From positions 1,116,001-1,180,000 of the forward strand of contig NZ_CP048437.1 in NCBI RefSeq assembly GCF_010509575.1: a DNA stretch of 64,000 bases. Reading direction: 5' to 3'. Numbering within the stretch: position 1 is the stretch's first letter; the number at the start of each line of letters is the position of its first letter. Source of the stretch: Faecalibacterium duncaniae (GTDB taxonomy: Bacteria > Bacillota > Clostridia > Oscillospirales > Ruminococcaceae). The notes beneath the pieces are model-generated. The model saw only the letters and a list, made by a program, of their open reading frames with translations. It ran no database searches and was not told the DNA's origin. Both the position numbers and the translations under genes were made by a program. Shown piece by piece: positions 1 through 64,000 of this stretch.

Positions 1-1
1 C

Positions 2-46
2 GCGTCCGTCATTGCAGGCGGCCTGATCCTGACCCTGATGGCTTAA
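2..46 (+). CDS. 3' end of an upstream membrane protein gene (partial)
   Basis: Fifteen codons in frame end in TAA at 44-46. The visible tail is hydrophobic and rich in Ala, Gly, Ile and Leu, as at the C-terminus of a polytopic membrane protein. The following gene begins 13 bases later and looks like an OadG-related small subunit, so the best guess is the beta (OadB/GcdB-like) subunit of a sodium-translocating decarboxylase. That identity is inferred from context only. Confidence 0.4.
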   Translation, partial: ASVIAGGLILTLMA

Positions 47-59
47 CGGAGGTGATCGC

Positions 60-188
60 ATGCTTCATCTTACTTCGTGGATGACCACGCTGCCGATGAT
101 GCTGATCGGGATGGTCGGCATCATCCTTGTCATCGGCATCATTGTTCTGGCAGTGATGCTGCTCAACCGGCTGACGAGCCGGAAATAA
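60..188 (+). CDS. OadG-related small membrane subunit (42 aa)
   Basis: ATG at 60 follows a good ribosome binding site (GGAGGTGAT at 49-57). The 42-residue product has a short polar N-terminus (MLHLTSW), one transmembrane helix at about residues 12-36 made of Met, Ile, Val, Gly and Leu, and a basic tail ending in SRK. This size and layout match the OadG-related small subunits that accompany OadB-type beta subunits of sodium-pump decarboxylases, where they are thought to stabilise the membrane complex. It lies 13 bp after an upstream hydrophobic ORF and is followed at once by a terminator, so it is the last gene of its operon. Assignment rests on size, topology and position. Confidence 0.55.
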   Translation: MLHLTSWMTTLPMMLIGMVGIILVIGIIVLAVMLLNRLTSRK

Positions 189-191
189 AAG

Positions 192-231
192 AAAAAGGCG
201 ATGCAGCTGTTCAAAACTGCATCGCCTTTTT
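192..231. terminator. Bidirectional intrinsic terminator
   Basis: Perfect inverted repeat: AAAAAGGCGATGCAG at 192-206 pairs with its complement at 217-231. The A-run on one side and the T-run on the other let it end both the plus-strand small subunit gene and the convergent minus-strand dapL gene. Confidence 0.9.
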
Positions 232-243
232 GCTTGTGTAAGA

Positions 244-1431
244 TTACAGAGCCTGGATGGCGGCCTTGATGCGCTGGGCGGCGACCTTGGTCTTTTCGGC
301 ATCGCCGAAGGCGGTCAGGCGGAAGTAGCCCTCGCCGCACTCGCCGAAACCGACACCCGGGGTGCCGACAACGCCGCAGTTCTCCAGCAGCCAGTCGAAG
401 AACTCCCAACTCTTCATGCCGCCGGGGCAGCGCAGCCAGATGTAGGGGCTGTTCTTGCCGCCGCAGTACCACACGCCGCACTCGTCCAGCGCGTCAGCAA
501 TGACCTTGGCGTTCTGGCGGTAGTAATCGAGGTTGGCCTGGATCTCAGCCATGCCGCTCTCGGTGAACACGGCGGCAGCAGCGCGCTGAACGACGTAGGG
601 CACGCCGTTGAACTTGGTGGTCTGGCGGCGCAGCCACAGCTTGTTCAGGTTCATGCCCTCGCGCTCCAGCTCGTGGGGCACGATGGTGTAGCCGCAGCGG
701 GTGCCGGTGAAGCCTGCGATCTTGGAGAAGGAGCAGATCTCAATGGCGCACTCGCGGGCACCCTCTACCTCAAAGATGCTGCGTGCCAGAGCGGGATCGG
801 TGATGAAGCACTCGTAGGCGGCATCGTACAGGATAACGGCGTTGTTCTTTTTGGCGTAGTCCACCCAGGCCTTGAGCTGCTCGCGGGTGTAGGCGGCACC
901 GGTGGGGTTGTTGGGGCTGCAGATGTAGATGATGTCAGCCTTCACGCTGTCATCGGGCATCCCCAGGAAGCCGTTCTCCTGGCTGGTGCGGCTGTAAATG
1001 ATCTTGCGGCCGTCGGTCACGTTGTCGTCCACATAGGTGGGGTAAACGGGGTCCGGAACCAGAACGGTGTTGTCCACATCAAACAGGCCCAGCACATTGG
1101 CCAGGTCGCTCTTGGCACCGTCGGAGATAAAGATCTCATCCTCAGCCAGCTGGGTGCCGCGGCCTGCGTAGTAGCCCTGAATGGCCTGCTTCAGGAACGG
1201 ATAGCCCTGCTCGGGGCCGTAGCCGTGGAAGCCCTCCTTGGTGCCCATCTCAGCGGCGGCATCCTGCATGGCGGTGACCACGCACTTTGCCAGAGGCTGG
1301 GTCACATCGCCGATGCCCAGGCGGATGATCTCCTTTTCGGGGTGTGCTTCCTGATAGGCGGCCACCTTGTGGGCAATGTCCACGAACAGGTAGCTTGCCT
1401 TCAGCTCGCCGTAATGGTGATTCATTTTCAT
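244..1431 (-). CDS. dapL: LL-diaminopimelate aminotransferase
   Basis: DapL converts tetrahydrodipicolinate plus glutamate directly to LL-diaminopimelate, the one-step route to lysine and peptidoglycan precursors. The 395-residue length is normal for this fold-type I PLP aminotransferase. Visible landmarks are CSPNNPTGA at 171-179, the YDAAYECF segment near 202-209, and SFSKIAGFTGTRCG with the PLP lysine at residue 237. The ATG at 1431 has a GAGGGAA ribosome site upstream; an in-frame ATG two codons later is a weaker alternative. dapF lies upstream on the same strand (next gene at 1608-2447), so two consecutive steps of the meso-diaminopimelate pathway are adjacent, with a repeat element of about 140 bp between them. 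Confidence 0.95.
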   Translation of the reverse strand: MKMNHHYGELKASYLFVDIAHKVAAYQEAHPEKEIIRLGIGDVTQPLAKCVVTAMQDAAAEMGTKEGFHGYGPEQGYPFLKQAIQGYYAGRGTQLAEDEIFISDGAKSDLANVLGLFDVDNTVLVPDPVYPTYVDDNVTDGRKIIYSRTSQENGFLGMPDDSVKADIIYICSPNNPTGAAYTREQLKAWVDYAKKNNAVILYDAAYECFITDPALARSIFEVEGARECAIEICSFSKIAGFTGTRCGYTIVPHELEREGMNLNKLWLRRQTTKFNGVPYVVQRAAAAVFTESGMAEIQANLDYYRQNAKVIADALDECGVWYCGGKNSPYIWLRCPGGMKSWEFFDWLLENCGVVGTPGVGFGECGEGYFRLTAFGDAEKTKVAAQRIKAAIQAL

Positions 1432-1460
1432 AAGTTGTTCCCTCGCTTTATATGATTGCC

Positions 1461-1601
1461 CGCCCTCTCAGGCCGCTTCGCGTCCAGCTCTCCCAAAGGG
1501 AGAGCCGATGCAGCGTCTACGCCAGCAGAAGCTGACCGTTGAGCCGCAATTGCCTCTCCCTTTGGGAGAGGTGGCATTGCAAAGCAATGACGGAGAGGGC
1601 G
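1461..1601. repeat. MITE-like inverted repeat element, copy A
   Basis: The outer ends CGCCCTCTC (1461-1469) and GAGAGGGCG (1593-1601) are inverted repeats. Inside lie CAGCTCTCCCAAAGGGAGAG and, inverted, CTCTCCCTTTGGGAGAGGTG, then GCATTGCAAAGCAATGACGG next to the right end. The same architecture recurs at 8228, 9524, 13657, 19051 and 33491. It sits between dapF and dapL on their common transcript and could fold into a long RNA hairpin. Confidence 0.85.
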
Positions 1602-1607
1602 AGGATG

Positions 1608-2447
1608 TTAAACTTCCGCAACTCCCTCGTACACCGTGACAGCGCTGCCGGTCATCAGCAGCTGCCTGCCGGGCAGTACCCGGATGACCAGCTCACCGCC
1701 GCGCAGCTGCACATGGATATCCTGCCCGGCGGGGCAGATGCCCAGCTCGGTCAGAGCCGCCACGGTGGCACAGGTGCCGGTGCCGCAGGCCCAGGTCTCG
1801 CCGCTGCCGCGTTCCCACACCCGCATCTTCAGGTGGGCGGCATCCACCACCTGCACGAACTCGGTGTTGATGCGCTCCGGGAAGTTGGCATGATGCTCGA
1901 ACGCCGGGCCGATGGCTTCCAGCTTCAGGCTGTCCACATCCTCCACCACGGTCACGCAGTGGGGGTTGCCCACGCTGATGCAGGTCACCTTCCACACTTT
2001 TCCCTCTACGGTGAGCGGCTGATCCACCAGCGGGTCCTCGCCCATGTGGATGGCAGGCAGGTCAGCCGGCAGGGTGCTGTAAGTGCCCATCTCCACCTGC
2101 CACAGCTGTGCGCCCTGCCGGGTGATGCGCTTGACACCGCTGTTGGTGTCGATGGCCAGGACAGGCTTTTCCACCCCGTGGGTGTAGAGCCACTCGGCCA
2201 CACAGCGCACGCCGTTGCCGCACATCTGGGCCTCGCTGCCGTCTGCGTTGAAAATGCGCATCCGGCCATCGGCCCCGGGGGTCACAGGGGCGCAGATACA
2301 GATGATGCCGTCTGCACCCACGGAAAAATGCCGGGCTGAGAGCCGCTGTGCAAGCGCGGCAATGTCTGCGGGCACACCGGATGCACGGCAGTCCAGATAG
2401 ATGTAATCATTGGCACAGCCCTGCATCTTGGTAAATGACAATTTCAT
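1608..2447 (-). CDS. dapF: Diaminopimelate epimerase
   Basis: DapF interconverts LL- and meso-diaminopimelate, supplying meso-DAP for peptidoglycan and for lysine. The start is the ATG at 2447 (MKLSFTKMQG), preceded by AAGGAG; longer upstream in-frame extension is not family-like. The product is 279 aa, the usual length. Both catalytic cysteine motifs are present: MCGNGVRC (Cys76) and GSGETWACGTGTCA near residue 220. The next gene on the strand is dapL, making a short dapF-dapL unit with a promoter at 2527-2555. Confidence 0.95.
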   Translation of the reverse strand: MKLSFTKMQGCANDYIYLDCRASGVPADIAALAQRLSARHFSVGADGIICICAPVTPGADGRMRIFNADGSEAQMCGNGVRCVAEWLYTHGVEKPVLAIDTNSGVKRITRQGAQLWQVEMGTYSTLPADLPAIHMGEDPLVDQPLTVEGKVWKVTCISVGNPHCVTVVEDVDSLKLEAIGPAFEHHANFPERINTEFVQVVDAAHLKMRVWERGSGETWACGTGTCATVAALTELGICPAGQDIHVQLRGGELVIRVLPGRQLLMTGSAVTVYEGVAEV

Positions 2448-2471
2448 GGAGCATTCTCCTTTACAGGCGGG

Positions 2472-2509
2472 ACCTCTGCGGCCATGCTGAGGCAGCATGG
2501 CTGAGAGGT
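2472..2509. repeat. Short member of the repeat family in the dapF leader
   Basis: ACCTCT (2472-2477) and AGAGGT (2504-2509) flank GCCATGCTGAGGCAGCATGGC, a tight hairpin at 2481-2501. It looks like a roughly 38-bp minimal version of the larger intergenic repeats and is transcribed in the dapF 5' leader. It could be an unrelated regulatory hairpin. Confidence 0.5.
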
Positions 2510-2526
2510 TTGGTTCGTCACATATA

Positions 2527-2555
2527 ATCATAAGAATCAAACGGGCTTCTGTCAA
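2527..2555 (-). promoter_or_regulatory. dapF promoter
   Basis: On the minus strand, a perfect -35 TTGACA (2550-2555) and a -10 TATGAT (2527-2532) are separated by 17 bp. The transcript would carry a leader of about 75 bases containing the hairpin at 2481-2501 before the dapF ATG. Confidence 0.8.
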
Positions 2556-2627
2556 GCAAAAAAGAGGGCTTTGTGCAATTTTCATCGGTTTTTTCTGCCC
2601 GTAAAGGGCCGGAATGCAAAACAGGGC

Positions 2628-2656
2628 TTGACAAGATACGGCCCATGGGATATAAA
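2628..2656 (+). promoter_or_regulatory. acpP promoter
   Basis: TTGACA at 2628-2633 and TATAAA at 2651-2656 with a 17-bp spacer, upstream of acpP. It is divergent from the dapF promoter, about 70 bp away. Confidence 0.8.
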
Positions 2657-2734
2657 AAGAGAGAGTGCTTTTGCGCGCCGGAGAGGGCGTGCAGGCAGAG
2701 AAGAAAGAATCATTGACAAAAGGAGACCGCGACG

Positions 2735-2968
2735 ATGGATACTTTTGAAAAGATCCGTGCACTGCTGGCAGAGCAGCTGGATATTGACCCTGCTAAGATC
2801 ACGATGGAGAGCGACATTATGAGTGATTTCGAGGCCGACAGCCTGGATATCGTGGACATGGTGATGACGCTGGAGGATGAGTTTGGCATTGAGGTGCCGG
2901 ACGATGCCATCGAGAATCTGCGCACCGTGGGCGACGTGGTGGAATTTGTGGACAGCCACAAGGGCTGA
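2735..2968 (+). CDS. acpP: Acyl carrier protein
   Basis: A 77-residue acidic four-helix protein that carries acyl chains on 4'-phosphopantetheine during fatty acid synthesis. The attachment motif ADSLDIV is intact, with the modified serine at residue 36. AAAGGAGA precedes the ATG at 2735. It stands alone between its own promoter and a terminator rather than in a fab operon, so the other fatty-acid genes must lie elsewhere. Confidence 0.95.
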   Translation: MDTFEKIRALLAEQLDIDPAKITMESDIMSDFEADSLDIVDMVMTLEDEFGIEVPDDAIENLRTVGDVVEFVDSHKG

Positions 2969-2980
2969 TAACAGTTTTGC

Positions 2981-3034
2981 AAAAAGGCCCCGCACCCGCA
3001 GCGCTGCACACGGCGGCACTGCAGCGGGGCTTTT
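2981..3034 (+). terminator. acpP terminator
   Basis: GCCCCGC at 2987-2993 pairs with GCGGGGC at 3024-3030, followed by TTTT. The long GC-rich loop can form extra internal pairing. Confidence 0.75.
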
Positions 3035-3101
3035 AATATGAGCTCGTGCGGAACGGCTGGAACACAGGCGTTTGGCGCACGGCTTAGGAGGATATAACAA
3101 A

Positions 3102-4541
3102 ATGGCAAAAGACAACAAGAAGCTTGTGCAGGCGATCACCAGCCAGGAAGAAAACTTTGCACAGTGGTACACCGACATCTGCGTCAAGGCAGAGCTGGTG
3201 GAGTACTCCAGTGTCAAGGGCTTCATCATCCTGCGCCCCTATGGTCAGGCCATCTGGGAGCTGATCCAGAAGGACATGGATGCCCGGTTCAAGGCAACCG
3301 GTCACGAGAACGTGGCCATGCCCGTGCTGATCCCCGAGAGCCTGCTGCAGAAGGAAGGCGAGCTGGTCAATGGCTTCGCGCCGGAGGTGGCGTGGGTCAC
3401 GATGGGCGGCTCTGACAAGCTGGAAGAGCGCCTGGCAGTGCGTCCCACCAGCGAGACCATGTTCTGTGACCACTGGTCCCGCGTGCTGCACAGCTACCGT
3501 GAGCTGCCCATGAAGTACAACCAGTGGTGCAGCGTGGTGCGCTGGGAAAAGACCACCCGTCCCTTCCTGCGCAGCCGTGAGTTCTGGTGGCAGGAAGGCC
3601 ACACCATCCACGAGACTGCCGCCGAGGCCGAGGCCGAGACCCAGCAGCAGCTGAACTGCTACGCGGATGTCTGCGAGCAGGATCTGGCCATCCCTGTTGT
3701 CAAGGGCCGCAAGACTGATAAGGAGAAGTTTGCCGGTGCTGAGGCTACCTATACCATCGAGGCCATGATGAAGGACGGCAAGGCCCTGCAGAGCGGCACC
3801 AGCCATTACTTCGGCGATAAGTTCAGCAAGGCTTACGACGTGACCTTTACCGGCCGCGACAACCAGCTGCATCACCCGTTCCAGACCAGCTGGGGCGTTT
3901 CCACCCGTCTGGTGGGTGCCATCATTATGACCCACGGCGATGACGACGGCCTGATCCTGCCCCCGGCAGTGGCCCCCATCCAGGTCGTGGTCGTGCCCAT
4001 CGCCGCCCACAAGCCCGGCGTTTCCGAGAAGGCCGCTGAACTGGCTGAGAAGATCAGCAAGTATGCCCGCGTCAAGCTGGACGACAGCGACAACGCCCCC
4101 GGCTGGAAGTTCTCCCAGTGGGAGATGAAGGGTGTGCCCCTGCGCCTGGAGATCGGCCCCAAGGATCTGGAAAAGAACCAGTGCGTGCTGGTTCGCCGCG
4201 ACACCCGTGAAAAGATCTTCGTGAGCCTGGACGAGCTGGAGACCGCAATCCCGGCCCAGCTGGAGGCCCTGCGCAAGGACCTGTACGAGCGTGCCCTCGC
4301 CAACCGCGAGAAGCGCACCTGGGCAGCCACCACCATGGAGGAAGTCAAGGAGCTGGCCAAGGCCAACACCGGTTACATCAAGACCATGTGGTGCGGCGAC
4401 CTGGCCTGCGAGATGAAGATGAAGGAAGAGGCTGGCCTGTCCAGCCGCTGCATGCCCTTTGAGCAGGAGCACATCAGCGATGTCTGCCCCTGCTGCGGCA
4501 AGCCCGCCAGCAAGATGGTCTACTGGGGCGTGGCCTACTAA
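3102..4541 (+). CDS. proS: Prolyl-tRNA synthetase (short, archaeal/eukaryal-type)
   Basis: Class IIa synthetase charging tRNA-Pro. The start is the ATG at 3102 (MAKDNKK), 8 bp after AGGAGG; an in-frame codon 30 bp upstream has no such site. The 479-residue protein lacks the large insertion of bacterial-type ProRS and instead ends in a Cys-rich zinc-binding region ([11 protein letters not shown]) and the terminal Tyr typical of the archaeal/eukaryal-like type common in Firmicutes. Class II signatures are visible, including [13 protein letters not shown] and the [13 protein letters not shown] segment. No T-box leader fits in the 130 bp upstream. Confidence 0.95.
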
Positions 4542-4571
4542 GCCGCTCCACAGTCAAAGCCTGATCCGATG

Positions 4572-4612
4572 AAAAAAGCAGCTTTCCCGTCCAGCGGGAG
4601 AGCTGCTTTTTT
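4572..4612 (+). terminator. proS terminator
   Basis: AAAAAAGCAGCTTTCCCG (4572-4589) pairs with CGGGAGAGCTGCTTTTTT (4595-4612) around a 5-nt loop and ends in a T-run. Confidence 0.9.
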
Positions 4613-4623
4613 GTGTCTGCCTA

Positions 4624-4664
4624 TTGACAACTATGTATCTACTGTATATACTGTAAATATACAG
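4624..4664 (+). promoter_or_regulatory. Promoter and probable GntR operator
   Basis: Consensus promoter: TTGACA 4624-4629, 17-bp spacer, TATACT 4647-4652. A perfect inverted repeat, CTGTATAT (4642-4649) and ATATACAG (4657-4664) with a 7-nt gap, overlaps the -10 box. Being AT-rich and palindromic next to a YtrA-type regulator, it is a natural autoregulatory operator. Confidence 0.8.
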
Positions 4665-4684
4665 ACGCAACGGAGGCGGCAGAT

Positions 4685-5056
4685 ATGAATCTCTTCATCG
4701 ATAACAAGAGCGGTGCACCCATCTACGAGCAGCTCTACACCCAGATCAAGAACCAGATTTTGAGCGGAGAACTGCAGCCGGAGGAAGCTATGCCGTCCAT
4801 CCGGGGGCTGGCGCGGGATCTGCGCATCAGTGTTATTACTACAAAGCGGGCCTACGATGAGCTGGAACAGGAGGGTTTTTTGTATGCGGTGCCCGCCAAG
4901 GGCTTTTTCGTGGCAGCGAAAAACACCGAGCTGCTTCGGGAAGAGAACCTGAAAAAAATCGAAGCACACCTGACGGAAGCCGTCCGGCTGGCGGCTCCCT
5001 GCGGGCTGACCAAACAGGAACTGACCGAAATGTTGGAATTGCTGTGGGAGGAATGA
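4685..5056 (+). CDS. GntR-family (YtrA-like) transcriptional regulator
   Basis: A 123-residue protein with an N-terminal winged helix (residues about 9-77, IYEQLYTQIKNQILSGEL...PSIRGLARDLRIS) and only a short helical tail, the layout of the YtrA subfamily, which controls its own ABC transporter operon. GGAGG lies 8 bp before the ATG. It is followed after 3 bp by an ABC ATPase and then by a permease. In known family members effectors include cell-wall-active peptides; nothing here identifies the ligand. Confidence 0.88.
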   Translation: MNLFIDNKSGAPIYEQLYTQIKNQILSGELQPEEAMPSIRGLARDLRISVITTKRAYDELEQEGFLYAVPAKGFFVAAKNTELLREENLKKIEAHLTEAVRLAAPCGLTKQELTEMLELLWEE

Positions 5057-5059
5057 ACC

Positions 5060-5902
5060 ATGAACGCATTAGAACTGCACGGCCTTGAAAAGCACTACCC
5101 GGATTTTACGCTGGGGCCCATTGATCTGGAACTGCCCGGCGGCACAGTCTGCGGGCTGATCGGTGAGAACGGTGCGGGCAAGAGCACGACCATTAAGCTG
5201 ATCCTGGACATGATCGACGGAGACGCTGGCACTGTGAAGCTGTTCGGGCAGGAGGGAATCACCCCGCTTGCCAAAGCCGATATCGGCGTGGTGCTGGGCG
5301 GCGAGGGCATCCCCACCTGCCTGACCGCGCTGCAGGTGGGTAAAGTGATGGCGGGCATCTATCCCAATTGGGATGCCGCCGCTTACGCGGATTATTGTAA
5401 GCGCTTTGACCTGCCGGAGAACAAGAAGTACGGCGACTATTCCACCGGCATGAAGATGAAACAGTGCCTTGCCGTGGCACTTTCTCATCACCCCAAGCTG
5501 CTGCTGCTGGACGAAGCCACCAGCGGTCTGGACCCGGTGGTGCGGGATGAGCTCATCGATCTGCTGCTGGACTTTGTGCGGGATGAGAACCATGCAATTT
5601 TGATCTCGTCCCACATCGTCAGCGATTTGGAAAAGCTCTGCGATACCATTGCCTTTCTGCACAAGGGGAAGCTCCTGCTCTGTGAGGACAAGGACACGCT
5701 GCGGGAGGAGTACGCCCTCTGGCACGGCACTGCCGGGCAATTGGAGGAGCTGGATAAAAACGCCATCGTCAGCCGTCGGGTGACAGCCTACGGGGCCGAG
5801 GCACTGGTGAAGAGGGAACTTGTCCCGGCGGGCAGCACCCTGACACCGGTGAGCATCGAAGAACTGTTCGTTTTGATGGTGAAAGGGGAGAATGTGCGAT
5901 GA
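5060..5902 (+). CDS. ABC transporter ATP-binding protein
   Basis: A 280-residue ATPase. Walker A GENGAGKST is at about 35-43, the signature is the variant YSTGMKMKQCLA, and Walker B is LLLLDEATSGLDP, followed by the H-loop in ISSHIVSDLEK. The closest layout is YtrB/ABC-2 type exporters regulated by GntR proteins. It starts 3 bp after the regulator gene and overlaps the permease gene by 4 bp (ATGA), so the three genes form a translationally coupled operon. Confidence 0.92.
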   Translation: MNALELHGLEKHYPDFTLGPIDLELPGGTVCGLIGENGAGKSTTIKLILDMIDGDAGTVKLFGQEGITPLAKADIGVVLGGEGIPTCLTALQVGKVMAGIYPNWDAAAYADYCKRFDLPENKKYGDYSTGMKMKQCLAVALSHHPKLLLLDEATSGLDPVVRDELIDLLLDFVRDENHAILISSHIVSDLEKLCDTIAFLHKGKLLLCEDKDTLREEYALWHGTAGQLEELDKNAIVSRRVTAYGAEALVKRELVPAGSTLTPVSIEELFVLMVKGENVR

Positions 5903-6525
5903 AAGGACTGCTGCTGAAAGACTGGTATCAAGTCAAAACAAATATGCGGATGATGTACCTCACGATGCTGGCCGTGCTGGCGATCTGGATCCTGAGCACT
6001 TCCGGGGATTCGAGCTTTGCGGTGAATTATTCAGCTATTTTTCTGGGGATCATGCCCGCCTACCTGCTTTCCTACGACCACGCCAGCGGGTGGACGGAGT
6101 ACAGCTTTGCCCTGCCGCTGAGCAAGGAACTTCAGGTGGCAGAAAAATATCTCGTGGGTCTGCTTTGCACGGCGGTCTCTGCGGCGCTGAACGGAATTTT
6201 CTGCGGCATCCGGTTCTGTATGGGAAAACCGCTTCCTGCGATGCCGATCGGCCTTTTGCTGGGGGCGGGCGCAGCTTCCATCCTGCTGATAAACGGGATC
6301 ATGCTGCCGCTGTACTACCGTTTTGGCGCAGAAAAGGCGCGGATGCTCTACATGCTGATGTTTGCCGGAATGGGCGCTGCCCTGGGCGGCGGGATGGTCC
6401 TGATGGATGCCGTGCCGGAACCAGGCGCGGCCATTGCCATCGTCGGTGTGCTGGCAGCGGTGCTGGCCCTGTATGCCGTGTCCTGGCGGGTGTCGGTGGC
6501 ATGGTATGGAAAGTATAAGAAGTAA
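5899..6525 (+). CDS. ABC-2 type permease
   Basis: A 208-residue integral membrane protein with about six hydrophobic segments; it begins MKGLLLKDWYQVKTN, a typical ABC-2 amphipathic N-terminus. The ATG at 5899 overlaps the stop of the ATPase gene. Together with the ATPase and GntR regulator it should form a small exporter, substrate unknown. Only a weak hairpin (6517-6534) follows, so transcription might continue into the mgtE leader. Confidence 0.85.
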   Translation: MKGLLLKDWYQVKTNMRMMYLTMLAVLAIWILSTSGDSSFAVNYSAIFLGIMPAYLLSYDHASGWTEYSFALPLSKELQVAEKYLVGLLCTAVSAALNGIFCGIRFCMGKPLPAMPIGLLLGAGAASILLINGIMLPLYYRFGAEKARMLYMLMFAGMGAALGGGMVLMDAVPEPGAAIAIVGVLAAVLALYAVSWRVSVAWYGKYKK

Positions 6526-6577
6526 GCTCTTCTTTGTGCAATATAGCAATAATCCGGTAAAAAAACTGTAAAAGGGG

Positions 6578-6606
6578 TTGAAAAATCCGGCCCGGCGTAG
6601 TATGAT
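6578..6606 (+). promoter_or_regulatory. Promoter of the mgtE leader
   Basis: TTGAAA 6578-6583, 17-bp spacer, TATGAT 6601-6606. It predicts a start near 6613 and a 5' leader of about 210 nt before mgtE. Confidence 0.75.
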
Positions 6607-6652
6607 AACGGGGCTGAAAGAAAAATCTTACACCAAGGAGGAGTTTGTTTCC

Positions 6653-6733
6653 ATGTCCAGTGACCATACGGATCACCCCAAACAACGCTTCTCCTGCGAT
6701 GCGGGCCGTGCAAACGTGTTAGCCGCATCCTGA
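6653..6733 (+). CDS. Putative 26-aa leader peptide upstream of mgtE
   Basis: ATG at 6653 follows a strong AAGGAGGAG site at 6634-6642. The 26-codon frame begins MSSDHTDHPKQRF and ends at TGA 6731-6733. It is polar, rich in Asp, His, Ser and Arg, and is not recognisable as a protein domain. Its strong ribosome site, its location in the mgtE leader and the alternative RNA pairings just downstream suggest that its translation, rather than its product, matters. It was found by reading and is not supported by homology. Confidence 0.55.
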   Translation: MSSDHTDHPKQRFSCDAGRANVLAAS

Positions 6734-6791
6734 ACTGCATGCCCTTTGTACACCGCAGGAGTTGTAACCAGACCGATGCGGTGTATTTTTT
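6691..6791 (+). promoter_or_regulatory. Terminator/antiterminator ahead of mgtE
   Basis: A 9-bp perfect stem, TACACCGCA (6749-6757) with TGCGGTGTA (6777-6785), is followed by six T (6786-6791), an intrinsic terminator 33 bp before the mgtE ATG. CTCCTGCG (6691-6698), inside the leader ORF, is an exact complement of CGCAGGAG (6754-6761) and would disrupt the terminator stem. This mutually exclusive pairing is the form of a transcription attenuator. No M-box riboswitch motif was recognised. Confidence 0.65.
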
Positions 6792-6824
6792 ATGCCCGGA
6801 AACGGGAAACGGAGGGACCAAACC

Positions 6825-8204
6825 ATGCAGAAGAAAAATTATGTGCAGGAGATTCTGGAGATCATCCACAGCGGCCTGCCCCAGGCAGAGCTGGCTGAAA
6901 AGCTGTCCGATTACCATGAAAATGACCTGGCCGATGCCCTGACGGTCCTGACACCGGAGGAGCGCCAGAAGGTGTACACCGCACTGGGCGTGGATACGGT
7001 GGCAGAGATCTTCTCCTATCTGGACGATGCAGAGCCCTACCTGAAGGAGCTGGACCCCGAGCGGGCCGCCCGGGTCATCTCCCACATGGATTCGGACGAT
7101 GCCGTAGATGCTCTGGATGACCTGGAAGAGGACGATAAGGCAAAGATCGTCCACCAGCTGGACAAGGATGCCGCCGATGATGTGAAGCTGCTGCTCTCCT
7201 ATAACGAGGACGAGATCGGCAGCTGCATGACCACCAACTACATCTGCATCCGCAGGGATATGACCATCCGACAGGCCATGAGTGAGCTGGTGAAGCAGGC
7301 AGGCGAGAACGATAACATCTCCACCCTGTATGTAGTGGATGAGAACGAGCACTTTTATGGTGCCATCGACCTGAAAGACCTCATCGTGGCCCGTGCGGAG
7401 GAGCGCTTGGAAAAGCTGATCGCCCGCTCCTACCCCTACGTCACCGACCACGAGAAGATCAGCGACTGCATCGACCGCATCGTGGACTACGCCGAGCGCT
7501 CGCTCCCTGTCCTGAACGACAGCGGGAAGCTGCTGGGCATCATCACCTCGGCGGATGTGGTCGAGTTGGTGGACGACGAGATGGGCGATGATTACGCAAA
7601 ACTCGGCGGCTTGACCAGCGAGGAGGATCTGAACGAGGGTGTGTTCCAGAGTGTGAAAAAGCGCCTGCCCTGGCTGATCGCCCTGCTGTTCCTCGGGATG
7701 CTGGTGTCCTCGGTGGTGGGTGCGTTTGAATCGGTGGTGGCGGTGCTGCCCATCGTCATCTGCTTCCAGTCCATGGTGCTGGATATGGCCGGCAATGTGG
7801 GTACCCAGTCGCTGGCTGTGACCATCCGTGTGCTGGTGGACGAGAACCTGACCACTGCCAAAAAACTCCAGCTGCTCTGGAAGGAAATGCGGGTGGGCCT
7901 GACCAACGGTGCATTGCTGGCCGTGCTGGCGCTGGGCTTCTTGGGCTGCTACATCCACTTCTTCAAGGCTTACGCCTGGGGTGAAGCCTTCCTGCTCTCG
8001 GGCTGTGTGGGCGTATCTCTGGTCGTGGCCATGGTGATCTCCAGCCTGGTGGGCACGGTCATCCCCATGCTGTTCCATAAGATCCACATCGACCCCGCCG
8101 TGGCTTCCGGCCCGCTCATCACCACCATCAATGATCTGGTGGCTGTGGTGGTCTACTATGGCCTGGCCGCCGTGGTGCTGATCGATATGTTCCATTTGGG
8201 CTGA
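6825..8204 (+). CDS. mgtE: Magnesium transporter MgtE
   Basis: MgtE is a homodimeric Mg2+ channel gated by cytoplasmic Mg2+. The start is the ATG at 6825 after GGAGGG; an in-frame ATG at 6792 abuts the terminator T-run and is unlikely. The 459 residues show the acidic N-domain (to about 120, with repeated SHMDSDDAVDALDDLEEDDK-type sequence), a CBS pair at about 130-255, and five C-terminal membrane helices including the pore segment around VLDMAGNVGTQS. It is monocistronic, behind an attenuator-like leader. Confidence 0.93.
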   Translation: MQKKNYVQEILEIIHSGLPQAELAEKLSDYHENDLADALTVLTPEERQKVYTALGVDTVAEIFSYLDDAEPYLKELDPERAARVISHMDSDDAVDALDDLEEDDKAKIVHQLDKDAADDVKLLLSYNEDEIGSCMTTNYICIRRDMTIRQAMSELVKQAGENDNISTLYVVDENEHFYGAIDLKDLIVARAEERLEKLIARSYPYVTDHEKISDCIDRIVDYAERSLPVLNDSGKLLGIITSADVVELVDDEMGDDYAKLGGLTSEEDLNEGVFQSVKKRLPWLIALLFLGMLVSSVVGAFESVVAVLPIVICFQSMVLDMAGNVGTQSLAVTIRVLVDENLTTAKKLQLLWKEMRVGLTNGALLAVLALGFLGCYIHFFKAYAWGEAFLLSGCVGVSLVVAMVISSLVGTVIPMLFHKIHIDPAVASGPLITTINDLVAVVVYYGLAAVVLIDMFHLG

Positions 8205-8227
8205 AATAGAGAAAGGCTGCTGCCGAC

Positions 8228-8353
8228 AACTCCCTCAGTCACGGCTTCGCCGCGCCAGCTCCCTCTTGGAGGGAGCCTTGACGTAATGGCAATCTGTGAA
8301 AGCCTCCCTCATTGAGGGAGGTGGCATCGCGTGAGCGATGACGGAAGAAGTTT
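8228..8353. repeat. MITE-like inverted repeat element, copy B
   Basis: Left part AACTCCCTCAGTCACGGCTT and inner CAGCTCCCTCTTGGAGGGAGCC; right part CCTCCCTCATTGAGGGAGGTGG followed by GATGACGGAAGAAGTT. Same order of motifs as the other copies, with diverged ends. It separates mgtE from the convergent XRE-GNAT gene and could act as a terminator for both. Confidence 0.75.
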
Positions 8354-8368
8354 GGCAACAGCCTCTTT

Positions 8369-9514
8369 TTACTTATTCTGTATCCAATACCGCTGTGTCA
8401 GCGTTCCATCGGAGGAATCAAACTGCTCATCCTCCAGCACGCCGCCGTTGGCGCGGATGGTCTTTGCTGAGGCAACGTTGTAATGGTCGCAGCAGATGCG
8501 CACCTTTTCGATGTCTCGTTCTTTTGCCTTTTCCAGCGTCAGGCGAAGCATCTGGGTGGCGTAGCCATTCTGCCGCTCCGAGGGGCGGACGCTGTACCCG
8601 ATGTGCCCGCCGTAGGTCAGCAGGTAATCGTTGAGCCGGTGGCGCAGGTTGGTCATGCCCACCAGATGCTCGTGCTCATCCAGAGCAAGATACTCCGTGG
8701 CGGGCACGAGACCGGCGGGGGTTGTGGCCGGGTCTTTCAGCTTGCGGAGTTGGGCCAGCCAGGCATCGAAGTCGGCATATTTGTCCAGAGCCGAGGTGCC
8801 GTCCATCCGGGAGTTAATGGCCAGAAATTCTTCCCGATAGGCCATTACCTGTTCCCGGTCGCCCTCATCCGGCTCCCGCAGGTGGATCTTCTGGGGTGAG
8901 GTGCGCCGGGTGGCGGTGCGGAAATCCGGAGCCTTCATCAGGCCGTGGCAGTTGCAGTAGAAGTAAAGCACACCTGCGCCCCGCAGGGAGAAGCGGGCAG
9001 AGGCATCTCCCTCGGGGTAGAGCTTGACCAGCTGCAGCTTATCGCCGGTGAGGTAGGCCAGAAACGAGATGTAATGGTTTTTCTCCATGGGGTGGTGCAG
9101 GGTGACGAAGAGCTCGTCCTCCACCCGCTCCACGGTCAGCTGATGATGCTCGTCGGCATCCTCGGCTTCGGCGATGTCCAGCGCAGGCAGGGTGATGCCG
9201 CAGCAGCTCACCACGGCCTGCCCGGTGGCGTGGAGCACATTGCCGCAGAGAGGGCAGACGTAGAGCTTGCTCCGCAGCAGGTTGGCTGCCCGGTTCCGGT
9301 TGATGATGGGTTCTCCCTGCATCAGCTCCAGCACGCTGACCCCCAGAGCCGCAGCCAGCGGTTCCAGCAGGGAGATATCGGGCAGACCCTTGGCGGTCTC
9401 CCACTTGGAAATGGTCTTGGCGCTGACAGAAAGCGTTCCGGCAAGCTCTGCCTGGGTCAGGCCCTTGGCTTCCCGCAGCTGCCGGATGGTGCTGCCTGTG
9501 ACGTATGTGTTCAT
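8369..9514 (-). CDS. XRE regulator - zinc ribbon - GNAT acetyltransferase fusion
   Basis: A 381-residue three-part protein. Residues 6-66 are an XRE-type helix-turn-helix (TIRQLREAKGLTQAELAGTL, SKWETAKGLPD). Residues 85-106 hold a small Cys cluster, CPLCGN and SCCG, suggestive of a zinc ribbon. From about 215 to the end is a GNAT N-acetyltransferase fold with an acetyl-CoA-binding GYSVRPSERQNGYATQML segment. The combination implies a regulator that also acetylates, or senses through, an unknown substrate. The ATG at 9514 is preceded only by GAGAGG, which belongs to the neighbouring repeat copy. Confidence 0.85.
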   Translation of the reverse strand: MNTYVTGSTIRQLREAKGLTQAELAGTLSVSAKTISKWETAKGLPDISLLEPLAAALGVSVLELMQGEPIINRNRAANLLRSKLYVCPLCGNVLHATGQAVVSCCGITLPALDIAEAEDADEHHQLTVERVEDELFVTLHHPMEKNHYISFLAYLTGDKLQLVKLYPEGDASARFSLRGAGVLYFYCNCHGLMKAPDFRTATRRTSPQKIHLREPDEGDREQVMAYREEFLAINSRMDGTSALDKYADFDAWLAQLRKLKDPATTPAGLVPATEYLALDEHEHLVGMTNLRHRLNDYLLTYGGHIGYSVRPSERQNGYATQMLRLTLEKAKERDIEKVRICCDHYNVASAKTIRANGGVLEDEQFDSSDGTLTQRYWIQNK

Positions 9515-9523
9515 AATGAATGA

Positions 9524-9713
9524 AACCTCTCAGTCTCGCGTTGCTCGACAGCGTACGGGTTGCGGCTCCCAGCATCCACTTCGCACAAAGTATTGTGCTC
9601 GTGTCTTGCTGGCCGCGGCCCCAACAACTCCTCCCTTCATCCGCCACTGGCGGCGGTCGTCGTCGTTGCCTAATAGGGGAGCCCTTGGCAAGTCGGGCAA
9701 GCGTAATTGTTGA
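9524..9713. repeat. Decayed repeat element, copy C, in the 5' region of the XRE-GNAT gene
   Basis: The left end AAACCTCTCAGTCTCGCGTT is almost identical to the end at 19051; a right-hand fragment with AATAGGGGAGCCCTTGGCA lies at about 9672-9690. The middle (about 9554-9665) is unrelated to the other copies. No gene was seen in this interval. Confidence 0.6.
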
Positions 9714-9730
9714 ACCAGAGTATACTATAC

Positions 9731-9765
9731 AAAAAAACTCCACGCAACCTACGCTGCGTGGAGTT
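9731..9765 (-). terminator. Terminator of the YhcH-family gene
   Basis: On the minus strand AACTCCACGCA (from 9765) pairs with TGCGTGGAGTT (to 9736), followed by a run of seven T from the A-run at 9731-9737. It ends the unit formed by the genes at 9780-11636. Confidence 0.88.
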
Positions 9766-9779
9766 CGTGCTTTCAGGAA

Positions 9780-10262
9780 TTATTCGGCCTCGGTCTCGTC
9801 TTCCTCGTCCGGATCCAGCTCCATGGTGAACACGGCCTTTTTCAGCTTGCCGCAGCCCTGGGCCTTCAAGCCGGATTTGTACGGCTCCCCGGCCAGATAG
9901 AGGGCAAAGCGGCCCTCGCAGAGCATTCCGGCAATGCTGGTGCCGGCGGTGCCCACGGTGGTATCAGCGGCTTCGTCAGCGGGCCGGGTGGGGCTGAACT
10001 CGCCCAGGGACACTTCAAACAGCTCACTGCCCTCGAGGTCGGTCTCAAGGGTCAGGTGGTTGTCGTGCAGGACAAAGGGGGCCTTGTCGCTGGCCTGCGG
10101 GGTCACGGTGCTCACCATGACCACAGCCTTGTCACCATCGATGCGGGTGCGCCCGGCGGGCAGATTGTTGATATCCCGCGCCATGATGAACTCGATGACG
10201 CTGTCCAGACTGCTGCACAGGCCCAGATAGTTGGGGAGATTGTTCAGGGTATCGTAGATCAT
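9780..10262 (-). CDS. YhcH/YjgK/YiaL family protein (DUF386, cupin fold)
   Basis: A 160-residue protein beginning MIYDTLNNLPNYLGL, with conserved segments INNLPAGRTRIDG, FVLHDNHLTLETDLEG and FEVSLGEF. These are hallmarks of the YhcH/TabA/EbgC family, single-domain cupins often linked to sugar acid or sialic acid metabolism, with an unsettled catalytic role. The acidic tail (DPDEEDETEAE) is dispensable-looking. It lies 3 bp after the SPFH gene on the same strand, so it is the last gene of a three-gene unit, an unusual partnership. Confidence 0.8.
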   Translation of the reverse strand: MIYDTLNNLPNYLGLCSSLDSVIEFIMARDINNLPAGRTRIDGDKAVVMVSTVTPQASDKAPFVLHDNHLTLETDLEGSELFEVSLGEFSPTRPADEAADTTVGTAGTSIAGMLCEGRFALYLAGEPYKSGLKAQGCGKLKKAVFTMELDPDEEDETEAE

Positions 10263-10265
10263 GGA

Positions 10266-11171
10266 TCAGTCCTCTTTCGGGTCGGTCAGAAGCTCCTTGA
10301 TGCTGGGCACAACGCCGCCCAGATTTTGCAGCTCCGACGGAATGATGATCTTGGTGGCCTTGCCGTTGGCGACCTTGGCCAGTGCCTCCAGGCTGCGCAG
10401 AGCCAGCACCTTGTCGTTGGGCATGGCTTCGTTCAACAGGCGGATGGCATCGGCGTTGGCCTTCTGCACCGCGAGAATGGCCTGGGCCTCGCCCTCAGCT
10501 TCGAGAATGCGCTGCTGTTTGACGGCATCGGCACGGAGGATGGCGGCTTCCTTTTCGCCCTCGGCGGCGGTGATGGCGGCCTGCTTCTCACCGTCGGCTT
10601 TCAGGATGACGGCGCGCTTTTCGCGCTCTGCTTTCATCTGCTTCTCCATGGCTTCCTGGATCTCGCGCGGCGGGATGATGTTCTTGACCTCCACGCGGTT
10701 GACCTTGATGCCCCACTTGTCGGTGGCTTCATCGAGGATGGCCGTGATCTTGCCGTTGATGACATCGCGGCTGGTCAGGGTGTGATCCAGCTCCATCTCA
10801 CCGATGATGTTGCGCAGGGTGGTGGCGGAAAGGCTCTCGATGGCTGCGATGGGCTGGTTGACACCGTAGGTGTAGAGCTTGGCATCCATGACCTGGAAGA
10901 ACACCACGGTGTCGATCTGCATGGTTACGTTATCGCGGGTGATCACAGGCTGGGGAGGAAAGTCCGCGACCTGCTCCTTCAGGCTGACCTTTTTGGCGAT
11001 CCGCTCAATGAACGGGATCTTGACATGCAGGCCGGCCGACCAGGTGTCGGAGTAGCTGCCCAGACGCTCCACAACGTACACCATGGACTGAGGCACGATG
11101 ACGATGTTGGTGACGACGATGAGCAGGATGACAAAGATGAGCGCGAGGATTACAAACAGCATGATAGGCAT
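10266..11171 (-). CDS. SPFH/Band 7 (stomatin-like) membrane protein
   Basis: A 301-residue protein with an N-terminal membrane anchor (residues 4-25), then a Band 7 domain (VVERLGSYSDTWSAGLHVKIPFIE...) and a long Ala/Glu/Lys coiled coil (EKQMKAEREKRAVILKADGE onwards). It belongs to the QmcA/paraslipin-like group of membrane scaffolds that oligomerise in lipid microdomains. The NfeD gene upstream is its usual partner, 15 bp away. Confidence 0.92.
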   Translation of the reverse strand: MPIMLFVILALIFVILLIVVTNIVIVPQSMVYVVERLGSYSDTWSAGLHVKIPFIERIAKKVSLKEQVADFPPQPVITRDNVTMQIDTVVFFQVMDAKLYTYGVNQPIAAIESLSATTLRNIIGEMELDHTLTSRDVINGKITAILDEATDKWGIKVNRVEVKNIIPPREIQEAMEKQMKAEREKRAVILKADGEKQAAITAAEGEKEAAILRADAVKQQRILEAEGEAQAILAVQKANADAIRLLNEAMPNDKVLALRSLEALAKVANGKATKIIIPSELQNLGGVVPSIKELLTDPKED

Positions 11172-11186
11172 AGAGACGCTCCTTTT

Positions 11187-11636
11187 TTAGTGGTTGATGG
11201 ATTCGGTCAGGATGGGTTCCACGATGAGCAGAGTGCTGTGGATCTCGGTGACCCGGCAGGCCTGCCCGGGGGTCAGGGTATCGCCGGGGGTGGCACAGCG
11301 GGCGCTCCAGTCCACGCCGTCCAGCCGCACCCGGCCCGTCTGCTGGGCGGAAACAGGGGTCAGCACCCGGGCCTCCCGGCCAAGGGCGCGGTCACCGTTG
11401 GTGGGGGTGGGCTGCTTGTGCAGCCGTTTGGCCAGCGGCTTGAATGCCAGCAGGCAGACCGCGCTGACTGCAATGAACACCACCGCCTGCACCCGGAACG
11501 AGTGGGTGAACAGGCAGCAGAGCAGGGCTGCCGCGCTGCCTGCCGCAAACCAGACGGATACCATGCTGAAGGTCATACCCTCCAGCGCCAGGAACCCGAC
11601 GGCGGCAAGGAGCCAGAAAATGGGGTCAATGGACAT
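11187..11636 (-). CDS. NfeD family membrane protein
   Basis: A 149-residue short-form NfeD: three to four hydrophobic helices in residues 1-70, then a soluble OB-fold (LGREARVLTPVSAQQTGRVRLDGVDW, CRVTEIHSTLLIVEP). NfeD proteins work with SPFH partners encoded next door, here directly downstream. AGGAGGGA lies upstream of the ATG at 11636. Confidence 0.9.
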   Translation of the reverse strand: MSIDPIFWLLAAVGFLALEGMTFSMVSVWFAAGSAAALLCCLFTHSFRVQAVVFIAVSAVCLLAFKPLAKRLHKQPTPTNGDRALGREARVLTPVSAQQTGRVRLDGVDWSARCATPGDTLTPGQACRVTEIHSTLLIVEPILTESINH

Positions 11637-11730
11637 CGAACATCCCTCCTTATGATCCTATTATAGAGCATCCGGTTGGGGGAAGGTCAAGAGATTTTTG
11701 CTGAATTGTTGCGCAGAAAACAAAATGCGG

Positions 11731-13587
11731 TCATACATAATCATAATAGCTGTGGTTCGGGTTATGCCCCACTTCTTCCACCACGATGGTGAAGCCCATG
11801 GGATTCACCTCGGTGCTCTTGCCGCTGGCAAGGGTCTCCACGATGATATGTTCGGTGCGGTTGACGATGATCTCCGCGGTCTCCACCTTGCCCACCCGCT
11901 GGTAGTGCAGGATGCCGTCCTCGGCACGCAGGACCCGCAGCTGGCCGGTGCGGAAGGCCTCGCAGGTGTGGCGGAGCTGTGCCAGCTGTGCCAGCACGGG
12001 GCGCAGGCGCTGTTCGTGGGCATCCCACCGGAAGAAAGCCCGGTTGAAGGGATCCCGGTAGCCCTGCATGGCGATCTCGTCGCCGTAGTACAGACAGGGC
12101 ACACCCGGCAGGGTGTAGATGATGGCGTAGGCCATCCGCAGGCGGAGCAGGCCCTCCTCATAGGCGTCGCCGGTCACACAGCGGCCGCTCTGCCACGCGC
12201 GGCCCCGGCCATTGGCGGGCTCGTCAGCAATCACGGTCAGGGCACGCTCGGTGTCGTGGGTGGAGAGGAAGTTCAGGGCGGTGTCCATGGCCGGGGCAGG
12301 GTAGTGTTCGCAGATGGTCAGGATCTCCGTCATGGCCTGCTCGGCGGGCTTGCCCTTGACGAAATCCAGCACGGCGTTCTTGAAGGGGTAGTTCATCACG
12401 CTGTCCAGGCCCTTGCCCAGCAGATAGGTGCGGCGCTTGTTGAAGCCGAACTTGGTGGTGGCATCCTCCCACACCTCGCCCAGCAGGAACTTTTCGGGGC
12501 TGACCCGCTTGACGGCGGCGCGCACCTTCTCAATGAATTCGTCGGGCAGCTCATCGGCTACATCCAGCCGGAAGCCTGCCGCGCCGCGCCGCAGCCAGGT
12601 GTCGATGACACCGCCCGGGCCGGTGATGAACTCCACATAGGAGGGGGTCTCCTCGTTGACCTCGGGCAGGGTCTCAAAGCCCCACCAGCTGCGGTAGCCG
12701 CCCTTGTACTGGGGGCCGAAATCGTACCAGCAGCGGTAAGGGGAGTTGGGGTCCCGGTACGCGCCGCCCTCGCCATAGCGGCCCTCGCGGTTGAAATAGC
12801 GGCTGTCGGAGCCGGTATGGCTGAACACACCGTCCAGCACGATGCCGATGCCGTACTTCTGGGCGGCGGTGCACAGTGCCTCAAAATCTTCGTTGGTGCC
12901 CAGCAGGGGGTCCACATTCAGGTAGTCGGCGGTGTTGTAGCGGTGGTTGGAGTGGGCCTCAAAGATGGGGTTGAGATAGATGAAATCCACCCCCATCTCG
13001 TGCAGGTAAGGGAGCTTTTGCTGGATGCCCTTGAGGTCGCCGCCGAAATAATCCTCATTCAGGTGGCCACCCACCTCGTTGGGCTGCCAGAAGGGCTCGG
13101 CGTGCTTGTCGGCCTGATAGATGCGGTCGGCAAAGGGCATGGGCTTGTTCTCCACGCCTTCGCAGAAGCGGTCCGGGAAGATCTGATAGAACACCTTGCC
13201 CTTGATGCTTTCGGGGGTCTCAAAGTCCTGCTCATAGACCGTGATCTGCCAGCTTTCGCCATCCTGCCAGCTGATCACGCCGCAGTTGTCGGGGCCGCGC
13301 ACGATGCGGCGGAAGTCGGTGTAGAGGTCGAAGTAGTAGAAGTAGAGGCCCGGGTCATTCAGAGGCACTTCTACAGAAAAGTGGTTCTGCCTGGGGGTCT
13401 GGCCATCGAAGTTCATCCGGTAGTAGACGGGAACATCGAACTTACCCTCTTTTTTCAGGACAAGGTGCGGGTCTACATAGCCCAGCTCCTCGGGGATGCA
13501 GAGCGACAGCCGGACAGTCTGCCCGGCGCGCACCGCACCAAAGGGCTGCTTGAAATAGGGGTCAAAACTGTTGAACAGACAAGACAA
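11731..13587 (-). CDS. GH13 alpha-glucosidase/neopullulanase-like enzyme
   Basis: An intracellular (no signal peptide) GH13 enzyme of about 618 aa. An N-terminal beta domain (to about 125) precedes the barrel. The four conserved regions are visible: DGVFSH, GFRLDVADE (nucleophile Asp), GEVWE (acid/base Glu) and FLSTHDTERA. It probably hydrolyses maltodextrins, alongside the glycogen phosphorylase gene upstream on the same strand. The start is best placed at TTG 13587, ten bases after AAAGGA; an earlier TTG at 13608 overlaps the ribosome site. A terminator-like hairpin lies immediately before the ribosome site. Confidence 0.88.
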   Translation of the reverse strand: MSCLFNSFDPYFKQPFGAVRAGQTVRLSLCIPEELGYVDPHLVLKKEGKFDVPVYYRMNFDGQTPRQNHFSVEVPLNDPGLYFYYFDLYTDFRRIVRGPDNCGVISWQDGESWQITVYEQDFETPESIKGKVFYQIFPDRFCEGVENKPMPFADRIYQADKHAEPFWQPNEVGGHLNEDYFGGDLKGIQQKLPYLHEMGVDFIYLNPIFEAHSNHRYNTADYLNVDPLLGTNEDFEALCTAAQKYGIGIVLDGVFSHTGSDSRYFNREGRYGEGGAYRDPNSPYRCWYDFGPQYKGGYRSWWGFETLPEVNEETPSYVEFITGPGGVIDTWLRRGAAGFRLDVADELPDEFIEKVRAAVKRVSPEKFLLGEVWEDATTKFGFNKRRTYLLGKGLDSVMNYPFKNAVLDFVKGKPAEQAMTEILTICEHYPAPAMDTALNFLSTHDTERALTVIADEPANGRGRAWQSGRCVTGDAYEEGLLRLRMAYAIIYTLPGVPCLYYGDEIAMQGYRDPFNRAFFRWDAHEQRLRPVLAQLAQLRHTCEAFRTGQLRVLRAEDGILHYQRVGKVETAEIIVNRTEHIIVETLASGKSTEVNPMGFTIVVEEVGHNPNHSYYDYV

Positions 13588-13606
13588 GTGGGGTCGTTCC
13601 TTTCTC

Positions 13607-13638
13607 AAAAAAAGCCCCGGTTCCGTAATGGCTCCGGG
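13607..13638 (-). terminator. Terminator-like hairpin just upstream of the GH13 gene
   Basis: On the minus strand GCCCCGGAGCC and GGAACCGGGGC form a stem followed by seven T. It lies after glgP but only a few bases before the GH13 ribosome site, so it would end glgP transcripts and make GH13 expression depend on readthrough or on a very short leader. Confidence 0.8.
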
Positions 13639-13656
13639 GCAGAGATATATTTGTGC

Positions 13657-13818
13657 TAAACCCTTCCGTCAATGTTTCGCATTGCCACCTCCCCTAGTAG
13701 GGGAGGCCTTGGCAGAACGGTGAAGTCTGTGCGTAAAGGAAAAGCTGTAAAACTTCCCGTAACGCCAGAGGCCCCACTACTAGGGGGGCTGTCACCGTAG
13801 GTGACTGGGGGGTTAACC
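13657..13818. repeat. MITE-like inverted repeat element, copy D
   Basis: Contains AAACCCTTCCGTCAATG at the left end, the inner stem CACCTCCCCTAGTAGGGGAGG with GCCTTGGCAGA, and on the right CCCCACTACTAGGGGGGCTG followed by GTGACTGGGGGGTT. It fills the space between glgP and the GH13 gene. Confidence 0.8.
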
Positions 13819-13825
13819 TTTCCAA

Positions 13826-16222
13826 TTACTTCACAGCAGAAGCGTGCCAGATATCGCGGGCGTAATCCAGCACAGAACGGTCTGCGCTGAAGATGCCGCT
13901 GTTGGCGGTGTTCTTCAGGCTCATCTGTGCCCACTTCTCGCGGTCAGCATACAGGCGCTGCAGGTCGGCCTGAGCACGGCGGTAATCCTTGAAGTCGGCC
14001 ATGACCATATAAGGATCGCTGGTGCGCAGGTTCTCGGTGACCTCGTGGAAGTCCTCGCCGTTCCAGCCGCGCTCCAGGAAGTTCAGAGTGGCATTTGCCA
14101 CGTCATCGCCCATGATGAAGGCGCTGGGGTGGTAGCCCACCTGCTTGAGGTTGTTGACCTCGGGAGTCAGCATGCCGAAGATCAGCTCGTTCTCCTTGCC
14201 GGCGGCATCGGCGATCTCAACATTTGCGCCGTCCAGCGTACCCAGCGTGATGGCACCGTTCAGCATGAACTTCATGTTGCCGGTACCGGAAGCCTCGGTG
14301 CCAGCCAGAGAGATCTGCTCAGAGACCTCGGCAGCGGGCATCAGGTGCTCGCTCAGGGAGACGCAGTACTCTTCCAGATAGACCACGCGCAGCTTGTCGC
14401 GCACGGCGGGATCATTGTTGATCAGGTCGCCCAGCTTGCAGATCATCCGGATCATCTGCTTGGCCATGTAGTAGCCGGGGGCAGCCTTTGCGCCGAAGAT
14501 ATAGGTCTTGGGGATGAAGTCGGCGTTGGGGTTCTCCTTCAGATACAGATACTGAGCGGCGATGTTCAGGGCGTTCAGGTGCTGACGCTTGTACTCGTGC
14601 ATCCGCTTGACCTGGCAGTCGAAGATGGAATTGGGGTCGATGACCTGGCCGGTGCTCTTCTCCAGATAGGCGGCAAAGTTCTTCTTATTGTTCAGCTTGA
14701 TCTCGTTGATGCGCTTCAGCACGGTCTTGTCGTCCGCATACTTGTTCAGCTTGGAGAGGTTGGAAGCGTCGTGCTTGTACTCTTCGCCGATGGTCTCGTC
14801 CAGCAGTTTGCACAGCTCAGGGTTGGAGGCCAGCAGCCAGCGGCGGTAAGCGATGCCGTTGGTCACGTTCTTGAAAGCCTGAGGCTTGAACAGGTAGTAA
14901 TCGTGGAACACGCTCTCCTTGATGATCTCACTGTGCAGCTTGGACACGCCGTTGATGCTGTTGGCGGTGTAGGCGCAGATGTTTGCCATGCGGACCTGGT
15001 TGTCGCCGATCAGGGCCATGTAGTTGATCTTGCCCTCGTCGCCGGGGAATGCCTTCTCCAGCTCCTCGCGGGCACGGCGGTTCATCTCGACCACGATCTG
15101 GTAGATGCGGGGCAGGGTCATCTTGAAGATGTCCACATTCCACTTCTCCAGAGCCTCGGCCATAACGGTGTGGTTGGTGTAGGCAAAGACCTTCTGGCAG
15201 ATCTCAAAGGCCTTATCCCAGTCAAAGCCGCACTCATCCAGCAGGATGCGCATCATCTCGGGGATGGCCAGCGTGGGATGGGTGTCGTTCAGCTGGATGG
15301 CGACCTTGTCGGCCAGATTCTCCAGCGTACCGTAGGTGGACAGGTGGTTCTGCACGATATCGCCGATGGATGCGGCAGAGAGGAAGTACTGCTGGCGCAG
15401 GCGCAGGATCTTGCCCTCAATGTGGTTGTCGTTGGGGTACAGCACCTTGGAGATCAGCTCGGCGCTGGCGTTCTTGCTCATGGCAGTGTTGTAGTTGCCC
15501 AGAGAGAAGCTGGACATATCAAAGTCAGGAGCCTTGGCCTGCCACAGGCGCAGCTTGGCAACGCCCTTGCCGTCGTAGCCCTGCACATACATGTCGGAGG
15601 GCACAGCCATAACGCTGTTGTAGTTGGTGTGCTGGATATAGTGGAAGCCGTGATCCCAGTTCTCGCGGATCTCGCCGTCAAAGCGGACCTCGATGGCCTG
15701 ATCGGGGTGGCTCTTCAGCCAGACCTGACCACCGGGCAGCCAGTTGTCAGCGCGCTCCTGCTGCCAGCCGTCCACGATCTTCTGCTTAAAAATGCCGTAC
15801 TCGTACAGGATGGAGTAGCCGGTGCCGCAGATGCCGGTGGTGGCCATGCCGTCCAGATAGCAGGCAGCCAGACGGCCCAGACCGCCGTTGCCCAGGCCTG
15901 CATCGGGCTCTTCCTCAAAGATGCCCTCGATGTTGATGTCGGCATCAGCCAGCACCTTCTGAGCAACATCTTCCAGACCCAGGTTGAACAGGCTCACCTT
16001 CAGGCTGCGGCCCATCAGGAACTCCATGCAGAGGTAGTATACCTGCTTGGTACCGGTGCCAATGGCCTTGGACTGGAACTTCTGGTGGTTCTCGCTCATC
16101 ATCTGACGGCAGATCAGGGCAAGAGAGCGGTAAATCTGCTGCTTGGAAGCAACGCTCAGATCCACGCCGTACTCGCTGGTCAGCTTGTCCTGAAGAATTT
16201 TTGCAAATTCTTTTGTAGTCAT
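13826..16222 (-). CDS. glgP: Glycogen/maltodextrin phosphorylase (GT35)
   Basis: Releases glucose-1-phosphate from alpha-1,4-glucans. At 798 residues it is the normal bacterial length. The PLP attachment signature EASGTGNMKFMLNGAITLGT is complete, with the lysine at about residue 651, and the N-terminal LGNGGLGRLAACYLD substrate-loop segment is intact. AGGAGTT precedes the ATG at 16222. The downstream GH13 gene suggests an intracellular glycogen or maltodextrin breakdown pair. Confidence 0.95.
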   Translation of the reverse strand: MTTKEFAKILQDKLTSEYGVDLSVASKQQIYRSLALICRQMMSENHQKFQSKAIGTGTKQVYYLCMEFLMGRSLKVSLFNLGLEDVAQKVLADADINIEGIFEEEPDAGLGNGGLGRLAACYLDGMATTGICGTGYSILYEYGIFKQKIVDGWQQERADNWLPGGQVWLKSHPDQAIEVRFDGEIRENWDHGFHYIQHTNYNSVMAVPSDMYVQGYDGKGVAKLRLWQAKAPDFDMSSFSLGNYNTAMSKNASAELISKVLYPNDNHIEGKILRLRQQYFLSAASIGDIVQNHLSTYGTLENLADKVAIQLNDTHPTLAIPEMMRILLDECGFDWDKAFEICQKVFAYTNHTVMAEALEKWNVDIFKMTLPRIYQIVVEMNRRAREELEKAFPGDEGKINYMALIGDNQVRMANICAYTANSINGVSKLHSEIIKESVFHDYYLFKPQAFKNVTNGIAYRRWLLASNPELCKLLDETIGEEYKHDASNLSKLNKYADDKTVLKRINEIKLNNKKNFAAYLEKSTGQVIDPNSIFDCQVKRMHEYKRQHLNALNIAAQYLYLKENPNADFIPKTYIFGAKAAPGYYMAKQMIRMICKLGDLINNDPAVRDKLRVVYLEEYCVSLSEHLMPAAEVSEQISLAGTEASGTGNMKFMLNGAITLGTLDGANVEIADAAGKENELIFGMLTPEVNNLKQVGYHPSAFIMGDDVANATLNFLERGWNGEDFHEVTENLRTSDPYMVMADFKDYRRAQADLQRLYADREKWAQMSLKNTANSGIFSADRSVLDYARDIWHASAVK

Positions 16223-16316
16223 AAGGAACTCCTATCCGCACACACACTTGTGCTGTTTTGAAATACGCAACAGGGAATTTCTCCTCTTTCCCTCTCCCTG
16301 TTACCACAACAAGAAC

Positions 16317-16345
16317 ATTATAATCAGTTCTATTCGTAAATGCAA
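16317..16345 (-). promoter_or_regulatory. glgP promoter
   Basis: On the minus strand -35 TTGCAT (16340-16345) and a perfect -10 TATAAT (16317-16322) are 17 bp apart. Confidence 0.78.
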
Positions 16346-16371
16346 GGAAAAACGCCGATTTTTGCCGTAAC

Positions 16372-16385
16372 TGACATTTTTGTCA
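16372..16385. repeat. Small palindrome in the glgP/zapA divergent region
   Basis: TGACA-TTTT-TGTCA, a 14-bp inverted repeat about 27 bp upstream of the glgP -35 box. It is a possible operator in a 330-bp divergent intergenic region that otherwise holds only AT-rich promoter-like sequence (including TATAAT-like boxes near 16450 for zapA). Confidence 0.35.
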
Positions 16386-16552
16386 CAATCTTTCTGGTAA
16401 ATATGCAAAAAATTCAAAAATAACACTTTCTCTTGGAGCGCATTTATATTATAATAAGAAGTGAACGGTTGTCCCGGCGGGGGCAAAAGCGTGCACCGGG
16501 GCAGGAAACTCGGCCACAAACTCCGCTCAGAGTAATTATTAGTGAGGATACG

Positions 16553-16942
16553 ATGGTTAATAAAGTGAGAGTGACCATTGCGGGCGCGCCCTATGCGATC
16601 GCAACGACGGATTCCGAAAAGTATATCGCCTCTCTGGCCAAACGGCTGGATGAGGATATCACCAAGCTGCTGGACACCAACGAAAACCTTTCGGTGACCA
16701 AGGCAGCGGTGTTCTGCGCCATGGATTATCTGGACGAGTACAAAAAGAGCACCGGCAGCGCCGAAAATATGCGCAGCCAGATCCAGGATTATATTGCCGA
16801 TGCCGCCAGGGCAAAGCTGGCTGAGGATAAGGTGAGAACGGAAAATGAAACGCTGCGGCGTGAAAATGATGCCCTGCGGGAGCAGCTGGCACGCCTGCAG
16901 GCCAAGCAGAAGGCCGACCGGGAAGCAAAGACGGAAGCGTGA
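16553..16942 (+). CDS. zapA: Cell division protein ZapA
   Basis: ZapA cross-links FtsZ filaments at the division ring. The ATG at 16553 follows GTGAGGA and starts MVNKVRVTIAGAPYAIATTD, matching the ZapA globular domain (to about residue 85); a longer upstream extension is not family-like. The 129-residue product ends in a strongly charged coiled coil (residues about 90-129). The U32 gene follows 40 bp downstream, a pairing common in clostridia. Confidence 0.88.
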   Translation: MVNKVRVTIAGAPYAIATTDSEKYIASLAKRLDEDITKLLDTNENLSVTKAAVFCAMDYLDEYKKSTGSAENMRSQIQDYIADAARAKLAEDKVRTENETLRRENDALREQLARLQAKQKADREAKTEA

Positions 16943-16982
16943 ATGGGGGGCGCGGTGAGCGCGCCGGAACAAAGGGAGTATT

Positions 16983-19052
16983 ATGCCAAAGATCGAGATC
17001 CTTGCCCCGGTGGGCAGTGAAGAGATGCTCCGCGCTGCGGTGTTCAGCGGTGCGGACGCGGTATATCTGGGCTTTTCGGGCTTCAATGCCCGCACAGGAG
17101 CCGGAAATTTTGATGCGGACAGCCTGAAGGAGGCAGTCCGGTTCTGCCACGCGCGGGGTGTCAAGGTGCACGTGGCACTGAACACCACCGTTTACGGCGG
17201 AGAGCTGGCCGCGCTGGCCGCTGCCGTGAAGGCTGTGGCCGAGAGCGGCGCGGATGCGGTCATCTGCCAGGATCTGGCGGTGGCGCAGCTCATCGGGCGG
17301 ATCGCCCCTGACCTGCCCCGCCACGGCTCCACCCAGATGAGCGTCCACACCCTGCAGGGCGCGCTGGAGCTGAAGGAGCTGGGCTTTACCCGGGTGGTGC
17401 TGGCCCGTGAGCTGAGCCTGCCCGAGGTGGAGCACATCACAAAACACTGTGGCATCGAGACGGAGTGCTTTGTCCATGGCGCGCTCTGCATGTGCGTCAG
17501 CGGCCAATGCTATATGTCTGCCTTCCTGGGCGGCCGCAGCGGCAACCGGGGCTCCTGCGCCGGGCCCTGCCGCCTGCCCTTTGAGGCAAACCCGCTGCCC
17601 GAGGGCAAGCCGGGCCGTCTGCACCACCTTTCCCTGAAGGATAACTCCGTCATCGACAAGCTGGATCGGATGCAGGCCGTCGGTGTGGCATCGGCCAAAA
17701 TCGAGGGCCGTCTGCGCACGCCGGAGTATGTGGCGGCGGCGGTCAGTGCCTGTCTGGCAGGCCGCGAGGGCCGCGCCTACGACCGTGACCTGTTGAAAAA
17801 TGCGTTCAGCCGCTCCGGCTTCACCTCCGGTTATCTGGATGGAAAGATCGACGGCACCATGTTCGGTGTGCGCAGCGAAGCCGATGCGGAGCTGACCAAA
17901 AAGACCTTGCCTGCCCTGCGCGAGCTCTACCGCCGCGAGCGCAGCCGGGTGCCGGTGCGGTTCAGGCTGGAGATCGAAGAGGGCGGCGAGAAGCTGACCG
18001 TGACCGACGCGGACGGCAACAAGGCCTTTGCCTACGGCGATGCGGAACCGCAGCCTGCCCGCACCGATCCCACCGAGAGCCTGCAGCGCAGCCTTTCCAA
18101 GACGGGCGGCACCCCCTTTGCGGTGGAAAAAATCGATGTGGAGATGGACGGCGGCCCCTGGTTCGTGCCGGGCAGTGCCGTGAACGAGCTGCGCCGGGAT
18201 GCGCTGGAGGCCCTGCTGAAAAAGCGGGAGGTCCTGCGCCCCTGGCCGGTACACGAGGCGGAGCCGGATGCTCTGCCCCTGCGCACTCTGCCGCCTCACC
18301 GCACCCTGCGCGCCCGTTTTGAAGCTTGGGAGCAGGTGCCGGAGCAGGCCCTGAGCGGGGTGGAGTATCTCATCCTGCCCATTGCCCAGGCCGACCGGGT
18401 GCCCCGGGAGTGGCGGGAAAAGACCCTTCTGGAGCTGCCGCGCGTGATGTTCGGTGCGCTGGAGGAGGACACTGCCCGCCGCATTGCCGCCACCCAGGAT
18501 GCGGGTTTTGCGGGCTATGAGGTAAGCAACATCGCTCACCTGCGGCTCTGCCGTGGCCTGCCGATGACCGGCGGCTTTGGCCTGAACGTCACCAACCAGA
18601 TGGCGGCGCAGTTCTACGCCGACCATGGCCTGAACAGTGTGCTCATCCTGCCCGAAGTCAAGGACAGCGATATCAGCACCATTGCCCCCACCCATAACGG
18701 CAAGCCTGTGCCCACCGGTGTGCTGGTCTATGGCCACATGCCGCTGATGGTCACCCGTGCCTGCCCGTTACAGAACATCCATGACTGCGCCCACTGCAAT
18801 AAAGCAGGGGAACTGACCGACCGCAAGGCCAAAAAGTTCCCGGTGCGCTGCGGCATGGGCGTGCGGACGATCTATAACCCCGTACCTATTTATATGGGTG
18901 ATAAGCCCGGTGCTCTGACTGTGGACTACGGCGTGGCCTATTTCACACTGGAATCCCGGGAAGAAGCTGCCGCCATTCTGGACAGCATCCGTGTCCACGC
19001 ACCCTTTGAGGGAGAGTTTACAAGAGGACTGTATTTCAAGGGAACGAATTAA
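16983..19052 (+). CDS. Peptidase U32 family protein (RlhA/TrhP-like)
   Basis: A 689-residue U32 protein. The N-terminal barrel begins EILAPVGSEEMLRAAVFSGADAVYL; the family signature ECFVHGALCMCVSGQCYMS is followed by SGNRGSCAGPCR, whose cysteines match the metal or iron-sulfur ligands of this family. A long C-terminal part (about 300-680) is of the extended type with a DUF3656-like insertion. Related long U32 proteins hydroxylate 23S rRNA or tRNA rather than cleaving collagen, so an RNA-modifying role is likely. It is probably co-transcribed with zapA. Confidence 0.85.
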   Translation: MPKIEILAPVGSEEMLRAAVFSGADAVYLGFSGFNARTGAGNFDADSLKEAVRFCHARGVKVHVALNTTVYGGELAALAAAVKAVAESGADAVICQDLAVAQLIGRIAPDLPRHGSTQMSVHTLQGALELKELGFTRVVLARELSLPEVEHITKHCGIETECFVHGALCMCVSGQCYMSAFLGGRSGNRGSCAGPCRLPFEANPLPEGKPGRLHHLSLKDNSVIDKLDRMQAVGVASAKIEGRLRTPEYVAAAVSACLAGREGRAYDRDLLKNAFSRSGFTSGYLDGKIDGTMFGVRSEADAELTKKTLPALRELYRRERSRVPVRFRLEIEEGGEKLTVTDADGNKAFAYGDAEPQPARTDPTESLQRSLSKTGGTPFAVEKIDVEMDGGPWFVPGSAVNELRRDALEALLKKREVLRPWPVHEAEPDALPLRTLPPHRTLRARFEAWEQVPEQALSGVEYLILPIAQADRVPREWREKTLLELPRVMFGALEEDTARRIAATQDAGFAGYEVSNIAHLRLCRGLPMTGGFGLNVTNQMAAQFYADHGLNSVLILPEVKDSDISTIAPTHNGKPVPTGVLVYGHMPLMVTRACPLQNIHDCAHCNKAGELTDRKAKKFPVRCGMGVRTIYNPVPIYMGDKPGALTVDYGVAYFTLESREEAAAILDSIRVHAPFEGEFTRGLYFKGTN

Positions 19053-19285
19053 ACCTCTCAGTCTCGCTTCGCTCGCCAGCTCCCCTAGTAGGGGAGCCCT
19101 TGGCAGGCCGTCGCGCTTTCGAGGGTGTACGCTTCGCTACGTTTGGCCCTGCTGATATTGGATTTTGTCCTGCGGCAGAAGATGATTTTGGAGCCGTAGG
19201 CGATGATAGCGAAAAATGAATCTTTTGCCAAGGCCTCCCCTACTAGGGGAGGTGGCAAAGCCGTCAGGCTTTGACGGAGAGGTTT
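19051..19285. repeat. MITE-like inverted repeat element, copy E (longest)
   Basis: 235 bp with near-perfect ends: AAACCTCTCAGTC on the left and GACGGAGAGGTTT on the right. Inner stems CAGCTCCCCTAGTAGGGGAG and CCTCCCCTACTAGGGGAGGTGG mirror each other, as do CCCTTGGCA and TGCCAAGG. The central 120 bp (19105-19222) contains no gene that I recognise. The element begins inside the stop codon region of the U32 gene and ends 24 bp before dut. Confidence 0.88.
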
Positions 19286-19308
19286 AGCAACAACTTATGA
19301 GGTATACT

Positions 19309-19755
19309 ATGGAACCGATCACCGTAAACTATAAAGTATTGGACCCCCGGGCCAAGGTGCCCGCCTATGCAACGCCGGGGGCAGCGGCGGCCGACCTGTG
19401 CGCCGTGCTGGATGAGCCGCTGACACTGGCCCCCATGCAGCGGGCACTGGTGCCCACCGGCCTTGCCATCGAGCTGCCCGGCCCCCACGCTGTGGCGCTG
19501 GTCTATGCCCGTAGCGGCCTTTCCATCAAGCACGGCCTGTGCATGGCAAACGGCGTGGGCGTGGTGGACAGTGACTACCGCGGGGAACTGAAGGTGCCCA
19601 TGATCAATCTGGGCACCGAGGCCTATACCATCCAGCCCGGTGAGCGTGTGGCACAGCTCTGCATTGCACCGGTGTATACCGCTGCCTTTGCTCAGGCGGC
19701 CGAACTGGGGGATACCCAGCGCGGCGCGGGCGGCTTTGGTTCAACGGGGAAGTGA
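19309..19755 (+). CDS. dut: dUTP diphosphatase
   Basis: Hydrolyses dUTP to dUMP, keeping uracil out of DNA. All five trimeric dUTPase motifs are visible: AAAADLCAV near residue 23, YARSGLSIKHG, NGVGVVDSDYRGE, GERVAQLCI and the C-terminal GAGGFGSTGK. The ATG at 19309 is favoured (148 aa, GAGG six bases upstream); an in-frame ATG at 19297 is possible. Its 3' end is adjacent to maf, another nucleotide-pool cleansing gene. Confidence 0.93.
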   Translation: MEPITVNYKVLDPRAKVPAYATPGAAAADLCAVLDEPLTLAPMQRALVPTGLAIELPGPHAVALVYARSGLSIKHGLCMANGVGVVDSDYRGELKVPMINLGTEAYTIQPGERVAQLCIAPVYTAAFAQAAELGDTQRGAGGFGSTGK

Positions 19756-19760
19756 AGCGT

Positions 19761-20315
19761 ATGAAAGATCTGATCCTGGCTTCCCAGAGCCCCCGACGGA
19801 AAGAGCTGTTGAGCCTGTACACGACGGATTTTACCGTCTGTGTCAGCGATTTTGACGAGGATGCCGTGACGGCGGATACCCCCGCCCGGCTGGTGGAACA
19901 GCTTGCCCGGGGCAAGTGCCTTGCTGTGGCCAAGGAACACCCCGGTGCCGTGGTGCTGGGCTGCGATACCGTGGTGGATGTGAACGGCGAGGTGTTCGGC
20001 AAGCCCCACAGCCCGGACGATGCCAGACGGATGCTCCGTGCGCTGTCCGGCGCGACCCACTATGTGCACACCGGTGTCTGCGTTTCCGATGGCACCCGCA
20101 CCGAGAGCTTTGTGGATACCTGCAAGGTCACCTTTTTCCCGCTGAGCGAGGAGGAGATCGAGCGGTACGCCGCCACAGAGGAGCCCTACGATAAGGCCGG
20201 TGCCTACGCCATCCAGGGCCGCGCGGCGGTCTGGCTGGATGCCATTGAGGGTGATTACTACACCATTATGGGCCTGCCCGTCAGCCGGACGGTCCGCCTG
20301 CTTGAACAGTTCTGA
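19761..20315 (+). CDS. maf: Maf family nucleotide pyrophosphatase
   Basis: Maf proteins hydrolyse dTTP, UTP and modified nucleotides and are linked to septum formation. The N-terminal signature LASQSPRRKELL is intact, followed by the acidic catalytic segments around CDTVVDVNGEVFGKP and YDKAGAYAIQG. GGGGAAG eight bases upstream selects ATG 19761; a GTG at 19752 would overlap the dut stop. It is followed by mreB, a classic Firmicute gene order. Confidence 0.9.
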   Translation: MKDLILASQSPRRKELLSLYTTDFTVCVSDFDEDAVTADTPARLVEQLARGKCLAVAKEHPGAVVLGCDTVVDVNGEVFGKPHSPDDARRMLRALSGATHYVHTGVCVSDGTRTESFVDTCKVTFFPLSEEEIERYAATEEPYDKAGAYAIQGRAAVWLDAIEGDYYTIMGLPVSRTVRLLEQF

Positions 20316-20374
20316 CAGTTTGTGCGGCGGAACGCACAGAAAAATGAAAAATACGGAAAAACTTGACAAAACGC

Positions 20375-20403
20375 TTGAGAAAACGTTGACTTGCGGCTAT
20401 AAT
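20375..20403 (+). promoter_or_regulatory. mreB operon promoter
   Basis: TTGAGA 20375-20380 and a perfect TATAAT 20398-20403 with a 17-bp spacer, about 95 bp before mreB. Confidence 0.75.
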
Positions 20404-20499
20404 AGAAACGTGTTATTCTGCGATAGGCGGTCAAACCCTGTGAAGTTTGGGCTGCTGTGCGTTTTGGAATAGACCGGAAATACGAAGGAGAGCTTCATT

Positions 20500-21522
20500 A
20501 TGAGTTTTTTGTCAAAGGACGTTGGCGTTGATCTGGGTACTGCCAATACCCTGGTTTACATGAAGGGCAAGGGCATCATCATGCGGGAACCCTCGGTCGT
20601 GGCTGTGGATACCAAGACCGATGAGGTGCGCTGCGTGGGTGCTGAGGCAAAGGCTGTCATCGGCCGTACCCCCGGCAGCATCGTGGCAGTCCGCCCCCTG
20701 AAGGATGGTGTCATTGCCGATTTCGATATCACGGCAAATATGCTGGAGAACTTCCTGAAAAAGGCCTGCGGCAACAGCATGTTCTCCCGCCCCCGCGTGG
20801 TCATCTGCATCCCCTCGGGCGTGACCGAGGTGGAGCGCCGCGCTGTGCGTGAGGCGACCCTCAAGGCCGGTGCCCGTCAGGTCTCTGTCATTGAGGAACC
20901 TATGGCTGCTGCCATCGGCGCAGGCCTGCCCATCAGCGAGCCCACCGGCAGCATGATCGTGGACATCGGCGGCGGCACCGCTGAGATCGCTGTCATCTCT
21001 CTGGGCGGCATCGTGGCCTCCCGCAGCGTCCGGATGGCCGGTGATATGTTCGATCAGGCCATCATCGCTTTCATCAAGCGCAAGTATAACCTGCTCATCG
21101 GTGAGCGTACCGCCGAGCAGATCAAGATCGAGATCGGCTCGGCCTACCCCATGGACCCCGAGATGACCATGGAGATCAAGGGCCGCAACCTGGTGGACGG
21201 CCTGCCCAAGAACATCGTCGTCCACTCTGAGGATGTGCGCGAGGCCCTGCTGGAGTGCCTGGTCAAGATCACCAGCGCCATCAAGGAGACCCTGGAGCGC
21301 ACCCCGCCTGAGCTGAGCGCCGATATCATCGACCACGGCATCACCCTGACCGGCGGCGGTGCCCTGCTGCGGGGCCTGGATCAGCTGATCCAGAGCGAGA
21401 CCGGCATTGATGTCCATGTTGCGGAGGACCCGCTGGATTGCGTGGCCAAGGGTGCCGGTGCGGTGCTGGATCATGTGGATGTTCTGCACGACGTGCTGGA
21501 CACCGATGGAGCTCACATGTAA
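20500..21522 (+). CDS. mreB: Rod shape-determining protein MreB
   Basis: Actin-like filament protein that positions the elongation machinery. At 340 residues it has the phosphate-binding DLGTANTLVY near the N-terminus, the second phosphate loop DIGGGTAEIAVISLGG, and the adenosine motif TGGGALLRGLD. GAAGGAGA precedes ATG 20500. It heads the mreB-mreC-mreD-PBP2 operon. Confidence 0.96.
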   Translation: MSFLSKDVGVDLGTANTLVYMKGKGIIMREPSVVAVDTKTDEVRCVGAEAKAVIGRTPGSIVAVRPLKDGVIADFDITANMLENFLKKACGNSMFSRPRVVICIPSGVTEVERRAVREATLKAGARQVSVIEEPMAAAIGAGLPISEPTGSMIVDIGGGTAEIAVISLGGIVASRSVRMAGDMFDQAIIAFIKRKYNLLIGERTAEQIKIEIGSAYPMDPEMTMEIKGRNLVDGLPKNIVVHSEDVREALLECLVKITSAIKETLERTPPELSADIIDHGITLTGGGALLRGLDQLIQSETGIDVHVAEDPLDCVAKGAGAVLDHVDVLHDVLDTDGAHM

Positions 21523-21534
21523 CGATGTAACAGA

Positions 21535-21569
21535 GGGTGCGGACGGCTCTGGGCTGTCCGCGCCCTTTT
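21535..21569 (+). terminator. Intra-operon terminator or attenuating hairpin
   Basis: GGGTGCGGAC (21535-21544) pairs with GTCCGCGCCC (21556-21565) followed by TTTT, between mreB and mreC. It may lower mreC expression relative to mreB rather than end the operon. Confidence 0.65.
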
Positions 21570-21588
21570 GCAATCGGAGGAAAACCCC

Positions 21589-22419
21589 TTGAAAGACTTT
21601 TTCGATACCTGGAAATTCAAGATCCTGGTGGGCATCGCGGTGTTTCTGGTGGGCATCATGGCCTACGCCGGTGCCAACGGCCGCCTGACTGCCGCTCCGC
21701 AGGAGCTGCTGAGCGTGGCGGCTGCTCCATTCCAGAAAGTGGCTGCTGTGGTCAGCGGCGGCGTGGCCTCCCTGTGGGAAAAGTACACCAGCATTGATGA
21801 CGTGATGGCTGAGAACGAGACGCTCAAGGCCGAAAACGCCGAGCTGCGCCAGCAGATGGTGGATTACGACCGCGTCAAGGCCGAGAACCAGGCCTACAAG
21901 GCACTGGAAAGCATCCAGAGCCAGCGGCCCGAGATGAGCTATCTTTCCAGCTTTGTCATTGGCCGTGACCCGCTGGATTCCTTCTATGGCTTCACGCTGG
22001 ACCGCGGCACACTGGATGGCGTGGCCGTCAACGATGCCGTGGTCAGTGACCAAGGCTACCTGCTGGGCATGGTGGTGGAGGCTGAGCCCACCAGCTGCAA
22101 GGTGATGACCATTCTTCACCCCAACTTCAACGCGGCGGGCGTGGTATCCCGCACCCGTGACAACGGCATCGTCACCGGCAGTTCCGAATACGCCGCCGAT
22201 GGCCTGTGCGTGCTGACCAACCTTGCGCGCAACACCCTGACGGAGAAAAGCGACCAGGTGGTCACCACCGGGCTGGGCGGGGTGTTCCCGGCTGACCTGT
22301 TGGTGGGCGTGGTACAGGAACTGGTGCCCGAGGTCAGCGGCAAATCGACCATTGCCGTCATCAAACCCGGCACCGACCCCCGCACGGTGCGCCATGCGTT
22401 CATCATTACCAGTTTCTGA
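21589..22419 (+). CDS. mreC: Rod shape-determining protein MreC
   Basis: Periplasm-facing scaffold linking MreB to cell-wall synthases. The start is a TTG at 21589, eight bases after a clear GGAGG; no ATG fits. The 276-residue product has a short cytoplasmic stretch, one membrane helix (about 10-28), a coiled coil (about 65-105, ENETLKAENAELRQQ) and the double beta-barrel domain (VGLxxxD-like GTLDGVAVNDAVVSDQG). This is the standard MreC layout. Confidence 0.92.
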   Translation: MKDFFDTWKFKILVGIAVFLVGIMAYAGANGRLTAAPQELLSVAAAPFQKVAAVVSGGVASLWEKYTSIDDVMAENETLKAENAELRQQMVDYDRVKAENQAYKALESIQSQRPEMSYLSSFVIGRDPLDSFYGFTLDRGTLDGVAVNDAVVSDQGYLLGMVVEAEPTSCKVMTILHPNFNAAGVVSRTRDNGIVTGSSEYAADGLCVLTNLARNTLTEKSDQVVTTGLGGVFPADLLVGVVQELVPEVSGKSTIAVIKPGTDPRTVRHAFIITSF

Positions 22420-22431
22420 GGAGGGACCCTG

Positions 22432-22965
22432 ATGGAATCACGCCGGAAACGCAGCCGGGGCCAGATCGTCAAATGGATCTGCTATGCGCTGCTGGGCCTT
22501 CTTTGTGCTGTTTTGCAGACCACGCCCGGGCTGTTCCAGTTCGGGGCGGCAAAGCCGCTCTGGCTGCTGCCGCTGGCGCTGGCGGTCGCCGTGTTTGAGG
22601 GCGAGTTCGCCGGGGCTGTCTTTGGGGCGGTCTGCGGCCTGATGTGGGACTGGCTGGCCGGGCGCACCGTGGGCATGCTGGCGCTGGAGCTGCTGCTGCT
22701 CTGCTTTGCCGTTTCGGCGGTGATGCAGCTCTACTTCAAGAATTCGGCCGCAAACTTTGTGCTCATTGCGTCTGCTGCCGCCCTGCTGGTGCTCACGCTG
22801 GACTGGCTGTTTTTTTACTACATGCCCGGTTACAGCGGTGCGGCCAGCCGCTGGCTGTGGTTTGTGCTGCCCACGGCGGCGCTCTCAGTGCCCGTCTGCT
22901 TCCCTCTGTTCGGGGTCGTGCGCCGCATCCACGAAGAATTTAAGATCGACAACGGCGTGGTGTAA
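22432..22965 (+). CDS. mreD: Rod shape-determining protein MreD
   Basis: A 177-residue integral membrane protein with a basic N-terminus (RRKRSRGQ) and about five hydrophobic helices, 12 bp after mreC. Sequence conservation in MreD is low; position between mreC and PBP2 is the strongest evidence. Confidence 0.85.
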   Translation: MESRRKRSRGQIVKWICYALLGLLCAVLQTTPGLFQFGAAKPLWLLPLALAVAVFEGEFAGAVFGAVCGLMWDWLAGRTVGMLALELLLLCFAVSAVMQLYFKNSAANFVLIASAAALLVLTLDWLFFYYMPGYSGAASRWLWFVLPTAALSVPVCFPLFGVVRRIHEEFKIDNGVV

Positions 22966-22991
22966 CGCACCCCGCGCCGGAAGGAGAATCC

Positions 22992-25217
22992 ATGAACCAA
23001 GAAGAACGGAAAACCGCCATCCGGCGGATGCGTGTTCTCGTTGCCGCCGCCTGCATCCTCATGCTGCTGTACGGGCTGCGGCTCATCTTTTTGCAGCTGG
23101 TCAACGGGGACGACTTCAAATCCCAGGCCACCAACACCACCGACTACAAGTTTACGGTCACGGCGGCCCGGGGCGACATCGTGGACAGCAGCGGCAAGCG
23201 CATCGCCACCAGCGTCACCGGCTACAACGTGGTGCTGAACAAGCTGCTGATGGGGGACGAGGACCTGGACGGGATGCTCCAGCGGATCGTGGAACTCCTG
23301 CGGGAGAACGGCGAGAGCTGGAACGACAGCCTCCTCATCAGCCAGCCCGACGCGGCGGGGCACTATACCTTCACCGCCGAAGAGGGCAGCACCAAGGATC
23401 AGAAAGCCCTTGCCGCTATGAAGGACAATCTTGGTTTACAGCAGTATGCAACGGCCAATGATGTGATGGAGAAGCTGGTGGAGGACTACGACCTTGCCAG
23501 CTATCCGCTGAGCTGGCAGCGCACGCTGGGCGGCATCCATTACGAGATGCAGCTGCAGGCGTTTTCCAATGTGAACAACTTTATCATGGCGGAAAACGTC
23601 AGCGAGGCCACCGTGGCGACCATCAAGGAGCACAGCCTCTCGCTGCCGGGTGTGGAGATCGTGGAAACGAGTACCCGCAGCTATGAGCAATCCACGGTGC
23701 TGCCCCATGTGCTGGGCCGGGTGGGCAAGATCACCGCTGAAAAGTGGAAGGTGACCGATGAAAACGGCCAGACCACCTACCCCCTGCGCGAAAAAGGCTA
23801 CAACATGAACGACATCATCGGCATCTCGGGCCTGGAATCGGCCTATGAGGACGAACTGCGAGGCAAGGATGGCGTGGAGACCATCACCCGCAACTCCGAT
23901 GGGGTCATTGTGGATACGGCCCTGACCACTGTGCCCGAGCCGGGCCACACCGTGCAGCTGACCATCGACAGCCGGTTCCAGAAGGCGGTGGACAAGGCAC
24001 TGGCCGAGAACATCGACATGATCAACCGGGTCTACAACACCGGCAGCATGAAGGCTGCCGCCTGTGCCGCCGTGGTGCTGGATGTGAAGGACGGCAGCGT
24101 GCTGGCCGCATCCAATTACCCCAGCTTTGACCAGAACCTGTATGCCACCCAGTACAGCGAGTACAGCGCGGACGAGAGTCTGCCCCTGTTCAATCGCTCG
24201 CTGCAGGGCTTGTACACCCCCGGCTCCACCTTCAAGCCTGCCGTGGCGGTGGCGGCGCTGGATTCGGGCCTCATCAACCGGTATTCCACCGTGTTCTGCA
24301 ACGGTGTGTACAATTATTACAGCGACTACCACCCCAAGTGTACCCGCCACGGCCACAGCGGCAACATCGACGTGATCACCGCCATCAAGTGGAGCTGCAA
24401 CATCTTCTTCTACGACGTGGGCCGCCGCCTGACCAGTGAGGTCTACGACGCCTACGCCTACAAGCTGGGCATGGGTGTGCGCACCGGCGTGGAGGTCAGC
24501 GAGGCGCTGGGTCACCTGACCAGCAAGACCGACTCCAACTATATGGAGTCGCTGGACGTTCAGGCAGCCATCGGTCAGGGCAACACCGTGGTCAGCCCGG
24601 TGCAGCTGGCCACCTACGCGGCCACCATCGCCAACCGGGGCACCCGCTACCGCACCCACTTCGTCAAGGCCATCCTGGACTCCAACACCGGCGAGGTGCT
24701 GCAGGAGACCCAGCCCGAGGTCATGGACGTCATTGAGGACAGGGGCGAGACCTTTGATCTGGTGCAGCAGGGCATGATCGGCGTGTCCCAGACCATCCCG
24801 GTGCTGGCCAGCTACCCCTATACCATCGCCTGCAAGACCGGCACCCCCCAGCGCAGCGAGGGGTACTACGTCGGCAGCACCTATAAGCACTACACCAATA
24901 CCACGATGATCGCCTACGGCCCGGCGGAGGACCCCCAGATCGCCATCGGCATCGTGGTGGAGTACGGCGGCGGCGGCGCCCGCGCGGGCAACCTGGTGGC
25001 GGACATTGCCAATGCCTACTTCGCCATGCAGGACGGCACCCTGAATGAGGATGGCACCATCGGCAAGCAGGAGACCGCTGCAGACAGCACTCCCGCTGAC
25101 CAGACTGCCCCTGCCCAGACCGAAACCGGCACGGATACGGCCACAGATCCCGCCGCAGGCACCACGGATGCTGCTCAGGAGACCGCACCTGCCGGGCAGG
25201 ATGTTTTAGACAATTGA
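22992..25217 (+). CDS. mrdA: Penicillin-binding protein 2 (elongasome transpeptidase)
   Basis: Class B PBP cross-linking peptidoglycan with MreBCD. After an N-terminal membrane anchor (about 15-37) comes a dimerisation domain, then the transpeptidase with all three active-site motifs: STFK (Ser412), SCN (Ser468) and KTG (615-617). The 741-residue length includes a long low-complexity C-terminal tail rich in Thr, Ala, Asp and Gln after about residue 690, unlike the compact enzymes of model species. No rodA follows. Confidence 0.93.
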   Translation: MNQEERKTAIRRMRVLVAAACILMLLYGLRLIFLQLVNGDDFKSQATNTTDYKFTVTAARGDIVDSSGKRIATSVTGYNVVLNKLLMGDEDLDGMLQRIVELLRENGESWNDSLLISQPDAAGHYTFTAEEGSTKDQKALAAMKDNLGLQQYATANDVMEKLVEDYDLASYPLSWQRTLGGIHYEMQLQAFSNVNNFIMAENVSEATVATIKEHSLSLPGVEIVETSTRSYEQSTVLPHVLGRVGKITAEKWKVTDENGQTTYPLREKGYNMNDIIGISGLESAYEDELRGKDGVETITRNSDGVIVDTALTTVPEPGHTVQLTIDSRFQKAVDKALAENIDMINRVYNTGSMKAAACAAVVLDVKDGSVLAASNYPSFDQNLYATQYSEYSADESLPLFNRSLQGLYTPGSTFKPAVAVAALDSGLINRYSTVFCNGVYNYYSDYHPKCTRHGHSGNIDVITAIKWSCNIFFYDVGRRLTSEVYDAYAYKLGMGVRTGVEVSEALGHLTSKTDSNYMESLDVQAAIGQGNTVVSPVQLATYAATIANRGTRYRTHFVKAILDSNTGEVLQETQPEVMDVIEDRGETFDLVQQGMIGVSQTIPVLASYPYTIACKTGTPQRSEGYYVGSTYKHYTNTTMIAYGPAEDPQIAIGIVVEYGGGGARAGNLVADIANAYFAMQDGTLNEDGTIGKQETAADSTPADQTAPAQTETGTDTATDPAAGTTDAAQETAPAGQDVLDN

Positions 25218-25301
25218 AGAAGGATAAAACGCTGAAACACTGCTTTTGGTGAATTCTGGCGCTTTTTTCCGAAAAAAGTATGAAGTTTGTCTAAAAAACG
25301 G

Positions 25302-25330
25302 TTGTAAAAGAACGGAAACTGTGATACTAT
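25302..25330 (+). promoter_or_regulatory. mgsA promoter
   Basis: TTGTAA 25302-25307, 17-bp spacer, TACTAT 25325-25330, about 50 bp before the mgsA start. Confidence 0.6.
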
Positions 25331-25379
25331 GATATATGCAAGAAAATGCCCACTGGCAAAACAAAGGAGAGGTTGACCG

Positions 25380-25784
25380 ATGACGATTGCACTGATTGCG
25401 CATGACTCCAAAAAAGAGCTGATGGTTCAGTTCTGTACGACGTATTGCCGGATTTTGAGCCAGCATAAATTGGTGGCTACGGGCACCACCGGCAAGCTGA
25501 TCTCTGAGGCAACGGGTCTGCAGATCCAGCGCTTTCTGGCAGGTGTTCAGGGCGGTGATCAGCAGATCGCATCCCGCATTGCCTGCAATGAGGTCGATCT
25601 GCTCCTGTTCTTCCGCGATCCGATCAACGCAAAGCCCAGCGAGCCCAACGAGATGACCCTGCTGCGCCTGTGTGATGTGCATAACATCCCGCTGGCCACC
25701 AACATCGCCACCGCGGAGGTGCTCATCCACGGTCTGGAGCGTGGAGATCTGGATTGGCGGGATATCGTCCACCCGCAGAACTGA
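25380..25784 (+). CDS. mgsA: Methylglyoxal synthase
   Basis: Converts dihydroxyacetone phosphate to methylglyoxal, a bypass that relieves phosphosugar stress. The 134-residue protein starts [15 protein letters not shown] and carries the family motifs [18 protein letters not shown] (catalytic Asp) and the LLLFFRDP and [10 protein letters not shown] segments. AAAGGAGAGG precedes the ATG. It has its own promoter and terminator after the mre operon. Confidence 0.95.
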
Positions 25785-25802
25785 AAACTGGAATAAAACA
25801 CA

Positions 25803-25848
25803 AGCCCCCGCACGTTGGCCGGAAAACCAACGTGCGGGGGCTTTTTTG
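25803..25848. terminator. Strong bidirectional terminator
   Basis: AGCCCCCGCACGTTGG (25803-25818) and its exact complement at 25827-25842, flanked by A-rich and T-rich sequence; it serves mgsA and the convergent nitroreductase gene. Confidence 0.92.
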
Positions 25849-25861
25849 CATCCCTGTGATG

Positions 25862-26374
25862 TTATAGGAACGTGACGGTTTCGGACAGAGGCTTGCGGGA
25901 GCTGTGGTTGGGCAGGGGGCCTGCACCCTCGGCAGCGTGGCCCAGATCAAGGAGCATCACGATCTCCTCATTTTCGGGCAGACCCAGCGCTTTTGCCAGC
26001 TTGTCCGGGTCAAAAAAGTTGACCCAGCAGCTGTCTACGCCCGCATTGGCAGCGCCCAGCAGCAGGTGGGTGGCCACGATGGCGGCATCCTCCATGCCGG
26101 AGTTCATCCGTTCGCCGGGGTAAGTAAAGGTGTGGTTCTTGTCATAGGCGACCACCAGACAGACGGGGGCACCGTAGCGGCAGGGAGTGGCAGCATCGAT
26201 CTTTGCCAGCCCCTCTTCGGACTGAACGACGTAGATGCGCTGTTCCTGGGTATTCTTGGCGGTGGGTGCCAGCCGACCGGCTTCCAGAATGGTGTGGAGT
26301 GCTGCAGCGTCTACCTTGCCTGCACCAAAATTTTTGCAGGAATACCGCTGTGCAATAAGCTGAGTGAATTCCAT
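25862..26374 (-). CDS. Nitroreductase family protein
   Basis: A 170-residue FMN-dependent reductase beginning MEFTQLIAQRYSCKNFG, with the FMN-binding RYSCKNF and LAPTAKNTQEQ segments and the dimer-interface WVNFFDP region. Small members of this family reduce quinones, nitro compounds or flavins; the substrate is not evident. It has GGAGGAGAT upstream. Confidence 0.9.
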   Translation of the reverse strand: MEFTQLIAQRYSCKNFGAGKVDAAALHTILEAGRLAPTAKNTQEQRIYVVQSEEGLAKIDAATPCRYGAPVCLVVAYDKNHTFTYPGERMNSGMEDAAIVATHLLLGAANAGVDSCWVNFFDPDKLAKALGLPENEEIVMLLDLGHAAEGAGPLPNHSSRKPLSETVTFL

Positions 26375-26470
26375 AACGATCTCCTCCTGACTTGGATTGG
26401 ACGGAACAGAGCGCCGCTTGCAAGTGCTCTATTATGCTGATTATACCACACTGCGCCGGTGGCGCAACCC

Positions 26471-27367
26471 TTAAAAGAGGTCCAGCATGTTGTCCAGATA
26501 GATCGCCTCCCGGACGTGGATCTGATACTCCGGCCGGGTCAGATAATAGAGCAGAAACTCCAGCACCAGCGCGCTGCCCAGCCCGCGCCCTTCCAGCTTG
26601 AAATTGGAAAAGCCCAACGGCAGATAGCGCTCCCGGATGTCCGCAGTGCCGATGAACCCGGGGTTTTCCATCGCCTTGGAAAAGCGGTAGCCCTCCTGTG
26701 CGCCGGGGGCGGTGCACCGATGTTCGCAGACCTCCCCCAGATTTTTGCAGCTGACGGCTTCGTAGCAGCGCCTTCGCTCGGTGCAGCCGAACCAGCAGCA
26801 CTCGTTGCAGAGAAATTCTACCTTGTCCTTTTCGGGCTGGGAGAGCGTATCCAGGGCATCGAAGGACTTGTTCAGCCGGAAGTCCGGCACGACATACCGG
26901 AACTCCGGCCGCCGGACCTCTGCCTGAAACGCCTGAAGATCCGTCAGGACCTTGGTGGTGGAGGATACGAGATAAAGCTCCGGGTAATGCTGCTGCAGGT
27001 GGTTCAAAAGCAGCTCGGAGTGGACGATGACCCCATTCTGCACAGTGCCCCGCTGGGCAAACTGCTGACACACTGCGTTGCATTTCCGGTCTGAGAGGTG
27101 CTCCGGGCGGAGCAGGGAATTGCTGAATGTGAGCCGGGCAGAGATGCCGTATTCCTGGGTCAGAGCCAGAACTTCGGCGGGGGAGTGCTCCCCGGCCTCC
27201 AAGCGGCCCCCGCCCCAGATGCAGTCTGGCGGCGCGCCGTAGATGGAGCCGATCTCGCACCAGTCATAAAAATATTCCCGGTGCTCCCGGAACAGGGGCA
27301 GGAACAGGCGGTAGAGCTCGTAGAACTCGAACAGTCCGGGCAGGTGATAGCAGGCGGTGTGTTTCAT
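26471..27367 (-). CDS. Conserved protein of unknown function with a Cys cluster
   Basis: A 298-residue soluble protein that I do not assign. Residues 1-180 alternate helices and strands in a barrel-like way (ISARLTFSNSLL, GVIVHSELLLNHLQ, LYLVSSTTKVLTD, FRYVVPDFRLN), and the middle has a striking CNECCWFGCTERRRC cluster, with CKNLGEVCEHRC further on. The Asn-rich strand ends and clustered cysteines recall U32-like iron-sulfur proteins, but the match is loose. It starts 2 bp after the DUF975 gene and is translated in the same unit. Confidence 0.6.
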   Translation of the reverse strand: MKHTACYHLPGLFEFYELYRLFLPLFREHREYFYDWCEIGSIYGAPPDCIWGGGRLEAGEHSPAEVLALTQEYGISARLTFSNSLLRPEHLSDRKCNAVCQQFAQRGTVQNGVIVHSELLLNHLQQHYPELYLVSSTTKVLTDLQAFQAEVRRPEFRYVVPDFRLNKSFDALDTLSQPEKDKVEFLCNECCWFGCTERRRCYEAVSCKNLGEVCEHRCTAPGAQEGYRFSKAMENPGFIGTADIRERYLPLGFSNFKLEGRGLGSALVLEFLLYYLTRPEYQIHVREAIYLDNMLDLF

Positions 27368-27369
27368 TC

Positions 27370-28161
27370 TCAGATTTCCTCGGTGTCAGAAGGTGCGGCG
27401 GTGATATCCCGGTAAAAGATCGCCCAGGCCGCTTCTTCGTAGGGGTGCAGAAAGAAAAAGCCGGCGCTCAGCGGGATGGACAGCAGGATCAGCGGAACGA
27501 GGACCGTATCCGCCGAGCGGGTGAAGGCAAAGACGAGAGAGAAACCAATCAGCATGGGCAGGGTGCAGAGCAGCTCCCAGCCCAGAAAGCTGAGATCGAG
27601 GCAGAACAGCCGCCACTTGTTGCCGTCCATGATGCGCCGGGATTCAGTGATGGCTTCGTTGGCCGTCAGGCCGGGGTGCTCGGCCATGATATAGGGGGTC
27701 ATGGCATAGCTGTAGGCTTTTACCACGCCGGGGATGAACAGCAGCAGCGACCAGAGCGCCACATAAAGCCCCTGCAGGAAATTCATGCAGAAGCCGTCCC
27801 ACAGGCGGTGCTTCTGGGAAGCGAGGTCGGAGAGGGCAGCGTCCCTGCCGTCTGCAAGGTTCAGGTTGAACCGGGCGTAGCCCAGCCGCACCGCACCGCC
27901 CACGATGACGGTGAACACTGCCCAGGCAAGGATGCAGATCACGAGAACCGCCAGCACGCCGCTGCTGCCGGTGGAAAACAGCCCGGCAACCCCCGGGGTG
28001 TCGCCGTTGGCGTTCTGGCTCATGTTGGAGATGACCCTGTCTGAGCTGCTCACAATGTTGGCACCCAGCAAACTGGCAATCAGTCCGGCCAGAACAGCTG
28101 TCTTCCATCTGCCGCGTAGGGCATCCAGCGCAAGGGCACGATAATCAGCAGAAAATTTCAT
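27370..28161 (-). CDS. DUF975 family membrane protein
   Basis: A 263-residue polytopic protein starting MKFSADYRALALDALRGRWK, followed by about five to six hydrophobic helices and the WDGFCMNFLQGLYVALWSLL segment and the MAEHPGLTANEAITESRRIM motif, which define DUF975. Function unknown, probably membrane-integral stress or envelope related. AGGAGGA lies upstream; the next gene begins 2 bp after its stop. Confidence 0.82.
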   Translation of the reverse strand: MKFSADYRALALDALRGRWKTAVLAGLIASLLGANIVSSSDRVISNMSQNANGDTPGVAGLFSTGSSGVLAVLVICILAWAVFTVIVGGAVRLGYARFNLNLADGRDAALSDLASQKHRLWDGFCMNFLQGLYVALWSLLLFIPGVVKAYSYAMTPYIMAEHPGLTANEAITESRRIMDGNKWRLFCLDLSFLGWELLCTLPMLIGFSLVFAFTRSADTVLVPLILLSIPLSAGFFFLHPYEEAAWAIFYRDITAAPSDTEEI

Positions 28162-28278
28162 AGAGCTTTCCTCCTGTCTGTAATGGAGATCGTTTGTTGA
28201 AAAACGGCAGCTGCCGTTTTATACAGGATACGTTTCAGCCTGCACAAAAATTGCAGCCGGGACTTCTTTTGCAAAGGC

Positions 28279-29109
28279 TCATCCCCGGGCATCCTGCCGG
28301 GTGGTGCTGAAATATTCCTTGGGGGTCATACCGTACTCCTTTTTAAAGGCGCGGAAAAAGTGGTTGTAGCCCCCGAAACCGCTGGTCTTGTACACCTCGG
28401 TGATGGGGAGGCCCTGCTCAATGAGGGTGCAGCAGCGGTCCAGCCGGGCCTTTACGATGTAGCGGTGCACGGTCTGGCCGGTCTGGCGTTTGAATTCCCG
28501 GGCAATATGCTCCCGGGAGACGAAAAACTCCTTTTCCAGACGATCCAACGTCAGTTCCTCGGTGAGGTGCGCCTGAATAAACAGGAAAACCTCATCCAGC
28601 ATCAGGTGGTGGCGGCTGACCGAAGCGGTGTGGAATTCGGCATGGATGCAGGCACGCAGTGCCAGCACCACGAACATCTGCAGGATGCCGTGCTCGAACG
28701 CCGCCGCGCCGAACTGACTGCTCTCCTGGGGGAGCACCAGCAGCTTCCGGGCAAGATTTTTCAGCAGCATATAGATCTGGCTGTCCGGCCGGACAGCCAC
28801 CTGCTGGAAGGGCACCACATTGAAGCTTTTTTCAAAGTCGGTGTCCTCATCCGACAGCTGCGCCAGCATCTGGGGAGACAACTGCACCCGGATGATCTCC
28901 AGCGGGCCGTAGGCTCCGGCATATTCCAGCCTGCCGCCCTGCCCGGGCTTGAGGATGATCAGGTTCTGCTGCTGGGCGGGCAGCACCACCTCGCTGCACC
29001 GGAACACACCGCTGCCCCGCATGACCAGAAACAGGTCATAATACGCGCCCGAAAAAAATTCCCGAACAGTGCTTTGTTTGAAAAGATAACGTTTGGCTGT
29101 ATAATTCAC
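28279..29109 (-). CDS. AraC family transcriptional regulator
   Basis: About 276 aa. An N-terminal cupin-like sensor (FLVMRGSGVFRCSEVVLPAQ...) is followed by a complete double helix-turn-helix at the C-terminus (TLDRLEKEFFVSREHIAREF; ITEVYKTSGFGGYNHFFRAFKKEYGMTPKEY). GTG at 29109 is the likely start, eight bases after GGAGG; an upstream ATG at 29217 would place coding sequence over the divergent promoter region. It is divergent from the transporter/esterase/ene-reductase operon, which it probably activates. Confidence 0.88.
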   Translation of the reverse strand: MNYTAKRYLFKQSTVREFFSGAYYDLFLVMRGSGVFRCSEVVLPAQQQNLIILKPGQGGRLEYAGAYGPLEIIRVQLSPQMLAQLSDEDTDFEKSFNVVPFQQVAVRPDSQIYMLLKNLARKLLVLPQESSQFGAAAFEHGILQMFVVLALRACIHAEFHTASVSRHHLMLDEVFLFIQAHLTEELTLDRLEKEFFVSREHIAREFKRQTGQTVHRYIVKARLDRCCTLIEQGLPITEVYKTSGFGGYNHFFRAFKKEYGMTPKEYFSTTRQDARG

Positions 29110-29325
29110 CAAAATTCCCTCCGTGGAACTGTCAGATGCGACAGTTTGTTGTACACAACTGAAAAGTACAACTGTCATAATTGCATAATACATCAATTTG
29201 CGATAGTTTTCAATCATTTTTTGGATATGCTTTGACGCAAAATTAACGTATAATGCAATCGAAGAGAAGAGGCTTGTGTGAAAAGCCTCGTGGTTTCATC
29301 TGTTTTTTAAGGAGGATAAAACGCA
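29110..29325. promoter_or_regulatory. Divergent control region, AraC gene / GPH operon
   Basis: AT-rich 216 bp. A TATAAT at 29249-29254 probably serves the operon but has no good -35 box 17 bp upstream, as expected for an activator-dependent promoter. Directly repeated ACAACTG units at 29154-29160 and 29168-29174 (about 14 bp apart) are candidate AraC half-sites. Confidence 0.45.
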
Positions 29326-30714
29326 ATGGACCAGAAAAAGACCGTTCGGCCCTTCTCCATGAAGGACAAGATCGGCTATACACTGGGCGATCTGGGCTGC
29401 TGCTTCACGGAGCAGTACCGCGCCATGTATCTGTCGATCTTCTACACCCTGATCCTGCAGGTCAACCCCTTCCATGTGGGTATCCTGCTGCTGATCACCA
29501 AGATCTGGGATGCCGTCAACGACCCCATCATCGGCGCTATCGTGGACTCCCGCAAGGCCACCAAGGGCGGCAAGTTCATCCCGTGGATCCGCGCTTTCTC
29601 GTTCCCCATGGCAGTGCTGTGTGTGCTGGCCTTTGTCAATGTGGGCAACATCAGCTACGGCCTGCGTCTGGCCTACATGTTCATCACCTATGTGCTGTAT
29701 GAGGCACTGTACACCTGCGTCAACGTGCCCTTCGGCACCCTGTCCAGCGTGATGACCGATGATGTGAGCCAGCGCACCGCCCTGTCCCGTTACCGCAGCC
29801 TGGGCGGCACCATCTTTATGACCGTCATGGTCATGGTCGGCCCCCTGTTCCTGTATGTGGACAACCAGCCTGTGGCTGGCCGCTTCCTGATGCTGGCCTG
29901 CATCTGCGCCATGCTGGGCCTGCTGTGCCTGCAGATCACCTGCGTGTGGTGCAAGGAGCGTGTGGAAGTGCCTGAGCGTCCGCAGGGCGAAAAGCTGAAC
30001 TACCTGCACGTTCTCAAGGAGATCTCCCACAACAAAGCCCTTCTGGGCGTGATGTTCTTCAGCCTGACCGGCATGATCGGTGCATCCGTGGTCAACGGCC
30101 TGAACACCTACCTGTACAAGGACTTCTTCGGCAACGTCAAGATCCAGGCCGTTTCCGGTATGCTCAGCGTGCTGTATGCGGTGCTGTCCTTTGCCATCAC
30201 CCAGCCTCTGGCCAACAAGCTCGGCAAGAAGGAGTGGTGCTGCATGGGCGCAGGCTTTGCCGCCGTCGTGTTCGGCATCCTGTTCTTCTTCCCCATCCAT
30301 AACCCCGTGGCTTTCATCGTCATCAACGGCATCTGCTACCTAGGCGCTTCCGGTATGCAGGTGCTGATCTGGGCCATGGTCAACGACGCCATCGACTACC
30401 ACGAGCTGCAGACCGGCGAGCGCAACGAGGGCATCGTCTACTCCACCTACTCCTTCTTCCGCAAGCTCGCAAGCGCCATCTCCGGCAGCCTGTCCAGCTT
30501 TGTGCTGGGTGCCATCGGTTACAACGTCACCGCAGGCGCTGTGCAGACCGCAGGCGTTGTGAACGCCATCTGGAAGAGCTACACCGGCGTCTACTTCCTG
30601 GGCTACGGCATTGCAGTGGCCATCCTGTTCTTCGTCTATCCCCTGACCAAGCAGAAGACGGCCGAGATGCTGGCAGAGCTGAAGAGCCGCCGCGCCGCAA
30701 AGGAGAGCAAGTAA
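29326..30714 (+). CDS. GPH-family (MelB-like) sugar or glycoside:cation symporter
   Basis: A 462-residue MFS protein with twelve predicted helices. DLGCCFTEQYRAMYLSIFYT near the N-terminus and the loop KIWDAVNDPIIGAIVDSRKATKGGKF are the diagnostic GPH motif. Such symporters import glycosides, pentosides or hexuronides with sodium or protons. AAGGAGGA precedes ATG 29326. It is the first gene of a three-gene operon with 3- and 12-bp gaps. Confidence 0.88.
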   Translation: MDQKKTVRPFSMKDKIGYTLGDLGCCFTEQYRAMYLSIFYTLILQVNPFHVGILLLITKIWDAVNDPIIGAIVDSRKATKGGKFIPWIRAFSFPMAVLCVLAFVNVGNISYGLRLAYMFITYVLYEALYTCVNVPFGTLSSVMTDDVSQRTALSRYRSLGGTIFMTVMVMVGPLFLYVDNQPVAGRFLMLACICAMLGLLCLQITCVWCKERVEVPERPQGEKLNYLHVLKEISHNKALLGVMFFSLTGMIGASVVNGLNTYLYKDFFGNVKIQAVSGMLSVLYAVLSFAITQPLANKLGKKEWCCMGAGFAAVVFGILFFFPIHNPVAFIVINGICYLGASGMQVLIWAMVNDAIDYHELQTGERNEGIVYSTYSFFRKLASAISGSLSSFVLGAIGYNVTAGAVQTAGVVNAIWKSYTGVYFLGYGIAVAILFFVYPLTKQKTAEMLAELKSRRAAKESK

Positions 30715-30717
30715 ACC

Positions 30718-31473
30718 ATGAAGATTTTACAGGTTCAGTTTAAAAACCGCAATGGCCACACCCTGCGCGGCATCGTGACCCTGCCTGATACGGAGGGCAA
30801 GGTACCCTTTGTGGTGCATCTGCACGGCTTTGCCGGCAGCTGCAGCGGCTACAAGTCCATGTACACCCACCTGTCCCGCGCTCTGGCAGCGCAGGGCATC
30901 GGCAGCGCCCGGTTTGATTTCTACGGCAACGGCGAGAGTGACGGCGAGTTCGAGGATATGAGCTTTGACGGCCTGCACACCGATGCACAGGATATCTTTG
31001 CATGGGCAGCCCAGCAGCCCTATGTGGACAGCGAAAAGATGTTCCTCTCCGGCCAGAGCATGGGCGGCTACATTGCTGCCTCCTGCGCTCCGGTGATCCA
31101 GCCCCACGGCCTGATCCTGCTGTGCCCGGGCGCAGGAATGTGGTTCGGCTGCGCCCAGCGCGCCGACGGTGTGACCCAGACCGGCAAGGACTACGCCGAC
31201 ATGGAGGGTCTGTGCTACAAGATGGCCTTCAACTATGAGATGGCCAAGCACCCCGATCCCTTTACCGAGGCCAAGGGCTACAACGGCCCGGTGCTTCTGC
31301 TGCGCGCCGACGATGACCGTCTGGTGGACGAGGGCACCTGCAGCCGCTATGCCGAGGGATACACCGCACCCGAGGTGGATACCATTGCAGGCGGCGGACA
31401 CAACTTTGCCACGCTGACCGCCCGTGCCGCCGTGGAGGAAAAGACCGCCGCATTCATCAAAGCACATCTGTAA
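30718..31473 (+). CDS. Alpha/beta hydrolase (feruloyl esterase-like)
   Basis: A 251-residue serine hydrolase without a signal peptide. The nucleophile elbow is GQSMGG, the oxyanion HLHGFAGSCSGYKSM lies near residue 36, a C-terminal Asp sits in LLRADDDRLVDEG and the catalytic His in GGGHNFA. The fold and the inserted lid (about 130-180) resemble bacterial cinnamoyl/feruloyl esterases. Sitting between a transporter and an ene-reductase, it probably cleaves an imported ester inside the cell. Substrate unproven. Confidence 0.8.
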   Translation: MKILQVQFKNRNGHTLRGIVTLPDTEGKVPFVVHLHGFAGSCSGYKSMYTHLSRALAAQGIGSARFDFYGNGESDGEFEDMSFDGLHTDAQDIFAWAAQQPYVDSEKMFLSGQSMGGYIAASCAPVIQPHGLILLCPGAGMWFGCAQRADGVTQTGKDYADMEGLCYKMAFNYEMAKHPDPFTEAKGYNGPVLLLRADDDRLVDEGTCSRYAEGYTAPEVDTIAGGGHNFATLTARAAVEEKTAAFIKAHL

Positions 31474-31485
31474 GGAGGCATTTGT

Positions 31486-33411
31486 ATGGAAAACATGATC
31501 CTGCAGCCCATCGAGGTGGGCGGACAGACCTTTAAAAACCGCATCATGTTCCCCCCGCTGACCACCGGCTACGAGAAAAACGGCATGATCAGTGAGCAGG
31601 ACATGGGCTTCTACACCCGTCTGGCAAAGGGCGGCGTGGGCTACATCGTTCTGGGCGATGTGGCACCCATCAACAGCTTTTCTCCCACCCCCAAGCTGTT
31701 TGACGACAGCCAGATCCCTGCCTTCAAGGCACTGGCCGACAGCGTACACGCCTACGGCACCAAGCTGGGCGTCCAGCTCTTCCACCCGGAGTACGATGTG
31801 GATGCCATCAACAGCCTGTTCATGCAGAAGAAGTTTGACGAGATGCGTCAGCGCCTGCATCACGACATGATGTTCTTTACCGATGAGGTCAGCGAGGAAA
31901 TGCTGATGGCCATCATCGATAAGATGTGCGCCTGCGCGGTGCGTGCCCAGAAGGCCGGTGTGGACGTGATCCAGATCCACGGCGACCGCCTGAACGGCTG
32001 CCTGTGCTCCACCCGCATGAACCACCGCACCGACAAGTTCGGCGGCAGTCTGGAGAACCGGGTCCGCTTTGCCCGGATGCTGACCCGGGCCATCCGCAAG
32101 GCTGTGCCGGGGATGATCATTGACTACAAGCTGTCCATCGTCACCCCGCAGCGCGGCAAGGGCGGCATCGACGAGGCCGATGCGGTGCAGTTCGCCCAGT
32201 GGCTGGTGGAGGACGGCGTGGATATGTTCCACGTTGCCCAGGCCAACCACACCGGCAACATGGCCGATACCATTCCTCCCATGGGTGTGCAGCCCTACGG
32301 CTTCTTTGTCAGGATCGCCGGGGACATCAAAAAGGCTGTCAACGTGCCGGTCAGCGCCGTGGGCCGTATCGTGGATGCCGAGATGGCAGAGCGTGTCATC
32401 GAGAGCGGCATGGCTGATATGGTGGCTGTTGGCCGTCCGTTGCTGGCAGACCCTGATTGGGGCGCAAAGATCGCTGCCGGTAAGGCCTGCGATATTCGCC
32501 GCTGCATCAGCTGCAACAAGGGCTGCACCGATGCCATCCAGAACCGCCAGTTCCTGTCCTGCGTGCTCAATGCCGAAAATGGCTATGAGAACAGCCGCAG
32601 CATCCAGCCTGCCGCACAGAAAAAGAAGGTGGCTGTTCTGGGCGGCGGCCCTGCCGGTCTGGAAGCTGCCCGTGTGGCAGCCCTGCGCGGTCACGACGTG
32701 ACCCTGTTTGAGAAGACCACCTCTCTGGGCGGTCAGCTGAACATCGCCTGCGTGCCTCCCCGCAAGGAGGAGATGCGCCGCGCCGCACAGGATCTGATCC
32801 GCGCGGTCTGCAATGCCGGGGTGCACCTGTGCATGGGACAGACCCGCACGGCAGAGCAGCTGAAGGAGGCCGGTTTTGAGGCTGTCATCAACGCTGTGGG
32901 TGGCCACAGCGCCGCACCCCGCATCCCCGGCATTGACGGCGTGAACGTGGCCGATGCCTGGAAGGTGCTGGCCGGTGAGCAGCAGGTCTATGGCACCGTG
33001 GCTGTCATCGGCGGCGGCATGGTGGGCTGCGAGACCGCAGAGTATCTGGCTGCCCGGGGCTGCAAGGTGTCTGTCATCGAGATGATGGACAAGATCGCAG
33101 CAGGCGAGAGCACCACCATTCTGCCTACCCTGCTGGAAAACTACAAGACCTACGGCGTGGAGCAGTACCCCGGCCACAAGGTCAAGGAGTTCCGCATGGA
33201 TGCCGTTGTCTGCGAGAACAAAGACGGCGCAGAGGTGACCATCCCCTGCGATTACATCGTGCTGGCTATGGGCGCACGCTCCAACGAGTTTGACGCTGCT
33301 GCGCTGGAAGCTGCCAATATCCCGGTGTACTCCGTCGGCGATGCCGCAGGCAAGGCTGCAGATATCTCCAACGCCATCCGTACCGGCTACGATACCGCCT
33401 GCCAGCTGTAA
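31486..33411 (+). CDS. Old yellow enzyme-type ene-reductase, iron-sulfur flavoprotein
   Basis: A 641-residue three-domain enzyme of the 2,4-dienoyl-CoA reductase/enoate reductase group. An FMN barrel (about 1-340) is followed by a 4Fe-4S cluster motif CISCNKGCTDAIQNRQFLSC and then an FAD/NAD(P) domain with GGGPAGLEAARVAALRGH and a second GGGMVGCETAEYLA. It should reduce an activated C=C bond of a small molecule using NAD(P)H. It is the last gene of the operon and is followed by a terminator. Confidence 0.88.
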   Translation: MENMILQPIEVGGQTFKNRIMFPPLTTGYEKNGMISEQDMGFYTRLAKGGVGYIVLGDVAPINSFSPTPKLFDDSQIPAFKALADSVHAYGTKLGVQLFHPEYDVDAINSLFMQKKFDEMRQRLHHDMMFFTDEVSEEMLMAIIDKMCACAVRAQKAGVDVIQIHGDRLNGCLCSTRMNHRTDKFGGSLENRVRFARMLTRAIRKAVPGMIIDYKLSIVTPQRGKGGIDEADAVQFAQWLVEDGVDMFHVAQANHTGNMADTIPPMGVQPYGFFVRIAGDIKKAVNVPVSAVGRIVDAEMAERVIESGMADMVAVGRPLLADPDWGAKIAAGKACDIRRCISCNKGCTDAIQNRQFLSCVLNAENGYENSRSIQPAAQKKKVAVLGGGPAGLEAARVAALRGHDVTLFEKTTSLGGQLNIACVPPRKEEMRRAAQDLIRAVCNAGVHLCMGQTRTAEQLKEAGFEAVINAVGGHSAAPRIPGIDGVNVADAWKVLAGEQQVYGTVAVIGGGMVGCETAEYLAARGCKVSVIEMMDKIAAGESTTILPTLLENYKTYGVEQYPGHKVKEFRMDAVVCENKDGAEVTIPCDYIVLAMGARSNEFDAAALEAANIPVYSVGDAAGKAADISNAIRTGYDTACQL

Positions 33412-33447
33412 AGTAGTCTGAGATGCGCACAGCGCATCGCCAAAAGT

Positions 33448-33488
33448 GCAAGCCCGGAAGGTCTGTGTGCCTTCCGGGCTTGCTTTTT
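33448..33488 (+). terminator. Terminator of the ene-reductase operon
   Basis: GCAAGCCCGGAAG (33448-33460) pairs exactly with CTTCCGGGCTTGC (33471-33483), then TTTTT. Confidence 0.92.
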
Positions 33489-33490
33489 CA

Positions 33491-33623
33491 CCCTCTCAGG
33501 CAAAGCCTTGACGGCTTTGCCAGCTCCCCCGAAAGGGGGAGCTTTTTTGCATTTTCCGGTCAGCACAAATAAAGCTCTCCCGAAAGGGGGAGCTGGCATC
33601 GCGCAGCGATGACTGAGAGGGTT
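33491..33623. repeat. MITE-like inverted repeat element, copy F
   Basis: Ends CCCTCTCAG and CTGAGAGGG are perfect inverted repeats. Inner stems CAGCTCCCCCGAAAGGGGGAGC and AGCTCTCCCGAAAGGGGGAGCTGG and the GGCATCGCGCAGCGATGAC segment follow the family pattern. It is the last copy seen in the window. Confidence 0.88.
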
Positions 33624-33762
33624 ATGACGCGATGCCTTTTGCGATATTTTTCCGCCGGTTAAGCCTGGATATAGAAATCCGACAAGAGTTGTGTTAGAAT
33701 AAGGCATCCGGGAGCGCCATGCGGCGGGTGCTCCGCTTCAACATGAAAAATGGAGGCTTTTT

Positions 33763-34239
33763 ATGAAAAAGACCTATCGCTCGTTCTTTTGCCTGCTTGC
33801 AGTGCTGCTGCTCAGTGTCAGTGCACTGCCCGCTGCCTCGGCACTGTTTTCGGAGCGGCTCTACTACTATGGTACGGTAGAAGAGATCAGCCGCGCTGCG
33901 GACGGTACAGTGGAGTCTGTACTGGTGACCGCAGAGGGGCAGGAGACCTATGAAATGGTGATCACTGAGCGCACCCAGTGGCAGGACCATGACGAAAAGA
34001 CCACCTCCGATCCCGCTACCCTTGCAGTAGGGGAGCAGATCTGTGTGGTGCACGACCCTGCCGTGATGATGTCGCTGCCGCCGCAGTCGGTGGCTTATAC
34101 CGTCATCCGCAATTTCCCCGAAGGTACGGATCTGGAGCAGGAAGCCCGCGACGCTGCCTGCCCGGTGAAGCAGTTCTTCGCCCGGACCCGCAAGGCCATT
34201 GAGGACTGGTTCTACCAGACCATGCCCATTGCGGAGTAA
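33763..34239 (+). CDS. Secreted protein of unknown function
   Basis: A 158-residue protein with a clear signal peptide (MKKTYRSFFCLLAVLLLSVSA, cleavage near Ala-Ser-Ala at 25-27), then a short beta-rich domain (YYYGTVEEISRAADGTVESVLVTA, EMVITERTQWQDHDEK) reminiscent of small OB-like folds, and a helical tail. No family recognised. GGAGG lies seven bases before the ATG, and a strong terminator follows, so it is monocistronic. Confidence 0.7.
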   Translation: MKKTYRSFFCLLAVLLLSVSALPAASALFSERLYYYGTVEEISRAADGTVESVLVTAEGQETYEMVITERTQWQDHDEKTTSDPATLAVGEQICVVHDPAVMMSLPPQSVAYTVIRNFPEGTDLEQEARDAACPVKQFFARTRKAIEDWFYQTMPIAE

Positions 34240-34264
34240 ATCTGACTGCATCGTAAAAAAAGAA

Positions 34265-34327
34265 AACATCTGCTGTCCCGCGCCGGAGGCTGTTACGTCC
34301 GGCAAAGGGGCAGCAGATGTTTTTTTG
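34265..34327. terminator. Terminator, probably bidirectional
   Basis: AACATCTGCTG (34265-34275) pairs with CAGCAGATGTT (34311-34321) plus an inner GCCGGA/TCCGGC stem, ending in a T-run. Confidence 0.85.
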
Positions 34328-34387
34328 TGTGTAATCCTGCCTTGTTCAACTTACGATTCATCCAGTTGGGCAGCAGTGCAGAAACAC

Positions 34388-34747
34388 TCAGTTCCGCTGG
34401 AACCCAAGATAGCGGGTGCCTTGAAAACTCAGCTTTCCAATGTCGCCCTCCACAAGCATTCCGTAGTCCGAACCACTTACGGTAAGCTCCATGCGGTCGC
34501 CGCTTTCCACCTGAAAGGTCACATAATAGGTGGTAAACGTATGCATCATCGTGTTGTCCGTGTGGTGATGAGAGACCTCCGTGCGCTTTGCCACCACCGC
34601 TGCCGGAACGGTGAGCCGCGGCGAATGGTTGTTTTTATTCCAGGTGCGGATATTTCCGATGATGGCATACAGGATCATGCCCAGAACCACAAGGAACAGG
34701 ATGGGAAACAGGATGCTGAACAACAGATCAAATCCAGCGAAAAACAT
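34388..34747 (-). CDS. DUF2500 family membrane-anchored protein
   Basis: A 119-residue protein with one N-terminal membrane helix (about 6-28) and a beta domain: RLTVPAAVVAKRTEV, YYVTFQVESGDRMELTVSGSDYGML and DIGKLSFQGTRYLGF are the DUF2500 conserved blocks. Function unknown. It begins 1 bp after the upstream gene's stop, so the two are co-translated. Confidence 0.75.
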   Translation of the reverse strand: MFFAGFDLLFSILFPILFLVVLGMILYAIIGNIRTWNKNNHSPRLTVPAAVVAKRTEVSHHHTDNTMMHTFTTYYVTFQVESGDRMELTVSGSDYGMLVEGDIGKLSFQGTRYLGFQRN

Positions 34748-34748
34748 C

Positions 34749-35096
34749 TTACTCCTCCAAAATTTCTTCCAGCAGTCCCTTTACGTCCTCCAAAAAGGAT
34801 TCCTCTCCAAGGGTGTTCACCTTGAAGAACACCGCCTGACTGCCGCCTGCGGTGATGGCGGATAACCGAATCGGGCTGTCCCCGTTCTGAAACATGGTCA
34901 GCGTCAGACTCAGGCGATTGCCGCCCATCACGCTGTACCGTTCAAAGACGCGGACGCTGCACCGGGCATCGCCCTCTTTGAAATCACTTCCGGCTTCCAG
35001 CTCTGCCGACCAGCTGCTGGCCGGAATTTCGTTTTCCAACTTCCAGAGCAGCTGATCAAATTTCTTGTTTTGAATGGTCTTTTCAAAGATCGCCAT
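34749..35096 (-). CDS. DUF6054-like small protein
   Basis: A 115-residue soluble protein (MAIFEKTIQNKKFDQLLWKL...) with alternating strands (RCSVRVFERYSVMGGNRLSLTLTMFQ, PIRLSAITAGGSQAVFFKVNT) and a final acidic helix. It resembles DUF6054-type proteins, though I cannot confirm the family by eye. AGGAGGA lies upstream; it is coupled to the DUF2500 gene. Confidence 0.55.
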   Translation of the reverse strand: MAIFEKTIQNKKFDQLLWKLENEIPASSWSAELEAGSDFKEGDARCSVRVFERYSVMGGNRLSLTLTMFQNGDSPIRLSAITAGGSQAVFFKVNTLGEESFLEDVKGLLEEILEE

Positions 35097-35252
35097 AATG
35101 GTTCCTCCGTTTTACCAACAAAATTCGGTCCCTTATCCTTAATACGAACGAACCCGCAGGAAAATTGCAGAATGCCATCCCTGCGCTCCGGATTCGGAGG
35201 AATACTTTGTGATCTTCCAACAGCATACAGTAGCACCAGGGGGGTGCTGTGT

Positions 35253-35705
35253 ATGCTATTAACGCTGCTGCAATTTTTCGCTACAAAATTTCTGGTGCTG
35301 GCGCTGCATCTGGAAGCGGGGAGTTTCCCAAAGCCGCTCAGTGCGCGGGAGGAAATCGAAACCTTTGCGGCTCTGCGGGCGGGGGACAGGAGTGCGCGGG
35401 AGAAGATCATCCGGCACAACCTGCGGCTGGTGGCCCATGTGGCAAAGAAATACTACGCCCAGCCCGGCGACCAGGAGGACCTGATCTCAATTGGAACCAT
35501 TGGGCTGATGAAGGCCGTGGATACCTTTGACATCACCCGCAAGGCGCGGTTTGCGACCTATGCCAGCAGATGCATTGAGAATGCTATCCTCACCCGAGCG
35601 AACGCCGGACTGAGAATCGGAACCATCTCCACCGCCCTCGGGGTCGTTGTCGTCCTCTTCCGGGTCTACCGGGAAGGTGGTCCAGTCGATTTCATCCTCC
35701 GGTGA
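35253..35705 (+). pseudogene. sigK: Sigma factor SigK-like, interrupted after the Ile-Glu-Asn codons
   Basis: ATG 35253 starts a 110-residue sigma-70 region 1.2-2 segment: FPKPLSAREEIETFAALRAGD, HNLRLVAHVAKKYYA, EDLISIGTIGLMKAVDTFD and ATYASRCIEN, all typical of mother-cell sigma-K. Homology stops at about 35582; the frame then runs through antisense recombinase sequence to a stop at 35705. Sigma regions 2.4 to 4 are missing here and were not found elsewhere in the window. Sigma-K genes of Bacillus and Clostridioides are split at this same codon neighbourhood by the skin element. Without excision the product cannot bind promoters. Confidence 0.85.
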
Positions 35706-37340
35706 ACCGAAGAGCACCACATGCGCCACCTTGCCGTCCCACACCACCTTGCGCACCACCGTGCGGATGGCAGCGCGCTTCTGCGTCACGGTCATGTCGT
35801 CGATGTTGTCGTGGAACACGGTCAGCAGCTGCCGCATCACGTCAAACTCGATGCCGCCCAGAACACCGCTGTCGGTGAGGCTTTCCAATTCCCGGATGCG
35901 GGAACTCAGGGTGGCATCCTGTGCATTCAGTTCCTCGATGCGCTTTTTCAGGTGGACAGCAGCGGTGCTGTCGCTGAAGTCAGCCAGCGAATCGATCAGT
36001 GCATTGATCTTCCGCTGCGTCTCGGCCTGCTCTTTGCGCAGGGTGGAAAGCTTGGTCTCAAACTCGGAGCGGTTGCCTGCGTGGGCGGACTTTGCCTTTT
36101 CCAACTGCTTCATAAAGTCGCTGGAATGGTCGGCAAGGTGCTTGACCTGTTCGCAGATGGCAGCATCCAGCAAATTGCCGTTGGCATTCCGGACATTACA
36201 TAACTCTCTCCGGCTGCGCTCCTTCAGTTTGCACATATAGGGAAAGACCACCTGCCCATCGGCAGTTTTGCGCCCGGTGACCTTCGGGTACATCCGGCTG
36301 CCGCAGGAGCACCACAGCAGGCCGGTGAGCAGGGCTTCGTTGCCGCGGGACTTGTGGTAGGATTTGGATTTGTTCCGCTCCAGCGACTCCTGCACCCGAA
36401 TCCACCGGTTCGAGGAGATGATGCCGGGGTGCTCGCCCACCGAAACGATCCATTCGCTGATGGGATTGTAGACCGTAGCACGGCCTTTTTCCTGATCGCT
36501 GCGGTTGTAGGCCAGCACGCCGCGCACACCGTCGAAATCGGACTCCGGGGCGAACAGTTCTGCCTCATTGTCCACAAAATACTGATAGGCGTCCTTGTCT
36601 GCAATCAGGTAGACAGGATTCTGCAAAATCGACTTGATGGAAAACCGGGTGAACGAACGCCCGGTTTTTGTTTTGATGCCCTGCCGCAGCAGCTCGGTCT
36701 CGGTCATGGTCAGAGAATCGTACTGCTCGTAGAGGTCGAAAATTTTGTAGATGATCTCTGCTTCGTCCGGCAGCAGCTTGAGCTTGCAGGCCTTTTTGGT
36801 CTTGCCGTCCACCGTGATGCTCTTGACGCTCTCGGAAGCATAGCCCGTGGGGGTCGTGCCGCCCAGCCAGCGCCCGGTCTTTGCCAGCTCGTGCATGTTG
36901 TCCCGGATGCGCTCCGCGATGGTCTCACGTTCCAGCTGACTGAACACGGATGCGATGTACATCATCGCGCGGCCCATGGGGCTGGACGTGTCAAAACTTT
37001 CACGGATGGACACAAAGTCGATGCCCAGCCGTCCCAGTTCTTCAATCAGGCTGGAAAAGTCGCTGATGTTGCGGCTGATGCGGTCCAGACGGTAGACCAC
37101 AATGGCCTTGAATTTCCGGTCCTTGGCCGCAGTCATCATCTTTTTGAAATCCGGGCGGTTCAGGTTGCCGCCGGAAAAGCCCTCGTCCTCAAAGACAACG
37201 GTATGTTCCGCGGCAGCATCGCCGTAGTGAGTGCGGATATATTCGCGGCAGAGGTCGATCTGATTTCCGATACTTTCGCCCTTGCCGGTGTAGCGGGATT
37301 TGCGGGAATAGATGGCAATGGTGTCGGCAGTTTTGGCCAT
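35487..37340 (-). CDS. Large serine recombinase (SpoIVCA-like)
   Basis: 617 aa starting at ATG 37340 (GGAAAGGAG upstream). An N-terminal resolvase domain with catalytic Ser12 in AIYSRKSR, plus YRLDRISRNISDF and QLERETIAERI, is followed by a recombinase domain, a zinc ribbon (LLWCSCGSRMYP) and a coiled coil (about 440-510). The last 30 or so codons (after about 35583) read antisense into the sigK remnant, so the C-terminus is created by integration. Orientation opposite to sigK, directly at the junction, parallels spoIVCA in skin elements. It is likely the integrase of this element. Confidence 0.92.
   Translation of the reverse strand: MAKTADTIAIYSRKSRYTGKGESIGNQIDLCREYIRTHYGDAAAEHTVVFEDEGFSGGNLNRPDFKKMMTAAKDRKFKAIVVYRLDRISRNISDFSSLIEELGRLGIDFVSIRESFDTSSPMGRAMMYIASVFSQLERETIAERIRDNMHELAKTGRWLGGTTPTGYASESVKSITVDGKTKKACKLKLLPDEAEIIYKIFDLYEQYDSLTMTETELLRQGIKTKTGRSFTRFSIKSILQNPVYLIADKDAYQYFVDNEAELFAPESDFDGVRGVLAYNRSDQEKGRATVYNPISEWIVSVGEHPGIISSNRWIRVQESLERNKSKSYHKSRGNEALLTGLLWCSCGSRMYPKVTGRKTADGQVVFPYMCKLKERSRRELCNVRNANGNLLDAAICEQVKHLADHSSDFMKQLEKAKSAHAGNRSEFETKLSTLRKEQAETQRKINALIDSLADFSDSTAAVHLKKRIEELNAQDATLSSRIRELESLTDSGVLGGIEFDVMRQLLTVFHDNIDDMTVTQKRAAIRTVVRKVVWDGKVAHVVLFGSPEDEIDWTTFPVDPEEDDNDPEGGGDGSDSQSGVRSGEDSILNASAGIGRKPRLAGDVKGIHGLHQPNGSN
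35575..35590. other. Probable attachment-site junction in sigK
   Basis: The homology break falls in ATTGAGAATGCTATCC, at the codons for Ile-Glu-Asn. In Bacillus subtilis sigK the skin recombination core, AATGA, lies at the equivalent position. The exact crossover cannot be fixed without the other junction. Confidence 0.6.
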
Positions 37341-37499
37341 AAGATACTCCTTTCCTGTTGTCCGGTGGCCGTAGATGCGGCTATTGTAGCATGGCAGGCC
37401 ATCTTTGTAAAGAAAAATAACGATAGTCATACATATTTCATCATACTACGAACGGAGGTGTCAAGGATGTGACAAGGCAGGATAAGCGAGGAAACCAGA

Positions 37500-38108
37500 A
37501 TGTTTGACTATTTCTATGGGCAGTCGGGCGAGATGTTCTCGTATTTCCGGGTGCCCAAAATTTTATTCCGGGACATAAAATTCAAGGATCTGTCCACCGA
37601 TGCCAAAACGCTGTACGGCATCCTGCTGGACCGCATGGGGCTGTCGGTGAAAAACGGATGGCTGGATGAGCAGGGAAGGGTGTATATCATTTTTCCTGTG
37701 CAGGAAGTGATGGATGCACTGGGCTGCGCAGACAACAAGGCAACCAAACTGTTCCGGGAATTGGAAAAGTTTGGTCTGATTGAGCGCAAACGGCGCGGGC
37801 TGGGAAAACCCAATCTGATTTACGTCAAAAACTTTGCAGACCCACGATGCCGCAATCGTGAAAAGAACGGTTCCGGTGCCGCGGATTCAGCGCAGCAGGA
37901 AACGGCAAAATCACGAGGAAATAAGACTGAGTGGAATAAAACCGAGGGGAGTGAACCTGATCCTTTCTCTTCCGACGCGGAGAGCGAACCGGATGAGCGC
38001 ACACGGCTGGAAGCGTATTTTATGCAATCGTTGGAAGTGGACTTGCTGCTCCGGGTCTGCCCGGATGAGGAAGACACCATTCAGATAATCCAAATCGGAA
38101 CGATATAG
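37500..38108 (+). pseudogene. Replication initiator RepA, N-terminal part only
   Basis: 202 codons, of which the first 190 or so resemble conjugative-element/plasmid initiators: FYGQSGEMFSYFRVPKILFRD, LSTDAKTLYGILLDRMGLS, the winged-helix GCADNKATKLFRELEKFGLIERKRRGLGKP. The usual C-terminal domain is missing; the frame ends 27 bp after entering the convergent ATPase gene. Together with the topB stub it marks a decayed integrative conjugative element. Confidence 0.75.
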
Positions 38109-39304
38109 TTATCTCGATCTATGATGCCGACTTTTGGCTTCATGCAGACGATAGCACCTTTCCCGCGTGGGACAGAGGCTTTATCCAGCAAAGAAAATAC
38201 CTTCGTCAGTTCGGTGCCGGGATTCGAGGTCTTTTTGATTTCAATGGGATTCAGAACACCATCCTGCTCCAGAACAATGTCAATCTCTTTTGCATCTTTG
38301 TCGCGGTAGTAGTACAAAAACGTCTCTCTGCCGGTATTCAGATAGGTTTTCGCAATTTCGGAAACAACATAGTTTTCGAGGATTGCACCGTTCATTGCAC
38401 CATACTCCAGAACTTCTGCGCTACTCCACTTGGTCAGATAGCAGACCAATCCCGTATCATAAAAATAGAGCTTGGGGGTTTTTACCAAACGCTTCAGAAG
38501 GTTATTGGAGTAGGGGTGCAGATAGAAGATGATACCCAGTGTTTCCAGAATGTGCAACCAATCTTTTGCCTGCTTCTGATTGATGTCCGCATCCTGTGCA
38601 ATTTCGGCAACATTCAGCATCTGGGAGCAGCGCGCTGCAACCGCTGTCATGAAACGCAGAAATTTCAGCGCATCGATGGCATCTGAAAGCTCTTTTACGT
38701 CGCGTTCAATATAGGTAGAAAGGTAGCTGCTGTAAAAAATCTGGCTGTTGGTATTTTTTCCGCTTGCAATAGCGGGCATGGAGCCCCGATAGATACGCTC
38801 AAAGATATCTTTGGTATCTGCGGGCACAGCTTTTTCCTCGCGGTTCAGCAGAGCGTCCAAATCCACACGGAAAGGCTCGGTATCTGCACCGTTTATTTCT
38901 GACTGCGAAAGAGAAGTCATTGACAGCACTGCAACACGCCCGGCAAGTGATTCCTGTACCCCGTGCATCAGCTTGAACACCTGTGACCCGGTCAGCCAAA
39001 AGGCACCCGGCTCATGGTGAGTATCTGCATAGACTTTGATATAGGTAAATAGTTCCGGTGCATATTGAACCTCATCAATCAGAACCGGCGGCTTATGCAG
39101 CTGCAAAAACAATTCTGGATCATTTTTTGCGAGTGCCCGCTCGTTCAAATCGTCCAGTGAAACATATCCACGGGAAGTTCCTTCCATGAGCTTTTGCAGC
39201 ATAGTTGTTTTTCCTACCTGCCGGGGGCCGGTCACAAGCACAACCGGATATTCCTGCGTGACCTGCTGCACAACTTTCTCAAGACTTCTTGTAATGTAAC
39301 TCAT
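38081..39304 (-). CDS. AAA ATPase with DUF4143 domain
   Basis: 407 aa from ATG 39304 (AGGTGATC upstream). Walker A VTGPRQVGKTTMLQKL near 25-40, Walker B PVLIDEVQYAP, a sensor segment AFWLTGSQVF, and a C-terminal DUF4143 nuclease-like domain with EIDIVLEQDGVLNPIEIKK (PD-(D/E)XK-like spacing E-x-D...E-x-K). These archaeal-type ATPases are widespread, mobile and of unknown role. Its higher AT content and position between the truncated repA and topB stubs suggest it arrived by insertion. Confidence 0.85.
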   Translation of the reverse strand: MSYITRSLEKVVQQVTQEYPVVLVTGPRQVGKTTMLQKLMEGTSRGYVSLDDLNERALAKNDPELFLQLHKPPVLIDEVQYAPELFTYIKVYADTHHEPGAFWLTGSQVFKLMHGVQESLAGRVAVLSMTSLSQSEINGADTEPFRVDLDALLNREEKAVPADTKDIFERIYRGSMPAIASGKNTNSQIFYSSYLSTYIERDVKELSDAIDALKFLRFMTAVAARCSQMLNVAEIAQDADINQKQAKDWLHILETLGIIFYLHPYSNNLLKRLVKTPKLYFYDTGLVCYLTKWSSAEVLEYGAMNGAILENYVVSEIAKTYLNTGRETFLYYYRDKDAKEIDIVLEQDGVLNPIEIKKTSNPGTELTKVFSLLDKASVPRGKGAIVCMKPKVGIIDRDNYIVPIWII

Positions 39305-39429
39305 ATTGATCACCTGCTTCCAATCTCGGCCGATTTTTCTTATGATTCCATTTTAGCCGAAAACTTTGTCTTTTTCAAGTACATCTGGGTGTTTTAATCG
39401 TATTATAAAAAGTTAGGAGTTGATGCTTA

Positions 39430-39618
39430 TTGTCTTATCGCTTAGTAATCGCAGAAAAGCCCTCAGTCGGGGCTGCTTATGCAAAAGTTCTCGGTGCGAC
39501 CAACCGTCAGGATGGCTACTGGGAGGGTACAGTGATGAAAACACTTGCTATAATATCGCCATGGCGCAGGTTTCAGTTGCGTAAGAGGGAAAATTGCCTG
39601 AAATGCATTAAAGGCTGA
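39430..39618 (+). pseudogene. topB: DNA topoisomerase III, N-terminal stub
   Basis: From a TTG at 39430 the frame reads SYRLVIAEKPSVGAAYAKVLGA...DGYWEG, the universal N-terminus of TopB/TraE-type topoisomerase III; family similarity ends at about 39530 and the frame stops at 39618. A full protein would be about 690 aa. Such topB genes are standard cargo of clostridial conjugative elements, so this is a deletion scar. Confidence 0.8.
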
Positions 39619-39687
39619 TAATACTCCGTGAGCTGCTCACAAGAGCAGCTCCATCGAGTCGCGGTCATTGTGCATTTTCAAGCTGAA

Positions 39688-39731
39688 AACAGGCCGGGAC
39701 TCGGAAAAGGAGTCTCGGCCTGTTTGTGTTT
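39688..39731 (+). terminator. Intrinsic terminator
   Basis: AACAGGCCGGGACTC (39688-39702) with GAGTCTCGGCCTGTT (39710-39724), then TTGTGTTTT. It isolates the XRE gene downstream from the topB remnant. Confidence 0.8.
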
Positions 39732-39756
39732 TCGGCGCAAAGGAAAGGATTGAACA

Positions 39757-40056
39757 ATGCGATTTGATGCAAAAGAATTCGGCGGACGTATCCGCGATTT
39801 GCGGAAAAAGAAGGGGATTACACAGGAACAGTTGAGTATAATGCTGAACGTTAGTGCGAACCATCTTGCAAAAGTTGAAACGGGAAGCCGCTGCTGCTCG
39901 ATTGAGTTGCTGCAGGATCTTTCGTCCTGCCTGAATGTCAGAACGGACTATCTGCTGAACGGAGATGCACCGCATAACAACCATCTGAGGGAAAGACTGA
40001 CGTTTCTTGCACAGGAATTAGAAAAGATTACGGCGGACCTCCCGGTATGGGGATAG
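39757..40056 (+). CDS. XRE family transcriptional regulator
   Basis: A 99-residue protein with an XRE helix-turn-helix (residues 9-66: FGGRIRDLRKKKGITQEQLSIML, NHLAKVETGSRCCSIELLQDL) and a short helical tail. AAAGGA precedes the ATG. Such stand-alone regulators are common in integrative elements; no operator was identified. Confidence 0.88.
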   Translation: MRFDAKEFGGRIRDLRKKKGITQEQLSIMLNVSANHLAKVETGSRCCSIELLQDLSSCLNVRTDYLLNGDAPHNNHLRERLTFLAQELEKITADLPVWG

Positions 40057-40141
40057 GAAAAGCAAAATCCTCTTTTTCAATGCCCAAAAGCGTGGTAGAA
40101 TAGGTAAAAGATTCAGTATCTGAAAAACGGAGCGCGCAACA

Positions 40142-40603
40142 ATGAAGATTCTGGTCAGCGCCTGCCTGCTGGGCGAAAACTGCAAATACAGCGGCGGAAA
40201 CAATTACAATCAGGCGGTTTGTGATTTTGCGCGGGGGCATCAGGTGGTTCCGGTCTGCCCGGAGGTTTTGGGCGGCCTGCCCACACCGCGGTGCCCGGCG
40301 GAAATCGTGCAGGGCGTTGTCACGAACAAAGAGGGCATCAATGTGGACCGGGAGTTCCGAGCGGGCGCAGCCAAGGCCCTTGCCATCGCAAAAGAAAATG
40401 GGGTGGAGCTTGCCATCCTGCAATCCCGCAGCCCCAGCTGCGGCGTGAAGGAAATTTACGATGGAACGTTTTCCGGGACAAAGATTCCCGGACAGGGCGT
40501 TTTTGCCAAGATGCTGATGGACGAAGGCGTCCGTGTTCTGGATGCCGGGGAATTGCCTAAAATTATCTTGAAAAATGAGGACGGAAAATGTCAATCAAAC
40601 TGA
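40142..40603 (+). CDS. DUF523/TudS family protein (thiouracil desulfidase-like)
   Basis: A 153-residue protein starting MKILVSACLLGENCKYSGG, with CPEVLGGLPTPRCPAE and SRSPSCGVKEIYDGTFSG. These cysteine motifs match DUF523, whose characterised member TudS uses a 4Fe-4S cluster to desulfurate thiouracil. A role in thiolated-base recycling is therefore plausible, on family grounds only. Its 3' end overlaps the truncated HAD gene by 16 bp. Confidence 0.88.
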   Translation: MKILVSACLLGENCKYSGGNNYNQAVCDFARGHQVVPVCPEVLGGLPTPRCPAEIVQGVVTNKEGINVDREFRAGAAKALAIAKENGVELAILQSRSPSCGVKEIYDGTFSGTKIPGQGVFAKMLMDEGVRVLDAGELPKIILKNEDGKCQSN

Positions 40604-41130
40604 TTTGCAGCGACATTGACGGTACGCTGCTGCAATACGGCAAAAAGGAACTGGAAGACGAGATCTTTGAGCAGATACGGGAGCTGCATCGGCGCGGCAT
40701 TCTGTTTTGCCCGGCATCCGGTCGGCAGTATACCAGCCTGCGCAAGCTCTTTGCACCGGTGGCAGACTGCTGTGTGTTTCTTTGTGAGAACGGCGGCGTG
40801 ATCTATAAGGGCGAACAGTGCATCGCCAAGAATCCGATGCCCCGTGCACTGGCCGAAGAAATTGCCAACGACCTGTGGACCCGCAGCGACGGGCAGGGCG
40901 AAGTGATGCTTTCCGGCCAGAATACTGCATACCTGATGGAGCGGGGTCTGGGAATGCTCCAGCGCATCCAGTTCATCGGGAACAACTATCAGATCATTCA
41001 TGACCCGTCTGAGGTGCCGGAGGAGATCACAAAAGTATCGGTGTATCTGCACGAAGGCGTAGAATCTTACACGGAACGGTTTGTCCCACGATGGAAAGAG
41101 GCAAACTGCGCTGACAGGAGAATTTTATGA
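40588..41130 (+). pseudogene. HAD phosphatase (Cof-type), C-terminally truncated
   Basis: 180 codons; MSIKLICSDIDGTLLQYGKKEL carries the catalytic DxD motif I and the CPASGRQY motif II. Cof-type HAD-IIB enzymes are about 265 aa, and motifs III and IV (the Lys and the GD(x)xND acidic loop) are missing. The frame ends abruptly and its last codons overlap the next gene's ATG, consistent with a deletion that fused two loci. Probably inactive. Confidence 0.75.
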
Positions 41131-41714
41131 CAGAGCGCTATTGTGAGGGTGAACGGTTTGCTGACCTGTCGTTCACCGAGGAGACTTTTGAGGATTGCGA
41201 CTTTACCGACTGCGTGTTTGTGGATTGCTCCTTTACCAAATGCGAACTGGATCATACCACGCTGAACGAGTGCAAATTCGTGCGGTGTGAGATCACAGGT
41301 CTGCGCAGCACTCATTCTTCGGTGCAGTCGCTGGATTTTGATGACTGCCGCCTGAATGAAATTGAGTGGGCACCGCTGATGTCCAACGGTGCCTTCCCGG
41401 ACCCTATCAATACGCTGAAAGAGTGCAGTCTGAAATATAACACCTTCACCGAAATGAACTTTAACCGCTTCGACTTTTCGGACGGCAACGAAATTGTCGG
41501 CTCCATGTTTGCCAAATGCGAGATGCAGCTGGCGAATTTCAAGGGTGTAGAACTTCACGAAACGGAGTTCTACCAGTGTGATCTGCGCAAGGCGGATTTC
41601 CGGGATGCCGCCGGTTATAAGGTGGACATTCTGGGCAGCCGCCTGAAGGATGCGAAATTTTCCCTGCCGGAAGCGGTGAATCTGCTGGCAGATTTGAAGA
41701 TCAAACTGTCGTAA
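41127..41714 (+). CDS. Pentapeptide-repeat protein (Qnr-like fold)
   Basis: A 195-residue right-handed beta-helix protein with repeats of the A(D/N)LXX type: FEDCDFTDCVFVDCSFTKCE and later NFKGVELHETEFYQCDLRKA, interrupted near 60-100 by a loop, as in the Qnr/MfpA group that mimics DNA and binds gyrase. The function here is unknown. GGAG lies seven bases before the ATG at 41127. Confidence 0.85.
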   Translation: MTERYCEGERFADLSFTEETFEDCDFTDCVFVDCSFTKCELDHTTLNECKFVRCEITGLRSTHSSVQSLDFDDCRLNEIEWAPLMSNGAFPDPINTLKECSLKYNTFTEMNFNRFDFSDGNEIVGSMFAKCEMQLANFKGVELHETEFYQCDLRKADFRDAAGYKVDILGSRLKDAKFSLPEAVNLLADLKIKLS

Positions 41715-41726
41715 GAAGGAGAAAAA

Positions 41727-42179
41727 ATGCGTCAACTCATCATTGCACGAAAAGATCTGCAGATGTCTCCCGGTAAGCTGGCGGCGCAGTGCTGCCACGC
41801 TTCGCTGGCATTCCTCACCGACCCCATCGGCATGGGACAGAGCGTGAAACCCATCGAGAAAGACGGAGAAATTACCGGCTATCGGGCAGAAATCATGTTG
41901 GAGAAAGCAACCTATGAAGAATGGTTCGATGGCTCTTTTACCAAAACTATCTGCGGGGCAAAGAACCGCAATCAACTGCCGAAAGCAAAGACAATTGCCG
42001 AGGAATTGGGACTGGTGGAAAACAAAGACTTCTTCCTTATCCGGGATGCCTGCCACACCGAGCTGGAGCCGGAAGAATTTGATGAAAACGGAGGAGGCAT
42101 GACCCTGACCTGCATCGGTTTCCGCCCGCTGCCGGATGAAATTGCACATCAGATCAGCCATAAGTTCCATTTGTATTGA
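41727..42179 (+). CDS. Peptidyl-tRNA hydrolase, Pth2 family
   Basis: A 150-residue protein starting MRQLIIARKDLQMSPGKLAAQCCHAS, with GAKNRNQLPKAKTIAEELGL and FFLIRDACHTELEPEE...LTCIGFRP, the archaeal/eukaryal-type Pth2 signatures. Bacteria normally rely on Pth1, so a Pth2 in an accessory region is either a spare recycling enzyme or part of a stress module. AAGGAG lies eight bases upstream; the previous gene ends 12 bp before. Confidence 0.85.
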   Translation: MRQLIIARKDLQMSPGKLAAQCCHASLAFLTDPIGMGQSVKPIEKDGEITGYRAEIMLEKATYEEWFDGSFTKTICGAKNRNQLPKAKTIAEELGLVENKDFFLIRDACHTELEPEEFDENGGGMTLTCIGFRPLPDEIAHQISHKFHLY

Positions 42180-42194
42180 TAGAATTCCTTTATT

Positions 42195-43076
42195 TTATAA
42201 GCATTTTCCACAGTCACTGCAGCCGTTGCAGATCAACTTGCTACCGCAGGTCTCGCAGTTTGCGCGGAAATGAGGCACATAGAGATCTTCCTGCGGGATG
42301 GGGTAGCCCCAGTCGTCCACGAGGTCAAAATGAATGGGCCTGCCCTGATAGTTCATGCCGGATTTACAGGCCATTCGGCTTTGCAGCTGCTTGTTTGGCA
42401 GGTGGTAGCGCCTGCCGTCCTTGATGAACACGGTGCCGGTCTCGATAAAGCAGAATGTTACGTTGGCATCCACGCATTCCTGCCGGAGAGACTTGACCCA
42501 ATCAAAATTGCAGGGGCGGGCACCATCGTAGTTTTCGCCGCCGCAGATGACCTGCTCGATTTGCCCGGCGGAAAGGTACTGCCGGATGCTTACTGGCCCG
42601 ATGAAGGGCGCGCACATGATGCCCTTGTGTTTGAAGGGCAGGTCGAACAGGATGGGAATGCGCTCATCGGCGCGGCGCTGATTTTCACAGGTGACGTTGA
42701 AAAAGATGTTGTCCCAACCGCTGCCCCAGTCCGGCGGCAGGCACTCCCGCACCCGCTGCGGCCGTTTGGTGAGAAGGAAAAACACCACATCGCTGCGCTG
42801 GCGCATGATGTCCCACGCCTCAGCCCGCCACGGGTCGGCTTCTTCCAAGAAGAAGTCCGAGGTCATGCAGACCCGGATCTGCTCACCACTCTGGATTTTG
42901 TAGTGTCCGGTGCGGTCTTTCTGGAGCGGATAGGAAAAGCCGCTTTTCGTTTTGTAGATCTCGGCTCCGTTCTGGTCCCGCATCCGGTCGAGAAAATACA
43001 TGTAGCAGTTCTGGCAGCCCTCGCTGCACTTGACGCAGCCGTGCCATGGATTCCAGATGTCGTGCAGGAAGCTCAC
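42195..43076 (-). CDS. DUF5131 family protein (phage Gp37/Gp68-like, radical-SAM-like)
   Basis: About 293 aa. The N-terminus HDIWNPWHGCVKCSEGCQNC carries the CxxCxxxCxxC cluster of this family, and SFLLTKRPQRVRECLPP-like plus ICGGENYDGARPC segments follow. The last 20 residues form a second Cys-rich knuckle (CETCGSKLIC, CSDCGKC). The start is uncertain: GTG 43076 is tight against AGAGGG, and a CTG seven bases later would be better spaced. It is divergent from the macrodomain gene with both promoters in 115 bp. Confidence 0.78.
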   Translation of the reverse strand: MSFLHDIWNPWHGCVKCSEGCQNCYMYFLDRMRDQNGAEIYKTKSGFSYPLQKDRTGHYKIQSGEQIRVCMTSDFFLEEADPWRAEAWDIMRQRSDVVFFLLTKRPQRVRECLPPDWGSGWDNIFFNVTCENQRRADERIPILFDLPFKHKGIMCAPFIGPVSIRQYLSAGQIEQVICGGENYDGARPCNFDWVKSLRQECVDANVTFCFIETGTVFIKDGRRYHLPNKQLQSRMACKSGMNYQGRPIHFDLVDDWGYPIPQEDLYVPHFRANCETCGSKLICNGCSDCGKCL

Positions 43077-43094
43077 CCTCTTTCTGTACCTATT

Positions 43095-43161
43095 ATTATA
43101 ATAGCTGCGCGGACAGGAAACAAGAGCACCCCTTGCACTGCCCCGCCGGATGTGATAGGAT
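43095..43161. promoter_or_regulatory. Divergent promoters, DUF5131 and macrodomain genes
   Basis: Minus strand: TTGTTT (43118-43123) and TATAAT (43095-43100), 17-bp spacer. Plus strand: TTGCAC (43133-43138) and TAGGAT (43156-43161), 17-bp spacer. The two -35 boxes are 9 bp apart, so a shared regulator is possible. Confidence 0.65.
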
Positions 43162-43190
43162 GAAGAAAACCATGTGAGGGAGGAACCACC

Positions 43191-44222
43191 ATGCCGTTTC
43201 TGATGATCCGCAACGACATCACCAAGGTGGCGGCGGATGCCATCGTCAACCCGGCGAACCGGAACCTTTTGCAGGGCAGCGGCACCAGCCGTGCCATCTA
43301 TCAGGCAGCAGGGGAGCAGGAGCTGACCGCCGCCTGCGAAGCCATCGGCCGCTGCGATTTGGGCAGAGCCGTGTGTACCCCGGCGTTCGGTCTGCCCGCA
43401 AAATATATTTTCCATGCAGTCTGCCCGGCGTGGCACGGCGGCGGGTTCGGCGAAGCTGAACAATTAGCCGGTGCATACCACTCTGCACTGAAATTAGCCG
43501 CAAAGTACCACTGCGAGAGCGTGGCCTTTCCGCTGCTGTCCAGCGGGAACTACGGCTACCCCAAGGAGCAGGCCTTCCGCATTGCGGTGGATACCATCAC
43601 GCAGTACGTCATGGAGCACGACCTGACCGTGTATCTGGTGCTTTACGACCGGGGCTCGCTGGCCGTGAGCCGGAAGCTGTTCGCCTCGGTGGAGGAGTAC
43701 ATTGACGACCACTATGTAGCACAGAACGATGAAAGCTACGGATTTGGCCGTCGGCGCAGGGAATTGTCAGAGCAGCGGAGGCTTCTGGAAGAAGATGCTG
43801 CCCTGCCGATGCTAGGTGCAGTTCCGGCACCCGCCGCGGCACCCAGGACAGCCCGCAGTCTGGAAAGCCTGATGGACAACCTTGGCGAGAGCTTCACCAC
43901 TCGGCTGCTGCGGCTCATTGACGAGCGGGGGCTGAAAGACTCCACCGTGTACAAGCAGTCCAACATCTCCCGGCAGCATTTCTCCAAAATTCAGTGCAAC
44001 CGCGACTACAACCCCAAAAAGAAAACCGTGCTGGCCTTTGCGGTTGGGTTGCACCTGTCCGAAGATGAAACCATCGACCTGCTCAAGAGTGCGGGCTATG
44101 CCTTTTCGGATGGCTCCAAGCGGGACTGGATCGTGCGGTATTGCCTGGAACACAAAATCTATAACATCAATCAGGTCAATACGCTATTGTTTGAATACGA
44201 TCAGGAACAGCTGGGTGCGTGA
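43191..44222 (+). CDS. Macrodomain protein with C-terminal helix-turn-helix
   Basis: 343 aa. Residues 1-175 form a macrodomain with the ADP-ribose-binding elements DAIVNPANRNLLQGSGTSRA and VAFPLLSSGNYGYP. After a charged, Pro/Ala-rich linker (about 185-225) the C-terminal 120 residues (LMDNLGESFTTRLLRLIDERGLKDSTVYKQSNISRQHFSKIQ) look like an XRE-type DNA-binding domain with a helical extension. It may bind or remove ADP-ribose and regulate the cluster. GGGAGG lies upstream. It precedes VWA and ARH genes. Confidence 0.85.
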   Translation: MPFLMIRNDITKVAADAIVNPANRNLLQGSGTSRAIYQAAGEQELTAACEAIGRCDLGRAVCTPAFGLPAKYIFHAVCPAWHGGGFGEAEQLAGAYHSALKLAAKYHCESVAFPLLSSGNYGYPKEQAFRIAVDTITQYVMEHDLTVYLVLYDRGSLAVSRKLFASVEEYIDDHYVAQNDESYGFGRRRRELSEQRRLLEEDAALPMLGAVPAPAAAPRTARSLESLMDNLGESFTTRLLRLIDERGLKDSTVYKQSNISRQHFSKIQCNRDYNPKKKTVLAFAVGLHLSEDETIDLLKSAGYAFSDGSKRDWIVRYCLEHKIYNINQVNTLLFEYDQEQLGA

Positions 44223-44237
44223 TTTGTCGCCTGCCCG

Positions 44238-44266
44238 TTGACCTTTTGCCCTTCGGTTTGTGGTAT
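44238..44266 (+). promoter_or_regulatory. Promoter of the VWA-ARH pair
   Basis: TTGACC 44238-44243, 17-bp spacer, TGGTAT 44261-44266, located between the macrodomain and VWA genes. Confidence 0.55.
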
Positions 44267-44313
44267 CCTTTTGCCAACGAAAGCGATACACCACAAAACG
44301 GAGGGCATTTATT

Positions 44314-44973
44314 ATGAAGAAAAATCTTACCGAGCTTGTTTTCATTCTGGACCGCAGCGGTTCCATGGGCGGGCTGGAGCAGGACACCATCGGCGGGTTC
44401 AATGCTATGCTGACCCGGCAGAAGGAGCAGGAGGGCGAGGCCAACGTGACCACCATCCTGTTCGACCATGAGGTGCAGCTGCTGCACGACCGTTTTCCGC
44501 TGAAGGCTGTTGCGCCGCTGACCGAAAAGGACTACTACGTCCGGGGCTGCACGGCGCTGCTGGATGCCATTGGTTATGGCATGGAAAAGATGGTGAATAT
44601 CCAGCGCCATCTGCCGGAGGACGAGCGTGCCGAAAAGGTCATCTTTGTCATCACCACCGACGGACTGGAAAACGCCAGCAAACGGTTTGGCTATGAGAAG
44701 ATCCGCCGGATGATCGAGCGGGAAAAAGAGCAATACGGCTGGGAGTTCCTGTTCCTCGGTGCCAACATGGACGCCGTGAAGGAAGCTGCCCGCTTCGGCA
44801 TCGGGGCAGACCGGGCGGTGCGGTTTGAGAATGACGCACAGGGCGTGGCGGTCAACTACCACGTTGTTAGCGAGACAGTCTCCCGGATGCGGGAAGCACC
44901 CTGCTGCGCGTCCATCGGCGCAGAGTGGAAAGAACAAATCGAAGCTGATTTCCAGAAGCGGCATCATAGGTAA
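44314..44973 (+). CDS. VWA domain protein
   Basis: A 219-residue single-domain protein. The MIDAS metal site is complete: DRSGS at 13-17, the Thr in GCTALLDAIG, and the Asp in ITTDGLENAS. No membrane segment or signal peptide is visible, so it acts in the cytoplasm as a metal-dependent scaffold. GGAGGG precedes ATG 44314; an upstream in-frame codon lacks a site. The ADP-ribosylglycohydrolase gene follows 14 bp later. Confidence 0.88.
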   Translation: MKKNLTELVFILDRSGSMGGLEQDTIGGFNAMLTRQKEQEGEANVTTILFDHEVQLLHDRFPLKAVAPLTEKDYYVRGCTALLDAIGYGMEKMVNIQRHLPEDERAEKVIFVITTDGLENASKRFGYEKIRRMIEREKEQYGWEFLFLGANMDAVKEAARFGIGADRAVRFENDAQGVAVNYHVVSETVSRMREAPCCASIGAEWKEQIEADFQKRHHR

Positions 44974-44987
44974 GGGAGGAAACAGCC

Positions 44988-45791
44988 ATGTTAGGAGCAA
45001 TCTTGGGTGACATCGTGGGCAGTCCCTATGAATTTGACCACAACAATTACAAGCACAAGGATTTTCCGCTGCTGAGCGAGAAATCGCACTTCACCGATGA
45101 TACCGTCATGACCGCTGCGGTGGCAGTTGGTCTGATTGACGGAAAGGGTCTGCCGGAGAGAACATTTTGTGCAGTGCAGCATGAAATGCGGTTCTGGGGC
45201 CGTGAATATCCCCATGCCGGTTACGGCGGGATGTTCCGCCGGTGGCTGCACGCAGAAAATCCGAATCCCTATGGCAGTTTCGGCAACGGCTCGGCTATGC
45301 GGGTGTCGGCAGCGGGCTGGCTGTTCGACACGCTGGACAAAACGCTGGAAATGGCAAAAGTGACCGCTGAAGTCACCCACAACCACCCGGAGGGCATCAA
45401 AGGCGCGCAGGCCACGGCGGCAGTGATTTTTCTGGCCCGTACCGGCCACAGCAAGCCGGAAATCAAACAATATGTGGAGCAGACCTTCGGCTATGACCTG
45501 AACCGCACCTGCGATGAGATACGCCCGACTTATCATCATGTGGAGACCTGTCAGGAAACTGTGCCGGAAGCAATCATTGCTTTTCTGGAAAGCGTCAGTT
45601 TTGAGGATGCACTTCGCAATGCGGTCTCTCTGGGCGGCGACAGCGACACCCTTGCCTGCGTCACCGGCGGCATTGCCGAAGCTTTTTACGGGATGCCGCA
45701 GGAACTGCGGGACGAGACTTTGAAACGTCTGCCGGAGGATATCCGGGAAGCATATGAACTGTTGTGCTTCATGATTGCCAAGATGATATAA
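44988..45791 (+). CDS. ADP-ribosylglycohydrolase (ARH/DraG family)
   Basis: A 267-residue enzyme expected to remove ADP-ribose from a target. Metal-binding signatures are in place: HFTDDTVMTAA near 33-43, YGSFGNGSAMRVS, and GGDSDTLACVTGGIAEA near 205-221. GGGAGG precedes the ATG. It is co-transcribed with the VWA gene, next to a macrodomain gene, giving two proteins in a row that handle ADP-ribose. No ADP-ribosyltransferase toxin is seen nearby. Confidence 0.92.
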   Translation: MLGAILGDIVGSPYEFDHNNYKHKDFPLLSEKSHFTDDTVMTAAVAVGLIDGKGLPERTFCAVQHEMRFWGREYPHAGYGGMFRRWLHAENPNPYGSFGNGSAMRVSAAGWLFDTLDKTLEMAKVTAEVTHNHPEGIKGAQATAAVIFLARTGHSKPEIKQYVEQTFGYDLNRTCDEIRPTYHHVETCQETVPEAIIAFLESVSFEDALRNAVSLGGDSDTLACVTGGIAEAFYGMPQELRDETLKRLPEDIREAYELLCFMIAKMI

Positions 45792-45862
45792 AATGCGATG
45801 ATGCGACTGAATTTTGAAAAGATTGCATAGGATTTTATAAAAGTATTATTCTTTCGTGAATT

Positions 45863-45905
45863 TTAGCACTCTTCTATTGACACTGCTAATGAACGGTGCT
45901 ATAAC
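45863..45905 (+). promoter_or_regulatory. hsp20 promoter with degenerate CIRCE (HrcA) operator
   Basis: TTAGCACTC (45863-45871), nine bases, then CACTGCTAA (45881-45889). The CIRCE consensus is TTAGCACTC-N9-GAGTGCTAA, so the left half is perfect and the right half matches 7 of 9. It covers the -35 box of a strong promoter: TTGACA 45877-45882, 17-bp spacer, TATAAC 45900-45905. About 115 nt of leader follow before the start codon. Confidence 0.8.
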
Positions 45906-46024
45906 AGTGGCGTGCTCAGGAGGAAGGGCAAAAGGAGAGCCGCAAGGCTCCCCGGAAAGCCTTTCCGAGTGGACGCTTCAGATTTTTTGCCCCGACCCGA
46001 ACGCCGGGATTGGAGGAATGATTT

Positions 46025-46489
46025 ATGCTTATGCCGACTGTTTTCCATGAAAACCTGTTCGATGATTTCTTCGATCCGTTCTGGAATGACGCTGCACTGG
46101 AACGTATGATGAACCGTGAGGCTCGTGATACCTTTGGTAAGCGTGGTGCAAACATGATGAAGACCGATGTCAAACAGACGGACAACGGCTACGAAGTAGC
46201 TGTTGACCTGCCGGGCTGCAAGAAGGAAGACGTTCAGATGGATCTGAACGACGGCTACCTGACCATTCAGGCAGTGCGCAGCCACAGCAACGACGAAAAG
46301 GATAAGAAGGGCCGCTATCTGCGGCGCGAATCCTTCTCCGGCACCTGCGCGCGCAGTTTCTACGTGGGCGATGTGAAGAAGGAAGACATCCACGCAAAGT
46401 TCGAGGATGGCGTCCTGCACGTCGAGCTGCCTGCTCCTCAGCAGACGAAGGCTTTGCCTGAGAACCCGAACCTGATCGAGATCGAGTAA
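46025..46489 (+). CDS. Hsp20/alpha-crystallin small heat shock protein
   Basis: A 154-residue holdase chaperone. The N-terminal arm (FHENLFDDFFDPFWND) is followed by the alpha-crystallin domain (about 45-140: MKTDVKQTDNGYEVAVDLPGCKKEDV, RYLRRESFSGTCARSFYVGD, GVLHVELPA) and a short tail ending in IEIE. GGAGG seven bases before ATG 46025. Expression is probably heat-inducible through HrcA given the CIRCE-like operator. Confidence 0.93.
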   Translation: MLMPTVFHENLFDDFFDPFWNDAALERMMNREARDTFGKRGANMMKTDVKQTDNGYEVAVDLPGCKKEDVQMDLNDGYLTIQAVRSHSNDEKDKKGRYLRRESFSGTCARSFYVGDVKKEDIHAKFEDGVLHVELPAPQQTKALPENPNLIEIE

Positions 46490-46499
46490 AACGCCGGTC

Positions 46500-46574
46500 G
46501 TGTGCGCCAAAGCACAACGCACATAAGATGCCCCCGGAGAGCCGCAACAAGCCCTCCGGGGGCATTTTTGTTTC
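46500..46574 (+). repeat. Duplicated intergenic terminator module, copy 1
   Basis: Starts GTGTGCGCCAA, continues through CGCACATAAG and a terminator (TGCCCCCGGAG 46529-46539 with CTCCGGGGGCA 46554-46564, loop containing AACAAGCC) to ATTTTTGTTTC. A near copy with compensating stem changes lies at 48697-48772. Confidence 0.85.
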
Positions 46575-46646
46575 GCTATCTTTTCCGCAAGGGAAAATCA
46601 TGGTATACTGAGAACAGCAACTCGGAATTTATGGAGGTACTTCACT

Positions 46647-46742
46647 ATGGAATACAAACGCTTTGGCGGTAGGCTCCTTGTCCGCATCGACAAAGATGAG
46701 GAAATCGGTGAAACAAATTTGATTTTAGGGGGACAAAGATGA
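46647..46742 (+). pseudogene. PPC (DUF296) domain protein, N-terminal stub
   Basis: A 31-codon frame, ATG 46647 after GGAGG, reads MEYKRFGGRLLVRIDKDEEI, the typical start of PPC-domain DNA-binding proteins (normally about 140 aa), then breaks off and stops over the ATG of the YitT gene (ATGA). Most of the domain has been deleted. It could now serve for translational coupling of yitT. Confidence 0.6.
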
Positions 46743-47596
46743 GTGATGTAAAAGAAAAGACCGGCGCAGTCCTGAGGGAGACGGCAGTCCTGACCGGGGC
46801 GGTGGCGATCATTGCGGCGGGCGTTTTCTTTTTTCTGGTGCCGAGCCATACATCCGTCAGCAGCATTTCCGGCCTTGGCATCGTGCTGTCCAATTTTGTG
46901 CCGCTGCCCTTGTCGGTCATTACGATGATCCTGAACGTCGTGCTTCTCATCATCGGGTTCTTTACCTGCGGCAGAGAATTTGGCGCAAAGACCGTATACA
47001 CCAGTGTGCTGCTGCCGGTGTTTCTGGGGCTGTTTGAAAAGCTGTTCCCGGAGTTCGGCTCGATGACCGGCAGTCAGGAGCTGGACGTGCTGTGCTATAT
47101 TCTGGTGGTCAGCATCGGGCTGAGTATTTTGTTCAACCGCAATGCATCCTCCGGCGGGCTGGATATCGTGGCAAAGATCATGAACAAGTACCTGCACATG
47201 GAATTGGGAAAAGCCATGTCTCTGTCGGGAATGTGTGTGGCGCTTTCCGCGGCCCTGGTCTACGATAAAAAGACCGTGGTGCTGAGTATCCTCGGTACTT
47301 ACTTCAACGGCATCGTGCTGGACCATTTCATCTTTGATAACAGCATCAAACGCCGCGTCTGCATCATCACCGAAAAAGAGGAGACGCTGCGTCAGTTCAT
47401 CCTCCATGACCTGCACAGCGGTGCGACCATGTACGAGGCCATCGGTGCATACAATCTGGAAAAGCACAACGAGATCATTACCATCGTGGACAAGAGCGAA
47501 TATCAGAAGCTGATGAACTTTATCAACCGGGAAGACCCCAAGGCTTTTGTTACCGTTTACAATGTGTCCAGCATGCAGTATCAGCCCAAGATCTAA
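46739..47596 (+). CDS. YitT family membrane protein
   Basis: A 285-residue protein with five hydrophobic helices in residues 15-195 (including RNASSGGLDIVAKIMNKYL, the YitT signature) and a C-terminal soluble DUF2179-like domain (about 205-280, RRVCIITEKEETLRQFIL...ATMYEAIGAY). Function is unknown in this widespread Firmicute family. A GGGGGA site precedes the ATG. Confidence 0.88.
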   Translation: MSDVKEKTGAVLRETAVLTGAVAIIAAGVFFFLVPSHTSVSSISGLGIVLSNFVPLPLSVITMILNVVLLIIGFFTCGREFGAKTVYTSVLLPVFLGLFEKLFPEFGSMTGSQELDVLCYILVVSIGLSILFNRNASSGGLDIVAKIMNKYLHMELGKAMSLSGMCVALSAALVYDKKTVVLSILGTYFNGIVLDHFIFDNSIKRRVCIITEKEETLRQFILHDLHSGATMYEAIGAYNLEKHNEIITIVDKSEYQKLMNFINREDPKAFVTVYNVSSMQYQPKI

Positions 47597-47659
47597 TCGG
47601 CGGAGAGCTGCGTGGTATACTCAAGTCCGGAAATATCAAAGCGCATGGAGGTAAAAAGC

Positions 47660-48694
47660 ATGCTGACCTATACCTATGTTTCAGAGGGGACGTTTGCCCT
47701 GATGGAAAAACCAAAGCCGGTGCTGCAGCACGAGCGGGACGCCATTGTAAAGGTGACCCTTGCCAGCATCTGCTCCAGCGACCTGCACATTAAGCACGGC
47801 AGCGTGCCCCGGGCGGTGCCCGGCATCACCGTAGGGCACGAGATGGTGGGCATCGTAGAAGAAGTGGGCAGTGCGGTGACCAATGTGAAACCCGGCGACC
47901 GGGTGACGGTGAACGTGGAGACCTTCTGCGGAGAGTGCTTCTTCTGCAAAAAGGGCTTCGTGAACAACTGCACCGATCAAAACGGCGGCTGGGCACTGGG
48001 CTGCCGCATCGACGGCGGGCAGGCGGAGTATGTCCGGGTGCCCTTTGCGGATCAGGGACTGAACAAGATCCCGGACGGCGTCACCGATCGGCAGGCGCTG
48101 CTGGTGGGCGATGTGCTGGCCACCGGCTTTTGGGCGGCACGCATTTCGGAGATCACCCCCGAGGATACCGTGCTGATCCTCGGTGCAGGGCCGACTGGCA
48201 TCTGCACGCTGCTGTGCGTCATGCTGCACAGTCCCAAGCGCATCATCGTCTGTGAAAAGGACGCAAGCCGCCTGCAGTTCATCCGTCGGCACTACCCGCA
48301 GGTGCTCACCGTGCAGCCGGAGGACTGCGCCGCCTTTGTGCGTGCCCACAGCGACCACGGCGGGGCCGATGTGGTGCTGGAGGTGGCAGGGGCAGACTCC
48401 ACCTTCCGGCTGGCATGGGAGTGTGCACGGCCCAACGCCATTGTGACGGTGGTGGCACTGTACGATAAGGCGCAGACCCTGCCGCTGCCGGAAATGTACG
48501 GCAAAAACCTCACCTTTAAGACCGGCGGCGTGGACGGCTGCGATTGTGAAGAAACGCTGCGTCTCATCGCAGAAGGCAAGATCGATACCGAACCGCTCAT
48601 CACCCACACCTACCCCCTGCGCCGGATCGCAGAGGGCTACGAGCTGTTTGAAAAGAAACGGGACGGCGTGATCAAGGTGGCAGTGGAGTGCTGA
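47660..48694 (+). CDS. Zinc-dependent alcohol/polyol dehydrogenase (MDR superfamily)
   Basis: A 344-residue enzyme. The catalytic zinc ligands are in ICSSDLH and GHEMVG, and the structural zinc loop CGECFFCKKGFVNNC is complete; the Rossmann motif is GAGPTG near residue 176. It belongs to the threonine-dehydrogenase/atypical ADH group. The ATG at 47660 follows GGAGG; an extension upstream lacks a site. Substrate not determinable. Confidence 0.88.
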   Translation: MLTYTYVSEGTFALMEKPKPVLQHERDAIVKVTLASICSSDLHIKHGSVPRAVPGITVGHEMVGIVEEVGSAVTNVKPGDRVTVNVETFCGECFFCKKGFVNNCTDQNGGWALGCRIDGGQAEYVRVPFADQGLNKIPDGVTDRQALLVGDVLATGFWAARISEITPEDTVLILGAGPTGICTLLCVMLHSPKRIIVCEKDASRLQFIRRHYPQVLTVQPEDCAAFVRAHSDHGGADVVLEVAGADSTFRLAWECARPNAIVTVVALYDKAQTLPLPEMYGKNLTFKTGGVDGCDCEETLRLIAEGKIDTEPLITHTYPLRRIAEGYELFEKKRDGVIKVAVEC

Positions 48695-48696
48695 CG

Positions 48697-48772
48697 GTGT
48701 GCGCCAAGTCACACACGCACATAAGGTGGCCCCGGAGAGCTGTAACAAGCCCTCCGGGGCCATTTTTGTTTC
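48697..48772 (+). repeat. Duplicated intergenic terminator module, copy 2
   Basis: GTGTGCGCCAA ... CGCACATAAG ... stem TGGCCCCGGAG (48727-48737) with CTCCGGGGCCA (48752-48762), loop again AACAAGCC, then TTTTTGTTTC. The stem differs from copy 1 at both arms but keeps pairing. Confidence 0.85.
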
Positions 48773-48867
48773 CCGACATCTTTTCCGCAGCGGCAGGGCG
48801 TGGTAGAATAAGGGCAGAACCGATCCACAGGTGAAAAAATCGAACTTCAGAGAGAGGAGATGTTTCT

Positions 48868-50607
48868 ATGCAGTCCGATGAACTGAAACGCCGGATCTCG
48901 GCAGGCAGAGGAGATGCTCTGGCCGATCTGGTTTTGAGAAATGCCAGAATCGTCAATGTGTTTACCGATGAGATCGACACCGCTGACATTGCCATCAGCG
49001 GAAATTCGATCGTGGGCGTGGGAACGTATCATGGCCGGAAAGAAGTTGATCTGCACGGCAAATATGTCTGCCCGGGCCTGATCGATGGGCATATCCACAT
49101 CGAAAGCTCCATGCTCTGTGGTCCGGCCTTCGAGCAGGCAGTGCTGCCCCACGGTACCACTGCGGTGGTCACAGACCCGCACGAGATCTCGAACGTTGCG
49201 GGGCTGGAAGGCTTGGATTTTATGCTGGAAACGACAAAAAATCTGACCCTTTCGGTTTATTTCATGCTGCCCTCCTGTGTTCCGGCCACGGATCTGGATG
49301 AATCCGGTGCGGTGCTGAACGCAGAACAGCTCCGGCCTTACTACGGCGATCCCCGTGTGCTGGGGCTTGCGGAACTGATGAATGCCTACGGAACGGTGCG
49401 CTGTGACCCGAAGATCCTGCAGAAGATCCGCGACTGCACCGAAGCGGGAAAGATCGTGGATGGCCATGCGCCGCTTTTGAGCGCTAAGGACCTGAATGCT
49501 TATATTGCGGCAGGCGTTCAGTCCGATCACGAGTGCTCCAACATCGAGGAAGCCATGGAAAAACTCCGGCGCGGACAATACATCATGATCCGGGAAGGAA
49601 CGGCTGCCAAAAATATGGAGGCCCTGATGCCGCTGTTCCGGGAGCCCTATTGCAGCCGCTGTATGCTGGTGACGGATGATAAGCACCCCGGTGACCTGCT
49701 GGACAGCGGACACATCGATTCCAACATCCGTAAAGCGATCCGGCTGGGCGCAGACCCGGCAGTGGCCGTCAAAATGGCAACGCTGGTCCCGGCACAGTAT
49801 TTTGGGTTCAAGCAGCGCGGTGCCGTAGCACCGGGGTACCGGGCAGATCTGGTTGTGGTTTCTGATCTGGAATCCTTTACGGTCGAACAGGTTTACAAGA
49901 ATGGCACGCTGGTGGCCGAGCACGGAAAAACGCTGAAACCCGCACCGCTTGACATCGACCGTGTGAGATTTTCCCACGTTATGGATTCCTTTGATCTGGA
50001 TGAGATCACACTGCAGGACCTGGAACTTCGGGAAAGCGGGGAGCAGGAGCGTGTCATCTGCCTGAACCGGGGCGAGCTGCTTACGGAGGAAAAAATCATC
50101 CCGTTCCAACGGCATCCGGGCAAAGCTCCCGGTGTGGACCCGGAACACAACATCGTAAAACTGGCCGTTTTTGAGCGGCATCATCACTCCGGCCATGTGG
50201 GCATTGGCTTTTTAGGAAACTTCAGCCTGAAATGCGGAGCCGTTGCATCGAGCATCGCACATGATTCCCATAACCTGATCGTGGCAGGGGACAACGATAC
50301 CGATATGATGCTGGCCGGCAACACTGTGCGGAAAAACAAAGGCGGACTTGCGTTTGTGGCAGATGGACAGGTCGTGGCAGAACTTGCGCTTCCGGTGGCC
50401 GGATTGATGAGCACCGAAAGCGCAGAGAGCGTTGCGGCGAAAATGCAGGCGCTGAACGATGCCCTCAAGGCACATGGTGTAGCGGAAGATATCGGCATCT
50501 TTATGACCCTCGCCTTCGTCAGCCTTCCGGTCATTCCCAAACTCAGACTGAATACATACGGCATCATCGATGTAGCGCAGCAGAAAGTCGTTCCGGCTGT
50601 TTTTTAA
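48868..50607 (+). CDS. ade: Adenine deaminase
   Basis: Deaminates adenine to hypoxanthine for purine salvage. The 579 residues show an amidohydrolase fold: VLRNARIVNVFTDEI, then PGLIDGHIHIESSM with the metal-binding histidines, GTTAVVTDPHEISNV, and DDKHPGDLL further on; the C-terminal ade-specific domain contains RHHHSGHVGIGFL and VAGDNDTDM. GAGAGGAGA lies upstream of the ATG. Probably monocistronic. Confidence 0.94.
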   Translation: MQSDELKRRISAGRGDALADLVLRNARIVNVFTDEIDTADIAISGNSIVGVGTYHGRKEVDLHGKYVCPGLIDGHIHIESSMLCGPAFEQAVLPHGTTAVVTDPHEISNVAGLEGLDFMLETTKNLTLSVYFMLPSCVPATDLDESGAVLNAEQLRPYYGDPRVLGLAELMNAYGTVRCDPKILQKIRDCTEAGKIVDGHAPLLSAKDLNAYIAAGVQSDHECSNIEEAMEKLRRGQYIMIREGTAAKNMEALMPLFREPYCSRCMLVTDDKHPGDLLDSGHIDSNIRKAIRLGADPAVAVKMATLVPAQYFGFKQRGAVAPGYRADLVVVSDLESFTVEQVYKNGTLVAEHGKTLKPAPLDIDRVRFSHVMDSFDLDEITLQDLELRESGEQERVICLNRGELLTEEKIIPFQRHPGKAPGVDPEHNIVKLAVFERHHHSGHVGIGFLGNFSLKCGAVASSIAHDSHNLIVAGDNDTDMMLAGNTVRKNKGGLAFVADGQVVAELALPVAGLMSTESAESVAAKMQALNDALKAHGVAEDIGIFMTLAFVSLPVIPKLRLNTYGIIDVAQQKVVPAVF

Positions 50608-50763
50608 TACGCGATAACAAAAATACTGCCGGAGACCGACCCGAATGGTCCGTCTCCGGCAACAGAACAGTTCGTTCCTACTCTTAGAAACGAGCCGCAT
50701 CAAGAGAAAAGTTGACGGAAATTCTTATTTGATAAATCGAAATTTGACGAGGAGCGTGATTGT

Positions 50764-50922
50764 ATGGGGAAAGCGATTTTAGCAATGATCGTAACCGTAA
50801 TTGTTGGGTATATAAGTGGTGCCATCTTTGCAAATTGGGTCAATGCACCAGAGTGGGGCGTTATTCTTGCTGTTGCTGTGATGGGAGCATTTATCATTTA
50901 CTTCAATGATAAGAAACAGTAA
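50764..50922 (+). CDS. Small two-helix membrane protein (52 aa)
   Basis: ATG 50764 with GAGGAG about nine bases upstream opens a 52-codon frame too short for routine ORF lists. Two hydrophobic helices (about 4-22 and 32-46) flank the loop NWVNAPEWG, and the tail is NDKKQ. No family recognised. The AT-rich codon use differs from the neighbours, hinting at a foreign origin. Confidence 0.55.
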   Translation: MGKAILAMIVTVIVGYISGAIFANWVNAPEWGVILAVAVMGAFIIYFNDKKQ

Positions 50923-50979
50923 ACAAATTCGCGTTTATCAAGGTGAACATTTAAGTGTTAAAAACGGGAGTGAAAACAA

Positions 50980-51471
50980 ATGATGACCATTGCACAGATC
51001 ATGGAAAAGATGATCGCCTTTTCCGAAGGGAATATCCATGACATCACGCACCTGAGCTGCGTGTGGACCTATGCCAAAACCATTGGTGAGCTGGAGGGGC
51101 TGGACGCAGACACGCAGTTTATTCTGGAGGTGGCGGCCATCACCCACGATATCGCCTGCCCGCTCTGCCGCAAAAAGTACGGCAACACCAATGGTAAATA
51201 TCAGGAGCAGGAGGGTGCCCCGCTGGTGCGGGAGTTCTTGGCGGATACCGGCATGACAGCAGAACAGATCGACCGTGTGGCCTATCTGGTAGGGCACCAC
51301 CATAGCCCGGCGCAGATCGACGGCATTGACTATCAAATTCTGATTGAGGCGGATTATATCGTCAATGCGTCCGAAAGCGGGTACGGTCAGCAGGCAATCC
51401 GAACCTTTATGGAACATACGATGAAAACGACAGCAGGTATCCGGCTGACGAAAACAGTGTTTGGAGTGTAA
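50980..51471 (+). CDS. HD domain phosphohydrolase
   Basis: A 163-residue protein with the HD metal-binding pattern: HDITHLSCVW (first His), AAITHDIAC (His-Asp pair), VGHHHSP and a later Asp in ILIEADYIVNA. Such small HD proteins hydrolyse nucleotides or phosphate monoesters; the substrate is unknown. GGGAG lies seven bases before ATG 50980. A degenerate NUDIX gene follows 2 bp after the stop. Confidence 0.85.
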   Translation: MMTIAQIMEKMIAFSEGNIHDITHLSCVWTYAKTIGELEGLDADTQFILEVAAITHDIACPLCRKKYGNTNGKYQEQEGAPLVREFLADTGMTAEQIDRVAYLVGHHHSPAQIDGIDYQILIEADYIVNASESGYGQQAIRTFMEHTMKTTAGIRLTKTVFGV

Positions 51472-51473
51472 AA

Positions 51474-51838
51474 ATGATTCAGAAGCATTGCTTTGAATGC
51501 GGTACGGCAAGCCCTCTTATATTCTGGTGGCTGGATATGTGAACCGCGGTGAGGCAGAAGAACACGCCGTGGTGCGGGAAGTCCGGGAAGAAACCGGGTT
51601 GGAAGTAGAGCACCTCCGGTTCAACCGTACCAAGTTTTTTGAGCCGTCTAACACGCTGATGTGCAACTTTACGGCTTTCGTCAGAACCGCAAAGGCACTG
51701 CATATCAACCACGAGGTGGACCGCTGCAAGTGGTTCACCCCACAGGAAGCCAGAGAAAACATCCGTCCCAACAGCCTTGCAGCGGAATTTTTGAATGCGT
51801 ATCTGGACGAAGTGGGGAATAAGCCGATGGAGATGTGA
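51474..51838 (+). pseudogene. NUDIX hydrolase with internal deletion
   Basis: ATG 51474 (GGAG seven bases upstream) starts MIQKHCFECGTA, the zinc-ribbon beginning of small NADH-pyrophosphatase-like NUDIX proteins. After 12 codons the sequence jumps, out of frame, to YGKPSYILVAGYVNRGEAEE, followed by an intact Nudix helix HAVVREVREETGLEV and C-terminus. About 50-60 codons (second zinc cysteines and first strands) are missing, so the gene is dead unless the distal part restarts at ATG 51497. Confidence 0.75.
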
Positions 51839-51903
51839 TTCGTGGCTGTGCCACGGGAATTTTGACGGAAAGTATGGAAAAAAGTTGGTTCGGCCTGTTT
51901 CGG

Positions 51904-51960
51904 TTGACTTTTTTATAAAGAATCGATATATTGATACTATATAGTATCAATAAGTATCAA
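51904..51960 (+). promoter_or_regulatory. Promoter with a 20-bp palindromic operator
   Basis: TTGACT 51904-51909, 17-bp spacer, TATATT 51927-51932. A perfect palindrome, TTGATACTAT (51931-51940) with ATAGTATCAA (51941-51950), overlaps the -10 box and start site, and a third half-site AGTATCAA follows at 51953-51960. This looks like a repressor site; the repressor is not evident. Confidence 0.75.
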
Positions 51961-51976
51961 CTGCGAGGTGGGCAGA

Positions 51977-52564
51977 ATGGATGGGGCACAGTTTGCCAAA
52001 ATGCTTTCAGATAAGCATTTGCTTGAACTCAATCGGATGGAATACAAGTACTCGACTGTCAGCGTCAAAGAATTTGCCGAATTGCTGCGGCAAAACTTTG
52101 CGCAGCCTCTGCCGTTGACTGATTTTTCTGGAAATAAGCTGTTTTACCTGCCGAACCTCGCGCAAATTTCAACAAATGGTATGAAGCAGTTGCTCTCTGT
52201 CCCTGTCAGTGGACAAAACTTCGGTTTGTCGGCGATGACCGAGGAAATTTATGCGACTTTTCAAATTGAAAGTATCCGCTCGACCCGCAGCAGTATCCGT
52301 TATATCCTCGATGGTTATGCCCCTCGTGATGAACAAGAAGCCCGCATCTATGGTATGAAGCGCGGACTGGAGTTTATCGCGAATCGTCAGAATACGATTA
52401 CCGAGGAGAATCTGCATCACCTATATCAGATCAGCACAGGGGATTATGCCGCCAGAGCAGTCATATTGAAAGACATCTCGCCTGAAAGTGAATTCAGGCG
52501 GGACTTTTTGTTTTTTATTGTAAAGGCTGGTTCCTGTTCTTTTGCGGAGATGGCTACACATTAA
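51977..52564 (+). pseudogene. Fic/DOC family protein, N-terminal half only
   Basis: ATG 51977 follows GAGG. Residues 1-160 resemble the Fic N-terminal domain (MTEEIYATFQIESIRSTRSS is the helix that often carries the regulatory glutamate), but the frame leaves the family near residue 160 and there is no HPFxDGNGR catalytic motif. The break coincides with a terminator-like hairpin at 52479-52509. AMPylation activity is therefore lost. Confidence 0.75.
52479..52509 (+). terminator. Terminator-like hairpin at the Fic break point
   Basis: CGCCTGAA (52479-52486) and TTCAGGCG (52493-52500) followed by GGACTTTTT. Preceded by GAAAGACATC, which also precedes the hairpin at 58132. Confidence 0.75.
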
Positions 52565-52731
52565 AGAACTTTGGCCTCATTGGCCGTCAACTGGAAGGTT
52601 GCTCCCAGCATAATATGAAAGTTATTGAGATCGCAAATGCCGTCGGATATGAAAATCAAGGCAAGTTTGCGCAGGTATTCGCAGAAACTTATAGCGTCAC
52701 CCCACTGGAATTCCGCAGTCTGTCTAAATGA
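52564..52731 (+). pseudogene. AraC-type regulator, C-terminal remnant
   Basis: In-frame sequence from about 52606 to TGA 52729-52731 reads MKVIEIANAVGYENQGKFAQ and then a tail ending TPLEFRSLSK: the second helix-turn-helix and C-terminus of an AraC regulator. No start codon or first helix-turn-helix is present. AraC proteins of this kind often sit beside siderophore uptake operons, like the one downstream at 54081, so this may be its former regulator. Confidence 0.7.
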
Positions 52732-52778
52732 ATATGGATGTGGGGGGCTGTAACTGGCCATAAGGGATAAAAGCATAT

Positions 52779-52829
52779 CCGCCAGTGTACCGTGTGATGG
52801 ATTTCACATGATACACTGGCGGCATTTTG
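52779..52829. terminator. Strong hairpin between AraC remnant and LacI gene
   Basis: CCGCCAGTGTA (52779-52789) and TACACTGGCGG (52812-52822) plus an inner TGTGA/TCACA pairing; followed by CATTTTG. It can terminate transcription from the left and possibly the convergent lacI transcript. Confidence 0.75.
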
Positions 52830-52862
52830 TATAAAGAGAACGGATGCAGCAGGCTCCTAGTA

Positions 52863-53867
52863 TCAAATCGTAAAACTGGCATTCAGCATCAGATTGGACT
52901 GACAGCGAACATGCTCGGCGGCTTTTAGTTCCCCACGAGCAAGACGAAGTGCCAGCGTAAAGCAATCTTCTGCAATTAAAGACATCGGGATTCCAATAAA
53001 AGAGATTGAGGGAATATAGTTGCTCAGGTGATTCCGGTCTTCCATTCGTCCAAAACTGAGAAGTTCGGCCTGCTGCGTAAAAATAAAGTCATTTCGAGCC
53101 AGAAGAGGGATCGCACCAAAGGCAAGAGTTGTGTTCATCGTGATCACAAGTTCCGGCTTCTCAGAAAGGTTCAGGATACGTCTTGCTGCGATAGCCCCTC
53201 CTTGATAAGAGTTTTCTGTGGAGAAACATTGCTGGAGTGAAATCGGGATTCCCTGCTGATGCAAAATAATCATTAGCTGATTCAGCGTATCATCTTCGGA
53301 ACAATCAGGCTGAACTCCGGATAGAATGACGATGTTGTGATAGTTTTTTGCGGAGATGATTTGCGCGGCCTGTCGGATGGAATCCTCTGTCTGGCAGGAT
53401 ACGCTGCAGAAATTACGACTTGTGCCATTGAAAAGAATCAACGGCAGCGTGTTTGGCAGTTTTTCCAATGCATTTCGGTCGGATTCGGATTCAGCAACAA
53501 CAATGGCTGCTGTATATGCGGAAGGTGCAAGGTTCCGGATTCGCATTTCCAATTGACCTCGTTCGTAGAGGCAGAGCAGAAGATTAAAAGGGGTGTCTGT
53601 CTGTTGAATCTGTCGTTCCATTGCAGAAGCGAAGAGGTTGACTTCTGCGCTGAGAGAGACAGATGGAAAAAACAGTGCGATGGTAAGCTGAGAAGGGGAA
53701 ATAACAGACGGCGCATTCAGCTGGTATCCCAAATCACGCGCAGCACAGAGTACTTTTTGGGCAGTTTTATCCGCAACTTTGTGCTCTTTTGCAGTTCCAT
53801 TCAAAACAAAACTGACAGTCGAGATGGAAACGCCGGCCAGTTTTGCAACATCTTTCATTACAGCCAT
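52863..53867 (-). CDS. LacI family transcriptional regulator
   Basis: 334 aa from ATG 53867 (AAGGGG ten bases upstream). The N-terminal LacI helix-turn-helix is textbook (MKDVAKLAGVSISTVSFVLNG), followed by a periplasmic-binding-like effector domain (LTIALFFPSVSLSAEVNLFASAME, AAIVVAESESD, ILFNGTSRNFCSVS). It is divergent from the siderophore uptake operon, with both promoters within 100 bp, so it may control iron uptake, an unusual job for this sugar-responsive family. Confidence 0.88.
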   Translation of the reverse strand: MAVMKDVAKLAGVSISTVSFVLNGTAKEHKVADKTAQKVLCAARDLGYQLNAPSVISPSQLTIALFFPSVSLSAEVNLFASAMERQIQQTDTPFNLLLCLYERGQLEMRIRNLAPSAYTAAIVVAESESDRNALEKLPNTLPLILFNGTSRNFCSVSCQTEDSIRQAAQIISAKNYHNIVILSGVQPDCSEDDTLNQLMIILHQQGIPISLQQCFSTENSYQGGAIAARRILNLSEKPELVITMNTTLAFGAIPLLARNDFIFTQQAELLSFGRMEDRNHLSNYIPSISFIGIPMSLIAEDCFTLALRLARGELKAAEHVRCQSNLMLNASFTI

Positions 53868-53899
53868 AAAGAAATACCCCTTTTGCAATGCTTTTTTCT

Positions 53900-53994
53900 A
53901 TTTTGCATGAAGAATTAAATTTTGTCAAGAAATTAAAATAACTTTAGCTAAAAATAAAATTTTAATTGACAGCCATCAAAAGGGAGTGTATAAT
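53900..53994. promoter_or_regulatory. Divergent promoters of lacI-type gene and siderophore operon
   Basis: Plus strand: TTGACA 53966-53971, 17-bp spacer, TATAAT 53989-53994 (perfect consensus). Minus strand: TTGACA 53923-53928, 17-bp spacer, CAAAAT 53900-53905. The AT-rich stretch between them (53929-53965) is the likely operator zone; no clear Fur box was recognised. Confidence 0.75.
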
Positions 53995-54007
53995 ATTCGC
54001 CGTTGAC

Positions 54008-54027
54008 GTTAGTTACAACTTACTAAC
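54008..54027 (+). repeat. Inverted repeat in the siderophore operon leader
   Basis: GTTAGT (54008-54013) and ACTAAC (54022-54027), 8-nt spacer, just downstream of the predicted start site. Candidate operator or RNA hairpin. Confidence 0.45.
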
Positions 54028-54080
54028 TGACGGAATGCATTTATGTTATCTGAAATGATGTTCTATTTTTGGAGGGAACT

Positions 54081-55148
54081 ATGAGAAAGATTTCGCGTCG
54101 TAATTTTCTTCTGACCGCAGGTGTGGTCAGTGCCGCCGCTTTGCTGGCCGCTTGCGGCAGCTCCACTTCCTCTGCAAGCAGTGAATCTGCTTCCGAAAGC
54201 ACGGCTTCTTCTGCGGAAAGTGCAGCTTCCAATGAAGCGGTGGAATATCCCATCACCATCCAGCATGCTTATGGCGAGACGGTCATTGAGGAGAAGCCCG
54301 AAAGCATTGTTGCAATTGCATGGGGTAATCCGGATGTGCCTCTGGCTCTGGGTGTCGTGCCCACTGGTGTTTCCAAAACAAACTTCGGCCCGGTCAACGA
54401 AGACGGCCTGCTGCCTTGGACTGCTGCCGCATTTGAAAAGCTGGGTGCATCGCCGAATGTCTTCAGTGATACGGACGGCTGGGATTATGAGGCCATCAGT
54501 GATTGCGCTCCGGACGTGATTCTGGCTGCTTACTCCGGTTTCTCCGAAGAAGAATATAATATGTTGAGCCAGATCGCTCCGACGGTTGCATATCCCAGCG
54601 TTGCATGGTCTACTACTTGGCGCGAAGAAACAATTGTAGATGCTACGGCGATGGGCATGAAGAGTGAAGGTGAAGCTCTGGTGGCTGAGACTGACGCTAT
54701 GATTCAGAAAAAGTTGGCAGAGTATCCTGCTATTGAGGGCAAGAAGGCAGCCTTCTTCTGGCTGAGTGCTTCGGATCTGAGCACATTCTATATTTACACC
54801 ACATTGGATCCGCGTGCCGCATTTCTGACGGATCTTGGAATGCCGCTGCCGGATAGTGTTGCCGCACTGGATAACGGGAAGGATTTTGCACTGACAGTCA
54901 GTGCGGAGAATGCAAATCAGTTCAGCGATGTGGAAATCATCATCACCTACGGTACAGATGAACTGCTGACCGCGCTTCAGGCTGATCCCCTGCTGAGTGA
55001 AATTTCGGCGGTGAAGAACGGTGCTGTGGTTCTGCTGGATTCCTCGGATGATCTGGCTGCTTCCAGCACACCCTCTATCCTGTCGATTCCGTATACGATT
55101 GACCGCTATCTGGAAGTCCTGAATGCTGTGGCAGAGAAAGCTGTATGA
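54081..55148 (+). CDS. Iron-siderophore ABC transporter substrate-binding lipoprotein
   Basis: 355 aa from ATG 54081 (GGAGGG upstream). The signal begins MRKISRRNFLLTAG, with a twin-arginine-like SRRNFL, and has the lipobox LLAAC with the lipid-modified Cys25, then a Ser/Ala-rich linker. The mature part is a class III binding protein (YPITIQHAYGETVIEEKPES, PDVILAAYSGFSEEEYN). It binds ferric siderophore or haem outside the cell and passes it to the FecCD permeases encoded next. Confidence 0.9.
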   Translation: MRKISRRNFLLTAGVVSAAALLAACGSSTSSASSESASESTASSAESAASNEAVEYPITIQHAYGETVIEEKPESIVAIAWGNPDVPLALGVVPTGVSKTNFGPVNEDGLLPWTAAAFEKLGASPNVFSDTDGWDYEAISDCAPDVILAAYSGFSEEEYNMLSQIAPTVAYPSVAWSTTWREETIVDATAMGMKSEGEALVAETDAMIQKKLAEYPAIEGKKAAFFWLSASDLSTFYIYTTLDPRAAFLTDLGMPLPDSVAALDNGKDFALTVSAENANQFSDVEIIITYGTDELLTALQADPLLSEISAVKNGAVVLLDSSDDLAASSTPSILSIPYTIDRYLEVLNAVAEKAV

Positions 55149-56146
55149 AGAATGGGCAGCGTGTGATTGGAATCACTCTGCTGGGTATGATCATTTTGGC
55201 AGGATGTATGCTGGCTTCCGTAGCATATGGTTCCAATCTTATTCCCATCGGGCAGGTTCTGCAGGCTCTTCAAAATCCAGATTCAGGAACTTTTGAGGCA
55301 TCGGTCGTCTGGGCTCGTATTCCGCGCACTGTGTTTGGAGTACTGGCGGGAGCCGCACTGGGCGTATCAGGTGCTCTCATGCAGGCTGTGACCCGAAACC
55401 CGATTGCTGATCCCAGTGTACTTGGAGTCAATACCGGCGCATCCCTGTTTGTCGTGATTGGAATCGCGTGGATGCACATTACATCCAGCCAGCAATATAT
55501 CTGGCTGGCCTTTGCAGGTGCGGCCTTGACTGCTGTTTTTGTCTACGGTATCGCATCGGTAGGTTATGGCGGTCCGACTTCGATCAAACTGGCATTGGCT
55601 GGCACTGCCACTGGCACGGCTCTTTCTGCCTTAGTCAACACCATTATGCTGCCGGACAGTTCTGTCATGAAAGAATTTCGCTTTTGGCAGGTCGGCAGCA
55701 TCAGTGGTACAAGCTGGGGGGAGATACGCACCATTCTGCCATATCTTCTGGTGGGTTTTGTACTAGCGGTGATATTGATTCCAGCCTTGAATGCATTGGC
55801 TTTGGGTGATGAATTGGCTGCTGGTCTGGGTGTCAATGTGCAACTGGTGCGAGCACTGGCTGCACTGGGCGGTGTGCTGTTGTGTGCAGCCACCACTGCA
55901 TTGGCAGGACCAATCGGCTTTGTAGGGTTAATGGTGCCGCACTTTGTCCGGTTGACGCTTGGTGCTGACCTTAAAACAGTAATTCCGCTTTCTGCATTAT
56001 ACGGTGCCGCCTTGCTGGTTCTCGCCGATGTGCTTGGCCGTGTTCTGGGCAGCCCTGGTGAACTGGAAGTAGGAATTGTAACGGCTGTTCTGGGAGCACC
56101 TGTCTTTATTCTTGTAGCAAAGAAAGCGAAGGTGCGCAGTTTATGA
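55145..56146 (+). CDS. FecCD-type iron-siderophore permease, subunit 1
   Basis: A 333-residue membrane protein with about nine to ten helices and the FecCD hallmarks RIPRTVFGVLAGAALGVSGALMQ and NPIADPSVLGVNTGAS, plus the ATPase-contact loop AGPIGFVGLMVPHFVR. Its ATG overlaps the stop of the binding-protein gene (ATGA). Confidence 0.92.
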   Translation: MKNGQRVIGITLLGMIILAGCMLASVAYGSNLIPIGQVLQALQNPDSGTFEASVVWARIPRTVFGVLAGAALGVSGALMQAVTRNPIADPSVLGVNTGASLFVVIGIAWMHITSSQQYIWLAFAGAALTAVFVYGIASVGYGGPTSIKLALAGTATGTALSALVNTIMLPDSSVMKEFRFWQVGSISGTSWGEIRTILPYLLVGFVLAVILIPALNALALGDELAAGLGVNVQLVRALAALGGVLLCAATTALAGPIGFVGLMVPHFVRLTLGADLKTVIPLSALYGAALLVLADVLGRVLGSPGELEVGIVTAVLGAPVFILVAKKAKVRSL

Positions 56147-57177
56147 ACAAACCGAACATTTCTGTGCGGCAGGGGTTTGCCCAAAGACACCGTCGCTCTG
56201 TTCTGGCAGCCGCTGTGCTCATCATTCTGAGCGTTGTTCTGGCTTGTCTGGTGATGACATGCGGCAACACTTACTATTCGTTGGCAGAAGTCTGGAAGAT
56301 TCTTACCAGTGAAGGGACAAAAGGAGCTGCATTTACCATCAAAACTCTCCGGCTGCCTAAAATGCTCATTGGAATTCTTGCTGGAATCGCATTCGGGGTG
56401 TCCGGAAACACATTTCAAACCTTGCTTCGGAATCCACTGGCAAGTCCGGATATTATTGGTGTTACAAGTGGAGCCAGTGCAGCAGCAGTGTTTTGTATTC
56501 TGATGCTCAAATGGAGCGGCGGTATCGTATCGCTCGTTGCTGTGTTGGCCGGACTTTTCGTCGCAGCGTTGATTTACCTGCTGGCGCGTGACCGACATGG
56601 CTGTTCCGGCAGTCGGATGATCCTGATTGGCATCGGAATGCAGGCTATGCTCAATGCCTTGATTTCATGGATGTTATTGAAAGGCTCTGAATACGATGTT
56701 GCCACAGCATTACGATGGCTGCGGGGCAGCTTGAATGGTGTCCAGATGTCAGATGTTCCGGTGCTGAGCATCACAGTTTTGGTAGGTGGCTTCATTTTAA
56801 TAGTGCTAAATCGAAGCTTGCAGGTTATGCAGTTGGGAGAAGAATACCCCATCACGCTTGGAGCGCCTGTCCAGCGTGTACGGTTGGGCTCCATTCTGTG
56901 CGCATTACTTCTTACAGCTGTGGCAACTTCTATCACTGGCCCCATCGCGTCCGTTGCTTTTCTGTCAGGTCCAATCGCATCAAGAATCGTTGGGAAAGGA
57001 CGTACCAATCTGCTTGCTTCGGCACTGGTAGGTGTGGTTCTAATTCTGGCTTCAGAGCTGGTAGGACAAAATCTCTTTGCAGTGCGATATCCGGTGGGTG
57101 TTATCACTGGAATTTTGGGTGCACCATATCTGCTGCTGCTCCTGCTGCAAATCAATAAGAAAGGAGAGCGTGTCTGA
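56143..57177 (+). CDS. FecCD-type iron-siderophore permease, subunit 2
   Basis: A 344-residue paralogue of the preceding permease: TLRLPKMLIGILAGIAFGVSGNTFQ, NPLASPDIIGVTSGAS, and the coupling loop GPIASVAFLSGPIASRIVG. Overlaps its neighbours by 4 bp and 1 bp, so the transporter genes are tightly coupled. Confidence 0.92.
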   Translation: MNKPNISVRQGFAQRHRRSVLAAAVLIILSVVLACLVMTCGNTYYSLAEVWKILTSEGTKGAAFTIKTLRLPKMLIGILAGIAFGVSGNTFQTLLRNPLASPDIIGVTSGASAAAVFCILMLKWSGGIVSLVAVLAGLFVAALIYLLARDRHGCSGSRMILIGIGMQAMLNALISWMLLKGSEYDVATALRWLRGSLNGVQMSDVPVLSITVLVGGFILIVLNRSLQVMQLGEEYPITLGAPVQRVRLGSILCALLLTAVATSITGPIASVAFLSGPIASRIVGKGRTNLLASALVGVVLILASELVGQNLFAVRYPVGVITGILGAPYLLLLLLQINKKGERV

Positions 57178-57965
57178 TGACAGAGCATACATTGCAAACT
57201 CAAAATCTCTCTGTGGGCTACGATGAAACCACCATCATTGAAGATTTGAATCTGGAAATCCCGGCTCACAAGGTTAGTGTGATCATTGGAGCGAACGGTT
57301 GCGGAAAATCCACCCTGATGAAAACCCTTTCACGGTTGCTGAAGCCCGAAAAAGGACAGGTGGTTCTGGACGGAAAAGCAGTTCACGGTTATCCTTCCAC
57401 GCAGCTGGCGCAGATGCTTGGACTTCTTCCCCAGTCTCCAACGGTACCGGAGGGAATCACGGTGGCAGATTTGGTCGCACGTGGACGATATCCATACCGG
57501 AAGTTCATGCAGAATATGACCAAAGAGGACTATGCCGCAGTTGAGGATGCTCTGGAACGGATGGGAATCACAGAACTGGCCAACCGATGTGTGGATGAGC
57601 TTTCTGGCGGTCAGCGGCAGCGAGTGTGGATTGCTCTGGCACTGGCGCAGGAGACAGACATTTTGCTGCTTGATGAGCCGACAACCTATCTGGACATTGC
57701 CTATCAGGTGGAAATTCTTGATTTGCTGACAGAGTTAAACCGCAGAAAGGGAACGACCATCGTAATGATTTTGCATGATGTGAACCTTTCTGCACGATAT
57801 GCGAATCATTTGTTTGCGCTCTGCCGTGGAAAATTGATTGCAGAAGGTAAACCGGCAGATGTCATTACAGAAGAGTTGATGCAAAAGGTGTATCAACTTA
57901 ATTGCATTGTTATGAAGGATCCACTTTCTGGAGCACCACTCATTGTACCAAAGGGAAAATACTGA
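57177..57965 (+). CDS. Iron-siderophore ABC transporter ATPase
   Basis: 262 aa, FecE/FepC type: Walker A GANGCGKSTLMK near 39-50, Q-loop LLPQSPT, signature LSGGQRQRVWIALALAQ, Walker B ILLLDEPTTYLDI, H-loop MILHDVN. It shares the last base of the permease stop codon. The set binding protein, two permeases and ATPase is complete. Confidence 0.94.
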   Translation: MTEHTLQTQNLSVGYDETTIIEDLNLEIPAHKVSVIIGANGCGKSTLMKTLSRLLKPEKGQVVLDGKAVHGYPSTQLAQMLGLLPQSPTVPEGITVADLVARGRYPYRKFMQNMTKEDYAAVEDALERMGITELANRCVDELSGGQRQRVWIALALAQETDILLLDEPTTYLDIAYQVEILDLLTELNRRKGTTIVMILHDVNLSARYANHLFALCRGKLIAEGKPADVITEELMQKVYQLNCIVMKDPLSGAPLIVPKGKY

Positions 57966-57985
57966 TAAACCAAATAATTAGGCAA

Positions 57986-58022
57986 ACCTCTCCTGACCAT
58001 GTGATGGCCGGGAGAGGTATTT
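57986..58022 (+). terminator. Terminator of the siderophore operon
   Basis: ACCTCTCC (57986-57993) pairs with GGAGAGGT (58011-58018), followed by ATTTT. Confidence 0.8.
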
Positions 58023-58131
58023 TGGGGCCTGTACCTGCCGCACAGGAGGCAACTGAAATTTTCTGAGACGTTCAGTATAACCTTTGAAGTTGATTTCAAG
58101 TCAATCCCTTTTTGAAATTTTATAGAAAGAC

Positions 58132-58182
58132 ATCCCGTCTGAGGGCAAAGCGAAGGTTTTGCTTTTCAGGCGGGATTTTTTT
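58132..58182 (+). terminator. Terminator-like hairpin at the start of the mobile block
   Basis: ATCCCGTCTGA (58132-58142) and TCAGGCGGGAT (58166-58176, one G-U pair) with seven T. Preceded by GAAAGACATC as at 52471-52479. Confidence 0.75.
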
Positions 58183-58517
58183 GCTTTTTGGGACTGTTGT
58201 ATACAATATATGGACTAAGAGGGTGGGTGACTTGGACTACGAGTCCATAAACTTTTGCTCGAAAGTACGATACACTATTGTCACGGCAGCGGCCCACCTC
58301 CGAAAGGGATCGGGAGCCGCAGCCGGGCGGACCTTGAAAATTGAATATGCAGCTTCAGGTACTTCCAGATAATGATACTTCCGTAATTCGCGGCCCGGTC
58401 ATAAAGAAGACGGGGTGGCCGAGAGGCCAATGGAGTGGTGCAAATCCAACGCCTGATTGTTTCCCTTTCTCAGGGGTGCCGGGGACAAATTAAGAGAAAC
58501 CATACAAAACCTTTTCC
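58183..58517 (+). other. Leader-like region of an integrative element, no confident gene
   Basis: Contains short in-frame stretches, the longest from TTG 58231 to TAA 58370-58372 (about 46 codons, DYESINFCSKVRYTIVTAAA), which lacks a good ribosome site and family. The segment with GGTGGCCGAGAGGCCAATGG near 58413-58432 mimics part of a tRNA but does not fold as one. Such long structured leaders precede the first genes of Tn1549-type conjugative elements; that comparison is inference. Confidence 0.35.
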
Positions 58518-58552
58518 AAACGCCGTTCGAGGGGAACCACGGACGGCGTTTT
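58518..58552 (+). terminator. Hairpin with T-run ahead of the Cys-rich ORF
   Basis: AAACGCCGT (58518-58526) and ACGGCGTTT (58543-58551), then TTTA. It lies just before the ribosome site of the next gene and may attenuate element transcription. Confidence 0.7.
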
Positions 58553-58579
58553 TATATATCAGCGAAAAGGAGTACGCAA

Positions 58580-58822
58580 ATGAACCGCAAGACCACAAAA
58601 AAGGTGGACGAATCCACCCTGACAACTTTGTGCGCCGTCTGCCGAGGGGCATTTTTGGACGCAAAGGACGTCCGGCTCCGCAGAGCCGACCCCAGGCAGC
58701 TCGTCAAGGATGTCTGCACGTATTGCCAGACACGATATGGGTTTGACTACTACGTTCAGCCCATTGTCCGTAAATCGAAAATGACCGGAAAGGAGAACCG
58801 ACGTGAAACTGAGCCAGCTTAA
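58580..58822 (+). CDS. Small zinc-ribbon-like protein of an integrative element
   Basis: ATG 58580 with AAAAGGAG upstream; 80 residues. Two CxxC pairs, LCAVCRG and VCTYCQTRYG, could bind zinc. It overlaps the ParB-like gene by 20 bp. Comparable small ORFs precede parB-like genes in clostridial conjugative elements; the function is unknown. Confidence 0.65.
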   Translation: MNRKTTKKVDESTLTTLCAVCRGAFLDAKDVRLRRADPRQLVKDVCTYCQTRYGFDYYVQPIVRKSKMTGKENRRETEPA

Positions 58823-58994
58823 AATTGACCCGGAGTTTCAAAGCAAAATTCCGCCGCTGCAGTTTGAGGAAGAACAGCAGCTTGAGCAGAACATCATTGC
58901 CGAGGGTCGTCTTCTGAATCCCATCATCACATGGAATGGCTACATTCTGGATGGGCACACCCCGTCTCCCTTAATTAAAGATATTGTTGGGTAA
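58803..58994 (+). pseudogene. ParB-like nuclease domain protein, interrupted by an inserted element
   Basis: The frame from GTG 58803 reads KLSQLKIDPEFQSKIPPLQF, LEQNIIAEGRL, then PIITWNGYILDGH, the ParB/Srx N-terminal domain up to its DGH motif. Where DGHxRY and the rest should follow, the sequence changes to a short unrelated tail and stops at 58994. The recombinase gene of the inserted element begins converging 10 bp later. Confidence 0.78.
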
Positions 58995-59004
58995 AAAAGA
59001 AAGG

Positions 59005-60627
59005 TCAGTCGATTTTGCCGATGAAGCGGTAGTAGATTTCTACTTCCTGCTCACGGCTTCCGTCCTCGCCCTTGACAGCTTCGTGGACGGTTATTTTTTC
59101 AATTAGAGTGTTCAGAAGTTCGGCGGTCAGCTCCACAGGGTTGACATACTGTTTCATCAGGGCAATCCACTTTTCAGCATCCGCTGCGGTCTGTACGGCG
59201 GCTTCCATCGTTTCGTGAAGCTGTCTTATTTTTGTTTCAAGCTCCTTTTGCTCGTTCTGGTACTTCTCGGACAGCATATTGAAGTTATACTCGGTTATGC
59301 GTCCGGCAGACCAGTCCTCATACATTTTAGCAAACAGCCCGTCAACCTCGGCTTTACGCTTCTCTGCCTTTTTCAGCTCCGCAGCCTGCTTTTTCTTCGC
59401 AGAGTTTCTTTCCCTGTCGCTGGCATTGAGCAGGCGTTTCAGCAGCTTGTCCTCGTCTTTCTGTGCCAGCATAGACCAGTATTGCAGTCTTGCAAGCACA
59501 TAGGCATACAGTACATCATAGCGGATATAGTGCATGGAACACTGGCGTAATCCCTGCCCGTTCTTGCTGCAATGGTAGTACCCGTATGGGTTCTTATTCT
59601 GCTTGTTTTCCCCATAGGCTAAAGACCATCCGCAGTCTGCACATTTTATCAATCCTGCGAAAATCTGTGTCGTACCGTTTCTGCGTTTCCTGCGTCTGCT
59701 TGCAATCAGCTCCTGAACTTTTTGGAACACTTCTTCAGAAATGATGGCTTCGTGGGTATTTTCCACACGATACCATTCTTCCTGCGGCTTCCGCACCTTT
59801 TTCTTGTTCTTGAATGAAATGTTGCTCTGCTTGTTGTGAATGCTGTGACCGATGTAGGTTTCCTCTTTCAAAATGCTCTTGACCTGTGCTATCGTCCACG
59901 CATAGGCTTTTTCTGCGGGCGCACCGGCGTAGATATTGGCGAAAGTCCCGTATCTTTCATAGTTCAGCCAGCCGGGGGTAGGTACTTTTTCCTCCACCAG
60001 AATCCGTGTAATGCTGGCGGCTCCACGCCCGTGTACAGCAAGGTCAAAAATCTTCTCTACAATCCAGCGTGTTTCCGGGTCGATCAGAAGATGACCTTTT
60101 TTGTCCGGGTCTTTTACATAGCCCAGCGGTGCATAGGCTCCATAGTGTGCGCCATTGGCAAATCTTGTGTGCATGGCAGCCTTGACCTTTTTGCTGGTCT
60201 GTCGGGCGTGCATTTCATTCAGGATGTTTAAGAACGGTGCAAGCTCGCTTTCTCCGTTGATGGTGTCCACATTGTCATTGATGGCAATGTAGCGTACTCC
60301 CTTGCTGGGGAAATAGATTTCCGTGTACTGACCGGTCAGGATATAGTTTCTTCCCAGACGGGATAAGTCCTTTGTGACAACGCAGTTGATTTTCCCGTCT
60401 TCGATGTCATCAATCATCCTTTGGAAACTTGGACGCTCGAAATTTGTCCCACTCCATCCGTCGTCAATGTACTCGTCTACAACGGTCAGCCCATGCTCTG
60501 CGGCATACTGTCTAAGCATCATGCGCTGGGTCTGGATACTGCCGCTTTCCCCCTGTAATTCATCGTCACGGCTCAATCTCAAATATAGTGCAGTGTTATA
60601 AATCGTTGTATTGTATGGTTGTTTCAC
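59005..60627 (-). CDS. Large serine recombinase (TnpX-like) of an integrative mobilizable element
   Basis: 540 aa from GTG 60627, seven bases after GGAGG. Resolvase domain with catalytic Ser19 (ALYLRLSRDDE) and TKDLSRLGRNY; recombinase domain (YGAYAPLGYVKDPDKKGHL); zinc ribbon (GLIKCADCGWSLAYGE); long coiled coil (about 400-480). It should catalyse excision and insertion of the element. Its 3' end lies at the junction with the broken parB gene, the usual arrangement. Confidence 0.92.
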   Translation of the reverse strand: MKQPYNTTIYNTALYLRLSRDDELQGESGSIQTQRMMLRQYAAEHGLTVVDEYIDDGWSGTNFERPSFQRMIDDIEDGKINCVVTKDLSRLGRNYILTGQYTEIYFPSKGVRYIAINDNVDTINGESELAPFLNILNEMHARQTSKKVKAAMHTRFANGAHYGAYAPLGYVKDPDKKGHLLIDPETRWIVEKIFDLAVHGRGAASITRILVEEKVPTPGWLNYERYGTFANIYAGAPAEKAYAWTIAQVKSILKEETYIGHSIHNKQSNISFKNKKKVRKPQEEWYRVENTHEAIISEEVFQKVQELIASRRRKRRNGTTQIFAGLIKCADCGWSLAYGENKQNKNPYGYYHCSKNGQGLRQCSMHYIRYDVLYAYVLARLQYWSMLAQKDEDKLLKRLLNASDRERNSAKKKQAAELKKAEKRKAEVDGLFAKMYEDWSAGRITEYNFNMLSEKYQNEQKELETKIRQLHETMEAAVQTAADAEKWIALMKQYVNPVELTAELLNTLIEKITVHEAVKGEDGSREQEVEIYYRFIGKID

Positions 60628-60657
60628 GGTTAAAAATCCTCCTTCTAAAAGAAACAA

Positions 60658-60705
60658 CCCACGCTTATACAATACTCGCTGGTACAAGTATATCATAAGC
60701 GTGGG
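60658..60705 (-). repeat. Inverted repeat upstream of the recombinase gene
   Basis: CCCACGCTTAT (60658-60668) and ATAAGCGTGGG (60695-60705), 26-nt loop, between the TnpW-like gene and the recombinase. It may be a regulatory hairpin or recombinase-related site. Confidence 0.65.
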
Positions 60706-60734
60706 CTGATTGACAGTCGTTATTCCGTATTTTT

Positions 60735-60920
60735 TCAGGAAGCGGCGGCAGCGTGCTGGATCACATCTTCCAGCAGGCTGTCAAGCGGCTTCCCATCCTG
60801 TGCGAAATGCTCCGATACCTTGATACGGACTTTCCCCATGACAAAATACTGGGTGCCGTCTTTTTCGGTAAGCAGGGTGCCGCTGTTTTTGTTATTGCTC
60901 TCGTTTTTGCTTTTTGCCAT
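60735..60920 (-). CDS. TnpW-like small transposon protein
   Basis: A 61-residue protein (MAKSKNESNNKNSGTLLTEKDG, then YFVMGKVRIKVSEHFAQDGK, then a Ser/Leu-Glu-Asp helix). This matches the transposon-encoded TnpW-type proteins found next to TnpX recombinases; the role is unclear, possibly accessory to excision or transfer. GAGGTAA lies upstream. Confidence 0.8.
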   Translation of the reverse strand: MAKSKNESNNKNSGTLLTEKDGTQYFVMGKVRIKVSEHFAQDGKPLDSLLEDVIQHAAAAS

Positions 60921-60996
60921 AGGCAGTTACCTCCATAAATGAAATATGCCCGACAAGGGAATGTCAGACAGGTGTACAGCCGCAGACTGTCTCCGT

Positions 60997-61270
60997 GTCA
61001 ACCAAACCGTGTCAACCGGCAGAAAAGACTTTGAAAACAATCCATAGGCGCTCTATTATTACTTTTTACTTTTTCTTTGATTTCTTGGTTGACATGGTTG
61101 ACAAAGGAGAGAAATGCCCCAAATATCAGGCTTTTCCCCGTCAACCGGCTGTCAACCAAAGCGTCAACCAAACTGTCAACCGGTGGCTTTTCAGAATGGA
61201 AGTTCCATTTGCCGGGCTTCTTCTTCCGTGATTTCCTGAAAACCGTCCCCCTCCGGCGGAGCTTGGTTGA
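60997..61270. repeat. Iteron-like field of nine GTCAACC repeats
   Basis: GTCAACC occurs at 60997, 61011, 61140, 61151, 61163 and 61175, and as its complement GGTTGAC at 61087, 61096 and 61264. The block at 61140-61181 has four copies spaced 11-12 bp, about one helical turn. It lies between TnpW and the vapE gene and runs into the 3' end of vapE. Likely a binding site array for the element's replication protein. Confidence 0.75.
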
Positions 61271-62588
61271 CACGCTCCCAGCCTTTTTGAGAACCGTATT
61301 TCTTATACCGCTTCGGGCTTTTGTAGGCTACCCAGCCCTGTATGATGCCGCCCGCAATGCCGGTATTCATAATCTCGCAGATTGCCCGTGTCTCCCAGTC
61401 TGCCGGGGAATTTAAGTTCCCCAGCGCTTCCTCATAAAGCTGCTTGGAACATACCCTGTCGCCGGTGTAGTCCTCCAAATAGGCGTAGATCATGCCGGCC
61501 TGTGTGTCTTCCTGCATAAAGTCCTGCTGGTGGGCGTTCAGGTATCGGTTCATTTCCATGCTGAATGACAGCTTATACTTCCCACTGCGATAAACCGTCA
61601 TGGCTTCCGCCCACATCTGTTCGATATACGCCCTCGCCGCCGCTTCATCGTCCAGTATGTGAACCTCCGCCCGTTCCGGGTACACCGTCACGGGGAGAAA
61701 GCGCCGGTTGCCGGTGCGGTCACGGGGCAAAAAGTCCTGCCGGTTGGTCGTCCCTCCAAATACACATTGCCGCAGCCGGTCTGCCGGATGTGTCTCATAC
61801 GGCACTTTGTAGGTTTCTTTCTGGCGGCTTAAGAATGACTTGATTTCCTCAATACTCTTGGCGTTGGCTGTGGCAATCATCTCCGACATCTCGATAATCC
61901 AATGCCCTTGCAGCTTGCGGTACACATTTTCATCGTCCAGCTTTTTCAAATCGTCTGAAAACCATTCGTCCCTGCCTGCCAGCAGCCGGAAAAAGGTAGA
62001 TTTCCCGGCTCCCTGACCACCAACCAGACAGAGCATGACCTCAAACTTGCTCCCCGGTCTGAATACCCGCCGGATGGCTCCCATCAGGAACAGTTTCAAG
62101 GCTTCATAGGTGTATTCGTCCGTATCGGCTCCCAGAAAGTGATGCAGGGCGTAACGGATGCGCTCTGTGCCGTCCCATTGCAGGCTGTTCAGGTAATCCC
62201 TGACTGGATGGTAGCGGTTTTCATTGGCAACAATCTTGATGGCGCTCTGCACCTTTTTCTCGCTGGTAAGCCCGTAATTTTCTTCCAGATACAAAAGCAG
62301 GTAGTTCATGTCCATGTCGGTCAGCGTGGTACTGGTGCGCTCCCAGCCCAGCGGCTTCACAATGTCAATCTGCTCCGTCAAAAGGTTCAGGCGCAGCGCC
62401 CCGCGAAACAGAGGGTCACGCTGGAACACCGTCAGGCAGTTTCGGATGCTGTTCTTCACGCCGCCTTTCTGCGTCCCCTCTAATGTTTCCCGGATTTCTG
62501 CCGGTGTCTGCGCCGGTTCCATTGTGTCCATCGTCCTTTTGACCGCTTCCTGCGTTTCCGGCGGCAAGCTCTGAAATTCGCAGTTCAA
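61191..62588 (-). CDS. VapE/virulence-associated E-type helicase
   Basis: 465 aa. An N-terminal helical region (to about 120) precedes a superfamily-3-like ATPase: Walker A LVGGQGAGKSTFFRLLAG, Walker B-like WIIEMSEMI, and TTNRQDFLPRDRTGNRRFLP. VapE proteins act with a primase to start replication of mobile elements. The start region overlaps the primase gene by 173 bp in another frame. Confidence 0.88.
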   Translation of the reverse strand: MNCEFQSLPPETQEAVKRTMDTMEPAQTPAEIRETLEGTQKGGVKNSIRNCLTVFQRDPLFRGALRLNLLTEQIDIVKPLGWERTSTTLTDMDMNYLLLYLEENYGLTSEKKVQSAIKIVANENRYHPVRDYLNSLQWDGTERIRYALHHFLGADTDEYTYEALKLFLMGAIRRVFRPGSKFEVMLCLVGGQGAGKSTFFRLLAGRDEWFSDDLKKLDDENVYRKLQGHWIIEMSEMIATANAKSIEEIKSFLSRQKETYKVPYETHPADRLRQCVFGGTTNRQDFLPRDRTGNRRFLPVTVYPERAEVHILDDEAAARAYIEQMWAEAMTVYRSGKYKLSFSMEMNRYLNAHQQDFMQEDTQAGMIYAYLEDYTGDRVCSKQLYEEALGNLNSPADWETRAICEIMNTGIAGGIIQGWVAYKSPKRYKKYGSQKGWERVNQAPPEGDGFQEITEEEARQMELPF

Positions 62589-63156
62589 GCCGCAACACCT
62601 CCTTTCCCTGTGCGGCGATCAATGCCGCTTTTTCTTCTATTTCTCCGTATAACAAAATATCCAAAAGGTATTCTGTGTAGCTTATCCTCTGCAACGCTTC
62701 CACAAAAAGAGGATGCCAGATGGCATCCTGCGGCTGTGGGGCGTGTGCTGTTTTCCAATGCTCCAGCAGGCGCAGATAATCGCATAGCACCCGGAAACAA
62801 TACCGTTCCGTTTCCTGAAATCTCTGCTCCGCTGATTTTTGTCGGGGCTGTGACCTGTTGTGACGCTTCCTATCTGGCGGCGCATTGCCGGATTTCTCAT
62901 AGGAAACGCCGAAGTCCTCCGCAAGCCTGACCGCAGCTTCCCGTTTCCCCAATCCATGCAGCAAAGCGGCCAAGTCGATCACATCCCCGGAAGCCCCGCA
63001 GCCGAAGCAGTAAAAGCGGCTGTCCACTTTCATGCTGGGCGTGCGGTCATTGTGGAATGGACAGCAGACCATGCCGTTTCTCCCCACCCGGATTCCATAG
63101 AATGAAGCAGCCTGCCGGGTGGTAACAGACTGTTTCACCGCTTCAAATACATTCAA
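62416..63156 (-). CDS. CHC2 zinc-finger DNA primase-like protein
   Basis: 246 aa. The zinc finger MVCCPFHNDRTPSMKV ... FYCFGCGASGDVIDL is the DnaG CHC2 motif at residues 29-62; the rest is charged and has no TOPRIM domain. It probably works with VapE as a primase-helicase for the element. Its last 57 codons overlap the vapE start in another frame. Confidence 0.85.
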   Translation of the reverse strand: MNVFEAVKQSVTTRQAASFYGIRVGRNGMVCCPFHNDRTPSMKVDSRFYCFGCGASGDVIDLAALLHGLGKREAAVRLAEDFGVSYEKSGNAPPDRKRHNRSQPRQKSAEQRFQETERYCFRVLCDYLRLLEHWKTAHAPQPQDAIWHPLFVEALQRISYTEYLLDILLYGEIEEKAALIAAQGKEVLRLELRISELAAGNAGSGQKDDGHNGTGADTGRNPGNIRGDAERRREEQHPKLPDGVPA

Positions 63157-63203
63157 ATGCTCCCTCCATAAAAATACTGGTAGCGGTAAAGCTGCCGGTT
63201 ATA

Positions 63204-64000
63204 TCATAGCTCCATCTCATGTTTCTTTCTCTGTACTGCCTGTGGCTGCTCCCTCCGGCGCAGTGCGGTATCTACGGCGTTCTGCACCTGCCGTAGCCGT
63301 ATGACTTCCTCCCGGAGTGGCTTGTGCTGCGGAGACAGTTCGGCATACTCTGTTTTTAACTGTGCGTATTCCTGTTTCCATGCTTTCAGGGCAATGGGTT
63401 TTCCGTCCAGTTTTTCTTTCAAAATACGGCGGGCGGCATAAAACAGCCGTAACTCCGCATCGTGGGATGTTTCAAATTTCTCCCTCTGTTTCTTAAACTT
63501 GATATTGTTCAATTCCGTATGAACAGGTTTTAGCCGCTGGTAATTCTCGCCCTCCCGTATCAATTCCTGCAATTCCTTTATCCGGGCAGATTTCTTTTTC
63601 ATGGAGTCGCTTAACGCTTCAAATTCTTCGTTGACAGAGGAAAGACGCTCCTGCAAATCCTCTAATGTGAGCAGCTTGTTTTCCGTCAGATAATTGACGG
63701 CTTCGGCAAACTGCTTTAAGTTTCCGGTTCTGGCTTTATTGCTCCATGCCCCTGCGTTGCGCTGGTTGTAATAAGCGATCAACAGGTCGGCAAGGCTCGG
63801 TGTCTGCGGTTTGGAAAGTTCTTCTTTTACCTCTGCCATCCAGACAAACAGGGCTTTGATCTTCTTCCTCACATCCTGCATGAGCCGGTTGGTGGCTTTA
63901 ATCCAGCGGTTCAGTTCCCCTTTCTCGGTGCGGATGCCCTTTGCTTCCATCTGCCGGACATTAGCTCCCTCGTGGACAGTAGGTATCAGGTCAAGCCCCT
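63204..64000 (-). CDS. MobA/MobL-type relaxase, C-terminal part (runs off the window)
   Basis: The frame is open from the right edge (64000) to the stop at 63204. At the edge it reads GLDLIPTVHEGANVRQMEAK, then GIRTEKGELNRWIKATN, the end of a MobA/MobL relaxase catalytic domain, followed by a long basic coiled-coil region. Relaxases nick at oriT to start conjugative transfer, so this element is mobilizable. The catalytic Tyr and His residues lie beyond the window. Confidence 0.82.
   Translation of the reverse strand, partial: GLDLIPTVHEGANVRQMEAKGIRTEKGELNRWIKATNRLMQDVRKKIKALFVWMAEVKEELSKPQTPSLADLLIAYYNQRNAGAWSNKARTGNLKQFAEAVNYLTENKLLTLEDLQERLSSVNEEFEALSDSMKKKSARIKELQELIREGENYQRLKPVHTELNNIKFKKQREKFETSHDAELRLFYAARRILKEKLDGKPIALKAWKQEYAQLKTEYAELSPQHKPLREEVIRLRQVQNAVDTALRRREQPQAVQRKKHEMEL

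Follow-up and report, generated by a model that had tools for sequence, protein, structure and literature searches.

The sigK halves and the element between them

The window analyzed here is the whole stretch of 64,000 nucleotides (G000:C1:1116001-1180000) taken from the closed 3.10-Mb genome of Faecalibacterium duncaniae (G000). It carries the 5′ half of a sigK gene on the plus strand (35253..35582; codons 1 to 110, ending RCIEN), with the ATG at 35253 and the Asn110 codon at 35580-35582. The best matches of this half are the NCBIfam SigK families NF004471 (131 bits, profile positions 5-117) and TIGR02846 (126 bits, profile positions 2-116); both scores lie far under the full-length cutoff, as expected since only half a gene is present. 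The encoded sequence is 95% identical over 110 amino acids to the intact SigK of F. hattorii APC922/41-1 (G016), and after Asn110, the reading frame continues into foreign DNA. Intact relatives read RCIENE[LI]RM across this site, so the break is not due to chance. Together with the exact 3′ half, they bear out the original prediction that a sigK-like gene is cut after its Ile-Glu-Asn codons (at about 35582).

The flanking genome was searched for the 3′ half, as had been suggested. With the C-terminal half of an intact relative as the query, a match was found at G000:C1:1204226-1204576 on the plus strand (88% identity); with Glu as the exact first codon, the 3′ half spans G000:C1:1204235-1204600, equivalent to window positions 88235-88600. 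It thus lies 24 kb beyond the window end, on the same chromosome as the 5′ half and in matching orientation and frame. The expectation of a 3′ half outside the window and of an element larger than 28 kb was therefore correct, whereas the loss of the distal half, offered as the alternative, is ruled out. As in a skin-type element, sigK is split in two on one replicon, and joining the flanks in silico yields an uninterrupted SigK of 231 amino acids. A chance resemblance to sigK is ruled out by the NCBIfam matches, the in-frame 3′ half, and the joined open reading frame. A second, truncated sigK 3′-end fragment is located ~41 kb past the 3′ half (G000:C1:1245182-1245304).

Beside the left junction, and opposed to sigK as anticipated, lies a gene for a large serine recombinase (LSR) of 617 amino acids (35490..37340, minus strand) with the three domains Resolvase, Recombinase, and Zn-ribbon (PF00239/PF07508/PF13408) and a match to the integrase family PHROG 95. 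Because the 3′ end of this gene crosses the junction, the last ~30 residues of the recombinase are the antisense of sigK. The C-terminal tail (window positions 35487-35582) is encoded by whichever sigK half adjoins; it therefore varies with the orientation of the element and would change on excision. Upstream of the gene, a string matching a vegetative (sigma-A) type promoter is found (TTTACA-17-TACAAT; 37383..37411, minus strand); it is identical in a related genome, G029, while the -35 part differs in F. longum CLA-AA-H243 (G005). The F. duncaniae genome as a whole contains 28 matches to the LSR domain PF07508 in 3.1 Mb.

The left junction (35560..35603, plus strand) was placed by comparing it with empty sites and the opposite element end. 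The crossover would fall on the Asn-codon AA (35580-35581), followed by the recombinase-side arm (35582-35603). The left end reads GCATTGAGAAT|GCTATCCTCACCCGAGCG and the right end GCGCTGGGGAGAGGATAGCA|AATGAGCTGCGG, compared to, for example, GCATTGAAAATGAG in relatives with an intact sigK. The two arms agree at 19 of 22 positions, and the short core is common to both junctions, such that excision would restore sigK exactly.

From core to core, the element measures 52,652 bp, against about 30 kb in G029, because a second element of ~24.6 kb is nested within about 28 kb of the first; the 52.65-kb size is reached only through this insertion, which refines the initial skin-like reading. Divergent from the recombinase gene, a RepA_N/DnaD-like replication protein is encoded (37500..38108, plus strand; PF06970, PHROG 7882). 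It belongs to the element core and accompanies the recombinase in G029 and the recombinase stub in G030. A DUF4143 AAA ATPase follows (38081..39313, minus strand; Pfam), unmatched in the compared G029 stretch (an alignment gap). The cargo (39757..58370) encodes, according to Pfam, an HTH protein, a 2-thiouracil desulfurase, a HAD hydrolase, a pentapeptide protein, PTH2, a macro domain, a VWA domain (below the cutoff), an ADP-ribosylglycohydrolase, HSP20, YitT, an alcohol dehydrogenase, an adenine deaminase, HD and NUDIX proteins, a LacI-type regulator, and a FecCD/ABC uptake system. Outside the nested element, the recognized proteins are thus mainly metabolic, transport, stress, ADP-ribose related, or regulatory, next to the RepA_N/DnaD-like protein. 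In a second refinement, most of the recognizable cargo of the element's own is metabolic rather than phage derived.

This survey compared 52 element proteins with Pfam, leaving out open reading frames of <80 amino acids and some overlapping ones. No phage structural gene was found among the 52, so that the element does not class as a prophage, and no relaxase or transfer gene was found among them by Pfam; it is thus unlikely to be an integrative conjugative element either, although an unrecognized transfer gene may be among the many proteins with no Pfam match. PHROGs, applied to 8 whole element proteins, returned the integrase and DnaD-like matches and one marginal terminase small-subunit match on an ABC ATPase. 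Identity with a known phage or plasmid was rejected, since near-identity searches with window positions 35600-60500 matched 6 phage and 2 plasmid records over no more than small patches.

The nested element starts at 58962, runs to the window end (64000), and continues to about G000:C1:1199542, in a place where G029 is uninterrupted. Within the window, it encodes a recombinase (59005-60696) and a VapE-like protein (61191-62588), both on the minus strand. In its entirety (L075), it carries two LSRs, the VapE-like protein, FtsX/MacB-ABC genes, a histidine kinase, and a response regulator, as well as an aminoglycoside (streptomycin) adenylyltransferase (PF04439; L075:10034-10912, minus strand).

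A recombinase clade attached to sigK in both orientations

In samples of 394 genomes from the order and 391 from the class, 33 and 44, respectively, carried matches to the recombinase at an E value of ≤1e-90. Keeping at most 30 loci from each of these two samples, we compared 77 loci, namely, 54 genomic loci from the order and class, 5 from Faecalibacterium, and 18 of 41 viral-contig loci. A sigK half adjoins the recombinase at 52 of the 77 loci (43 of the 54 from order and class genomes). The recombinase lies against the sigK 3′ half, on the same strand, at 46 loci and against the 5′ half, on the opposite strand, at 6, including that of F. duncaniae; the remaining 25 adjoin neither half, some being at a contig end. 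Where identity is ≥43%, 46 of the 48 genomic loci are attached to sigK; where it is lower, 2 of 11 are. At 48 of the 52 attached loci, the junction is readable at the Asn AA (L301 was misparsed, and L279, L303, and L318 were left unresolved), and in 37 of these 48, the arm end TAGC[AG] stands directly before it. Since the parser seeks an Asn codon, only the recurring element arm beside that codon constitutes evidence.

In the recombinase tree (74 rows, three short rows of the 77 being omitted; a quick search with SH-aLRT values only), the attached rows fall in one clade with an SH-aLRT of 99 (45 C-type, 6 N-type, and 6 of neither type). The recombinase thus belongs to a Clostridia LSR clade whose members mostly sit in sigK at one base pair. 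The initial skin-like reading was to fall if no 3′ half existed and the recombinase lay far from sigK-targeting enzymes; the 3′ half is present, the recombinase groups with enzymes mostly attached to sigK, and the reading is strengthened accordingly. On IMG/VR contigs, recombinase relatives are likewise joined to the sigK 3′ half (L229, L230, and L231) or 5′ half (L232). When searched in 31 Faecalibacterium genomes, a 14-base half-site pattern recovered the six known junctions (G000, G005, G007, G014, G025, and G029; G007 is F. prausnitzii APC923/61-1); the 7 matches elsewhere were all to another sequence, GAGGATAGCCAATG.

Our survey shows a single recombinase clade inserted at one site in either orientation. 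In F. duncaniae, the recombinase arm adjoins the sigK 5′ half, and in G029 and F. longum, it adjoins the 3′ half; the recombinases of F. duncaniae and G029 are about 98% identical. The deeper tree requires 5 orientation changes, at least 3 of which are forced by well-supported branches; the shallow tree of near-identical recombinases requires 8, with only 1 so forced. Element orientation has thus flipped at least three times in the clade. Among the matches listed for Faecalibacterium recombinases, the tail is the antisense of the 5′ half in 87 of 120 and lies in the 3′ half in 14 of 120, and both tail types are interspersed on a weakly supported tree.

The reconstructed attP suggests how one enzyme may serve both orientations: it would be a near-perfect inverted repeat with only two core bases at its center, leaving orientation to be set by the core alone. 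Orientation is described as depending on the two central bases alone in the A118 serine integrase and in other integrases cited in the same paper (PMC3556126, in the part concerned). A near-palindromic attP with either an AA or a TT core could then insert at an AA target in either direction. That the two orientations differ by AA versus TT is a matter of geometry and adds no independent evidence; such evidence comes from one and the same arm being reused, to the exact base, at one point. Alternatively, the orientation in F. duncaniae could stem from a later inversion of the locus, through two rearrangements, rather than from a circle that inserted with the opposite core. In F. duncaniae, flank A is found on the opposite side of sigK, so larger inversions did happen there. 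However, both element ends are base-exact att junctions, and the opposite orientation is shared by four other genomes, two of them from one genus, and by one viral contig, which leaves a secondary inversion conceivable but somewhat doubtful.

Intact and interrupted sigK across Faecalibacterium

Among the 31 Faecalibacterium genomes, 8 have only an interrupted sigK (G000, G004, G005, G007, G008, G014, G024, and G029; the drafts G004, G008, and G024 yielded no complete 3′ half), and 5 have both an interrupted 5′ half and an intact sigK (G003, G006, G012, G026, and G030). Fifteen have only an intact sigK, cut by a contig end in two of them, and all that is found in G013 is a 3′ half at the end of a contig. 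One of the 15, G025, holds an extra 3′ half with the far element end (C1:1085477-1085827), 26 kb upstream of its intact sigK. In the search of the 31 genomes, G018 and G027 gave no sigK match. G027, which is 99% complete, is also without a SpoIIID match while keeping SpoIVA.

In the five genomes with both forms, the two 5′ halves are near copies, matching at 330 (G012), 326 (G030), 320 (G003), 318 (G026), and 310 (G006) of 330 bp. The duplication includes flanking DNA in G012 (441 bp at 99.8%), G030 (450 bp at 97.1%), and G026 (465 bp at 96.8%); it begins at about -110/-136 and stops at codon 110, or 2 bp earlier in G026. A recombinase stub stands directly before the intact sigK in G030, G010, and G012. 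In front of the interrupted sigK, G029 (49 bp, 92%) and G030 (60 bp, 83%) retain a scrap of the recombinase gene. Both scraps end at recombinase base 802, which is where the stub of G030 ends; the stub match of G010 ends at base 798.

We infer that the near-copy 5′ half beside an intact sigK in the five genomes reflects repair, the intact copies in these sister species replacing the need for excision. A double crossover through the recombinase scrap, between an excised and an unexcised chromosome, would give the structure of G030, the recombinase decaying thereafter. G012, in which the stub ends at base 312 and no scrap precedes the interrupted copy, would need another route.

That the cargo block is simply the inserted element is complicated by its presence upstream of intact sigK in other species, which leads to the repair model and to a competing view. 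In the latter, the region would be mostly ordinary chromosome, with only the recombinase, RepA_N, and the att arms being mobile and the cargo having been trapped by rearrangement near sigK. Cargo lies upstream of intact sigK, with other DNA between, in F. hattorii (G016), G010, G022, and G028; it is inverted in G025; blocks are shuffled and inverted between species; and the gene content is metabolic, all of which a trapped segment would explain. On the other hand, no comparable block exists within 40-74 kb around sigK in F. gallinarum (G020), G021, G009, G015, G017, and G014, six more distant genomes, of which G021 has only two weak protein matches (39 and 58% identity). Moreover, remnants of the element stand between cargo and intact sigK: pieces of the recombinase in G030, G010, and G012 and part of the neighboring replication gene in G022, where a scrap of the sigK promoter without coding sequence also marks the far cargo end. 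These remnants and scraps fit the arrival of the cargo with the element. We therefore hold cargo trapping to be unlikely, although it would be compatible with a skin-type insertion as a refinement of it.

Excision, sigK function, and comparison with known elements

The joined SigK, compared with 5.8 billion proteins, gave 7209 matches at an E value of ≤1e-40. The best 120 of these are all 231 amino acids long, with 1 to 4 differences from the joined protein, and the best match, P0121, is present on 24 contigs. The interrupted N-half product gave 1639 matches; among those listed, 75 of 120 carry exactly IENAILTR, and variants at this place include IENAILTP and IENAILSR. Public data thus hold joined and interrupted forms of near-identical alleles, and both states exist in nature. 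Strains that lack the element may be the source of the joined forms, as the protein alone fits a gene either excised or never invaded. Traces of the free circle were sought as well: the exact predicted attP core had no match in viral contigs, and none of the 120 recombinase proteins listed bears a circle-type tail. No convincing candidate for a directionality factor was found near the far element end; such factors are reported to share no significant sequence similarity (PMC5025042, in the part concerned).

Considering the two halves, the exact ends, the in-frame product, the same-site family in both orientations, and the purifying selection described below, we regard the feature as probably a skin-type sigK-intervening element, inserted by an LSR at the sigK AA, whose excision would restore full-length sigK. 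The recombinase would have integrated a circle into the IEN-E codons at their AA, and recombination between the two ends, with their direct AA cores, would release a 52.65-kb circle. The recombinase, probably together with a directionality factor, may excise the element during the sigma-E/SpoIIID mother-cell program, which would then still matter in Faecalibacterium.

Both sigK halves are under purifying selection against the nearest relatives, with dN/dS values (NG86) of 0.04-0.10. For the N-half of F. duncaniae, dN/dS is 0.044 versus G016 and 0.073 versus G025, and for the C-half, it is 0.096 and 0.077, respectively. Between the F. duncaniae C-half and the extra C-half of G025, both on the same element end, it is 0.09 (dS, 0.31). 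Against more distant species, it reaches 0.13 (N-half) and 0.29 (C-half). This preservation of both halves suggests that excision still takes place and that sigK remains in use. Upstream of sigK, a sigma-E/sigma-K-like -10 box, CATACAGT (35224..35231, plus strand), matches CATANNNT, which we take to be the sigma-E/K -10 consensus. This pattern lies within 60 nt upstream of sigK in all 27 regions compared (23 genomes, many of the regions being related and hence not independent), against 5% for single-base shuffles. SpoIVA is present in all 31 genomes and SpoIIID exceeds the cutoff in 28; an apparent premature stop in the F. duncaniae SpoIIID was rejected, being the normal stop codon. Alpha/beta small acid-soluble spore proteins (SASPs; PF00269) had no match in any of the 31.

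An alternative is that a plain mobile element occupies a decaying gene, sigK being a safe site, sigma-K being unneeded, and the joined copies coming from element-free strains. The genus is indeed described as non-spore-forming (PMC6295017, PMC8166934, and PMC11261667, in the parts concerned), in keeping with the original prediction of a lineage not known for spores; PMC6295017, which calls the species non-sporeforming, does not contain the word sigK in its main text. The absence of SASP matches in the genus and of sigK matches in G027 and G018, the joined SigK found on contigs of up to 152 kb, and the decay of the C-half in G029, truncated by a stop after 98 codons, point the same way. Such decay sits poorly with the low dN/dS of both halves against the nearest relatives, the promoter box in 27 of 27 regions, the retention of SpoIIID and SpoIVA, and the intact sigK beside the interrupted 5′ half in five genomes; we consider it improbable.

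Going further than a skin-type insertion, we propose tentatively, as an idea that may well prove wrong, that Faecalibacterium still runs a sigma-E/SpoIIID/sigma-K mother-cell program in which skin is truly excised and which leads to a differentiated state, either spore-like but lacking SASPs or of another form, and that in the near-palindromic attP of the sigK-targeting clade, an AA-to-TT core change reverses the entire element; the opposite skins of Bacillus and Clostridia would then require no separate kinds of elements. Faecalibacterium being among the most abundant human gut bacteria, a skin-interrupted sigK with its promoter box, SpoIIID, and SpoIVA, and no SASPs, makes a hidden differentiation program directly testable. 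The survey also shows that, within Clostridia, one recombinase clade usually lands in sigK and that its orientation there has flipped repeatedly, and several species suggest how a host keeps the element yet frees sigK from needing excision.

The element is of a known kind, skin; what is new is the host genus described as non-spore-forming, the metabolic cargo, the orientation flips, whose record is unusually clear, and the apparent repair. No earlier report of a Faecalibacterium skin element was found in the open-license papers searched. In the B. subtilis skin (spoIVCB/spoIVCA/spoIIIC), the recombinase end is on the sigK 5′ half, opposed to sigK. By gene arrangement, F. duncaniae resembles it, with sigK split by an LSR element and the recombinase on the 5′ half. 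It differs in its non-spore-forming host, as described, in its mostly metabolic rather than prophage-like cargo, and in the sigma-A-type promoter match of its recombinase.

The skinCd element of Clostridioides difficile (PMC5025042, in the sections on skin) has the recombinase CD1231, which is immediately upstream of the sigK 3′ half and vegetatively expressed, and a regulated directionality factor, CD1234. It is in the opposite orientation to the B. subtilis skin, and the same source takes the different sites and orientations of the two as independent insertion. An LSR-mediated sigK interruption is common to skinCd and Faecalibacterium, and by arrangement, G029 and F. longum resemble it, the recombinase lying directly upstream of the 3′ half; to judge from its promoter string, expression of the Faecalibacterium recombinase may also be vegetative. 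The F. duncaniae element, at 52.65 kb, is in the opposite orientation to skinCd.

The gin element in gerE of Bacillus cereus ATCC10987 is likewise reported as a sporulation-gene-intervening element without phage genes and with AA at the predicted cleavage site, but it targets gerE instead of sigK and has three recombinases (PMC5595907, in the part concerned). Finally, sigK also serves as the integration site of prophages, as described in part for site A of C. tetani (PMC5553647) and an Alicyclobacillus phage (PMC13141910); unlike the Faecalibacterium element, these are prophages, in genera known for spores.
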